From contig NZ_JAQTWM010000005.1 of assembly GCF_028689305.1 (NCBI RefSeq), positions 1-41,592 on the forward strand: DNA of 41,592 nt, written 5' to 3'. Position 1 is the first letter of the stretch. Every line of letters begins with the position of its first letter. The DNA is from Rhodoferax sp. (GTDB taxonomy: Bacteria > Pseudomonadota > Gammaproteobacteria > Burkholderiales > Burkholderiaceae_C). Made by a program: the position numbers and the translations under genes. The notes beneath the pieces were generated by a model. It was given only the letters and a program-made list of their open reading frames with translations. It was not told where the DNA came from and made no database searches. Below are positions 1-41,592 of this stretch, one piece after another.

Positions 1-152
1 GCATTGAAAAAATAGGGGCTCATGCGACCCGCCTTGGTTTTGAATTCGCCAAAGCGCAGCACCCCGCAATCCACCGCAAACTGCACAAAATCAAGGGCCA
101 AGGTGTTGTTGGCCGGATTTTGATAGGCTTGCATGCCGTCGTGCTCTCTCAT
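1..152 (-). CDS. pyrE: Orotate phosphoribosyltransferase, N-terminal part (truncated by window edge)
   Basis: The minus-strand frame entering from position 1 reads into a protein whose N-terminal 50 residues contain a [20 protein letters not shown] stretch, the hallmark N-terminus of PyrE. PyrE converts orotate and PRPP to OMP in pyrimidine synthesis. The rest of the gene lies beyond the window. I chose the ATG at 152 because an AAGGA Shine-Dalgarno lies at 164-160 with a 7-nt spacer. A second in-frame ATG at 134 is also possible. The gene diverges from xth, and its ribosome-binding site overlaps the xth start codon. Confidence 0.85.
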
Positions 153-162
153 GAGGTGTTCC

Positions 163-948
163 TTGTTCAAATTAATTAGCCTCAACCTCAATGGTATTCG
201 TTCTGCCAGCAACAAAGGGCTGGCGTCGTGGGTGGACCGGGTCGCACCTGATTGTATTTGTGTGCAGGAAGTCAAGGCGCAGGCTGTGGATGTGACCGGT
301 CGGTTTGACCAGTTGGCCGGTTTGCGTGGATATTTTCACTTTGCCGAGAAAAAAGGCTATTCCGGTGTGGGGATTTATAGCCGCGAAGAGCCCACCGAGG
401 TGGTGGTTGGTTTCGGCGTGCCGGAGTTTGATGCCGAGGGGCGTTACCTGGAGCTGCGTTTTGACAGGCCCGGGGTCAAGCGTTCCGTGATCAGCTGCTA
501 TTTTCCCAGCGGCTCATCCGGTGAAGAGCGGCAGCAGGCCAAGTATCGCTTCCTGGATGTGATTTACCCGCATTTGCAGCAGCTCAAGGCGCAGCGTGAT
601 TTCATTCTGTGTGGTGACGTCAATATTGCCCACAAGGAAATTGATCTGAAGAACTGGAAGGGCAATTTGAAGAACTCCGGCTTTTTGCCTGAGGAGCGGG
701 CCTGGATGACACGTTTGCTGAATGAGGGCCAGCTGGTGGATGTGTATCGCCAGTTGCACCCGGATGCGACGGATGAGGCTTACACCTGGTGGAGCAATCG
801 GGGTCAGGCCTACGCCAAGAATGTCGGGTGGCGGCTCGACTACCACCTGGCCACACCGACTTTGGCGGCCGGCGCCCGTTCAGTGGCGATATACAAAGGG
901 GAAAAGTTTTCGGACCATGCCCCTGTCATCGTGGATTATGCTATATAA
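163..948 (+). CDS. xth: Exodeoxyribonuclease III / AP endonuclease
   Basis: A 261-residue member of the ExoIII branch of the endonuclease/exonuclease/phosphatase family, close to the usual 255-270 residues. It cuts DNA at abasic sites in base excision repair. Visible family motifs are the [11 protein letters not shown]-terminus (metal and phosphate binding), CVQEVKAQ with the metal-binding Glu, [15 protein letters not shown], the WRLDYHLAT block and the C-terminal [10 protein letters not shown] with the catalytic Asp-His pair. The start is assigned to TTG at 163 because the family begins right before this motif and GAGGT at 153-157 gives a 5-nt spacer. The reading frame is open upstream to 133, but that part overlaps pyrE and looks unlike the family. 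The last codons and the stop lie in an AT-rich repeat (940-987). Confidence 0.93.
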
Positions 949-987
949 AATATAGCTATATTTGCATATATTAAGCGGGCTGGAACC
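940..987 (+). repeat. GCTAT-N8-TAGCTA dispersed repeat, copy 1 (xth/pelA junction)
   Basis: This 48-bp segment aligns with segments at 17497-17545 and 20626-20674. All share GCTAY, 8 nt, TAGCTAW, an AT-rich TATATA-like middle, a GCGGG/CCGGG block and a purine-rich GA end. This copy contains a perfect 16-bp palindrome, AAATATAGCTATATTT, at 948-963. It overlaps the last xth codons, supplies their stop codon, and fills the gap up to pelA. The AT-rich core could act as a -10 region for pelA, but no matching -35 is visible. Confidence 0.6.
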
Positions 988-991
988 TGAT

Positions 992-3751
992 TTGATCAAC
1001 AAAATTTTGCTGGCACTATGGCTGGCTGTGCTGGGAGCGGGGGCGATGGCTGCTGGCACGGACGTGACGGCGATGGCCTTTTTTTATGGGGCCAAACCGC
1101 CATGGAGCGAGTTGCAGGCGTTTGATCTGGTGGTGGTGGACCCTGATCACGTGCCTGACCCCAAGGCGCCGGCCTTGAGCCGGACGCGACTGGCCGCCTA
1201 TGTGGCGTTGGGAGAAGTCCAGCCCTCGCGCGCCTATGCGCCGGCGATTCCCAAAGCCTGGTTGATGGGTGACAACAAGGATTGGGGGAGCCGGTTGATC
1301 GACCAGTCCCGGCCCGAGTGGCCGCGCTTTTTTACCGACCAGGTGGTAGCGCCCCTGTGGGGCAAGGGCTACCGTACCTTTTTCCTTGACACCCTGGATT
1401 CCTACCATTTGTTTGCCAAAACGCCGGAGCAGAAGGCAGTGCAGGAAGCCGGGATGGTGAGTGTGGTGGAAACCCTCAAGCGGCGTTACCCGGAGATCAA
1501 ACTGATCTTCAATCGCGGCTTCGAGATCCTGCCGCGAGTTCACCCGCATGTGGAAATGGTGGTGGCGGAGTCGCTGTTTCGGGGTTATGACGCCGGCAAG
1601 AAAAAATACCGGGAAGTCCCGGAGGCGGACCGTGAATGGTTGCTGGGGCAGCTGCGTCACGCCAGGGACGAGTACAAGCTGGCCGTCACCGTGATTGATT
1701 ACGTGCCGGTTTCTCAGCGGGAGCTGGCTCGCAGCACGGCGCAGCGTATTTTGAACCTGGGCTTTACGCCCTGGGTGGCGACGCCCGATCTGGGGACCCT
1801 GGGGGTCGGGACCCTTGAAGTCATGCCGCGCAAGGTGTTGGTGGTGCACAGCGTGCTGCCAGACGAATACGCCTTGAGAGGTACCGAAGCCGCACGTCTG
1901 GGGGCGTTGCCCTTGAATTACCTGGGGTATGTGCCAGAGTACGTGGATGTGGCGCATCTGCCCGAATCGGTGTTGCTTGGACGTTACGCCGGGATTCTGG
2001 TCTGGTTGAGCGATGAGCCCGCAATGGCCGAGCGCCAGCGTCTGATGGACTGGCTGACGGCACAGATTCAGGCCACCGTGCCGGTGGCGCTGGTGAGCCC
2101 GCCTGATTTTCTGTGGCATGGTCCGATGGCCAGGACACTGGGACTCAAGCTGGGGCCGTCACGCGTCTCCAAGGCCCCGCTGGAAATCAGCCAACAAAGT
2201 CCGCTCATGGGCTTTGAAGTCAAGCCGCAACCGGAACCGGGTGACCTGACGCCGTTGGCGCTGTTACAGGGCGAGCCCTTGTTGACCATCAGGCAGGGAC
2301 AACAGGAGCAGGTGGCTGCTGCCCTGACACCCTGGGGCGGCTACGTGCTGGGCGATTTTTCGGTGCTCACCCTGCCGGGTGACACTGGCGACCGCTGGGT
2401 CATCAACCCCTTTGCGTTTTTTCAAAAGGCTTTGCGGTTACCAGCCATGCCGGTACCTGATGTCACGACAGAGTCCGGGCGACGCATGCTGATGGTGCAC
2501 ATGGATGGGGACGGGTTTGTCAGTCATTCCGAGTTGCCGGGCAATCCGATGGCCGGTGAACTGGTGCTGGAGCGGGTTGTGAAAAAGTACCCGATTCCCA
2601 TGACGATGTCGATCATTGAGGCAGAAATATCAGCCCAGGGCTTGTATGCTGACATGTCGCGCGCTGCCGAAAAAATCGCGCGCAACATTTTCAGTCAAAC
2701 GCACGTGGCCATGGCATCACACAGTTATTCGCATCCCTTTGTGTGGAGTGCCGTCGCACAGTCCGACGGCAATGAAGGCTACAACCTGCGCCTGCCAGGT
2801 TACCGGTTTGACCTTCAGCGTGAAATTGAGGGCTCCATTCGTTATATGGAGCGGCAACTGGCGCCGCCGGGCAAAAAGGTGGAAGTGTTCCTGTGGACCG
2901 GGAATTGTGTGCCCGGCAGTGACGCGCTGGCGTGGACCCAGAAACTGGGCGTTTTCAACATGAACGGTGGTGACACCGTGGCCACCCGTTCACAACCGAC
3001 GGTGACGCAAGTAGAGGGGCTGGGTGTGCCGCGTGAGACCGGCTTCCAGGTCTATGCGCCCAACCAGAACGAGAACGTCTACACCCATGAGTGGCGCGGG
3101 CCGTTTTATGGTTATGAACGGGTCATCGAAACCTTTGAGTTCACCGAAAAACCACGTCGGCTCAAACCCATGGACATCTACTTTCATACCTACATCACAA
3201 CCAAAGCAGCAGGTATGAAGTCGCTGGACAAGGTGTTTGCTTATGCGTTGGCGCAAGACAACACGCCGGTGCATGTGGCGGACTACGCGCGCCAGGTGCT
3301 GGACTTTCAGAGTCTGGTGGTGGCGCGCACGCCGGGCGGTTGGCGTGTGCGCGGTGCCGGACATGCACGCACGTTGCGTTTTCCTGAAACCATGGGCTGG
3401 CCCGACCTGGCCGCCAGTCGTGCCGTTGCCGGTTACAACAGCCTGCAAGGTGAGCGTTATGTGCATCTGAGTGGTGACGAGGCTGAACTGGTACTGACCC
3501 AGATCCGGGAGAGCAGCCCCAGATTGGCTTCGGCAAACGCTCGCATCGACCATTTTGAGCCCATGGCCGGGGGCTATCGCTGGGATTTGAGTGGCTATGT
3601 GCCTCTGAAATTCACTTTGGCCAACAGCCAGGGGTGTCAGGTTCGCGTGTCCGGTCGGGTGGTGACCCCGGTGCGGCGTCACGGGGATGTGAGTGAATTC
3701 GAGATCAAAGACCATGTTGCCAGACCGCTCGAAACGTTATGCCGGGGTTGA
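992..3751 (+). CDS. pelA: PelA: periplasmic Pel polysaccharide hydrolase/deacetylase
   Basis: About 919 residues (P. aeruginosa PelA is about 950). PelA trims and partially deacetylates Pel exopolysaccharide in the periplasm. A signal peptide (INKILLALWLAVLG...AMA) is followed by a TIM-barrel glycoside-hydrolase domain starting at MAFFYG. E193, in VVAESLF, is the likely catalytic acid, equivalent to E218 of P. aeruginosa by inference. A Rossmann-like middle domain follows, then a polysaccharide-deacetylase domain with the metal site HMDGDGF (D505, D507) and SHSYSHP (H577, H581), and a C-terminal beta domain. No ATG fits the start: TTG at 992 places the signal peptide at the N-terminus, while TTG at 962 would add ten residues. 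It is first in the pel operon and overlaps the next gene. Confidence 0.93.
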   Translation: MINKILLALWLAVLGAGAMAAGTDVTAMAFFYGAKPPWSELQAFDLVVVDPDHVPDPKAPALSRTRLAAYVALGEVQPSRAYAPAIPKAWLMGDNKDWGSRLIDQSRPEWPRFFTDQVVAPLWGKGYRTFFLDTLDSYHLFAKTPEQKAVQEAGMVSVVETLKRRYPEIKLIFNRGFEILPRVHPHVEMVVAESLFRGYDAGKKKYREVPEADREWLLGQLRHARDEYKLAVTVIDYVPVSQRELARSTAQRILNLGFTPWVATPDLGTLGVGTLEVMPRKVLVVHSVLPDEYALRGTEAARLGALPLNYLGYVPEYVDVAHLPESVLLGRYAGILVWLSDEPAMAERQRLMDWLTAQIQATVPVALVSPPDFLWHGPMARTLGLKLGPSRVSKAPLEISQQSPLMGFEVKPQPEPGDLTPLALLQGEPLLTIRQGQQEQVAAALTPWGGYVLGDFSVLTLPGDTGDRWVINPFAFFQKALRLPAMPVPDVTTESGRRMLMVHMDGDGFVSHSELPGNPMAGELVLERVVKKYPIPMTMSIIEAEISAQGLYADMSRAAEKIARNIFSQTHVAMASHSYSHPFVWSAVAQSDGNEGYNLRLPGYRFDLQREIEGSIRYMERQLAPPGKKVEVFLWTGNCVPGSDALAWTQKLGVFNMNGGDTVATRSQPTVTQVEGLGVPRETGFQVYAPNQNENVYTHEWRGPFYGYERVIETFEFTEKPRRLKPMDIYFHTYITTKAAGMKSLDKVFAYALAQDNTPVHVADYARQVLDFQSLVVARTPGGWRVRGAGHARTLRFPETMGWPDLAASRAVAGYNSLQGERYVHLSGDEAELVLTQIRESSPRLASANARIDHFEPMAGGYRWDLSGYVPLKFTLANSQGCQVRVSGRVVTPVRRHGDVSEFEIKDHVARPLETLCRG

Positions 3752-4580
3752 TGGCGAGATCGAACGCCTGGTGTTGGCCGCCAACTGGCAGTTGGCGCTG
3801 ATTGCGCTGTTGGTGCTGACGCTGCTGGTGGTCATTTTCCCCCGCAAGACCCTGGTCGAGAAACTTTATCAGCAGGAAACGCTGGACGAGTTGACCTTGT
3901 CCTATATCCAGAATCTGTACCGTGCGGATGAAAAAAATGCTGACGTGGCTTTGCTGCTGGCTCGCTCTCAACAGGACAAAATGAGTACTCAACAACTGGA
4001 TCAGATTCTCTGGCGGTTCGCCACCGCCGGGGACTTGCGCCAGCGCACCGAGGCGCGCTCTATCCTGATGAACGGGTATGACCGGGTCTTGTCCCAACAC
4101 CCCTCCGCCGCGGACAAGGCACGCTGGACGACACGCATCATTGAGCTGATGCAACAAGCCAAAGAAGATGAACTGCCAGAAGCCATGACCAGACAGTTTG
4201 CGGCACGGGCGTTTGGCTTGGGGCAAACCAGTCTGGGCCTGGTGTATTTCAGCCGTCTCAATGTCGGTAACCCCACCGTTGTTCTGGAAAAGTATGGCGA
4301 TCTGGCTCTGGGGCAGGGGCACTATACCGAGGCGGCCGACTATTTTTTACAGGCTCGCAACAGTGCCCTCACGCGGGAAGAAGCCAGCCGGTTGTTTCAA
4401 AAGGGCATCAACACCCTGATGGCGGCCAGCCTGTTTGAGCCCGCGCTGGAGGCGGCCCGGCAGTATGTGGGTGATCTGGCGTCAGACCCGGCAACGCTGC
4501 GCTTTCTGTCGGAGACTGCTTTGGCCGCTGGTGACGCCGAGGTGGCCGCAGACTATGTGCGCAAGCTGGTGTTTCACTGA
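3714..4580 (+). CDS. pelB: PelB N-terminal part as a separate inner-membrane TPR protein
   Basis: 288 residues with one transmembrane helix at about 25-42 (WQLALIALLVLTLLVVIF), then helical TPR-like repeats to the end. In P. aeruginosa PelB is a single protein of about 1190 residues: an N-terminal membrane helix, many TPRs and a C-terminal outer-membrane barrel. Here the membrane helix and first TPRs form their own gene, ending in TGA 9 bp before the next gene, which has its own signal peptide. ATG 3714 is preferred (GAGA at 3701-3704); GTG 3693 is possible. The gene overlaps the pelA end by 38 nt, suggesting coupled translation. By inference it is an inner-membrane-anchored periplasmic scaffold that links the synthase side to the exporter. 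Confidence 0.75.
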   Translation: MLPDRSKRYAGVDGEIERLVLAANWQLALIALLVLTLLVVIFPRKTLVEKLYQQETLDELTLSYIQNLYRADEKNADVALLLARSQQDKMSTQQLDQILWRFATAGDLRQRTEARSILMNGYDRVLSQHPSAADKARWTTRIIELMQQAKEDELPEAMTRQFAARAFGLGQTSLGLVYFSRLNVGNPTVVLEKYGDLALGQGHYTEAADYFLQARNSALTREEASRLFQKGINTLMAASLFEPALEAARQYVGDLASDPATLRFLSETALAAGDAEVAADYVRKLVFH

Positions 4581-4589
4581 AGCTCGGAC

Positions 4590-7490
4590 ATGATGCGCCA
4601 ACTGTTTCGGATGTGCCTGGTCGGCTGCCTGGGTCTGCCGCTGATGCTGCAGGCTGCGCCAGCCGCCAAGCCGGTGGGTGCTCCCAAGCATGCTGCTGAA
4701 GATACCCTGCGTGCGTTTCACCCGGGTGATTTTTCGCTGGCGTTTGATGTACTGGTGGGGGCGGGTGACTTGCAACGTGCTTTTCTGGTGGCCCAAAAAG
4801 CCGTCGCTGAACTGCCGAATGATCTGGTTTGGCGCAAAAAACTCGCCCGTGTGAGTGAGTGGATTGACAACACGGAAGTGGCGGTGGCGCAATGGCTGGT
4901 GCTGTTCAAGGCAGGAGATCACTCTGCCGAGGCGATTTCGGCCGTGTTGCGTCTGGCCCCCTTGATTGACGAGCCGATGGTGGCGCTGCAAGCCTGGGCC
5001 GTGCTTGCCCGCCAAAAACCTCTGACCGATGCCCAATGGCAGGACGTGTACAACCTCTATGAGAATGCCGCCGAACCCGCACGCGGCTCGGTGTATTTTG
5101 CGGACCAGTTTGCCCACACTCAGAACACCAAACTGCTGGAGTACGCGGCGATACTGGCCGAGCATGCTGGTGACGATGCGCGAGCACAGCAGCTTTATCT
5201 GCAGCGGATTCAACTCATGCCGTTTTCGCTGGAGACGGTTTTGCGCGCTGTGGTCAGCCTGATTCGTGGTAACCAGCTGTCGCAGGCCTTGGTGTTGATG
5301 CAGGCACAGGCACACCAGGTGGATGCCAGCCATGCCGAGTTCTGGCAATTGCTCAGCCAAGTGGCCTGGGAGTTGCGCGCCTATGACAGCGCACGTGACG
5401 CGTATGCGCGTTATGTCCGTTTGCCACAGGCTGTGGCGGCCGACTGGTCGCGGTTGGTGTACCTGGTGCGACGGGAACACCCCGGGCAGGCGGCGGATCT
5501 GGCATTGGAGGCTTATCGCCGGTTTGGTTCAACCGAAATGTTGATGCTGAGCCTGGAGCTGTATGCCGACGTCGAGGACGTGCCGGCGCAAGCGCGCGTC
5601 TTTGCTGGCTTGAGTTCGGACAGTCTGGACGCTTTGACCCAGAACCCGCGCTTTCTGTCCTTGCGCGCACAGTTTCATCAGCGCCAGAAGGAGCACGAGC
5701 TGGCCTGGGCGGACCTGAGCCGGGCGTTGCGCCTGAACCCACAAGACCAGGAGATGGTTCTGGCGGCACTCTGGTTCCTGATTGATAACCAGAAAACCGA
5801 TTTGTTATCTGCGCTGATGGCGCAATACGCCACCCGTGCCGGGTCGACACCGGAGTACTGGGCTGCTTATGCGGCGGGTCATCAGGTGTTGGAACAGCAC
5901 CGTGACGCAGCGCATTGGTACGGCAAACTGGCCCGCACGCAAGACAATGATCCTTTGCTGCTGCTGAACTATGCCGACACGCTGGAGCGTATCAGGCAGA
6001 CCGGCATGGCAGACCGGGTACGGCGTCACGCTTGGCTGCTGGTCCGGGATAAGTATCCCAAGCCCGAGTTGCCAAAGGACGGCAAACTTGGCGCCGAATT
6101 GTTGGCGCTGGCGCGCCTGAGTTTGCTGAATCAGCCAGGGGACCCGGGGTTGGCACTGGTGCGCCAGCTGGTCAGCCAGTTGCGCGGTGTGCCTGCTGCC
6201 GGGCAGGATGAGCAAACGCTGGCGCTGGTGCTGGGTTGGGCCATTGTGAAAGAGCAGTTTGGCAACGCACGCAGCTGGATGTGGCGGCGTTATGTCCGGC
6301 AGGCCCATCAGGCAGCGCCATTGTGGGGACAGAGTCAGACGGCCCTGCAGCTCAGGGAGACCGACACCATGGACCGGTTGTTGACACGGCAGGCAGACGC
6401 CTTGCCCATCTACAACCGCTATGACATCGCCCGCGAGCTGGGCAATGTGGATCAGGCGTTGAGCATGGCGTTTGCCGGGATGTCCGCGCAGGATGATGAA
6501 CCGTTGTATGACCGGTTTCGGCAGCATGCGCCGGCGCAAGCCAGTTACCTTCAGATCGGGGGGCAGGTTCATCGGCAGGGGGCATTGGACAGCCACGCCT
6601 TGCAGTTTGAAACTCGCCTGGTCATCAACTCCCGCTTGCAGTTGGTCTTGAACTGGTCCCGGCAGCAGCCAACCAGCACCGATCCGCTGCTGTCGGGCTT
6701 GGCGCCGTCTGTTGATCAGCTGGGTAGTGCGAAGATCCAATGGCAGGGTCCGCACGGGGCTACCAGCCTGACGCTTCTGCGGCGTTCCGGCCAGACGGAC
6801 CTGACCGGCTTTCGTTTGACGCAAAGTCACCAGTGGAGTGGCCGTCTGACGTTGGATGCGGGCTTGAATTTTCGGGTGGATTCAACCGCCAGCCAGCCTT
6901 TGCGGCTGGCCGGTTATGAGAGCAGCATTTTTGGCAGCCTGAATTACGCGCTGGGCAAGCGGGAGTATGTGCGTGTGGCCCCGCGGTTCTCGCGTTATGA
7001 AACGCAATGGGGGGACTTGCTGGGCAGCGGGCAGGCGCTGGATCTGGAAGTTGGTTATCGGTTTCGCACCGAATATCCTGACTGGCGTGTGCGCACATTT
7101 GCCAGCTGGCAGCGGTTTTCATCGGCCACCACGCTCAGTGCCGAATCACTCGCCCGGTTGCCTGTGGCGGTGCAAAGTGCCATTGCCAACAACGCGTTGG
7201 ATCCGGTGGCTTATTTCATGCCCACCGGCAATGTGGTGTGGGGAGCCTGCCTGGGGATGGGGGACAACCTGGGGGGACAGAACCTGCAGGAAACCTATTC
7301 GCGCGCCTGGCGAGCTTTCGGCGATTTGTGTTTCAACCATAATACTTCGAGTGTCAGCGGCGTGCTGGGCATTGCCGGCTCTGTCAGCGGTGAAGATCAT
7401 CTGCTTTTGCAGTGGCAAAGCAGTGATGGCACGGGCTCTGGCGGTGCCCCTGCCAATACGTTGCTTGCTCGCTATCGGCGCTATTTCTGA
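4590..7490 (+). CDS. pelB: PelB C-terminal part: secreted TPR domain with outer-membrane beta-barrel exporter
   Basis: 966 residues. It starts with a clear Sec signal peptide (LFRMCLVGCLGLPLMLQA, cleavage near AAPAA). About 600 residues of TPR repeats follow. The C-terminal third or so is rich in alternating aromatic/polar strands (for example ATSLTLLRRSGQTDLTGFRL and YVRVAPRFSRYE) and ends in a terminal aromatic motif, LLARYRRYF, as outer-membrane barrels do. It corresponds to the TPR and porin parts of PelB, which export Pel and bind PelA. The start is the first of two adjacent ATGs, 9 bp after the previous stop. The signal peptide shows this is a genuine separate protein and not a frameshift remnant. 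Its stop overlaps the pelC Shine-Dalgarno. Confidence 0.85.
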   Translation: MMRQLFRMCLVGCLGLPLMLQAAPAAKPVGAPKHAAEDTLRAFHPGDFSLAFDVLVGAGDLQRAFLVAQKAVAELPNDLVWRKKLARVSEWIDNTEVAVAQWLVLFKAGDHSAEAISAVLRLAPLIDEPMVALQAWAVLARQKPLTDAQWQDVYNLYENAAEPARGSVYFADQFAHTQNTKLLEYAAILAEHAGDDARAQQLYLQRIQLMPFSLETVLRAVVSLIRGNQLSQALVLMQAQAHQVDASHAEFWQLLSQVAWELRAYDSARDAYARYVRLPQAVAADWSRLVYLVRREHPGQAADLALEAYRRFGSTEMLMLSLELYADVEDVPAQARVFAGLSSDSLDALTQNPRFLSLRAQFHQRQKEHELAWADLSRALRLNPQDQEMVLAALWFLIDNQKTDLLSALMAQYATRAGSTPEYWAAYAAGHQVLEQHRDAAHWYGKLARTQDNDPLLLLNYADTLERIRQTGMADRVRRHAWLLVRDKYPKPELPKDGKLGAELLALARLSLLNQPGDPGLALVRQLVSQLRGVPAAGQDEQTLALVLGWAIVKEQFGNARSWMWRRYVRQAHQAAPLWGQSQTALQLRETDTMDRLLTRQADALPIYNRYDIARELGNVDQALSMAFAGMSAQDDEPLYDRFRQHAPAQASYLQIGGQVHRQGALDSHALQFETRLVINSRLQLVLNWSRQQPTSTDPLLSGLAPSVDQLGSAKIQWQGPHGATSLTLLRRSGQTDLTGFRLTQSHQWSGRLTLDAGLNFRVDSTASQPLRLAGYESSIFGSLNYALGKREYVRVAPRFSRYETQWGDLLGSGQALDLEVGYRFRTEYPDWRVRTFASWQRFSSATTLSAESLARLPVAVQSAIANNALDPVAYFMPTGNVVWGACLGMGDNLGGQNLQETYSRAWRAFGDLCFNHNTSSVSGVLGIAGSVSGEDHLLLQWQSSDGTGSGGAPANTLLARYRRYF

Positions 7491-7499
7491 GGAAAAATC

Positions 7500-8048
7500 A
7501 TGATGAACTTGCACAAACTGTGGCTGGGCCTGGTCGTTTGGTTGTTGGCAGGCTGCACCACGGTGATGCAGTCCACCAGTGGTCCGGTACCTTTGGCGAC
7601 GCAGGCGAAATGGGCCATCCTGCCGATGGTTAATAACACCGACACGCCACAGGCCGGTTTGTCGGCGGAGGCCATGCTGGAGCATCAGCTGCGCATGCAC
7701 GGTATTCAGGATGTGGCGCATTACCCGGCCAGCATGACGCGTGACAGTCTGTTTGAACCCACAGAGCGCAAGGTCACTGAAGAGGCGCAAAAGTGGGCAC
7801 AGGACCAGGGTGTCCGTTATGGTGTCTTGGGCAGTGTCGAGGAGTGGCGTTACAAGGTGGGCATTGATGGTGAACCCGCCGTGGGCGTGACGATCAAGGT
7901 GCTGGATCTTTCCTCCGGCCAAGTGGTGTGGAGTGCTTCCGGGGCCAAGAGTGGCTGGAGCCGTCAGGCATTATCGGCAGTGGCGCAGAACCTGCTGACC
8001 GAGTTGATGGCAGGGTTGCGTTTGGGTGCACAGCCTCAGGCATTGTGA
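7500..8048 (+). CDS. pelC: PelC: outer-membrane lipoprotein of the Pel exporter
   Basis: 182 residues (P. aeruginosa PelC about 170). The lipoprotein signal peptide ends in the lipobox LLAGC with the lipidated Cys at residue 19. The mature part has the alternating alpha/beta pattern of PelC (AKWAILPMVNNTDTPQAG; VRYGVLGSVEEWRYKVG; TIKVLDLSSGQVVWSASG), related to TolB/CsgG-like lipoproteins. In P. aeruginosa PelC forms a dodecameric ring under the outer membrane around the PelB channel. A strong GAGGAAAA Shine-Dalgarno begins inside the pelB stop codon (7489-7496), so translation is probably coupled. Confidence 0.88.
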   Translation: MMNLHKLWLGLVVWLLAGCTTVMQSTSGPVPLATQAKWAILPMVNNTDTPQAGLSAEAMLEHQLRMHGIQDVAHYPASMTRDSLFEPTERKVTEEAQKWAQDQGVRYGVLGSVEEWRYKVGIDGEPAVGVTIKVLDLSSGQVVWSASGAKSGWSRQALSAVAQNLLTELMAGLRLGAQPQAL

Positions 8049-8056
8049 TGCGTTGA

Positions 8057-9421
8057 ATGACTGCGCAGAATCTGATGACCCGGCTGAAGTCGGTTTTCAG
8101 CGCATGGGCTTTTGCGCCGGAAGAGACGGCTACACCGGCCCAGTGGGTTGAAATCGGTCTGATCTCGCTGGGCTCGGTCGCACTGTCCTGGTTGGCCATG
8201 CCCGATGATCCGACGCTGGCACGGGCGCATTTCCCCTGGCAGTGGCTGGCGCCTGTGTTGATTGCCTTGCGTTATGGGGTCATGCCCGGGCTGCTTGGCA
8301 GTGTGGTGCTGATTGCCAATACCTGGGTGGCATTGCAATGGGGGCGGATTCCGGACGAGTTCTCGCCTACGCCGCTGTTCGGCGGTGGTTTGTTGGTGCT
8401 GCTCTGTGGGGAGTTCAGTGATGTCTGGCGCGACAAGAACAAACGGATGGAGGAAACGTACCTTTACGTCACGGAGCGGCTGTCGCGTCTGACAAAAAGG
8501 CATTTGCTGTTGAATTTGTCACATGATCGACTGGAGCAGGAAATGTTGGCGCGGCCCGGTTCCCTGCGTGATGCATTGGCGCGCTTGCGCACGATCAGTA
8601 TGGCGGCGGACCGGCAGACCGAATCTTTGCCGGGTGCCACCGAATTGCTGCAGTTGCTGTCGCAGTATGTCAACATTGAATCAGCCACGCTTTACACGCT
8701 TGAATCCTGGGGCGGGGGGTATAGGCTGGGCCAACTGGCGGCCCAACTGGGTGAGCCAGAGGCGCTGACTCCCGACGACGAGTTGTTGAGGTTGGTGCTG
8801 GAAAAAGGGAGTCTGGCGCATATCGCCAGCCAAGAACTCAGTCTACAGCGACAGACCTCACAGTTGGTGGTGGCGCCGCTGATCGCGGGTGACGATGAAC
8901 TCATTGGGGTGCTGGCGGTTAACCGCATGCCGTTTTTTGCGCTGAATATTGAAAATCTTCAGATGCTGCTGGTGATGTTGGGATATTACGCGGACAACCT
9001 GGGCTCAGCGCGGGAAGTGATTGCGGTCCAGATGCAGTTACCTTCCGTACCAGTTCTTTTTGCGCAGGAGTTGGTGCGCATGATTCGCCTGGGACGCAAG
9101 GTCGGGATTACCAGCCGGGTCGTGGTGATGCGTTTTGAAGGTGATCGTACGCACCAGAAAGAAATCCCTGCTGAGTTCTTGCGCATCAAACGTGGTTTGG
9201 ATTTGTACTGGTTGACCTACGTGCAGGATACGCCCGTGCTGGCCATTCTGATGCCATTTGCCTCGACTTCTGCCAATGAAGGATTTTTGCTGCGCATGGA
9301 TGCCTGGTTGGCCAGCCGATTTCAGGGCAACTTTGAATCCCTGAAGATTGCCGTGCATGAGGTGGAACTGGGGGCGGATGACGCTTTGCCAGCACTGGCT
9401 CAGGCCATGGGGGGTTCATGA
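8057..9421 (+). CDS. pelD: PelD: inner-membrane c-di-GMP receptor of the Pel synthase
   Basis: 454 residues, as expected for PelD. The N-terminus has about four membrane helices (residues 30-125), then a short coiled segment, a GAF domain (about 165-310) and a C-terminal degenerate GGDEF domain. The GGDEF active-site motif is absent. The inhibitory-type c-di-GMP site is present: RGLD gives R379 and D382, and R413 sits 34 residues further on, close to the spacing of the third binding arginine (R367, D370, R402) in P. aeruginosa. It should therefore switch on Pel synthesis by binding c-di-GMP without making it. Its stop overlaps the pelE start (ATGA). Confidence 0.92.
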   Translation: MTAQNLMTRLKSVFSAWAFAPEETATPAQWVEIGLISLGSVALSWLAMPDDPTLARAHFPWQWLAPVLIALRYGVMPGLLGSVVLIANTWVALQWGRIPDEFSPTPLFGGGLLVLLCGEFSDVWRDKNKRMEETYLYVTERLSRLTKRHLLLNLSHDRLEQEMLARPGSLRDALARLRTISMAADRQTESLPGATELLQLLSQYVNIESATLYTLESWGGGYRLGQLAAQLGEPEALTPDDELLRLVLEKGSLAHIASQELSLQRQTSQLVVAPLIAGDDELIGVLAVNRMPFFALNIENLQMLLVMLGYYADNLGSAREVIAVQMQLPSVPVLFAQELVRMIRLGRKVGITSRVVVMRFEGDRTHQKEIPAEFLRIKRGLDLYWLTYVQDTPVLAILMPFASTSANEGFLLRMDAWLASRFQGNFESLKIAVHEVELGADDALPALAQAMGGS

Positions 9422-10458
9422 ATCCGCTGCATTGGGCTTGGGGGGCGGTGCTGGCGGAGGTCAGCCTGTTGCTGAGTCCCTGGATTTTGTCGAGTTCATC
9501 GTGGGTGTTTGGGGGTATCTTGCTAGTCCATGCCGGGATTTGTGCGGTTGCTGCACTGGCGACTTATTGGATGCTGCCCAGGCGTTTTCGTCAGCCAAGG
9601 GGGGCCGTCACGTTGCTGATGTTCTGCTTTGCATTCATGGCACCGGTGGTGGGAGCCATCGGGCTGTTGCTGATCACTCGCCTCAATTTGCGGCAGACGC
9701 TGGAGGGCGCCAGAGTGGCCGTACCCGTGTCATTGCCTCTGCCGGTGTATGACGTCCAATCCAAAGAGCAGACGCGTAGCGGCCAGGGCGCAATTCGCTC
9801 ACGCCTCGGACAGGAAGTGCCCAGCGACCTGCGCATGCAGTCGCTTTTGACGTTACAGGCAGTTCCGAACCAGGTGTCCAACCCGATTCTGGAGGACTTG
9901 CTGGGTGATCGTACCGACGATGTGCGTCTGGTTGCCTTTGGCATGCTGGACGCAGAAGAAAAGAAAATATCCAGTCAGATCCGGCTTGAGTCCGAGCGGT
10001 TGACACGGGATCTGGATAGCGAGCAGCGTTATGACTGTTATCGTCATCTGGCCGAGTTGAACTGGGAACTGGTTTATGCCTGTCTGGCGCAGGGGGAGCT
10101 GCGGCAGCACATTTTGGGGCAGGCACTCAAGTTTGCTGATGCGGCCTTGGCACTGGATGTGCCTCCCGGTGCCGGGCTGGTCTTCCTGCGTGGCCGGATG
10201 TTATTGGAGCGAGGCCAGACAGAGGAGGCCAAAGCAGCGATGGAACAGGCCATGGCGCTGGGGCTGTCGCACACCTCCACACTGCCTTACTTGGCAGAAA
10301 TTGCTTTTCACAAGCGTGATTTTTTACAGGTCAGGCAACTCATGACGCAACTGGCTGCGCTCAATCTGGCTTCACATACACGGGCCATTGAAGATTTTTG
10401 GGTCAGCCGTGATAACGAGATCAACTTCAGTGACCGCAAGTACCTCCCCCACATCTAA
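9418..10458 (+). CDS. pelE: PelE: inner-membrane TPR subunit of the Pel synthase
   Basis: 346 residues (P. aeruginosa PelE about 330). Two hydrophobic segments occur near residues 10-52 and 64-86, followed by a cytoplasmic helical region with TPR-like repeats (AGLVFLRGRMLLERGQTEEA; LPYLAEIAFHKRDFLQVRQL). In the known system PelD, PelE, PelF and PelG form the inner-membrane synthase, PelE being a scaffold. The start ATG overlaps the pelD stop by 4 nt. The 3' end overlaps the pelF start by 29 nt. Confidence 0.86.
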   Translation: MNPLHWAWGAVLAEVSLLLSPWILSSSSWVFGGILLVHAGICAVAALATYWMLPRRFRQPRGAVTLLMFCFAFMAPVVGAIGLLLITRLNLRQTLEGARVAVPVSLPLPVYDVQSKEQTRSGQGAIRSRLGQEVPSDLRMQSLLTLQAVPNQVSNPILEDLLGDRTDDVRLVAFGMLDAEEKKISSQIRLESERLTRDLDSEQRYDCYRHLAELNWELVYACLAQGELRQHILGQALKFADAALALDVPPGAGLVFLRGRMLLERGQTEEAKAAMEQAMALGLSHTSTLPYLAEIAFHKRDFLQVRQLMTQLAALNLASHTRAIEDFWVSRDNEINFSDRKYLPHI

Positions 10459-11980
10459 GGTCAAGTTTCCAGTCGCCGATGAGGTTGACGTGCTGCTGCT
10501 GCTGGAAGGGACCTTTCCCTTCGTTGCAGGAGGGGTGTCCAGCTGGGTCAATCAAATCATCCGCGGCTTTCCAGACATCCGGTTCGGTGCCGTTTTCCTG
10601 GGGAGCCGCCCTGAGGATTACGGCGATCTGCGCTACGCATTGCCCGACAACCTGGTGCATCTTCAGGTGATCTATCTGTTTGAAGACCAGGACAACCCAC
10701 CGCTCAGGCCGGTGGTTGCCAGTGATGCGGCGATGCAGCTGGTGGAACAGGTTCATACCCGGTTTGAAACGAATCTGCGTGCGCCAGACTGCGAAAAACT
10801 GTTTTCCAACCTGATGAATCAGGCCGGACCGGATGGTTTGCTCGGGCATGAGGTTTTCTTGTACAGCGAAGCGGCCTGGGAAATGATCAAGAAAAGTTAC
10901 CGCAGACGCAGTACGGACCCGTCGTTTGTTGACTATTTCTGGACCATTCGCACCATTCATACCCCGTTTTGGCGCTTGCGTGAAGTGGCGGTGGCTTGTC
11001 CCCGCGCCAAAATCTACCACTCGGTGTCGACGGGTTATGCCGGCATTCTGGGGGTATTGCTCAAACACCGCAATCAACGGCCATTCATGCTGAGTGAGCA
11101 TGGCATTTATGTCAAGGAGCGCAAGATCGATTTGTATCAGGCGCAGTGGCTCAAGGACAACCGCAGCGTGTTTGAGCGCGATCCCTCGCGCGTGAGTTAT
11201 TTTCGCCAGCTCTGGATCCGGTTTTTTGAGCACCTGGGTTATGTCACCTACCAGGCGGCCGACGACATCATTGCGCTTTACGAAGCCAACCGGCAACGGC
11301 AACTGCAGGATGGGGCTCCGCCGGAGCGCACTGCCAACATTCCCAATGGCATCGACGTCGCGAGGTTTGCGCCGTTGCGCGCCCAGCGTCCGGTTCAGGT
11401 TCCGCAGGTGCTTTGCCTGATCGGACGTGTGGTACCGATCAAGGACATCAAAACCTTCATCCGTGCCATGCGGATTGTTGCCAATCATCTTCCTGATGCC
11501 CAGGCCTGGATTGCCGGTCCGGAGGATGAGGCGCCCGAGTACGCACGTGAATGCCACGAAATTGCCGAGCAACTGGGCCTGGTCGGCAAGGTGAAGTTTC
11601 TGGGTTTCCAGAAGCTCACCGAATTGCTGCCCAAGGTGGGTCTGGTGGTGTTGAGTTCCATCAGTGAGGCCCTGCCGCTGGTGATTCTGGAGGGTTACGC
11701 AGCCGGGGTGCCGACCTTGTCCACCGATGTGGGTTCATGCCGCCAACTGGTGTTTGGCCTGCCCGGTGAAGATGCAGATATCGGGTCTTCTGGACGGGTG
11801 GTCCGTATTGCCGATCCACAAGCCCTGGCCCTGGCCGCGCTGGAGCTGCTCGGGGATGCGGATGAGTGGCAGCGTGCCAGTAACGCAGCGGTCCGGCGTG
11901 TCGAGACCTATTATTCACAAGACATGATGTTTGCTCGTTATCGGGCGCTGTACCAGAAGAATTTCGCATGGCGGGCATAG
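10430..11980 (+). CDS. pelF: PelF: cytosolic GT4-family glycosyltransferase (Pel polymerase)
   Basis: 516 residues (P. aeruginosa PelF 507). It opens with the family-typical DVLLLLEGTFPFVAGGVSSW and has the GT-B fold signatures CLIGRVVPIKDIKTFIRAM and the EX7E motif (E413 in SEALPLVILE, E421). It polymerises the Pel sugar chain from UDP-activated amino sugars. The frame is open back to TTG 10388, but GTG 10430 (GAGA at 10417-10420) leaves an N-terminus of normal length. It overlaps pelE by 29 nt and pelG by 13 nt, so it probably needs coupled translation. Confidence 0.93.
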   Translation: MTASTSPTSKVKFPVADEVDVLLLLEGTFPFVAGGVSSWVNQIIRGFPDIRFGAVFLGSRPEDYGDLRYALPDNLVHLQVIYLFEDQDNPPLRPVVASDAAMQLVEQVHTRFETNLRAPDCEKLFSNLMNQAGPDGLLGHEVFLYSEAAWEMIKKSYRRRSTDPSFVDYFWTIRTIHTPFWRLREVAVACPRAKIYHSVSTGYAGILGVLLKHRNQRPFMLSEHGIYVKERKIDLYQAQWLKDNRSVFERDPSRVSYFRQLWIRFFEHLGYVTYQAADDIIALYEANRQRQLQDGAPPERTANIPNGIDVARFAPLRAQRPVQVPQVLCLIGRVVPIKDIKTFIRAMRIVANHLPDAQAWIAGPEDEAPEYARECHEIAEQLGLVGKVKFLGFQKLTELLPKVGLVVLSSISEALPLVILEGYAAGVPTLSTDVGSCRQLVFGLPGEDADIGSSGRVVRIADPQALALAALELLGDADEWQRASNAAVRRVETYYSQDMMFARYRALYQKNFAWRA

Positions 11981-13341
11981 GGTTCGAGCTGCGTAAACTG
12001 CTGAAGAAACAGACCTACTCCGGCCTGTTGCAGGCCTATGCGTTTGCCGGCCTGATCAGCTCCGGCCCGTGGGTGCTGTCGATCATCGGCATCATGCTGA
12101 TCGGTCTGTTCAGCCTGGGGAGCATTGCGCCCAAGGAGGCCATATCGCAGTTTCAGGTGACGGTGACCTACCTGTTCCTGATCTCGCTGATTGGCACCGG
12201 TCTGGTGCAGCTGTCGTTTACCCGTTTTGTGGCAGATCGCACGTTTGACAAGAATGAGGCGGCGATCCTGCCGAATTTCAACGGTCTGATTCTGGTCGCG
12301 GTATCGGTCAGCCTGCTGCTTGCCGTACCGTTTGCCGCCTTCTCCTTTACCGGGCAGACGGTACTATTCCGAATGCTGTTTGTCATGGGTTTGGCGGTGA
12401 TGTCATCCATCTGGATTGCCACTGTTTTTCTCACAGGCATGAAACACTACCGGGCGATTGTGTTGATTTTTCTGCTGGGCTATAGCGCCACACTGGGTCT
12501 GGCCTTGTTGTTCAAGCCCTGGTTGGGGATGGATGGGTTGCTGCTGGGTTTTGTGCTGGGCCACTATTTGCTGTTGATGGGCATGATCTGGCTGGTTTAT
12601 CGCAACTATCACTCGGACCTGTTCATCGCCTTTGACATCTGGAAACCCGGTGCCATGTACCTGAGTCTGATGGCCACCGGTTTCTTTTTTAACCTGGGGG
12701 CATGGGTCGACAAATTGATGTTCTGGTATTTCCCGTCGACCGGACAGCCGGTGATCGGGCCGCTGAATGCGTCAGTCATTTACGATTTCCCCATCTTCTT
12801 GTCCTACCTGTCGGTGATTCCGGGGATGGCGGTGTTCCTGGTGCGTATCGAGACCGATTTTGTCGAGTTCTACATCAAGTTCTACGATGCGGTACGCGAG
12901 GGGGCCACGCTGGACTATATCGAACGCATGCGCAACCACATGGTCTACCACGTGCAACGCGGTTTGTTTGACATCGCCAAAATCCAGTCGATTGCCGTGT
13001 TGGTCACTTTTGCATTGGGAGATGTGTTGCTGGGATGGATCGGTATTTCCAGCCTGTATTTGCCGTTGTTGTATGTGGACGTGGTGGGGGCTGCCCTGCA
13101 AGTGGTTCTGCTGGGTATTTTGAATGTCCTGTTTTATCTGGACCAGCGCCGTGCCGTTTTGTTGTTGACCATCATGCTGCCCATGACCAATGTGGTGTTC
13201 ACCGCCCTGTCCCTGAAACTGGGGGCTGCATGGTTTGGCTATGGGTTTGCGTTGGCGATGTTGGTCACGGTGCTGACCGGCGTGTGGATCCTGAACAGGA
13301 AACTCGACAAGCTGGAATACCAGACTTTCATGCTGCAGTAG
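11968..13341 (+). CDS. pelG: PelG: multi-pass membrane protein of the Pel synthase
   Basis: 457 residues (P. aeruginosa PelG 456), starting with the family motif MAGIGFELRKLL. About 12 hydrophobic helices follow, in the manner of the MATE/Wzx (MOP) superfamily, with conserved stretches such as YAFAGLISSGPWVLS and FLSYLSVIPGMAVFLVRIET. It forms the membrane core with PelD and PelE and is thought to pass the polymer across the inner membrane. ATG 11968 lies inside the end of pelF with an AGAAGAA stretch upstream. Last gene of the operon. Confidence 0.94.
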   Translation: MAGIGFELRKLLKKQTYSGLLQAYAFAGLISSGPWVLSIIGIMLIGLFSLGSIAPKEAISQFQVTVTYLFLISLIGTGLVQLSFTRFVADRTFDKNEAAILPNFNGLILVAVSVSLLLAVPFAAFSFTGQTVLFRMLFVMGLAVMSSIWIATVFLTGMKHYRAIVLIFLLGYSATLGLALLFKPWLGMDGLLLGFVLGHYLLLMGMIWLVYRNYHSDLFIAFDIWKPGAMYLSLMATGFFFNLGAWVDKLMFWYFPSTGQPVIGPLNASVIYDFPIFLSYLSVIPGMAVFLVRIETDFVEFYIKFYDAVREGATLDYIERMRNHMVYHVQRGLFDIAKIQSIAVLVTFALGDVLLGWIGISSLYLPLLYVDVVGAALQVVLLGILNVLFYLDQRRAVLLLTIMLPMTNVVFTALSLKLGAAWFGYGFALAMLVTVLTGVWILNRKLDKLEYQTFMLQ

Positions 13342-13373
13342 TTCCCCGGTGTCAATTTCGCGCAATGTCCGAG

Positions 13374-13394
13374 CCCTAAAATCCCTAGGGTTTT
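13374..13394 (+). terminator. Possible weak terminator after pelG
   Basis: A 5-bp stem CCCTA (13374-13378) / TAGGG (13386-13390) with a 7-nt loop is followed directly by TTTT. It sits between pelG and the next gene, where the pel transcript would be expected to end. The stem is short, so it is only a candidate. The CCCTAGGG within it (13383-13390) is itself a palindrome and could instead be a protein site. Confidence 0.3.
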
Positions 13395-13419
13395 CACTAA
13401 CAAACTTACCGGGATCAAC

Positions 13420-14166
13420 ATGACAGCACGTCTTTCCAATAAGGTTTCCATCATCACGGGTGCAGCACAGGGCATTGGTCTGGCCACAGCGCTGAAGTTC
13501 GCCAAGGAAGGCGCGATTGTGGTGGTCTGTGATGTCAAGCAGGCCGGGGTGGATGATGCGGTCGCCCAGTGCCGCGCCCTTGGTGCGACGGCCGAAGGTT
13601 TTGTGATGGATGTGACTCAGCGCGCCATGGTGGACGACGTGGTGGCCCGGGTCAAGGCGCAATTCGGTCGCATTGATGTACTGGTCAACAACGCCGGTAT
13701 TACCCAGGACGCGCGCCTGCAGAAAATGACACTGGAACAGTTTGACCGTGTCATTGATGTGAATCTGCGTGGCGTGTTTCATTGCACCCAGGCGGTGGTT
13801 GACGGTATGGTGGCGCAGGGTAGCGGCGTGATTCTGAGCGCCAGTTCGGTGGTGGGACTCTATGGCAATTTCGGCCAAACCAACTATGCGGCCACCAAGT
13901 TCGGCATCATTGGTTTCACCAAGACCTGGAGCCGTGAGCTTGGCCCCAAGGGGGTGCGTGTCAATGCTGTGGCCCCGGGCTTCATCAGCACACCCATGGT
14001 GGCGGCCATGCCCGAAAAAGTGTTGCAGGATCTCAGCACCAAGGTGCATTTGCGCCGTGTCGGCAAGCCGGAAGAAATCGCCAACGTCTATGCCTTCCTG
14101 GCCAGTGACGAGGCCAGCTACATCAACGGAGAGGTCATCGAAGTCTCGGGTGGCATTTCGCTCTGA
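13420..14166 (+). CDS. SDR-family oxidoreductase, 3-oxoacyl-ACP reductase type
   Basis: 248 residues, the length of classical short-chain dehydrogenases. It has the NAD(P)-binding motif TGAAQGIG (residues 13-20), NNAG (90-93), the catalytic Ser near 142-143 (ILSASSVVG) and Y156/K160 (YAATK), and a C-terminal GEVIEVSGG. The nearest family is FabG-like: NADPH reduction of 3-oxoacyl-ACP or -CoA. It stands alone, not beside fab or pha genes, so its substrate is uncertain and it is not necessarily the housekeeping FabG. It converges with the next gene, with 23 bp between the stops. Confidence 0.85.
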
Positions 14167-14189
14167 ACCGCTCGTGCCACCACACCGTC

Positions 14190-14624
14190 TCAGGCCGTGG
14201 TGGTGGCAGGCAAAAGAAGGCACTCGGTGGCCCGCTCGGCGTATTTGCTGAAGCGCCAGGCGTTGCCATCGGTGGTGATGCGCCGCCAGGTGGCGCGTTT
14301 TTCCACCGGGGTCATCTGGGTCCAGTATTGCACCTCGGCGAAGCTGCGGCCACAACCTTTGCACACCTCGTCCCCCTGGCTGGTAGAGCAAATGGCAATA
14401 CACGGTGTGTCCGGGGTCGTGACATACCAGGCCAGCCAGGCCTGCAGCGCTTCGTCAGGCAAGCGTGCCTCTTCGATGCCATCCTGTCGTTCAAACACCA
14501 TGACGCCATACACTTCAGCCAGCGCTTGCAAGGGCTGAGCCAATGGCAGACCGGTTGTCGGCGGCTGCTGGATGCGCCAGTAATTGATGGCGGATTCAAT
14601 GTCGGTGATGTGAATGGTGGCCAT
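14190..14624 (-). CDS. DUF3717/DUF1289 domain protein
   Basis: 144 residues from ATG 14624. The N-terminus (IHITDIESAINYWR) matches the DUF3717 pattern. The C-terminus (PCIAICSTSQGDEVCKGCGR, then W and R residues) matches DUF1289, a short four-cysteine motif that probably binds a metal. The function is unknown in both cases. The frame is open to 14792, but that extension runs into the riboswitch region of the divergent TerC gene and is unlikely to be translated. No strong ribosome-binding site is visible. A 9-bp hairpin (14175-14183 with 14200-14208) straddles its stop. Confidence 0.75.
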   Translation of the reverse strand: MATIHITDIESAINYWRIQQPPTTGLPLAQPLQALAEVYGVMVFERQDGIEEARLPDEALQAWLAWYVTTPDTPCIAICSTSQGDEVCKGCGRSFAEVQYWTQMTPVEKRATWRRITTDGNAWRFSKYAERATECLLLPATTTA

Positions 14625-14699
14625 AGGGCGCGCATGATAGCCGGGCCGGGGAAAAGCACCGGACGTCATAGGGTTTGTAGCGCTGTGTTGTAATAGAAC

Positions 14700-14908
14700 C
14701 ATGAAGGGGAGTAGCTCCCTGGTGGGTGAGTCGTCAATACGGTCGCTGGAACACTGCCACTGACCCGGTTCACCCGATGTGCCATGGCGCATCGAGCAAG
14801 ACCTTCGCCGTGTACAGACGCCTGTGCAATGCGCGAGGGGTGCCCAACATTCCTGAATGCGTTGCCCGTGTCCGTGCGACTTTCAAAGACGATTAAACGG
14901 GGTTTTTT
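14700..14908 (+). promoter_or_regulatory. yybP-ykoY-type (manganese) riboswitch leader of the TerC gene
   Basis: The leader holds the two signature blocks of this class: GGGGAGTAGC at 14706-14715 and AGCAAGACCTT at 14795-14805. Known members bind Mn2+ and control Mn exporters (mntP, alx, yoaB-like and TerC-family genes), which is what follows here. Downstream, CCCGT at 14865-14869 can pair with ACGGG at 14897-14901. The GGGG of the latter is the only Shine-Dalgarno candidate, and TTTTTT sits between it and the ATG. The expression platform may therefore block translation or end transcription. The 3' aptamer edge is approximate (about 14815). Confidence 0.85.
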
Positions 14909-15631
14909 ATGGAATTATTTTCTGCCGCCTGGTGGTCTGCGTTGCTGGCCATTGTGTTGATTGACCTGGTGCTGGCGGGTGACAACGCCATTGTGATTGC
15001 ATTGGCGGCCCGTAATTTGCCGCAACACCTCAAAACCAAAGCCATTATCTGGGGCACCCTGGGTGCTATTGTGGTGCGTTCCTTGATGACCCTCGGTGTG
15101 GTCTGGTTGCTGAAGATTCCCGGGCTGATGCTGATAGGGGGGCTGGGTCTGGTCTGGGTCGCCTATCAATTGCTTGCGGATGATGATGGCGACGAACATA
15201 GCGGCCCCATGGCCAACACGTTCTGGGGTGCCATGAAGACCATCATCGTGGCCGATGCCCTGATGGGGGTTGACAACGTGCTGGGCGTGGCTGGTGCGGC
15301 GCACGGCGCGTTTGACCTGGTCGTCATCGGTTTGTTGATCAGTGTGCCGATTGTGGTGTTTGGTAGCTCTGTGGTGCTGAAACTGGTTGAACGGTTCCCC
15401 ATCATCATCCAGGCGGGGGGCGCTGTGCTGGCCTTTACCGCTGCCAAGATGATGGTCAGCGAGCCTCTGCTGGGCAGCATTTTTGGCGCTGCCCGTGTCA
15501 CCGATACACCGCATGAGCCTATGCAGATAGCGGCTCGTTGGTTCACCTATGTGTTGGTCATTGGTGGCGTGCTCGGTGCGGGTTGGTGGCACAAGCGCCA
15601 AAAAGTGTCTGGTGAACCGACGGCCGGTTGA
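14909..15631 (+). CDS. TerC-family membrane protein, probable Mn2+ exporter
   Basis: 240 residues, seven or so membrane helices. It carries the two TerC signatures with acidic residues in the membrane: DLVLAGDNAIVIALAARNLP near the N-terminus and DALMGVDNVLGVAGAAHG in the middle. Family members (YjbE, YkoY, Alx) export manganese or metallate secreted proteins. The preceding yybP-ykoY riboswitch supports manganese efflux here. A short acidic loop (DDDGDEH) lies between helices. The C-terminus is a basic cytoplasmic tail. Confidence 0.9.
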   Translation: MELFSAAWWSALLAIVLIDLVLAGDNAIVIALAARNLPQHLKTKAIIWGTLGAIVVRSLMTLGVVWLLKIPGLMLIGGLGLVWVAYQLLADDDGDEHSGPMANTFWGAMKTIIVADALMGVDNVLGVAGAAHGAFDLVVIGLLISVPIVVFGSSVVLKLVERFPIIIQAGGAVLAFTAAKMMVSEPLLGSIFGAARVTDTPHEPMQIAARWFTYVLVIGGVLGAGWWHKRQKVSGEPTAG

Positions 15632-15650
15632 TCGTGCTAACCTGTTGCCC

Positions 15651-16001
15651 ATGAAACTGATCATCAACTGGCTGTTGAGCGCTGCCGCCCTGCTCTGCGT
15701 GGCCTATGTCTACCCTGGGGTGGTGGTCGCCAGCTTTGGCTCGGCCCTGATGGCGGCTTTTTTCATCGGGCTGTTCAACATGATCTTGCGTCCGGTGCTG
15801 GTGGTATTGACGCTGCCGGTGACCGTGGTCACGCTGGGCCTGTTCCTGTTTGTGATCAACGCACTGATGTTCTGGGCTGCGGCCGGGCTGCTAGACGGTT
15901 TTTATGTGCGTGGTTTTGGCGCGGCCTTGCTGGGCTCACTGATTTATTCGGTTCTGGGCGTGGTGATCGACTCAGTGATCGAGCGTTTGTTCCTTAAGTA
16001 A
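15651..16001 (+). CDS. Small YvlD-like (phage holin family 4) membrane protein
   Basis: 116 residues with four hydrophobic segments. The pattern NMILRPVLVVLTLPVTVVTLG, followed by a glycine-rich helix, is typical of PF04020 proteins (YvlD-like). These are common chromosomal proteins of unknown function despite the holin name. The start is ATG 15651, 20 bp after the TerC stop, so it is probably co-transcribed with TerC. The longer open frame back to 15549 overlaps TerC and is not needed. Its last 30 bp overlap the convergent M48 protease gene. Confidence 0.8.
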   Translation: MKLIINWLLSAAALLCVAYVYPGVVVASFGSALMAAFFIGLFNMILRPVLVVLTLPVTVVTLGLFLFVINALMFWAAAGLLDGFYVRGFGAALLGSLIYSVLGVVIDSVIERLFLK

Positions 16002-17573
16002 GGCGGTGATCTGGCGCAGACGCGTGTCAACGATGGACGCGTCAATGTGGCTGGCCGAGGTGCTGGACGCACCGCTGGCCAGAACATGTTCCTGGGCCGC
16101 CTTGAGCCGGTCCAGTGCACCAGCGTAGTCCAGCCGGGCGGCCTGTGCTTCCGCTTCAGCCCGCAGGGCGCGCAAACTCTGGTTCTGTGCCGCGTAGAGA
16201 CTCGCCAGCCATTGCCAGGCCAGAGCATCCTTGGGGCGTGCTGCCAGCCAGCGCTGCAGATTTTGTACCACGGTGTTGAGGGTGTCGACCTGGTTGATCT
16301 GCATGGCCGCCTGGGCCTGCAGAATCAGCTCGGGACGCCGCAGGTCAGCGGTGGTCTGGTCCAGACCCAGCGATGTTGCCAGCGCGCGCGTCTGGGGCAA
16401 TGACAGGTCGCGGGCAGCCAGGTCAATTTCGGCGCCCAGCCACCGCACCGCCTGTGCTGCTCCGGGGTCGGTGCCTACCAGCGCTTGCAGGCGCTGCCAG
16501 TCACCCCGCGCCACGGCACTGTCGCGCAGGCGGATGGCTGCCAAGGCTGCGCCATACAAGGCCCCGGCCTGCTGCGCGGCGGGCTGCCCCGGCAAGCCGG
16601 GGTCGTTGACCAGGGTTTGCCAGCTGCGCAAGGCGTCCACGCCGGGATTGGACAGTACCTGGGCGCGAGCAGCCATCATGGCGTGCAGCGTGGTCGGTGT
16701 CATCACCTGGGGCGAGTGGACGCTGCCCAGGGGCAGGCGTGATTGCATGTCGGCGATCCGTTCGGTGGTGAGCGGGTGGCTGCGCAAATATGGATAAGCG
16801 CCACTGTCGTTGAGCCGGGCCGCTTGCTGCAGTTTGTCAAACATGGTGACAAAACCCCGGGCCTCGAAGCCAGCCTGGGTCATGACACCAAAACCCACAC
16901 GGTCGGCTTCGCGTTCCATGTCACGCGAAAAGTTCAACTGGTTTTGTGCCGACAATGCCTGACCCCCCACGATCAGGGCATTGCCCGCGTCGGGGTTTTT
17001 GCTGGCGGCCAGAGCGCCCAGAATCATGGCGCCAATAACCCAAGGCGTTTGCTGGCTGTCTTTGGCAATCAGCCGTGAAATATGGCGTTGGGTGACGTGG
17101 CTGAGCTCATGGCCGAGTACCGACGCCAGTTCGTCTCGGCTGCTGACCACCGCCAGCAGTCCCAGATTCAGGCCTAGGTACCCACCGGGCAGGGCAAAGG
17201 CGTTGACGGTACGGTCGCGGCCCAACAGGATTTGCCAGGCAAAGCGTTCGTCCAGTTCGGCACTCAGGTCACCACGCTGGCGAGCTGCGGCCAGCAGCGG
17301 CTGCCAAATGCCTTGGACATAGTCTGCCAGCACCGGGTCGTCCAGGTAGTCTGGGTCGCGGTAAAGCTCGCGTGCAATCCGGTCACCCAGGCGGCGCTCA
17401 TTGGCGCTGGTCATGTCGCTGCCATCACCCAGCAATGGCAAGCTCGAGCTGGGGGGAACCTGCGCCGTCAGAGCAGCGGGTAGCCAAGCACAAATTGCTA
17501 TCATTATGGTAGCTATAATCCCTTTATATACGCGGGGAAGAGGCCATTTTTTTATCGAAAAAAGGTGTGACAT
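15972..17573 (-). CDS. BepA-like periplasmic M48 metalloprotease with TPR domain
   Basis: 533 residues (E. coli BepA 487). After a signal peptide comes an M48 domain with the zinc motif HELSH (H155, E156, H159) and a third ligand in the EREAD block (near E222). A C-terminal helical TPR region follows. BepA-type proteins assemble or degrade outer-membrane proteins such as LptD. ATG 17573 is the only sensible start; no clear Shine-Dalgarno is visible. Residues about 10-26 of the signal peptide are encoded by the dispersed repeat at 17497-17545, so the secretion signal has incorporated a repeat. It diverges from moaC and overlaps the preceding convergent gene by 30 bp. Confidence 0.87.
   Translation of the reverse strand: MSHLFSIKKWPLPRVYKGIIATIMIAICAWLPAALTAQVPPSSSLPLLGDGSDMTSANERRLGDRIARELYRDPDYLDDPVLADYVQGIWQPLLAAARQRGDLSAELDERFAWQILLGRDRTVNAFALPGGYLGLNLGLLAVVSSRDELASVLGHELSHVTQRHISRLIAKDSQQTPWVIGAMILGALAASKNPDAGNALIVGGQALSAQNQLNFSRDMEREADRVGFGVMTQAGFEARGFVTMFDKLQQAARLNDSGAYPYLRSHPLTTERIADMQSRLPLGSVHSPQVMTPTTLHAMMAARAQVLSNPGVDALRSWQTLVNDPGLPGQPAAQQAGALYGAALAAIRLRDSAVARGDWQRLQALVGTDPGAAQAVRWLGAEIDLAARDLSLPQTRALATSLGLDQTTADLRRPELILQAQAAMQINQVDTLNTVVQNLQRWLAARPKDALAWQWLASLYAAQNQSLRALRAEAEAQAARLDYAGALDRLKAAQEHVLASGASSTSASHIDASIVDTRLRQITALLKEQTLDH
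17497..17545 (+). repeat. GCTAT-N8-TAGCTA dispersed repeat, copy 2 (inside M48 protease signal peptide)
   Basis: This 49-bp copy reads GCTAT, 8 nt, TAGCTAT, then an AT-rich middle (TTTATATA), CGCGGGG and AGAGGCC. It aligns without gaps with the copy at 20626-20674 and, with one gap, with the copy at 940-987. Its reverse strand is translated as part of the hydrophobic signal peptide of the M48 protease (VYKGIIATIMIA). Confidence 0.65.
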
Positions 17574-17696
17574 GAGGTTCGCTGTCAGTGGATGAACAAA
17601 GCCGGACAAGCAATCATGCCCGTATGATGCCAGCCGTGCGTAAAGGTTCGGTAAATCCGCCGGGCCGGCACAAGCTCTTTTGAAATGATTGTTGCC

Positions 17697-18185
17697 ATGA
17701 ATACCCTTACCCATTTTGACGACCAGGGCCAGGCCCACATGGTTGATGTGGCTGCCAAGGCGGCCACTCACCGCATCGGTGTGGCCGGTGGTCGCATCGA
17801 GATGCAGGCCAGCACGCTGGCGTTGATTGAGTCCGGCACCGCCAAGAAGGGCGATGTGCTGGGGATTGCACGCATTGCCGGCATCATGGCGGCCAAAAAG
17901 ACCAGCGACCTGATCCCACTGTGCCATCCGTTGGCACTGACCCGGGTGGCGCTGGCGTTTGAGGTGATCCGGGCCGATACCGGTCGGGCCAATGCTGTGG
18001 CTTGTACGGCGACGGTGGAAACCGTGGGTCCCACCGGTGTGGAGATGGAGGCGCTGACAGCGGTGCAGGTGGCGCTGCTCACCATTTACGACATGTGCAA
18101 AGCGGTGGACCGGGGGATGGTGATCACGGGCGTGCAACTGCTTGAAAAACATGGCGGTAAGTCGGGCAGTTTTGTCAACCGTTAA
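17697..18185 (+). CDS. moaC: MoaC, cyclic pyranopterin monophosphate synthase
   Basis: 162 residues (E. coli MoaC 161). The conserved blocks are [18 protein letters not shown] at the start, [13 protein letters not shown] (catalytic Lys region), the [13 protein letters not shown] stretch and [11 protein letters not shown]. It converts the MoaA product to cPMP in molybdenum-cofactor synthesis. ATG 17697 gives the family N-terminus; ATG 17685 would add four residues. It stands apart from other moa genes and diverges from the M48 protease across a 123-bp region. Confidence 0.95.
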
Positions 18186-18286
18186 GCGCCTCGGTGAAGC
18201 TGGGGGCAACACTGGCCTTGCTTCATTCGGGGGTGGATAATCGAAAAGCGCCCATCGCGCGGCGATGGCATCAACCACAATCTCTT

Positions 18287-20245
18287 ATGCGCCAAATACC
18301 AACTGTGAGCTGTCGAATCCCTGCGCTGGGCCATGTTTTCCGTTCCCTGATCGCAGTGGGGCTGGCGGTCAGTCTGGCGGCTTGCGGTGGCAGCGATATC
18401 GCCGGCCAGTCCGCGCTTGTTTCGGCAGCGTCTGCCGGACCTCTGGGTGGGCAGGTCGAATCCTTCACCCCTGAGCGGGTTAGCGCCGATGAGCGTGCCG
18501 CCGTGCCGTTGGTGCGCGCCGAACGGCCGCAGCCGTCGGCTTCGATTGTGCTGGGCCAGCTTGGCAGCGAGAAGGCTTTGGCCAGGGCTGCCATGGGGCA
18601 ACCGCAGCAAATTGGCTTTGGGCGGGTGATTGGTGAGCTGAAATCGCCCCAGGACTTGGCCAAGCGCCTGACCTGGACACCTAGCAGCAGCGGCGGGCTG
18701 CAGGCGGCTATGCGTTTTGTCTCAACCCAGGCCGCGGGCAGCCGACTGGCCTTGCAGGTGACCGATCTTGACCCGCGGACACAGCTGCGGTTTTATGGCA
18801 AGAATGCAACGGTGTTAACACAAGTGTCCGGGCGGGAGGTGCTTGACACGATTTATCGCAACCTGGCGGTAGATCCAGGCAATCCGTTGAGTCGCATCTA
18901 CTTTGGCCCCTATGTCGAGGGTGACGACGTGACGCTTGACATTGAGTTGCCCGCTGGCGTGAGCCCGGAGGCCGTAGGGTTTTATGTGCCGCGCCTGTCC
19001 CATTTGCTGGCCTCGCCGACGGCCGAGTTGATGCTCAAAATTGGCGAATCCGGCTCTTGTCAGGTGGATGTGGCCTGCCGCAGTGACTGGATGTCCACGG
19101 CCAATGGCGTGGCCCGCATGTTGTACTCCCGACCTGACACGGGCAGCAGCTATCTGTGTACCGGCACCTTGCTCAATGACCGCGCCAGCAGTGGTACCCC
19201 CTATTTCCTGACGGCCAACCATTGCATCGCTGACCAGGCTTCGGCGTCAACCCTGCAAACCTTCTGGTTCTACCGGGCCAGCGCCTGTGGCAGTGGCGCG
19301 CTGTCTGCCAGCTCCCAGACGCGCGTCGGCGGCGGAACACTGCTCTACACCAGCACCACCACCGACACTACTTTCCTGCGCCTCAACAGCACGCCGCCAG
19401 CGGGTGTGTCATTCAACGGCTGGAGCAGCAACCTGATGACCATGGGCAGTGATGTCGGTGGCGTGCATCACCCCAAAGGTGATTTGCAGAAAGTCAGTCT
19501 TGGCCAGGCGCTGAGTTTTGCCAGTTGCGCAGCGTCTGACGGCTCTGCCTTCAGCTGTTTTGTCAATGTCAGCTCGGACGCTGGCAATTACCTGCAGGTC
19601 AACTGGTCCAGCGGCGTGACCGAAGGGGGCAGCAGCGGTTCTGCGTTGTACCTGACCAGTGGGGGCAATCACTATCTGGTGGGGCAATTGCGGGGTGGTG
19701 TCTCCAGTTGTACCAATCCGACGGGCAGCGAGTTTTATGGCCGGTTTGATGTGGCTTATCGTGCGGCCCTGTACCAGTGGCTGGACAATGCCAGCGCGGC
19801 CCGCACGCCGATTTACCGTTTTTACAACACGGCAACGGGGGCACATTTCTTTACCGCCAACAGCGCCGAACGTGACTATGTGATTGCCACCTACCCGCAA
19901 TTCAAGTACGAGAGCGAGGCGTTTTACGCCTATGCCAGTGCGGGCACCGGACTCACTGCCGTCTATCGTTTTTTCAACACCAAAACCGGCACACACTTTT
20001 TCACGGCCAACAGCGCCGAGCGTGACTACGTGATCGCAACTTACCCAGTCTTCAATTACGAAGGGGCCGTCTGGTACGCCAAAACGGCTGCCGATGGCAC
20101 CAACAGCCCGTTGTTCCGGTTTTTCAACACCTCGACCGGCGCCCACTTCTACACCATGAACCAGGCCGAGCGTGACTACGTGATAGCGACTTACCCCGTC
20201 TTCAATTACGAAGGCACAGCCTATTACGCCTGGACCACGCGTTAA
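18287..20245 (+). CDS. Secreted trypsin-like (lysyl-endopeptidase type) lipoprotein with three DUF5648 repeats
   Basis: 652 residues from ATG 18287. The signal peptide ends in the lipobox SLAAC (C33), so it is probably anchored to the outer membrane. After an N-terminal propeptide-like region, a chymotrypsin-fold domain carries a full triad: H312 (LTANHCI), D360 (TTDTTF) and S450 (EGGSSGSA). The cysteine pattern near CQVDVACRSDW resembles Achromobacter lysyl endopeptidase. The C-terminus holds three tandem units of about 45 residues (RFFNTKTGTHFFTANSAERD type), the DUF5648 pattern often found on secreted enzymes. The frame is open back to 18194, but the secretion signal fixes the start near 18287. 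It lies downstream of moaC without functional linkage. Confidence 0.85.
   Translation: MRQIPTVSCRIPALGHVFRSLIAVGLAVSLAACGGSDIAGQSALVSAASAGPLGGQVESFTPERVSADERAAVPLVRAERPQPSASIVLGQLGSEKALARAAMGQPQQIGFGRVIGELKSPQDLAKRLTWTPSSSGGLQAAMRFVSTQAAGSRLALQVTDLDPRTQLRFYGKNATVLTQVSGREVLDTIYRNLAVDPGNPLSRIYFGPYVEGDDVTLDIELPAGVSPEAVGFYVPRLSHLLASPTAELMLKIGESGSCQVDVACRSDWMSTANGVARMLYSRPDTGSSYLCTGTLLNDRASSGTPYFLTANHCIADQASASTLQTFWFYRASACGSGALSASSQTRVGGGTLLYTSTTTDTTFLRLNSTPPAGVSFNGWSSNLMTMGSDVGGVHHPKGDLQKVSLGQALSFASCAASDGSAFSCFVNVSSDAGNYLQVNWSSGVTEGGSSGSALYLTSGGNHYLVGQLRGGVSSCTNPTGSEFYGRFDVAYRAALYQWLDNASAARTPIYRFYNTATGAHFFTANSAERDYVIATYPQFKYESEAFYAYASAGTGLTAVYRFFNTKTGTHFFTANSAERDYVIATYPVFNYEGAVWYAKTAADGTNSPLFRFFNTSTGAHFYTMNQAERDYVIATYPVFNYEGTAYYAWTTR
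19811..20236 (+). repeat. Three in-frame tandem DUF5648 units
   Basis: The 3' end of the protease gene encodes three successive units, each with a YRFYNT/YRFFNT-like start, a G(A/T)HF(F/Y)T block and ERDYVIATYP, followed by F-x-YE and a Tyr-rich end. The nucleotide sequence CGTGACTA(T/C)GTGAT recurs in each unit. The last two are the most alike, which suggests recent duplication within the gene. Confidence 0.75.
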
Positions 20246-20267
20246 ACCCGGCAGTACCCGGTCGGGC

Positions 20268-21806
20268 TCACTGGCTCCTGGCGGCCCAGAGGGCATAGGC
20301 CGCCGGAAACGCCGCCTGATAACGTGCGCTGTAAAACGCCACCTCATCGGTGCGGCCGAGCAATCGGGCGCTGTCGAGCAGCAGTTCCACCACCCGAGCT
20401 TCCGGTGAAAAATGCAGCATCTCCTGGGCCAGAGCATGGACGAAGGGGGCGTTGTCCGGGCTCAGCTCGGTGGTCGTGAGCTCGGCAAAATGCACCTGAT
20501 CCTGATACAGCCACACGCCTTGGAGCTTTTCCAGGGTGTGATCACGGTAGGCGGCCATACGCTGGCTGGGGTCCAGATAGATCTGGCTGACCAGCTGGTA
20601 ATGCCAGCTGGCGATCCCGCAATACGCTACTATTACGATAGCTAAAGAGGTATATAAATACCGGGCTAGAGGTCTCAAAGGCTGTTTGTTTTTAGCGGGC
20701 GCAACAGGTCCGGGAAGCCACCACAGCAGCCACACACTCAACAAAGCAGCGGTTTGAAACGGTCCGTACCACAGCGGATATTCGAGCAGGCTGTGCAACA
20801 GGATGACGGCCAGCAGTCCCCATGCCAGTTGGCGGGTGGGATGGCGTTCACGCCATGGCCGTTGGCGCCAGATCCACCACAGGCTGGTGCCGACAACCAG
20901 CAGCGCCAGCGGGACGCCACCTTCCACCGCGAGGTGCAGGGGCAGGTTATGGGCGTTGTCCAGAATGTCGCAAAACCGGGTGTCGGGGTACAGCGTGATG
21001 AAGTGGGCGTAATCCAGCTCCCCCCAGCCCCAGCCCAGCCAAGGTTTCTGGGCAATCAGGTGCAGCACATTGCGCCACAGGGTCAGGCGGCTGAAACAGG
21101 CCTCGTCACCGGCGCGCAGTCGCGCCCAGGCGCCGCTGGCAAACGGGTCCAGGCCCGCCAGCAAGGGCAGGACAACTGTGGCAACCGCATAAGCGGCCAG
21201 TGCCGACAACACCACCAACTGCACGTGGCGGACCTGGTGTACCGGGGCCTGGGTTGACCTGCGCCACCACCAGAGTGTCAGGGCGGTCACCAACGCCAGC
21301 TGCAGCAGTCCGGTGCGCGATGATGAGGCGACGTTGGCGGCACTCACCAAAGCGCTTGCCAGCCACAAGGGCAGCAGCCAGCGGCGGCTCTGGCTGGTCT
21401 GTGGCGTATGGCCCAGTGCCGCATCCGACCTGGTGGCCAGCCACACCAGGGCCACCAGCCCCATGTTCAACAGCGTGGCAAACTGGTTGCGCTGACGCAG
21501 GTTGCCAAAAGCCTGGCCTGCTTCGGTGTGGTTGAGCCAGACGCCAAACCGCGCGGTGGCCTCAAAATACTGCAGCAGGCCGATGGCAGCACTCAAGACC
21601 GCGGCCGTTACCCAAGCCAATGCCAATGCCCGCACCATGTGCACGTCTTCTCCGCGCTGGCGGTCCACCGCCAGAACCCCGAACACTCCGGCGGCACACA
21701 CCCAGGAAAACAGCAGCGGCCCGGCCTGGGGTGCCGGGCCGGGTGAAAACGGATTGAGCCACGGCAAGGTGATGAACAGGAATGCGGCGATGTGGGGCAT
21801 GGGCAT
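20268..21806 (-). CDS. O-antigen ligase / PglL-type O-oligosaccharyltransferase-like membrane protein
   Basis: 512 residues from ATG 21806, with about a dozen hydrophobic helices, then a C-terminal soluble part. The motifs NHTEAGQAFGNLRQRNQFAT and GWGWGELDYAH plus a Wzy_C-like core point to the PglL/WaaL family, which transfers lipid-linked glycans to protein or lipid A. A specific substrate cannot be assigned. Residues about 378-394, forming the last membrane helix (YLYTSLAIVIVAY), are encoded by the dispersed repeat at 20626-20674. It is followed upstream by a VanZ-like gene and waaF, so it sits in an envelope-glycan cluster. Confidence 0.8.
   Translation of the reverse strand: MPMPHIAAFLFITLPWLNPFSPGPAPQAGPLLFSWVCAAGVFGVLAVDRQRGEDVHMVRALALAWVTAAVLSAAIGLLQYFEATARFGVWLNHTEAGQAFGNLRQRNQFATLLNMGLVALVWLATRSDAALGHTPQTSQSRRWLLPLWLASALVSAANVASSSRTGLLQLALVTALTLWWWRRSTQAPVHQVRHVQLVVLSALAAYAVATVVLPLLAGLDPFASGAWARLRAGDEACFSRLTLWRNVLHLIAQKPWLGWGWGELDYAHFITLYPDTRFCDILDNAHNLPLHLAVEGGVPLALLVVGTSLWWIWRQRPWRERHPTRQLAWGLLAVILLHSLLEYPLWYGPFQTAALLSVWLLWWLPGPVAPAKNKQPLRPLARYLYTSLAIVIVAYCGIASWHYQLVSQIYLDPSQRMAAYRDHTLEKLQGVWLYQDQVHFAELTTTELSPDNAPFVHALAQEMLHFSPEARVVELLLDSARLLGRTDEVAFYSARYQAAFPAAYALWAARSQ
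20626..20674 (+). repeat. GCTAT-N8-TAGCTA dispersed repeat, copy 3 (inside ligase-like gene)
   Basis: This 49-bp copy reads GCTAC, 8 nt, TAGCTAA, then TATATAAATA, CCGGG and AGAGGTC. It aligns base for base in layout with the copy at 17497-17545. It lies inside the ligase-like gene, and its reverse strand encodes part of the last membrane helix, as copy 2 encodes a signal peptide. Confidence 0.62.
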
Positions 21807-21825
21807 ACTTTGACAGGGGAGATGG

Positions 21826-22200
21826 CTAACGCGATGGACGTTTGCTCTGGCGGCGCAGGGCAGCCAACGTGACGCCGCCGAGCGCACCGGCCATGTCGAT
21901 CACCACGTCGATCCAGCGCGGATGACGCTCCATGGCCAGGAATTGCAGCCCTTCGGTCAACAAGGCCAGCGCCAGAGCAAGCAGCAGCACTCGGCGCCAT
22001 GGCCAGGCCAAAGGGGGAACCCGGGCCAGCCAGGCCATCAGGGCGAAGGTGATGGCATGAGCCCAGCTGGACAGCCCCTGTGGACCATGCAGACTGCTTT
22101 CAACGGCATGGCGCCAAGCCCCGGGCATCTGGGTTCCCACCAGCAAGGCGACCAGGAGCAGCCATTGCAGACCGACCGCAGTTTTCCGGCTGATGTTCAT
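21826..22200 (-). CDS. VanZ-like small membrane protein
   Basis: 124 residues with about four membrane helices. The pattern SSWAHAITFALMAWLARV, then a helix ending in EGLQFLAMERHPRWIDVVID, is the VanZ-like (PF04892) signature, with conserved His, Glu and Asp at the membrane edge. Its biochemical role is unknown; relatives occur beside cell-envelope glycan genes, as here. ATG 22200 is chosen. TTG 22218 overlaps the waaF stop (TTGA) and would allow direct coupling. Ends 20 bp before the ligase-like gene start. Confidence 0.72.
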   Translation of the reverse strand: MNISRKTAVGLQWLLLVALLVGTQMPGAWRHAVESSLHGPQGLSSWAHAITFALMAWLARVPPLAWPWRRVLLLALALALLTEGLQFLAMERHPRWIDVVIDMAGALGGVTLAALRRQSKRPSR

Positions 22201-22214
22201 GCGGGCCAAGCCAA

Positions 22215-23231
22215 TCAAGAAAGCAGTTGCAGGACCCGGGCCGGGCGGATGTCATTCAGGCAGCGGGTGTGCCCCAGGGGACACACCCGCTCAAAGCACG
22301 GCGCGCAGTCCAGTGCAGGCTGGTAGGTCGGATCGTTTTTGAGCCACACCACACGTGCGGCGTCGTTCAATGGTGGGGTGTGCAGCGGACTGCTGGAGCC
22401 AAAAATAGCCACTTGTGGCACCCCAAAACCGGCGGCCACATGCATCAGTCCGGAATCATTGCTGACCACGCTTTGGGCAGCACTGATCAACGACAAGGCT
22501 TGCGCCAGCGAGGTTTTCCCGGCCAGGTTGAAGAGGTGCGATGCCGCGTTGCCCGCAGCGACGCCCTGGGCAATCTCGGCGCACAAGTCCGCTTCCTTGC
22601 CAGACCCCAGCAGGACGACTGGCCGTGCCAGATGTCGCGCCAGCTCGGCAAAATGGTGTGTGGGCCAGCGTTTGGCCGGGCCGTATTCGGCACCTGGTGC
22701 CAGCACATGGTAGTTGCCACGCTGCAGGCCCAACTGGCTCAGGATGGCATCCACTTCGGTGGCCTTGAGCTGCAGTTGAGGGCGGTCGCGGGCCACATCC
22801 GGCTCACCACTGAGCGCCGAGTAAAACGCCACCATCGGCGGGCGCTGGCCCTTGGGCGGGTTTTTCAGGCGGCGTGTCAGCAGCCCGACACGGGCCTCAC
22901 CCAGGTAGCCCACGCGCTCGGGAATGCCAGCCAGAAACGGCAGCAACGCGCTTTTCAGGGAGTTGGGGCAGATGTAGGCCACATCAAACTGGCCGCCAAG
23001 TTTCCGCGCCAGCTGGCGGCGCTCACGCAACTGCAGACCTCCATGGGCGAAGGGAAATTCAATCACCTCCGCCACCTGTGGCATGGCCCGGTACACCGGT
23101 GCCACCCAAGGCAAGGCGCCGACGGTGAGCCGCAAGCCACGCGCATTCAGGCGGCGCAGCAAGGGCTCGGTCATGACCGCGTCACCAATCCACTGGGGCG
23201 CAATGATGAGCGCGCGCGTCAAATTGGCCAA
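22215..23231 (-). CDS. waaF: ADP-heptose:LPS heptosyltransferase II
   Basis: 338 residues, typical GT9 length. WaaF signatures: an N-terminal LIIAPQWIGDAVMTEPLL, a central VLAPGAEYGPAKRWP, VSNDSGLMHVAAGFGVPQVA for ADP-heptose binding, and the cysteine-bearing CAPCFERVCPLGHTRCL C-terminus of WaaF. It adds the second heptose to the LPS inner core at the inner face of the cytoplasmic membrane. The start is uncertain: the only candidates are TTG codons (23231, or 23222 three codons downstream), and no ATG or GTG exists in frame upstream. It belongs to a minus-strand run ilvE, zinc-finger gene, waaF. Confidence 0.92.
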   Translation of the reverse strand: MANLTRALIIAPQWIGDAVMTEPLLRRLNARGLRLTVGALPWVAPVYRAMPQVAEVIEFPFAHGGLQLRERRQLARKLGGQFDVAYICPNSLKSALLPFLAGIPERVGYLGEARVGLLTRRLKNPPKGQRPPMVAFYSALSGEPDVARDRPQLQLKATEVDAILSQLGLQRGNYHVLAPGAEYGPAKRWPTHHFAELARHLARPVVLLGSGKEADLCAEIAQGVAAGNAASHLFNLAGKTSLAQALSLISAAQSVVSNDSGLMHVAAGFGVPQVAIFGSSSPLHTPPLNDAARVVWLKNDPTYQPALDCAPCFERVCPLGHTRCLNDIRPARVLQLLS

Positions 23232-23276
23232 CGGTTCGATGGCATCACCAGATGGGTTGACGTTGTCCCCCGCGCC

Positions 23277-23480
23277 TTAGTGGCCGTGGAAATGCTCGCC
23301 GTCTTTGAGCTGATAAACCGTGCCGCAATACGGGCACTTGGCCTGACCGGTATGGGCAACATCCAGATACACCTTGGGATGGCTGTTCCAGAGTTTCATG
23401 TCGGCCAGTGGGTTCGGGCAGTAGACACCGCCAGCGTGATTGAGGTCTTTGGCCAGGAGTTCGACGCTTGTTTTGCTCAT
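23277..23480 (-). CDS. Zinc-finger (zf-CHCC) domain protein
   Basis: 67 residues, complete. It has the zf-CHCC pattern: a CPNP cysteine, then HPKVYLDV and a CPYCGTVY pair with a His-rich end (GEHFHGH). Eukaryotic relatives are the NDUFS6-type subunit of complex I; in betaproteobacteria such small proteins are common between ilvE and waaF, and their function is unknown. It lies 19 bp downstream of ilvE and is probably co-transcribed with it. Confidence 0.85.
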   Translation of the reverse strand: MSKTSVELLAKDLNHAGGVYCPNPLADMKLWNSHPKVYLDVAHTGQAKCPYCGTVYQLKDGEHFHGH

Positions 23481-23499
23481 CTTGCTTGTCTCACAAGGC

Positions 23500-24450
23500 T
23501 TAGACTTTGGTCAGCCAGTGGGCGTATTTCGGATTACGGCCATTGACGATGTCAAAAAACGCGCTCTGGATCTTTTCGGTGATCGGGCCGCGGCTACCGA
23601 CATAGCCGGCTTTGCCCAGTTCAACACGGTCAAGTTCACGAATCGGGGTGATTTCAGCGGCTGTGCCACTGAAGAAGGCCTCATCACTGATGTAGATCTC
23701 ATCGCGGGTGATGCGCTTTTGCACCACTTCCAGCCCCAGATCCTTGCAAATGTGCAGTACCGTATTGCGGGTGATGCCATTGAGCGCGCCTGCTGACAGG
23801 TCCGGGGTGTAGACCACACCATCTTTCACCACAAACACGTTTTCGCCAGAACCCTCAGAGACAAAGCCATTGGCATCCAGCAGCATGGCTTCGTCGTAAC
23901 CATCGTCCAGGGCCTCCATGTTGGCCAGAATCGAGTTGGTGTAGTTGCTGACGGCCTTGGCCTGCGTCATGGTGATGTTGACGTGGTGCCGGGTGTAGCT
24001 GGAAATCTTGACGCGAATGCCGCGAGCCATGCCTTCGTCACCCAGATAAGCGCCCCAGGCCCAGGCCGCCACCATCAGGTGAATCGGATTGCCCTTGGGG
24101 CTGACGCCCAGTTTCTGGCTGCCGATCCAGCTCAAAGGCCGCAGGTAGCACGATTCCAGCTTGTTGGCGCGCACCACCTCAATCTGTGCCTGCATGATTT
24201 GTTCCTGGGTGAACGGGATTTTCATACGCAGGATCTTGGCGCTGTTCAGGAGCCGTTGGGTGTGTTCTTCGAGCCGAAAAATAGCGGTGCCATCAGCCGT
24301 TTTGTAGGCACGAACCCCTTCAAATACGCCACAGCCGTAGTGCAGGGTATGGGTCAGCACGTGAATCTTGGCATCGCGCCAATCCACCATCTGGCCATCC
24401 ATCCAGATTTTTCCATCGCGATCAGACAGGGCTGGGGGCAGGGGGGTCAT
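23500..24450 (-). CDS. ilvE: Branched-chain amino acid aminotransferase
   Basis: 316 residues, class IV PLP aminotransferase. Visible are the HTLHYGCGVFEGVRAY substrate/PLP block, the PLP lysine in MTQAKAVSNYTNS, the conserved GSGENVFVV and the GITRNTVL phosphate-binding motif. It makes valine, leucine and isoleucine from their 2-oxo acids. ATG 24450 has an AAGGAA Shine-Dalgarno with a 7-nt spacer. The longer frame upstream is not required. Confidence 0.95.
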   Translation of the reverse strand: MTPLPPALSDRDGKIWMDGQMVDWRDAKIHVLTHTLHYGCGVFEGVRAYKTADGTAIFRLEEHTQRLLNSAKILRMKIPFTQEQIMQAQIEVVRANKLESCYLRPLSWIGSQKLGVSPKGNPIHLMVAAWAWGAYLGDEGMARGIRVKISSYTRHHVNITMTQAKAVSNYTNSILANMEALDDGYDEAMLLDANGFVSEGSGENVFVVKDGVVYTPDLSAGALNGITRNTVLHICKDLGLEVVQKRITRDEIYISDEAFFSGTAAEITPIRELDRVELGKAGYVGSRGPITEKIQSAFFDIVNGRNPKYAHWLTKV

Positions 24451-24502
24451 CGGTTGTTCCTTAAAAGTCAGCGTTGCGCTGAAGGTCAAAACCGACATTT
24501 TA

Positions 24503-24531
24503 CGGGGCCAGCTTCAACTCGGCTAGCCCCG
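24503..24531 (-). terminator. Strong hairpin downstream of the flavocytochrome gene
   Basis: A 10-bp stem (24503-24512 with 24522-24531, one G-U pair) and a 9-nt loop lie 17 bp past the end of the flavoprotein gene. GC content is high. The minus-strand 3' flank is TAAAAT with no true U run, so it may terminate poorly or only stabilise the transcript end. It also lies upstream of the ilvE start. Confidence 0.35.
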
Positions 24532-24547
24532 CGAACGGGCCTGAAAG

Positions 24548-25888
24548 TCAGGCGAAGCTGTCGGCCATCAAGGCGTTGAACCAAGTGTTCATTTCCTTGA
24601 AGTTTTCGGCGCTCCAACCCGTTGACGCACCGGAGCCGGCTGTGGTGGCGGCCATGGCATGGGTACTGGCGTTGTACTGAAACACAGCAGTCAGCCATGA
24701 TGCCTGGGTCATGGTGATGGTCGAGTAGCAGGCTGAATTGGTGACCGGTGCCGGGTCTGGCTGCAAGCCTGCCAGTGAGCGGACGATGGCATCGGCGCAG
24801 ATTTTGGCCTCCTGGTTGGCAATGTGACCCGCCTTGGGTTGGCCAGTGGCACTGGCGTCACCAATGATGTGCACCTTGCCGGCGCCAGACACGGTGCTGG
24901 CATAAGTCAGTTGGTCGACGCCTGCAAAACGGTACGTTGTATCCCCAGGCAGCATGGTGGCGTTGTTGAGGCCGGTGGCCGCCACCAGACCGCCCGCGCG
25001 CTGGCCTGGGATCAAGTTGACGACACCGTTGTTTCTGAAATCGCCTACGCTGGTGAAGACACTCATGGTGGCCGGGTCCACGCTGGTGATGCTGGCATTG
25101 GGCACATAGGTGATGCCGTGCAATGCAAAAGCCTGGGTAAAGTTGTCGGCTTCAGTCAGGATGGCGGGGTTGGCATCCAACACCGTGAGTCTGGACTTGG
25201 GTTTGCGCGTTTTGAGCCAGTCGCCGATCAGGCAGGCACGTTCATAAGGCCCGGGTGGGCAGCGGTAGGGCGCCTTGGGGATGGCCAGCACCACGGGTGC
25301 CCCATCGGTCATGGCGGCCAACTGACTGGCCAGCAAGGTGGTCTGGGTGCCTGCTTTCCAGGCGTGAGGCATGCGGTCCGAGGTTCCCAAACCGGGCACC
25401 GTGTCAAAGTCGACACCGGGCGCCAGCACAATGCGGTCAGCACTCAGGATCGTGCCAGAGCCCAGGCGGACCTTGACGCCCACCGGGTCAATTTCGACCA
25501 CGTCGTCCGTGACCACCTGGACACCGTAGGCGGACAGCAGTTTGCTGTAGTTGTAGGTCAGGCTGGACATGGTCCGTTGGCCGGTGAGCACCATGGAACT
25601 CATGATGTTGGAGATGTAGCTGCTGTTGCGCTCCACCAGCGTGACGGCAATGCCATCACCCCACAAACGCAGGTATTTGGCCACGGTGGCCCCACCCATG
25701 CCACCCCCGATCACGATCACCCGTGATTTGACAGTCCCGCCTGGAGGCGGTTGGGGTGTTGGTTTGGTATCGTCGTGGTGACGGTCTTTTTTCTTTCTGG
25801 ATGTGTTTTCATCATCCGACGCCCAGGCCAGTGGGCTGGCTGCAGCCAACAAAAGGCCGCTTTTTGACAGGAAGTAACGTCTATCCAT
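24548..25888 (-). CDS. FccB/SoxF-like flavoprotein subunit (flavocytochrome c sulfide dehydrogenase family)
   Basis: 446 residues. A twin-arginine-like signal (DRRYFLSKSG) is followed by a charged linker (residues 24-50) and an FAD-binding fold with VIVIGGGMGGATVAKYL and a late HIIGDAS motif. YRCPPGPYERAC (C210, C219) is the family's redox-cysteine region. In FccB/SoxF, as I recall them, a partner cysteine follows IPPQRAG in a GWCPV-like motif. Here the matching place after NLIPGQRAGGLV reads NATMLPGD with no cysteine. Electrons would pass to the small cytochrome encoded just upstream. The substrate may not be sulfide. ATG 25888 has an AGGAG Shine-Dalgarno. Confidence 0.85.
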   Translation of the reverse strand: MDRRYFLSKSGLLLAAASPLAWASDDENTSRKKKDRHHDDTKPTPQPPPGGTVKSRVIVIGGGMGGATVAKYLRLWGDGIAVTLVERNSSYISNIMSSMVLTGQRTMSSLTYNYSKLLSAYGVQVVTDDVVEIDPVGVKVRLGSGTILSADRIVLAPGVDFDTVPGLGTSDRMPHAWKAGTQTTLLASQLAAMTDGAPVVLAIPKAPYRCPPGPYERACLIGDWLKTRKPKSRLTVLDANPAILTEADNFTQAFALHGITYVPNASITSVDPATMSVFTSVGDFRNNGVVNLIPGQRAGGLVAATGLNNATMLPGDTTYRFAGVDQLTYASTVSGAGKVHIIGDASATGQPKAGHIANQEAKICADAIVRSLAGLQPDPAPVTNSACYSTITMTQASWLTAVFQYNASTHAMAATTAGSGASTGWSAENFKEMNTWFNALMADSFA

Positions 25889-25913
25889 GGTGGTGCTCCT
25901 GATGGTGAAGGGG

Positions 25914-26222
25914 TTAGCGCTGGGTCGAGAGCCAGCTGGAGAGCGAAAGCAGCTGGGCGTCGGTGTAGCCCATGGCGTGGCGCGCCATGATGCCGTTGCC
26001 TTCCTTGCCCGACTGGAACTCCTTCAGGTCTTTGTAGATTTCAGACGCAGATTTACCGGCCAGCTGGTCGAATCCGGGCCCTTTGCCATTGGTGCCATGG
26101 CACTGAAAACAGTTGGAAGCCAGCAGGCGCCCGGCGGGTGGAGCGGTCTGGGCTTGTACACCCAGGCTCAAGCCCAAGGTACAGGCAACAATGCCGGTTG
26201 TGTAGCGAAGATGAGGAAGCAT
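25914..26222 (-). CDS. Small monoheme c-type cytochrome, partner of the flavoprotein
   Basis: 102 residues with a Sec signal peptide (cleavage near VQAQ), one heme site CFQCH, and a C-terminal MARHAMGYTDAQLLSL that contains the probable Met ligand. It resembles the cytochrome subunit (FccA/SoxE type) of flavocytochrome c. It is transcribed first and the flavoprotein follows after 25 bp, as expected for an electron-transfer pair. ATG 26222 has AAAGG six bases upstream. Confidence 0.85.
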   Translation of the reverse strand: MLPHLRYTTGIVACTLGLSLGVQAQTAPPAGRLLASNCFQCHGTNGKGPGFDQLAGKSASEIYKDLKEFQSGKEGNGIMARHAMGYTDAQLLSLSSWLSTQR

Positions 26223-26263
26223 GGTGAACCTTTCGTGTAGACAGCAAACGAACGAAGACACGA

Positions 26264-26283
26264 ACATCAGTCTGTGCTGATGT
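26264..26283. promoter_or_regulatory. Inverted repeat upstream of the cytochrome/flavoprotein pair
   Basis: ACATCAG (26264-26270) and CTGATGT (26277-26283) form a 7-bp inverted repeat with a 6-bp centre, about 42 bp upstream of the cytochrome start. It could be a regulator operator; no run of T follows, so a terminator is less likely. Confidence 0.3.
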
Positions 26284-26363
26284 GTCGTGACTGTCTGTAG
26301 CGATTGGTAAGGAGGGGTAACCGGTTCTGGCTGGGTCGCGTGCCCAGCGCAATCAGAACGGGG

Positions 26364-27755
26364 TCAAGTCGAGCCGCAAGCCGGCCAGCGCACGACCACG
26401 CACAGACCACCGAGCGGTTCTGATCGGCGGACATGGATTTGCGCCTGGTATACCGCCGCAATACGCCGCACAATCGACCAGCCCAGCCCACTGCCGGTTT
26501 GCTCGGTCCCCAGCACGCGGAAGAAGCGTTCGCCAAGGTGGGCGATTTCGGTATCCGTCAAGCCCGGCCCACTGTCGTCCACCTGGAGTACAACCTGTGT
26601 GTCTGTGCAGGTGACAGACAGACTTACCCTGGCTCCCTTGGGGCTGTAACGCATGGCGTTGTCTAGCAGGTTGCGAATCAACACACCGGTCAGCGTGTCA
26701 TCCGCAGTAATCCAGCAGGGGGCGGGCGCTTCCAGTGTCAACTCCTGCCCGCGGCCCAATGCCGCCAGCGCCAGATCAGCCGCCACGCGCTGCGCCACTG
26801 CACTCACATCCACTTGTCCGGTGGGGGCGTCGGCGCTGGATGATTCCAGCCGCGACAGGGTCAACAATTGCGCTACCAGATGGGTGGCCCGATCACATCC
26901 GGCAAGGGTGTACTGCAGGGCATGTTCCCGTGCCTCGATGTCGGTGCCGGCGGCCAGTGCCACTTGCGCCTGGGTGCGAATGGCCGCGATCGGCGTGCGT
27001 AGCTCATGCGCAGCATCGGCCGTGAAGCGCCGCTCGGAGGCCATCATGGTCTGGATACGTTCAAAGAGCGCATTGAGTGAGTGGACGACTGGCTCAATCT
27101 CGGACGGCACATCAGTCAGCACCACCGGTTCCAGCGCCTGTGGCTGGCGCTGTGACAGTGCCCGGCTGAGCAGTCGCAGCGGAGCCAGGCCTTGACGAAC
27201 GGCTAACCAGCCCACCACGGCCAGCAGTGGCAGGGCATACATCAGCGGCAGCAGCACCCCTTTGAGCACCGCCCACAGGATGGAGTCGCGTGAATCGACT
27301 TGCTCGCCGACAAAGACTTGCACATCCCCTTCGTTGCCTTGCGTCGCAAAAACCCGCCATTGCTTGCGATTGGGCAGTGTGATGGTGGAAAAGCCTCGAT
27401 CCTGGGTGGCCATGGGGGTGTCGCCAGCGTTGGCTGAACGCATGGTCAGCTTGCCTTCATGAAACACCTGGAAGGCCACACGTGGCGCATATTTGTGCAA
27501 TGAAGGGGCATCTTCCACCTTGTCCTCATGGTGGTTTTGATCTTGGCCGGCCGTGTTTTCGGTGCCATGGCCGGTCTGCTGCACGATCAACAACGCGGCA
27601 GACTGCGCCAGGTGCCCGTCCAGCAATTCATCCAGTTCATGGCTGGCCTCCACCCAGGTCAGCGCAGCGGCGCCGCCCCAGATCAGTGTCACCAGCAGCA
27701 ACAGCAGCGCCAGCAGGCGTGCCTGCAAGGATTTGAGTGAAGGGCGTAGGTGCAT
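26364..27755 (-). CDS. QseC/PmrB-like sensor histidine kinase
   Basis: 463 residues. A membrane helix (about 13-34), a periplasmic domain (35-160), a second helix (about 164-188), a HAMP-like linker, a phospho-accepting H250 in AAHELRTP, then N (NLLDNAMRYSPKG) and G (DDSGPG, GSGLGWSIV) boxes. The periplasmic domain holds a His/Asp/Glu-rich insert (TGHGTENTAGQDQNHHED, residues 61-78), which could bind a metal. It lies 5 bp downstream of the response-regulator gene. Confidence 0.9.
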   Translation of the reverse strand: MHLRPSLKSLQARLLALLLLLVTLIWGGAAALTWVEASHELDELLDGHLAQSAALLIVQQTGHGTENTAGQDQNHHEDKVEDAPSLHKYAPRVAFQVFHEGKLTMRSANAGDTPMATQDRGFSTITLPNRKQWRVFATQGNEGDVQVFVGEQVDSRDSILWAVLKGVLLPLMYALPLLAVVGWLAVRQGLAPLRLLSRALSQRQPQALEPVVLTDVPSEIEPVVHSLNALFERIQTMMASERRFTADAAHELRTPIAAIRTQAQVALAAGTDIEAREHALQYTLAGCDRATHLVAQLLTLSRLESSSADAPTGQVDVSAVAQRVAADLALAALGRGQELTLEAPAPCWITADDTLTGVLIRNLLDNAMRYSPKGARVSLSVTCTDTQVVLQVDDSGPGLTDTEIAHLGERFFRVLGTEQTGSGLGWSIVRRIAAVYQAQIHVRRSEPLGGLCVVVRWPACGST

Positions 27756-27760
27756 GGTGA

Positions 27761-28426
27761 TCAGGCATCAGGCCGCAGCATGGTGTAGCCAATGCCGCGC
27801 ACGGTCTGGATGAGGTCGGCGCGTAGTTTCTTGCGCAAATGATGAATGTGGACTTCGACCGCGTTGCTTTCGACCTCATGCCCCCAGCTGTACAACTGTT
27901 GCTCCAGTTGCTCGCGCGACAATACCCTCCCCACGTTCAGCAGCAGGGCGTGGAGCAGGTCAAATTCACGGGTCGACAGGAGCACGGGCTGCCCATCCAG
28001 GGTCACTTGCCGGGCGGCAGGGTTCATCTGTACGGCGCCGCATGTCAGGACGTCCTGTGTTTGGCCGTGTGAGCGGCGAACCAGCGAGCGCAAACGGGCA
28101 CCCAATTCGTACAGGTCAACGGGTTTGAGCACGTAATCGTCAGCGCCCAGATCCAGCCCCTTGATGCGATCCGGTATGGCATCACGTGCCGTTAGTACCA
28201 ACACGGGGGTGTTCACTTTGCGGCTGCGCAGTGCTTGCAGCACATCCATACCGTCTTTGTGGGGTAGCCCTAGATCCAGTACGGCGGCCTGATAGTCGCC
28301 ACTGGTAATCTCACGCTCTGCAGCCATGCCGTCGCGCACCCAATCGACCTGAAAGCCCTGCTGGCGCAACCCGGCGCGCAAACCATCACCCAGCATGGGA
28401 TCGTCTTCAGCCAACAAAATTCGCAT
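27761..28426 (-). CDS. QseB/PmrA-like OmpR-family response regulator
   Basis: 221 residues: a receiver domain with the acidic pocket EDD (7-9), phospho-acceptor D51 (VLDLGLPHKDG) and the K in VLKPVD, then a winged-helix OmpR/PhoB DNA-binding domain (STREFDLLHALL; SNAVEVHIHHLRKKL). It is first in a two-gene operon with the kinase. Regulators of this subgroup bind direct repeats of the CTTAAK-N5-CTTAAK type. Two such pairs lie at 29811-29827 and 29872-29888, upstream of the diheme cytochrome. Confidence 0.92.
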   Translation of the reverse strand: MRILLAEDDPMLGDGLRAGLRQQGFQVDWVRDGMAAEREITSGDYQAAVLDLGLPHKDGMDVLQALRSRKVNTPVLVLTARDAIPDRIKGLDLGADDYVLKPVDLYELGARLRSLVRRSHGQTQDVLTCGAVQMNPAARQVTLDGQPVLLSTREFDLLHALLLNVGRVLSREQLEQQLYSWGHEVESNAVEVHIHHLRKKLRADLIQTVRGIGYTMLRPDA

Positions 28427-28458
28427 GATTTGTCCCTTTGTGGTTCGTGGCAGTGATG

Positions 28459-29193
28459 TTAATCGCCGTCATCATGCCCGTTGTACCCGCTGTGTTTGGA
28501 TAATTTGCCGTGGCGTTCGTGTTCACCATGGTGACGCTGGCTTTTGCCATCCTGTCTGGTTGGCGCTGCGCTCGGCGGACTTTGCCATTGCAGCCACCAA
28601 AATCCCAGCACTGACCCTAGCACCAATGCGGCGATGGGCCACCAGGTCCAGCGAATCGCTGCGGTAGGTGAACCCGTTTTGTAGCCATGAATCATGGAGG
28701 CGATCAAGTTTTCACCCTGTACCACACAGGCTAGCAGCACGCCGGCTACATGGACGCTGATGATGGCCAACATGAGACCGGCGGCGCTCTCATGCACTTC
28801 CTTGATGATGTGCGAACCTCCATGGAAGTACACCCAGCCCGTGTACACGATGATAGGGCTTGACAACAACATCAGCGTGATCGAAATGGCCCCTAGTGGG
28901 TTGTGACCCACGGGGTGTTCAGACTTACCGGACCATAGGGCGTTGACGTAATGCGCGATGGTCTCTGGCCCCCGAAGAAAACTGGTAAAACGTGCATAGC
29001 GGGGGCCAATCAATCCCCATATCAACCGAAACATCACCAGGCCCGCCATGGTGTAGCCCAGCGTGGTGTGTACACCGATCAGCCGTTCACTTTCTGATGT
29101 GGCATAGGCGCCGGCGAAGCAAAGCGCGAACATCCAGTGGAATACCCGCGTGGGCGTATCCCAAACCAGAATCCGTGTCTTGGTTTCAGTCAT
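28459..29193 (-). CDS. Di-heme cytochrome b (Ni/Fe-hydrogenase/cytochrome b561 type)
   Basis: 244 residues with four membrane helices and the PF01292 pattern VWDTPTRVFHWMFALCF, followed by membrane histidines for b-heme (HTTLGYTMAG; KEVHESAAGLMLAIISVHV). Such subunits move electrons between the quinone pool and periplasmic cytochromes. The C-terminal tail is highly charged and His-rich (RHHGEHERHGKLSKHSG). It starts 3 bp after the diheme cytochrome stop, so the two are one operon. Confidence 0.88.
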   Translation of the reverse strand: MTETKTRILVWDTPTRVFHWMFALCFAGAYATSESERLIGVHTTLGYTMAGLVMFRLIWGLIGPRYARFTSFLRGPETIAHYVNALWSGKSEHPVGHNPLGAISITLMLLSSPIIVYTGWVYFHGGSHIIKEVHESAAGLMLAIISVHVAGVLLACVVQGENLIASMIHGYKTGSPTAAIRWTWWPIAALVLGSVLGFWWLQWQSPPSAAPTRQDGKSQRHHGEHERHGKLSKHSGYNGHDDGD

Positions 29194-29196
29194 CTT

Positions 29197-29763
29197 CTAG
29201 CGGGGAATGCGAACGTCATGTTCGTCAAATACACCTTGCGGGGCGTTTTGATGACAAGCTTCACATTTGGAGGGGCTGCCAATGGATGGGCGACTCCAGG
29301 TGCCTGCCGGGACATGTTTTTCACCATGCTTGCGTTGAAACCAATAAGTGCTGGTAATGCGGTCATCGACCGGCATCTCGCTGACCCGCTTGTAGGTGCC
29401 GGACTGGCTGGTCAGGTAGGCGGTGATTTCACGGAGTGATACGTCATCCAGAGAGGCGTCTGTGCCGTAATGTTTGTTCAAATGACTCATCATGCGTTGC
29501 CATGAACCAGCTGGCAAAAAGCCCGCCGGATAGGCGACATGGCACGCAGCACATTCTTCCCGGTATTTGGGCGGCGTCGAGGCCATACCGGCGCGGCTGT
29601 CGCCGTTGCGATCACTGTGGCCTGAGGCCTTGTATTCGCTGTGACTTTTTTTGCCCCAGCTCCACCAGGAATCGCCATGGTCATCTGCCTGAGCGCTGTG
29701 GACCATACTCGCTGCCATCAGCAAAGCCAACAAGGTCTTGAGCGTGAGGGAAAAATGCGTCAT
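29197..29763 (-). CDS. Periplasmic diheme cytochrome c (DHC family)
   Basis: 188 residues with a Sec signal (cleavage near AQA). Two heme sites, CAACH and CEACH, are separated by a LNKHYGTDASLDDVSLREI region typical of the DHC family (PF09626). In Rhodobacter and Shewanella DHC exchanges electrons with SHP and a membrane cytochrome b. Here cytochrome b follows immediately, but no SHP gene is in the window. The two-component system is encoded next on the same strand. Confidence 0.87.
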   Translation of the reverse strand: MTHFSLTLKTLLALLMAASMVHSAQADDHGDSWWSWGKKSHSEYKASGHSDRNGDSRAGMASTPPKYREECAACHVAYPAGFLPAGSWQRMMSHLNKHYGTDASLDDVSLREITAYLTSQSGTYKRVSEMPVDDRITSTYWFQRKHGEKHVPAGTWSRPSIGSPSKCEACHQNAPQGVFDEHDVRIPR

Positions 29764-29810
29764 GAAGCAACTCCGTTGTCATACAGGTGTGGCTAATGTA
29801 TTGGCGCAAG

Positions 29811-29888
29811 ATTAAGTGATTCTTAACCTCGATCGAGGTTCGGATGATGTTAAGTCGCTGTGGCCTTGAAAATTAAGAGATCCTTAAG
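29811..29888. promoter_or_regulatory. Two PmrA/QseB-like boxes flanking a 16-bp palindrome upstream of the diheme cytochrome
   Basis: ATTAAG-TGATT-CTTAAC (29811-29827) and ATTAAG-AGATC-CTTAAG (29872-29888) are direct repeats with the 11-bp spacing of PmrA/QseB boxes (YTTAAK-N5-YTTAAK); each first half-site has A where the consensus has a pyrimidine. A further GTTAAG is at 29849-29854. The perfect palindrome AACCTCGATCGAGGTT is at 29825-29840. All lie between the divergent diheme cytochrome and glycine-zipper genes. Regulation by the neighbouring response regulator is inferred. Confidence 0.55.
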
Positions 29889-29988
29889 AGGTAGACGCAT
29901 CCCGATGAATGGGTGCGCAGACCAGGGAGGTTCGCAGTATCCTCAATCCATCGGCTCCAGGCCGCCTGATCACTTCGCGGAGAATTTC

Positions 29989-30615
29989 ATGACCACCATT
30001 TCCATTCCAGGCAAGCGAGTCCCACGGTTGATGGGGGTCGTATTGCTGGGATACCTGAGTTTGGGTAGCCAGGCACAAACCACCTGGTCGTCCGTCCCAC
30101 GTGCGGATGACAGTTTGGAAGCGGCCAGGGCACGTTTTGAGGCTGACAAAAAACTTTGTGCTGATGAGTCCTCGGCCGAGGCCCGACTGCAATGTCGTCG
30201 TGATGCACAGTCCGTTTATGACAAGGCGCTGGCGACAAACGCCGCCAGAGGGAGTTACAGCACGCGGCCAACACAGGTGGCCTGTATCGACTGTGGTCGT
30301 GTGACCGCTGTGACAGTTGCGGAAAAGGCGGGTGACAGCAATGCTGTTGGCATGATCGCCGGGGGTGTGGCTGGCGCGGTATTGGGGCATCAGGTGGGCG
30401 GTGGTTTCGGCAAAGATCTGGCGACTGTTGCCGGTGCAGTTGGTGGCGCCTATGCCGGGAAAAAAATCCAGGAAAACATGAATGCCCGCAAGGTCTGGAC
30501 GGTCACAGTGACTTATACCGATGGCCAGATAGCCAGCTTCGAATTTGCCAATGACCCTGGGCTGTCTGTGGGAGACACTGTCAGGAATTCAGGCACCACG
30601 GTGATCCGTTATTGA
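29989..30615 (+). CDS. Glycine-zipper 2TM-domain outer-membrane protein
   Basis: 208 residues. A signal peptide ends near LGSQAQ. A soluble region has two cysteines (ACIDCGRV), then a glycine-zipper segment (AVGMIAGGVAGAVLGHQVGG and TVAGAVGGAYAGKK) of the Rick_17kDa_Anti/PF05433 type, and a C-terminal YTDGQIASFEF domain. Relatives are SlyB-like envelope proteins of unclear function. ATG 29989 has GGAG six bases upstream; the longer frame to 29860 is spurious. Its end overlaps the convergent radA by 7 bp. Confidence 0.82.
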   Translation: MTTISIPGKRVPRLMGVVLLGYLSLGSQAQTTWSSVPRADDSLEAARARFEADKKLCADESSAEARLQCRRDAQSVYDKALATNAARGSYSTRPTQVACIDCGRVTAVTVAEKAGDSNAVGMIAGGVAGAVLGHQVGGGFGKDLATVAGAVGGAYAGKKIQENMNARKVWTVTVTYTDGQIASFEFANDPGLSVGDTVRNSGTTVIRY

Positions 30616-31991
30616 CCTAGTCCACGGACCACTTCCATGGCCTGCTCAACCCGTTCCACTGCGTGGATCGTGAGGCCGTCAAAATCTTTGGTCTTCGGGT
30701 TTTTCGGCACATTTGCCTTGGGCACCACGGCCACGCTGAAACCCAGTTTGGCCGCTTCTTTCAGGCGTTCCTGACCGCGTGGAGCTGGCCGTACCTCGCC
30801 GGCGAGTCCCACTTCACCAAAGGCAAAAAAACCTTTGGGCAGGGGTTTGCCACGTAAGCTGGAGGTGATAGCCAGCATGACTGCCAAATCGGCTGCCGGC
30901 TCGGAAATACGCACGCCACCCACCGCGTTCACAAACACGTCCTGATCCATACACGCCACGCCGGCATGGCGGTGCAACACGGCCAGCAGCATGGCCAGCC
31001 GATCTTTGTCCAGGCCCACACTCAGACGCCGGGGTGACGGACCACCGCTGTCCACCAGTGCCTGAATTTCCACCAGCATGGGGCGCGTGCCTTCCAGCGT
31101 GACCATCACACAGCTACCCGGCACCGGCTCGGTATGCTGGCTTAAAAATATCGCACTCGGGTTGCTCACTCCTTTGAGACCTTTTTCGGTCATGGCAAAC
31201 ACGCCGATTTCATTGACTGCACCAAAGCGGTTCTTGATGGCGCGCACCAGCCGAAAACTCGAATGTGTGTCGCCCTCAAAGTACAGCACGGTGTCCACCA
31301 TGTGCTCCAGCACGCGCGGGCCCGCCAGCGCGCCTTCTTTGGTCACGTGGCCTACCAGCACCACGCAAACACCACTGGCCTTGGCGGCCCGCGTCAGATG
31401 GGCGGCGCATTCACGCACCTGCGCCACCGAGCCCGGGGCAGATGTCAGCTGCTCGGAATAGACAGTCTGGATTGAGTCAATCACCGCGATGTGGGGGCGC
31501 TGGTTCTCCAGTGTGGCCAGGATTCTTTCCAACCCGATCTCGGCCAACACCTTCACCTGTGAGCCTTCCAACCCCAGCCGGCGCGCCCGCAACGCCACTT
31601 GTGCGCCACTTTCTTCACCGGTGACATACAAAGTGCTTTGGCCACTGCGTTGCAGCGAGTCCAGTGCCTGCAGTAGCAGAGTGGATTTACCAATGCCCGG
31701 GTCACCGCCGATCAGCACAACGCCACCTTCGACCATGCCGCCGCCGAGGACTCGATCCAGTTCTTCGTGCCCGGTGGGGGTTCGTGCCATGTCTACGGCT
31801 TCAATGTCTCCCAGTACGGTGAGTTCGGCCGTTTTGGCCAGGGAGGTGAAGCGGTTTTTGGTGGGGCCGACGTTTTCCGGCACCGCTTCAACCAGTGTGT
31901 TCCAAGCGTTGCAATGCGGACATTTGCCCTGCCATTTGGGGCTGATGCCGCCACAATCAGAGCAGACGTAGTGGGTTTTTTCTTTGGCCAT
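30609..31991 (-). CDS. radA: RadA (Sms) DNA repair/recombination protein
   Basis: 460 residues, the standard length. An N-terminal four-cysteine zinc finger (CSDCG and CPHC), a Walker A GGDPGIGKST, the RadA-specific KNRFG motif and a C-terminal Lon-like domain are all present. RadA is a RecA-type helicase that extends D-loops in recombination. ATG 31991. A CTGT-N8-ACAG LexA-like box lies 14-29 bp upstream and overlaps the likely -10 region, suggesting SOS control. Confidence 0.95.
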   Translation of the reverse strand: MAKEKTHYVCSDCGGISPKWQGKCPHCNAWNTLVEAVPENVGPTKNRFTSLAKTAELTVLGDIEAVDMARTPTGHEELDRVLGGGMVEGGVVLIGGDPGIGKSTLLLQALDSLQRSGQSTLYVTGEESGAQVALRARRLGLEGSQVKVLAEIGLERILATLENQRPHIAVIDSIQTVYSEQLTSAPGSVAQVRECAAHLTRAAKASGVCVVLVGHVTKEGALAGPRVLEHMVDTVLYFEGDTHSSFRLVRAIKNRFGAVNEIGVFAMTEKGLKGVSNPSAIFLSQHTEPVPGSCVMVTLEGTRPMLVEIQALVDSGGPSPRRLSVGLDKDRLAMLLAVLHRHAGVACMDQDVFVNAVGGVRISEPAADLAVMLAITSSLRGKPLPKGFFAFGEVGLAGEVRPAPRGQERLKEAAKLGFSVAVVPKANVPKNPKTKDFDGLTIHAVERVEQAMEVVRGLGQ

Positions 31992-32004
31992 GACCGGGAT
32001 GTTA

Positions 32005-32020
32005 CTGTATAAAATTACAG
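32005..32020 (-). promoter_or_regulatory. LexA-like SOS box upstream of radA
   Basis: CTGTATAAAATTACAG fits CTGT-N8-ACAG, and the flanks extend the match to 14 of 20 positions of the E. coli LexA consensus. It starts 14 bp upstream of the radA ATG and overlaps TATACA, a candidate -10 for radA. This is a single site seen by eye. Confidence 0.6.
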
Positions 32021-32059
32021 ATCAACGTCCCGCCATGCCAATGCACCTTGAGTTGGTGT

Positions 32060-33151
32060 CTACCAACGTACCAATTGAATCTCGCCCGATTCGGTGGCCA
32101 TGACGGCGCGGGAATCCTTGAGGGGGCTTACCGTTGGGCGCAGGTCGTGTTCAAAAGGAATGCGCAGCAGCTCTCGACCACTGTCGGCGTCAAGCACATG
32201 CAGCATCTGGTTCATGTCCAGGCAGTACACCTTATTCTCAGACGTGACGATCTCAGCCATCATTGGGCCCCAGTTGGCGGTGCTGTTGCCGTAGCGGGTG
32301 GTCTGATGGCGCCAGCGTACGGCACCGGTGTCCACGTCAATGGCATAGATCCAGCCGGTGGGGGACCACAGGTAAGCGGTGTCGCCTGCCACGTGATGTG
32401 AATTGATGAAGTTGCCGGCCTTGAAGGTCCACTTGATTTTGCCGGTGTCAACGTGAATACCATACAGCAGCTCAGTGTAGGTGCCCGCCACCAACACGTT
32501 TCCCGTGACATACATCTGACGGATGTATTGCCAGTTTTTGCTTTCATCAAGCTTCCATTTGAGCTTGCCATCGGCAACGTTTACCGCGTACAACTTGCCA
32601 TCGCCGGGTCCAAAGAACACTGTCTCGCCAGCCACGGTGGGTGCGTAGGAGGCCGTGCAATCGTCCGTGTCCGGGGTAAAGCGCCAGTCGATGGCGCCGG
32701 ACTGGTTGCTCAGTGCCAACAACCAGTGGCCATCACCTACGTAGGTCCGGTCAGCGTCCACAAAAGGTGTGCCGACCTGCAAAATGGCTTTGTGTACCCA
32801 ACGTGGTTGGCCGTCAGCCATCTGCCAGGCGCCCAGTTCACGTTGACCTCCACTGATCACCGACTGCCCGGCTGCGCGTGGTCGGTACACCGCGTTGCTG
32901 CTCAGATGGTGGGGCACATTCCACACTGGGGCGGCACTGTCCGGTGCAATGCGGCCCAGGGTTTTGTCGCCGTTGAAGAAAATCTGCTCATTCAGCAGGG
33001 CCAACGGTGCCAGCGTGCTGTTGCCGCTGGCCCAGCGTCGCAATACGCTGGGCGTCCGAGTGGCCGCAGAAACAGAAAAGGTGGGCAAGAGCCCACCTGC
33101 GGAGAATGCCACCAACAGGTGGCGCCGAGACAAACGGATGTCGGTTGCCAT
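32060..33151 (-). CDS. Tat-exported PQQ-like beta-propeller protein (FoxY-like candidate)
   Basis: 363 residues. A twin-arginine signal (SRRHLLVAFSAGG) is followed by repeated blades of the form Y-A-(V/I)-D-V-(A/D)-T/D-G-x-x-x-W (LYAVNVADGKLKWKL; LYGIHVDTGKIKWTF; IYAIDVDTGAVRWRH), the PQQ-enzyme/beta-propeller pattern. No quinoprotein dehydrogenase active site is recognised, so it may be a non-catalytic or electron-transfer propeller. ATG 33151 shares its A with the stop of the upstream cytochrome gene (TGATG), so translation is coupled. By content and order the pair resembles foxE-foxY. No foxZ gene follows; radA lies upstream of nothing in common. Confidence 0.78.
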   Translation of the reverse strand: MATDIRLSRRHLLVAFSAGGLLPTFSVSAATRTPSVLRRWASGNSTLAPLALLNEQIFFNGDKTLGRIAPDSAAPVWNVPHHLSSNAVYRPRAAGQSVISGGQRELGAWQMADGQPRWVHKAILQVGTPFVDADRTYVGDGHWLLALSNQSGAIDWRFTPDTDDCTASYAPTVAGETVFFGPGDGKLYAVNVADGKLKWKLDESKNWQYIRQMYVTGNVLVAGTYTELLYGIHVDTGKIKWTFKAGNFINSHHVAGDTAYLWSPTGWIYAIDVDTGAVRWRHQTTRYGNSTANWGPMMAEIVTSENKVYCLDMNQMLHVLDADSGRELLRIPFEHDLRPTVSPLKDSRAVMATESGEIQLVRW

Positions 33152-34044
33152 CAATCGCACTTGGCTCCTTGCTTGATCCACGCACTCAGGATGGTGGTGT
33201 TTGGATGGTCACGTGGCTCGGATGGACTGATGCCGGGGGGCATACGGTCTTCTGACAAATGCTGCCAGACAAAGCTCTTTTCCGGATCGCCGGGCACAAT
33301 CACCTTGGTGGCTTTGTCCACACCCTTGGCCACCGAATCTGCACCAAGCAGAATGCCCGCATGGGTACTCAGGTTCAGTTCGTGGAAGCTTGGAGGTTCC
33401 TGGTTGGACATGTGGCAGGCCGTGCAGGCCGGTGTATCAGGACCGAAGGCATTGGGTGTCTTGAACAAAGGCAAGACATTCTTGTTGAAATGGTCGTCGT
33501 TCTTCGCACCGTCGGCAATCCAGTTTTTCACCAGCATGTGGTTGGGGGTGAAGGTGGAGTGTTCAAATCCCTGGCCCAGAGGCATGCGGTTGTTGCGCAG
33601 TCGGCGGACCAGAACGTCGCGCTTGGGGTCGGTTCCTGGCGTGAAGAGTTTGCGTTTGGGTTTTTCTGTGGAGCCTTCAATCATGCCCTTGCAGGTCGAC
33701 AGATCCAGGCCGCGGTAACTCTTGCTGGGGTCAGTGGAGTTGTGGCAGGTGGTACACGCCACACCCGGGCCAAAGGCATTGGGTGTGTTCATCAGGGTAT
33801 TGATGTATTTGTAGGTGATGGGGATGCTGCGTTTGATAATCAGCTCCTGAACAACGTGATCGTCAGCGCCGGCCGGGCCGACCTTGCCGTCCTTCATGTC
33901 CTGGATCATTTGTTCAGCCAGGGTCATGCGGTGTTTTTCTTGAGCCAATGCCGTGTTGGCGAAGCCAGCGGCCAAGGCTGCAACGACACAGCTTGCTTTG
34001 GCCATTTGCGTAAGCCGGAGTTTGGTGAAGGATGAAAGTGGCAT
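33151..34044 (-). CDS. Two-module diheme c-type cytochrome (FoxE-like candidate)
   Basis: 297 residues. Signal peptide to about residue 35. Two similar halves follow: each begins with (N/K)TPNAFGP, then a heme site (CTTCH, C97-H101; CTACH, C207-H211), then (Y/H)-x-LNLSTxxG-like text (RGLDLST; HELNLST) and finally an RMPxG motif (M154; M268) likely to supply the Met ligand. This points to an internal duplication. ATG 34044 has a strong AAGGAG Shine-Dalgarno. It is first in the pair with the beta-propeller gene. FoxE of phototrophic Fe(II)-oxidisers is also a diheme cytochrome beside a propeller gene; identity with it is not established here. Confidence 0.8.
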
Positions 34045-34217
34045 CAAAGTCTCCTTGTTGGTTGAATGCTGATAAATATTAAATGTCTTAAGGCTGATTG
34101 AAAGTAGGGGTTTGCCATAACAAAAGTTACCAATAGTCACAAATTTCGCAACAACTGACTCAATGCTTACGGCTGTGCAGATTGGCACACCGGTCCTATT
34201 TGTTACAGGCAGCACAT

Positions 34218-36887
34218 ATGACCTCTCCAACAACTGTGATTCCGGCATCTTCTGATGTGGCCCCCACGGACCCAGCGGGGCTGAGTACGGCCCAGGTGGC
34301 TCAGCGCCTGCAGCAAGATGGCCCCAACGTGTTGCCCTCCGATCGGCAGCGGGGCTGGCGGGCCATTACGAGGGAGACCCTGTCAGACCCCATGTTTGCC
34401 CTGTTGTTGGGGGCCGGTGTGTTGTACTTTCTGCTGGGTGATCTGCAGGAAGGCTTGATCCTGATGGGCTTGGTGCTGGTGGTGCTGGCGCTCACTTTGT
34501 ACCAGGAAGGCAAGACGGAGCATGCGCTGGCATCCCTGCGTGATCTGACCAGTCCACGCGCGCTGGTGGTGCGTGACGGCAAGCCGGTGCGTATTGCCGG
34601 CCGTGACGTGGTGCGGGGTGACATCTTGCTGCTTGCCGAAGGGGACCGGGTGGCCGCTGATGCACTATTGATCCGTGGTACGGACGTTCAGCTGGATGAA
34701 TCTTTGCTGACGGGTGAACCGCATCCGGTGGACAAGGTGGTCATGTCAATGGCGGCCAGCTCAGATGACCACCCGTCGCAGTCAGTGAAGTCCACACTGT
34801 TTTCCGGCACGCTGCTGGTACGTGGCCAGGCCATGGCACGTGTGTTGGCAACCGGAGTTCATAGCGAAATTGGCCGTATCGGGGCTGCGCTGGATAGTTT
34901 GACAGCTGAACCTTCGCCGTTGCGTCGGCAGACCGCACAACTGGTACAGGTGCTGGCGGTGGTGGCGGTGGTGGCCAGCGTGATGCTGGTGGTGGCTTTT
35001 GGTTTGCAGCGTGGTGATTGGCTAGGGGCTTTGCTGGCGGGCATTGCGCTGGCGATGGCCTTGCTGCCGCAGGAATTCAGTGTGGTTCTGACCGTGATTC
35101 CTGCCCTTGGCGCCTGGCGGTTGTCAAAACACCAAGTGTTGACGCGCCGTATTGCCGCCATTGAGACGCTCGGGGCGACCAGCGTGTTGTGTGTGGACAA
35201 GACCGGCACGCTGACAGAAAACCGCATGACGGTGGTGCGACTGTATGCCGAAGCTCCCGCTTCGTCAGTGGCTGCTCAGCCAGATGGCCAAGTGCAGGGC
35301 TGCAGCATGGCTGTTGACTACGCCACCACCACTGAACTTCCCGAGACCTTTCATACCTTGGTGGAGTTTTCGATCCTGGCCAGTGTGAGTACCCCGTTTG
35401 ACCCGATGGAAAAGGCGTTTCATCGTCTGGGTCAGCATTTTTTGCGAGACACCGAGCACCTGCATCGTGACTGGACCTTGCTGCAGCAATATGGACTGAC
35501 CCAGGAACTCCGGGCGATGTCACATGTCTGGAAGGCGGTGGACGGGTCGGCGCATGTGGTGGCGGCCAAGGGGGCGCCTGAGGCTATTGTGGATTTGTGT
35601 CACATGGATGCTGCCGCTCAGGCGCGTGTGGCGGCTGCAGTGGATGACATGGCGGCGCAGGGTCTGCGTGTGCTTGGGGTGGCACAGGCGCGGTTTGAGG
35701 GGGTGGATTGGCCGGCCATTGAGCATGATTTCGAGTTCGACTTTGTCGGCCTGCTGGGGCTGGCCGACCCGCTGCGCCCTGAGATTCCCGATGCAGTGGC
35801 GCAGGCGCATGCGGCCGGTATCCGGGTGGTGATGATCACCGGGGACTACCCCGCGACGGCCACTGCCATTGCGCGCCAGGCCAGGCTGCACCGGGACTCC
35901 GAGCCTTTCCGGAAACCCGACGAGGCCGGGGCATGGCTGTTGACGGGGGAGGCCATGTCGCAACTGGGCGATGTGCAACTGCAGCAGCGCATGACCACTG
36001 TGAGCGTGTGTGCACGTATCGCGCCAACGCAGAAATTGCGCATCGTGCAGGCACTCAAGGCCAATGGTGAAGTGGTGGCCATGACCGGCGACGGTGTCAA
36101 CGATGCCCCGGCACTGAAGGCCGCGCATGTTGGCGTCGCCATGGGCGAACGTGGGACCGATGTGGCGCGTGAAGCCGCCTCGGTGGTGCTGCTCAATGAC
36201 AACTTTGCCGCACTGGTACATGCCGTGCGACTGGGACGGCGCATTTTTGACAACTTGCGCAAATCCATGTCCTACATTCTGGCGGTGCATGTCCCGATTG
36301 CCGGTATGGCTTTGCTGCCGGTTCTGCTGGGCTGGCCGACCATGCTGTTTCCACTGCACATTGCTTTCCTGGAGTTGGTGATTGACCCGGCCTGTTCGAT
36401 GGTTTTTGAGAACGAGCCGGACGAACCCGGTCTGATGCAGCGCCAGCCGCGCAACGTGAACACGCCGCTATTGGGTGGCGAGACCCTGGCGTGGGCGCTG
36501 GCGCAGGGTCTGGGATCGCTGGCGCTGGTGCTGCTGGCGACCTGGTGGTGCTTGGGCCACTTGAGTGAAGGCGCCGCCCGGGCGTTTGCCTTTGCCATGC
36601 TGGTGGCCGGCAATCTGGCGCTCATTCTGGCCAATCGTGCGTGCAGGGGCTCGTTGCTGCAAAGTCTGCGGGTGCCCAATCACACGTTGTGGCTCGTGTG
36701 CGCTGCAGCTTTGTTGTTGTTGGGGTTCTCTTTGTATGTGCCGTGGTTGGCCGGTTTGTTCAAGTTCGCCTACTTGCCCTGGCCCTGGCTTGGGGTGGCA
36801 CTGGCACTGGGCGTGTTGCTGATGCTGGTGCTGGAATGGTTCAAACCCCGTGCTGCTGACGCAGGTGGCGTATCTTGTCCAGGTTGA
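34218..36887 (+). CDS. P-type cation-transporting ATPase (substrate uncertain)
   Basis: 889 residues with a cation-ATPase N-terminal domain, actuator motif [11 protein letters not shown] (normally TGES), phosphorylated D327 ([11 protein letters not shown]), the hinge [17 protein letters not shown] and about ten membrane helices. The membrane-4 ion-binding motif reads LPQEFSVVL. Close relatives, as I recall them, have LPEEFPVVL, so an acidic residue and a proline are replaced. This leaves the ion open (Ca2+, Mn2+ or another). ATG 34218. It diverges from the cytochrome gene across 173 bp and overlaps the next convergent gene by 47 bp. Confidence 0.85.
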
Positions 36888-38049
36888 CGTGAATGTTCAC
36901 GCTCCTCTCCAACGGTTTCTTGACGGCCCACCGGGCATCCCGGGTGTCGCGGTAGATGTATTTGCTCAGTGGCATGCCGCTGGCGCTCATGATGCTGGCC
37001 ACATGAGGGGTGGTGGCGCGTGCGCCCCGCTTGATGACCACGGCGGTCTCTGCGTTGGCCAGCTCCACATAACTGCCCGGCGGGTAAAACCCCAGTACCG
37101 CGGCCATGGCCGGACGCAGTGTGCTGGTGTCGGCGCAGGACGACAACACCAATGATTTGGCGGCACCCAGCGGTGTCATGGCGGGGCGGGACACCCGGGG
37201 CGCCATTTTGGCGACCAGGCTGTCGGCCAGACTAAGGAGGTGCAGCCCGGTTTGTTGGGTGGCCGGCAAGGCGGCGGCGTGTGGCGCGTGGTGCCAGTGC
37301 ACAAGTGCCAGGAGGGCTTCGTCCTGCATGCCAAAACCACGCAAGATGTCGGCGCTGGTGGGTGGATGGGTGGCAATGATCTGGCGTTGCATCGGGTTGG
37401 GCGGTGTGCGCTGGCGCGCCAGATTGTCTTGTGGCTGGGCCATGCCGATGTTCATGACCAGAGCCGAGCGTAGCAGCATGGGCGCACTGTCTTCAGCCTG
37501 TGCCAACCGTTCTGCGGCGAGGGTACTGATGACGCCACACAACAGCGCATGGGTGGCGCAATAACCCATGTTCAGATCAGGCAGGGCCTGAAACAGGACA
37601 AACAGGCCTTCGTCAGGGTCCTGGCGCAGCAGCGACAAGGCTTTTTGTACCAGGCCTTCAATCCGGGGCAGCGGCAAGGTGGCCTGTGCCCCCTGATAAA
37701 GCAGGCTGCGCAGGATGTCCTGCAAATCCAGCCAGCCGCCGTCCACTTGGTGACCTTCGAGGTAATCGGTGTCCAGGATGACATCGGGCATGGGCATGTG
37801 GGCGATCTCGGCCAGCGGCTTTCCGGCCAGTCGCAAGGCCAGCAGGTGTCGTTCGCGGCTTCTCTGCCAGGCCTGGGCATCGGTTTCGGTCATGCTGGCG
37901 TGGTGGGCGCTGAGCATCTCACGTAGCGCCTCCGATGCCAGGCGCTGGCCGCGGCGCAGCAACAGCCTGCCATCAGGTGTCCAGGCATCCACTGGCAGCA
38001 CCTGGCCGTTGCGGACCAGATGCAAGGGAATCGGGAGGTAGGTCAACAT
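36841..38049 (-). CDS. Degenerate HD-GYP-like/HD-domain protein
   Basis: 402 residues from ATG 38049. The N-terminal part ([18 protein letters not shown]...RLLLRRGQ) is a small beta-rich module seen in front of HD phosphohydrolases. The later part aligns in layout with HD-GYP domains: [22 protein letters not shown] in place of [14 protein letters not shown] and HWHH. The catalytic HD pair is replaced by Asn-Ile, so c-di-GMP hydrolysis is unlikely; a sensor or regulatory role is possible. Its ATG lies inside the alr end (7-nt overlap), so the two are co-translated. It overlaps the ATPase end by 47 bp on the other strand. Confidence 0.7.
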
Positions 38050-39182
38050 GCCTCGGTGACAACCGGCACACGTGCAGCCAGTGCACACATCAGTTCGTAG
38101 CCCAGTGTGCCGGCGGCATGGGCGACTTCGTCAATGTCCAGCACGGTGCCCTGGCTGGCACGCCCCCACAAGGTGACTTCGCTGCCCATGCCCACAGCGA
38201 CACCGGCGTCGTCCAGCACACTCAGGTCGACAGCGATCATGTCCATGCTGACACGTCCGACCAACCGGGTGCGCACACCCGCCACCAGAATCGGCGTGCC
38301 GGTCGGGCAAACGCGGGGGTAACCGTCAGCGTAACCACACGCCACGACCCCGATGCGCATTGGCTTTTCTGCCACAAATGTAGAGCCATATCCAACGCTA
38401 TCCCGCGTATTGATTGACTGTGTTGCTATGATTTTTGACGATAGTGTCATGCTAGGCTGCAAGCCCCAGTCGGTGCGGGTGTGTTGTGGGTAATCGGGTG
38501 CGCTGCCGTACAGCACGATGCCGGGACGAATCCAGTCAGAGGTGACAACATCTTCTGGCGACAGCGCAGCGTCGCTGGTTGGCGCACTGTTGCGCAAGGT
38601 GGCGGCGCTGTTGCTCAGACTGCGCTCGCCGGGCAAGTCAAGGGTGGCACGGCTGAAAGCCTGCATCTGGTAGGCCACACCACGGGCACCGTCGGCGTCG
38701 CTGAAGTGCGTCATCAGAGAAATTTCATCCACTTGTGGCAGTGCATTTAAACGTGCCCAGGCGGTGCGGTAACGCTCCGGCGTGAAGCCCAGCCGGTTCA
38801 TACCCGAGTTCATTTTCAGGAACACCCGGTGTGGCACATTGGTCTTGTGCGCGGCCAGCATGTCGATTTGTTCATCACAATGCACCGTGTGCCACAGGTT
38901 CAGACGCGAGCACAACTCCAGGTCACGGGGCTCGAACACCCCTTCAAGCAGCAAAATGGGGCCGCGCCAGCCTAGATCGCGTACCCGCTGGGCCTCTTCC
39001 AGGTCGAGCAAGGCAAAACCGTCAGCACCGCACAACCCGGCATAAGCCCGCTCGATGCCGTGCCCATAGGCATTGGCCTTTACCACCGCCCAGGCTTTGG
39101 CATCTGGCGCAGCCAGACGGCAACGGGACAGGTTATGTTGCAGTGCGGCAGGATGGATGGTGGCAAGGATCGGACGTGGCAT
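38043..39182 (-). CDS. alr: Alanine racemase
   Basis: 379 residues, slightly longer than usual (about 360). The PLP lysine is K35 in [20 protein letters not shown] follows, and the second catalytic tyrosine is in the SVGYGSTF region. It supplies D-alanine for peptidoglycan. A stretch of about 25 residues ([20 protein letters not shown] and following), where homologues have a short SNSAA link before [10 protein letters not shown], accounts for the extra length. ATG 39182 diverges from lplT. Confidence 0.93.
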
Positions 39183-39301
39183 GGTGAATCAGGGCATTGA
39201 GGAAGTGCGATTTTGACATTGCCGCGACGTGCTATAACCCGGCACTGTTTGGAGACACATCACAATCACCAGCACCCCTTCCCCGGGTGTATCTGCTCTA
39301 C

Positions 39302-40585
39302 ATGAAACGCGGCTTCTTTACCATCATGGCGGCGCAGTTTTTCAGCTCGCTGGCCGACAACGCCCTGTTTGTGGCTGCCGTGCAGCTGTTGCGCTCAAGC
39401 CACGCTGCGCAGTGGCAACAAGCGGCCTTGGTGCCGATGTTTGCGCTGTTCTACGTGGTGCTGGCGCCTTTTGTCGGTGCCTTGGCCGATTCCATGCCCA
39501 AGGGGCGTGTCATGCTGATCAGCAATTTCATCAAGGTGGGCGGCTGCCTGTTCATGCTGTTTGGCACCCACCCGTTGCTGGCCTATGCTGTGGTGGGGTT
39601 GGGGGCGGCGGCTTATTCGCCAGCAAAATACGGCATCCTGACCGAGTTGTTGCCGGCCTCCCAATTGGTCAGGGCCAACGGCTGGATTGAAGGGCTGACG
39701 ATTGGTTCGATCATTCTGGGGGTGTTGCTGGGGGGGCAGTTGGTGGCCCCCCACTTGGCGAACAAGCTGCTGGCACTGGATGTGCCCTTCCTCAATACCG
39801 GTATCAATAACCCGGCCGAAGCTGCCATTTCGGTGCTGATTTTTGTCTATCTGCTGGCAGCCTGGTTCAACACGAATATTCCTCTGACCGGTGTGCTGAT
39901 GCGCCCGCTGCCGAAAAACATGGCGTCACTGCTGCCCGATTTCTGGTCGTGCAACGGGCGCCTGTGGCGTGACAAATTGGGTCAGATATCCCTGGCCGCC
40001 ACCACCCTGATCTGGGGTGTGGCGGGCAACTTGCGTTTTATTGTGCTGGCTTGGGCGGCAGCAGCGCTGGGTTACAGCGTGACGCAGGCCTCGGCCTTGC
40101 AGGGGGTGGTGGCCATCGGTATGGCGGTGGGCGCCGTGGTGGCGTCGATGCGCATGCGGCTCGAAGATGGGCCACGCGTGATGACCCTGGGCATTGGCAT
40201 GGGCCTGCTGATTATTCTGCTGATTTTCATTACCAATGTGTGGGTGGCTGCACCGTTTCTGGTTCTGCTGGGGGCGCTGGGCGGCTTTCTGGTGGTGCCG
40301 ATGAACGCCTTGCTGCAACACCGCGGTCATAACCTGATGGGTGCAGGGCGTTCGATTGCCGTTCAGAATTTTAATGAACAGGCCTGTATTCTGGTGCTGG
40401 GGGCACTCTATAGTTTGTCCACCGGGCTTGGCTTGCCGACTTTTGGCGCTATCACCCTGTTTGGCTTGACGATTGCTGGCTTCATGTTTTTGATCAGACA
40501 GTGGCATGCGCGCAATTGTCGACAGCATGGTGCGGAGGTGGAGCGCTTGCTGGCGATTGCCCGCAACGATAAATCACACGGCTGA
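39302..40585 (+). CDS. lplT: Lysophospholipid transporter LplT
   Basis: 427 residues (E. coli LplT 397), twelve membrane helices, MFS fold. Motifs include FFSSLADNALFVAAVQLL at the N-terminus, YSPAKYGILTELLP and NALLQHRGHNLMGAGRSIAV. It flips lysophospholipids from the periplasmic to the cytoplasmic side for reacylation. ATG 39302 gives the family N-terminus. A TTGACA/TATAAC pair at 39213-39238 has only a 14-bp spacer, so it is not called as a promoter. The plsC/aas partner is not in the window. Confidence 0.93.
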   Translation: MKRGFFTIMAAQFFSSLADNALFVAAVQLLRSSHAAQWQQAALVPMFALFYVVLAPFVGALADSMPKGRVMLISNFIKVGGCLFMLFGTHPLLAYAVVGLGAAAYSPAKYGILTELLPASQLVRANGWIEGLTIGSIILGVLLGGQLVAPHLANKLLALDVPFLNTGINNPAEAAISVLIFVYLLAAWFNTNIPLTGVLMRPLPKNMASLLPDFWSCNGRLWRDKLGQISLAATTLIWGVAGNLRFIVLAWAAAALGYSVTQASALQGVVAIGMAVGAVVASMRMRLEDGPRVMTLGIGMGLLIILLIFITNVWVAAPFLVLLGALGGFLVVPMNALLQHRGHNLMGAGRSIAVQNFNEQACILVLGALYSLSTGLGLPTFGAITLFGLTIAGFMFLIRQWHARNCRQHGAEVERLLAIARNDKSHG

Positions 40586-40617
40586 TGCCAGCCTGAATTC
40601 CAATCGAAAGGTTTGTC

Positions 40618-41103
40618 ATGACCACTATGGAAGACTTTGAAGCGTTGTCGATTGACGGTAAGAACGTCGCGCTGAAACAGTTCAAGGGCAAGGTGCTGCT
40701 GATTGTCAACACCGCCAGTGCCTGCGGTTTCACCCCGCAATTCGCTGGTCTGGAGCAGCTCCATGAAAGTTATGCTGACCGGGGATTGGTGGTTCTGGGG
40801 TTTCCATGCAACCAGTTTGGTGCCCAGGATGCCGGCAGCAATACTGAGATCGCCGGTTTTTGCCAACGCAACTATGGCGTGACTTTTCCCATGATGGCCA
40901 AGATTGATGTCAACGGTGAACAGGCGCATCCCCTGTACCGCTGGTTGGCCAATGAAGCGCCTGGCCTGTTGGGCAGCAAGTCGATCAAGTGGAACTTCAC
41001 CAAGTTTCTGGTGGGACGCAATGGGGCTGTGATCAGACGTTATGCCCCCACCGATGCACCGAAGAGCTTGACCCGGGATATTGAGGCAGCGCTGGCGGCC
41101 TGA
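40618..41103 (+). CDS. Glutathione peroxidase (Cys-type)
   Basis: 161 residues, a thioredoxin-fold GPx with cysteine, not selenocysteine, at C36 ([11 protein letters not shown]). The other members of the active site are seen: FPCNQFG (Gln) and WNFTKF (Trp, Asn). It reduces hydroperoxides with thiols. ATG 40618 has AAAGG eight bases upstream. A bidirectional terminator follows 23 bp later. Confidence 0.94.
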
Positions 41104-41126
41104 AACGCTGACCCTTGCGCATTAAA

Positions 41127-41151
41127 AAAGCCCATCACGAGGATGGGCTTT
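41127..41151. terminator. Bidirectional Rho-independent terminator
   Basis: A perfect 10-bp stem (AAAGCCCATC 41127-41136 with GATGGGCTTT 41142-41151) encloses a 5-nt loop, ACGAG. The A run before it (41124-41129) becomes a U run on the minus strand, and TTT follows on the plus strand. It separates the convergent gpx and cytochrome genes, so it can stop both transcripts. Confidence 0.85.
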
Positions 41152-41173
41152 CGGATTTTGCTGATTCAGTGCG

Positions 41174-41592
41174 TTACAGCGTGGGCTGCGCCAGATAAGC
41201 GGCGATGTCGTCCAGGTTTTGTGTGGTGAGTTTGCCGGCCAGCACCCCCATGCCTCCCTTATTTTGATTGATGGCATTGAGAATGGTGCTGGGGGAATTG
41301 GCCCCTTTCAACACCTTGCTCAAGTTCAACGAAGGCATGGTGGAGTGGCAGCTGGCGCAACTGCTGCCGTTAAACGCTGTGTTGTAGAGCACTTTACCGT
41401 TGGTGGCAGAAGGTGCCACGACGACGGGTGCCGCAGCCACGGTGAAGCTGCGAACCACTTGGGGTGCAGCAGCATAGCCCGTATTACCTGCCTGATCGGC
41501 CGTGAGAGTACAGGTTCCCGCTGCCACCAATGTCAATGTGGTGCCACTCACAGTACAGACCGTCGGCGTGGTGGAGGCCAGTGTCACGGCCA
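41174..41592 (-). CDS. Secreted c-type cytochrome with Ig-like region (C-terminal part, truncated by window edge)
   Basis: The C-terminal 139 or so residues of a minus-strand protein that runs past 41592. A repeat of the Ig-like kind (TPTVCTVSGTTLTLVAAGTC, Tyr-Ala rich end) is followed by a linker and a monoheme cytochrome domain: CASCH, then KGGMGVLAGKLTTQNLDDIA with the probable Met ligand. The stop is TAA at 41174. Because the N-terminus is missing, its full domain make-up and function cannot be judged. Confidence 0.8.
   Translation of the reverse strand, partial: AVTLASTTPTVCTVSGTTLTLVAAGTCTLTADQAGNTGYAAAPQVVRSFTVAAAPVVVAPSATNGKVLYNTAFNGSSCASCHSTMPSLNLSKVLKGANSPSTILNAINQNKGGMGVLAGKLTTQNLDDIAAYLAQPTL

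Follow-up and report, generated by a model that had tools for sequence, protein, structure and literature searches.

Can a Rhodoferax species use genes of the fox type for the oxidation of Fe(II), and what would the two products of such a gene pair do? The question is raised by a 41,592-nucleotide stretch of Rhodoferax sp. DNA (contig NZ_JAQTWM010000005.1), which in its whole length is called the window here. A first-pass annotation, made from the letters alone, singled out a diheme cytochrome gene and a propeller gene of this stretch as a FoxE/FoxY-like pair and as a possible module for the oxidation of Fe(II) or another metal. The pair was correctly placed at positions 32060-34044, and its features and flanking genes are listed in Table 1.

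Table 1. The foxEY genes of the window, their upstream element and the genes on either side
Feature	Positions	Strand	Description
radA (named from Pfam domains)	30609..31991	(-)	68 bp downstream of foxY; chromosomal anchor, outside the module
foxY	32060..33151	(-)	Tat-type exported β-propeller, 363 aa from the ATG overlapping the foxE stop; PF13360, E 1.8e-26
foxE	33151..34044	(-)	diheme c-type cytochrome, 297 aa; FoxE structural match, invariant heme-ligand positions
foxE-upstream element TGTAACNNNTGTNANNGNAAACCCCT (1 mismatch here), 26 bp	34106..34131	(-)	61 bp before the foxE ATG
P-type cation ATPase	34182..36887	(+)	divergent; the other anchor of the foxEY site; named from Pfam

Identity of the cytochrome and its propeller partner

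The best match of the cytochrome among solved structures is FoxE itself (5mab/5mvo; E 5e-112, 377 bits, residues 14-297), with the runner-up chain reaching only 15.9 bits. The FoxE-like character proposed for it was thus confirmed, and a best match to a cytochrome of another pathway, the outcome named beforehand as speaking against it, did not occur. Homology to FoxE of Rhodobacter ferrooxidans SW2 covers the whole mature protein, and the CxxCH, axial Met and disulfide positions are the same; the signal peptide is Sec-like as judged by eye. The CxxCH motifs at residues 97 (CTTCH) and 207 (CTACH) correspond to heme I (C97/C100/H101) and heme II (C207/C210/H211), M154 and M268 are the axial Met candidates, and C118 and C296 are the disulfide candidates. 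All these residues are invariant in an alignment of 28 sequences including that of the window. Their roles as ligands and disulfide are taken from the accessible part of PMC10654088, which gives Cys37-Cys40-His41-Met208 and Met94-Cys147-Cys150-His151 as the ligands and Cys58-Cys236 as the disulfide of Rhodoferax ferrireducens FoxE; an offset of 60 turns these numbers into C97, C100, H101, M268, M154, C207, C210, H211, C118 and C296 of the window protein. The two alike halves remarked on in the first-pass annotation are the product of a real duplication, since their alignment scores 159, far above the shuffles (mean 26.6, maximum 50, 0 of 2000 as high), and the RMPLG of one half aligns with the RMPPG of the other. 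Judged by its sequence, the cytochrome gene is foxE.

The propeller gene directly downstream encodes PQQ repeats, and the A at window position 33151 is common to the foxE stop TGA and its ATG, as had been observed from the letters; the same one-base overlap is present in 19 of the 27 loci listed, the window included. Its Tat export was also proposed from the start, and the twin-arginine signal SRRHLL is indeed present at the N-terminus, with R9 and R10 nearly invariant among 27 aligned sequences. Export by this route would fit a protein that is folded before export. Taken alone, the protein matches only general PQQ/BamB-type propellers, and it is named FoxY because it is paired with foxE and because of the published description of foxEY (PMC10654088, seen in part). 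Of 89 genomes of the window's genus, 21 have foxE, and the same 21 have foxY (in G448 on two contigs). A FoxY match accompanies FoxE in all 45 FoxE loci compared, in which many genomes are counted twice, also where the other neighbours differ, as in metagenome-assembled genomes (MAGs) titled Hydrogenophaga and Propionivibrio. As a separate observation, one locus (L016:8001-9931) encodes a FoxE 79% identical to that of the window and a FoxY only 53% identical, unlike other loci with a similar FoxE, and may be a mosaic.

FoxY has been described in the literature as a PQQ-containing protein (including the accessible part of PMC10654088), and its PQQ_2 (PF13360) and PQQ repeat domains would agree with an enzyme that takes part in electron transfer using imported PQQ. 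We regard this role as improbable, since neither PqqC nor PqqE above the cut-off was found in any of the 21 FoxE-positive genomes, 14 of which are at least 90% complete. The same searches detected both proteins in G408, G415 and G434, the only ones of the 89 genomes with PqqE above the cut-off and exactly those with PqqC. There is also no conserved cysteine pair in FoxY, and in the comparison with solved chains, where designed propellers rank at the top, its best natural matches are 3hxj (titled pyrrolo-quinoline quinone) and BamB, with methanol dehydrogenase far weaker. Below the cut-off, the PqqE model also gave matches in 75 more genomes of the genus and in 14 of 14 control genomes; such matches occur in 20 of the 21 FoxE-positive genomes, the best of them, in G447, scoring 91 bits where the cut-off is 381, and presumably represent other radical-SAM proteins. 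PQQ synthesis appears to be absent from all 21 FoxE-positive genomes, and because no PqqC or above-cut-off PqqE accompanies FoxE, FoxY probably does not use home-made PQQ, with which uptake from outside would be compatible. FoxY, exported by the Tat system and translated together with FoxE, would most likely not be a PQQ dehydrogenase but a BamB-like propeller without PQQ, with a role in assisting or docking FoxE.

Genomic site and inheritance of foxEY

No foxZ lies directly downstream of foxY, where the next gene on the same strand is radA, in agreement with the first-pass annotation. The foxEY pair directly precedes radA in 17 of the 21 FoxE-positive genomes; it was not found there in G406, G411, G437 and G479, where the region covered was 1.4 to 7.7 kb upstream of radA or 2.3 kb downstream of foxY. 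The surroundings of radA were examined in 54 FoxE-negative genomes. In G399, G438 and G443 the same ATPase directly adjoins radA with about 170-270 bp between the matches, which represents an empty site. In G409, G440 and G442 the two are separated by a second ATPase of about 29% identity, a gene from beyond the ATPase adjoins radA in G432, and a response regulator/kinase pair separates ATPase and radA in G400, G424, G433 and G457. The remaining FoxE-negative stretches lack such an ATPase-radA arrangement, several of them owing to near contig ends. Loci L057, L064, L074 and L107 carry a response regulator/histidine kinase pair between ATPase and radA, the place of foxEY in other species.

The radA search gave no match at the threshold in 14 of the 89 genomes, and 74 of the 75 sequences entered the radA tree (G469, with 573 bases, was left out), for which the bootstrap had not settled; L100 (G466) was left out. 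Over these 74 genomes the presence of FoxE changes only 5 times, compared with a mean of 18.4 after shuffling, so FoxE has mainly been inherited, with a few losses or transfers. foxEY is an accessory pair usually located at one ATPase-radA site. No FoxE match was found among the plasmids of PLSDB at E 1e-10. Among 399 sampled genomes of the order, FoxE was detected at E 1e-20 in the window's own genome only. Among 23 close-FoxE loci in named genomes, 11 are titled Rhodoferax and the rest belong to Comamonadaceae, Hydrogenophaga and other Beta- and Gammaproteobacteria; this list holds the relatives of one query, and records of the window's own genome may be missing from it.

Several other gene groups of the window were noted. 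On the minus strand, positions 26364-29763 encode a DHC diheme cytochrome, a cytochrome b561, a response regulator and a sensor kinase, a group that often adjoins radA in this genus, whether foxEY is present or not. The DHC protein and cytochrome b561 (28459-29763) might form one electron path with FoxE, given their position near foxEY in the window, in several further Rhodoferax loci and, differently arranged, in L019, L020 and L022. We consider such a path very improbable: DHC was not found beside radA in the FoxE-positive loci L010, L011 and L023, and it also stands downstream of radA in 18 of the 54 FoxE-negative stretches, which rules it out, together with cytochrome b561, as a dedicated partner of FoxE. 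The response regulator and sensor kinase (26364-28426) were rejected as specific regulators of foxE, being located beside radA in FoxE-negative genomes too and not found there in the FoxE-positive loci L011, L014 and L023. At 24548-26267 on the minus strand, the gene for a flavoprotein of the flavocytochrome c sulfide dehydrogenase type (FCSD domains) is preceded by one for a small cytochrome c, and the two may serve in sulfide oxidation. A pel-type exopolysaccharide cluster (962-13341, plus strand) comprises genes with PelB, PelD and PelG domains together with those for a GH114 protein and a glycosyltransferase.

A conserved element upstream of foxE

Comparison of the region upstream of foxE in segments of 26 bases revealed a pairwise identity of 0.86 over the element stretch from -87 to -62 (19 loci), compared with 0.32-0.51 farther upstream than -93 and 0.59-0.66 from -66 to the ATG. 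With at most 2 mismatches, the pattern TGTAACNNNTGTNANNGNAAACCCCT occurs once per genome in 20 of the 21 FoxE-positive genomes and in none of the 68 FoxE-negative genomes; the backward control pattern matches in 3 of the 89 genomes. The match is located just upstream of foxE in 19 of the 20 genomes that have one. In G407 it lies on a contig other than that of foxE, 101 bases short of the end of the sequence examined, which is consistent with a contig break at foxE and would place it before this gene, and in G437 the element matches only if the spacer is one base longer. The pattern was derived post hoc, from an alignment that contained 19 of the 21 FoxE-positive genomes, so its presence in those 19 and, in part, the high identity follow by construction. 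The design of the pattern does not account for its occurring only once per genome, for its absence in the 68 FoxE-negative genomes or for the matches in the unaligned G407 and G448.

Seven loci outside the core set were compared as well. Two of them, L016 and L018, fit the pattern with 2 mismatches, a result reached by 0 of 500 shuffles, and L017, L019, L020, L022 and L024 show 6-7 mismatches (22-134 of 500 shuffles as good) and are not convincing. The element is kept in loci where the ATPase is not a neighbour (L003, L005, L015, L016 and L018) and hence belongs to foxE. It contains the tandem half-sites TGTAAC and TGTNA, 9-10 bp apart or about one helical turn. A sigma-70 scan of positions 31900-34300 found no promoter, with 1.1 expected from shuffles. 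The element probably serves as the site of an activator or as an operator, and foxEY would be transcribed from this conserved promoter element of its own. A literature search for foxE promoters did not bring up any account of an element of this kind in the accessible parts of the sources (the title of PMC6831781 concerns PioAB), and the main text of PMC10654088 contains none of the words promoter, pqq and radA. It is conceivable, though we put this forward tentatively, that foxEY forms a self-contained, PQQ-free iron-oxidation cassette, in which the element would be the target of a dedicated iron- or redox-sensing activator for foxEY alone and FoxY, instead of being a quinoprotein, would assist FoxE as a Tat-folded partner in assembly or docking.

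Electron donor, metabolic company and relation to known fox systems

The assembly that includes the window comprises 187 contigs with 3.83 Mb in total and is 86.5% complete. At this completeness no PufLM (PF00124) match and hence no photosynthetic reaction centre was detected, which agrees with the earlier description of the host as non-phototrophic. The genome has one RuBisCO match, of form II (5c2c, E 9.8e-196), and one cluster with an MtrB/PioB porin and an adjoining multiheme cytochrome. The best solved match of the latter is 6r2q_A, which we take to be the Mtr complex; the table labels the chain otherwise.

For the genus, presence and absence sets were compiled by hand (matches at E 0.001; for PQQ, above the cut-off) and compared by Fisher tests. 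RuBisCO is present in 20 of 21 FoxE-positive and 36 of 68 FoxE-negative genomes (p 2.5e-4), and at a completeness of at least 90 in 13 of 14 and 22 of 40, respectively (p 0.011); FoxE-positive G448, listed as 100% complete, has no RuBisCO match. As FoxE changes only 5 times on the radA tree, with 3 supported independent pairs, this association may reflect shared descent, and despite its significance it was given up as independent evidence for lithoautotrophy. PufLM showed no significant difference (1 of 21 versus 13 of 68, p 0.17), the only FoxE-positive genome with PF00124 being G402. This Rhodoferax MAG (MTEI01000008.1, R. ferrireducens isolate A7; L011/L041, G402:C8:84879-85757), which encodes both FoxEY and PufLM, is a candidate betaproteobacterial photoferrotroph.

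We infer by analogy that Fe(II) is the electron donor of FoxE. The match to 5mab, the foxE-foxY pairing and the form II RuBisCO of the same genome support this reading, as does Rhodoferax lithotrophicus MIZ03, which, according to the available part of PMC8552755, grows on Fe(II) at 1% O2 and carries foxEY, mtrABC and CbbM but no photosynthesis genes. Its mtrABC genes count against the reading, and the MIZ03 authors state there that it is unclear which homologue, if any, oxidises iron. The direction of electron flow is not fixed by sequence, because an SW2 FoxE fraction had weak Fe(III)-reducing activity (PMC11570789, in the part available). This activity would also suit a role of FoxEY in protecting the periplasm from Fe(II), in redox balance or in Fe(III) reduction, with growth on Fe(II), if any, proceeding through a porin-cytochrome conduit of the MtrAB/MtoAB type. 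The MtrB/PioB cluster of the window's genome points the same way, and an oxidase acting in the periplasm would produce Fe(III) within the cell. Such a role is nevertheless unlikely, as MtrB/PioB is not associated with FoxE (11 of 21 versus 40 of 68, p 0.62; G404, among the 68, lies below the family cut-off) and 10 of the 21 FoxE-positive genomes have no MtrB/PioB match, so that FoxEY often occurs without this porin.

It is the oxidation of Fe(II) that we favour, and we consider it likely that foxEY is an operon through which FoxE passes electrons from Fe(II) to the respiratory chain for lithotrophic growth, with FoxY as a PQQ-free, BamB-like helper and transcription from its own promoter element. 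By analogy with the SW2 protein, FoxE would act as a periplasmic diheme cytochrome taking electrons from Fe(II), and these would reach the respiratory chain through carriers and thereby support lithotrophic growth.

The locus shares with foxEYZ of SW2 the order foxE then foxY and the homology over residues 14-297, but it differs in the absence of foxZ directly downstream, in having no detected reaction centre and in its site beside radA. According to the available text of PMC10654088, operons resembling foxEY exist in Rhodocyclales, Burkholderiales and Rhodospirillaceae and as a rule lack foxZ, which is also missing directly after foxY in the window. MIZ03 is of the same genus and likewise combines foxEY and form II RuBisCO with a lack of photosynthesis genes (PMC8552755, in part). 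In G403 (L035), which its sequence places in a species other than that of the window, FoxE is 80% and FoxY 79% identical to the window proteins and the neighbours of foxEY are the same. The first-pass annotation had rated the pair the strongest candidate for an unusual system in the window. This rating did not hold, because foxEY has already been published for the same genus (PMC8552755 and PMC10654088, in their accessible parts), and the pair is a further copy of the known foxEY system in a new species. Beyond the published record, the analysis adds the absence of PqqC and of above-cut-off PqqE from the FoxE-positive genomes and the element private to foxE.

FoxEY is listed among the known iron oxidases in the available portion of PMC13386937. 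FoxE is one of few named Fe(II) oxidases, and with the window the small group of FoxE carriers in which no reaction centre has been detected gains a member. The lack of PQQ synthesis genes calls into question the current description of FoxY as a PQQ protein, and the foxE-private element offers a handle to ask whether foxEY responds to Fe(II), the question left open by the MIZ03 authors.
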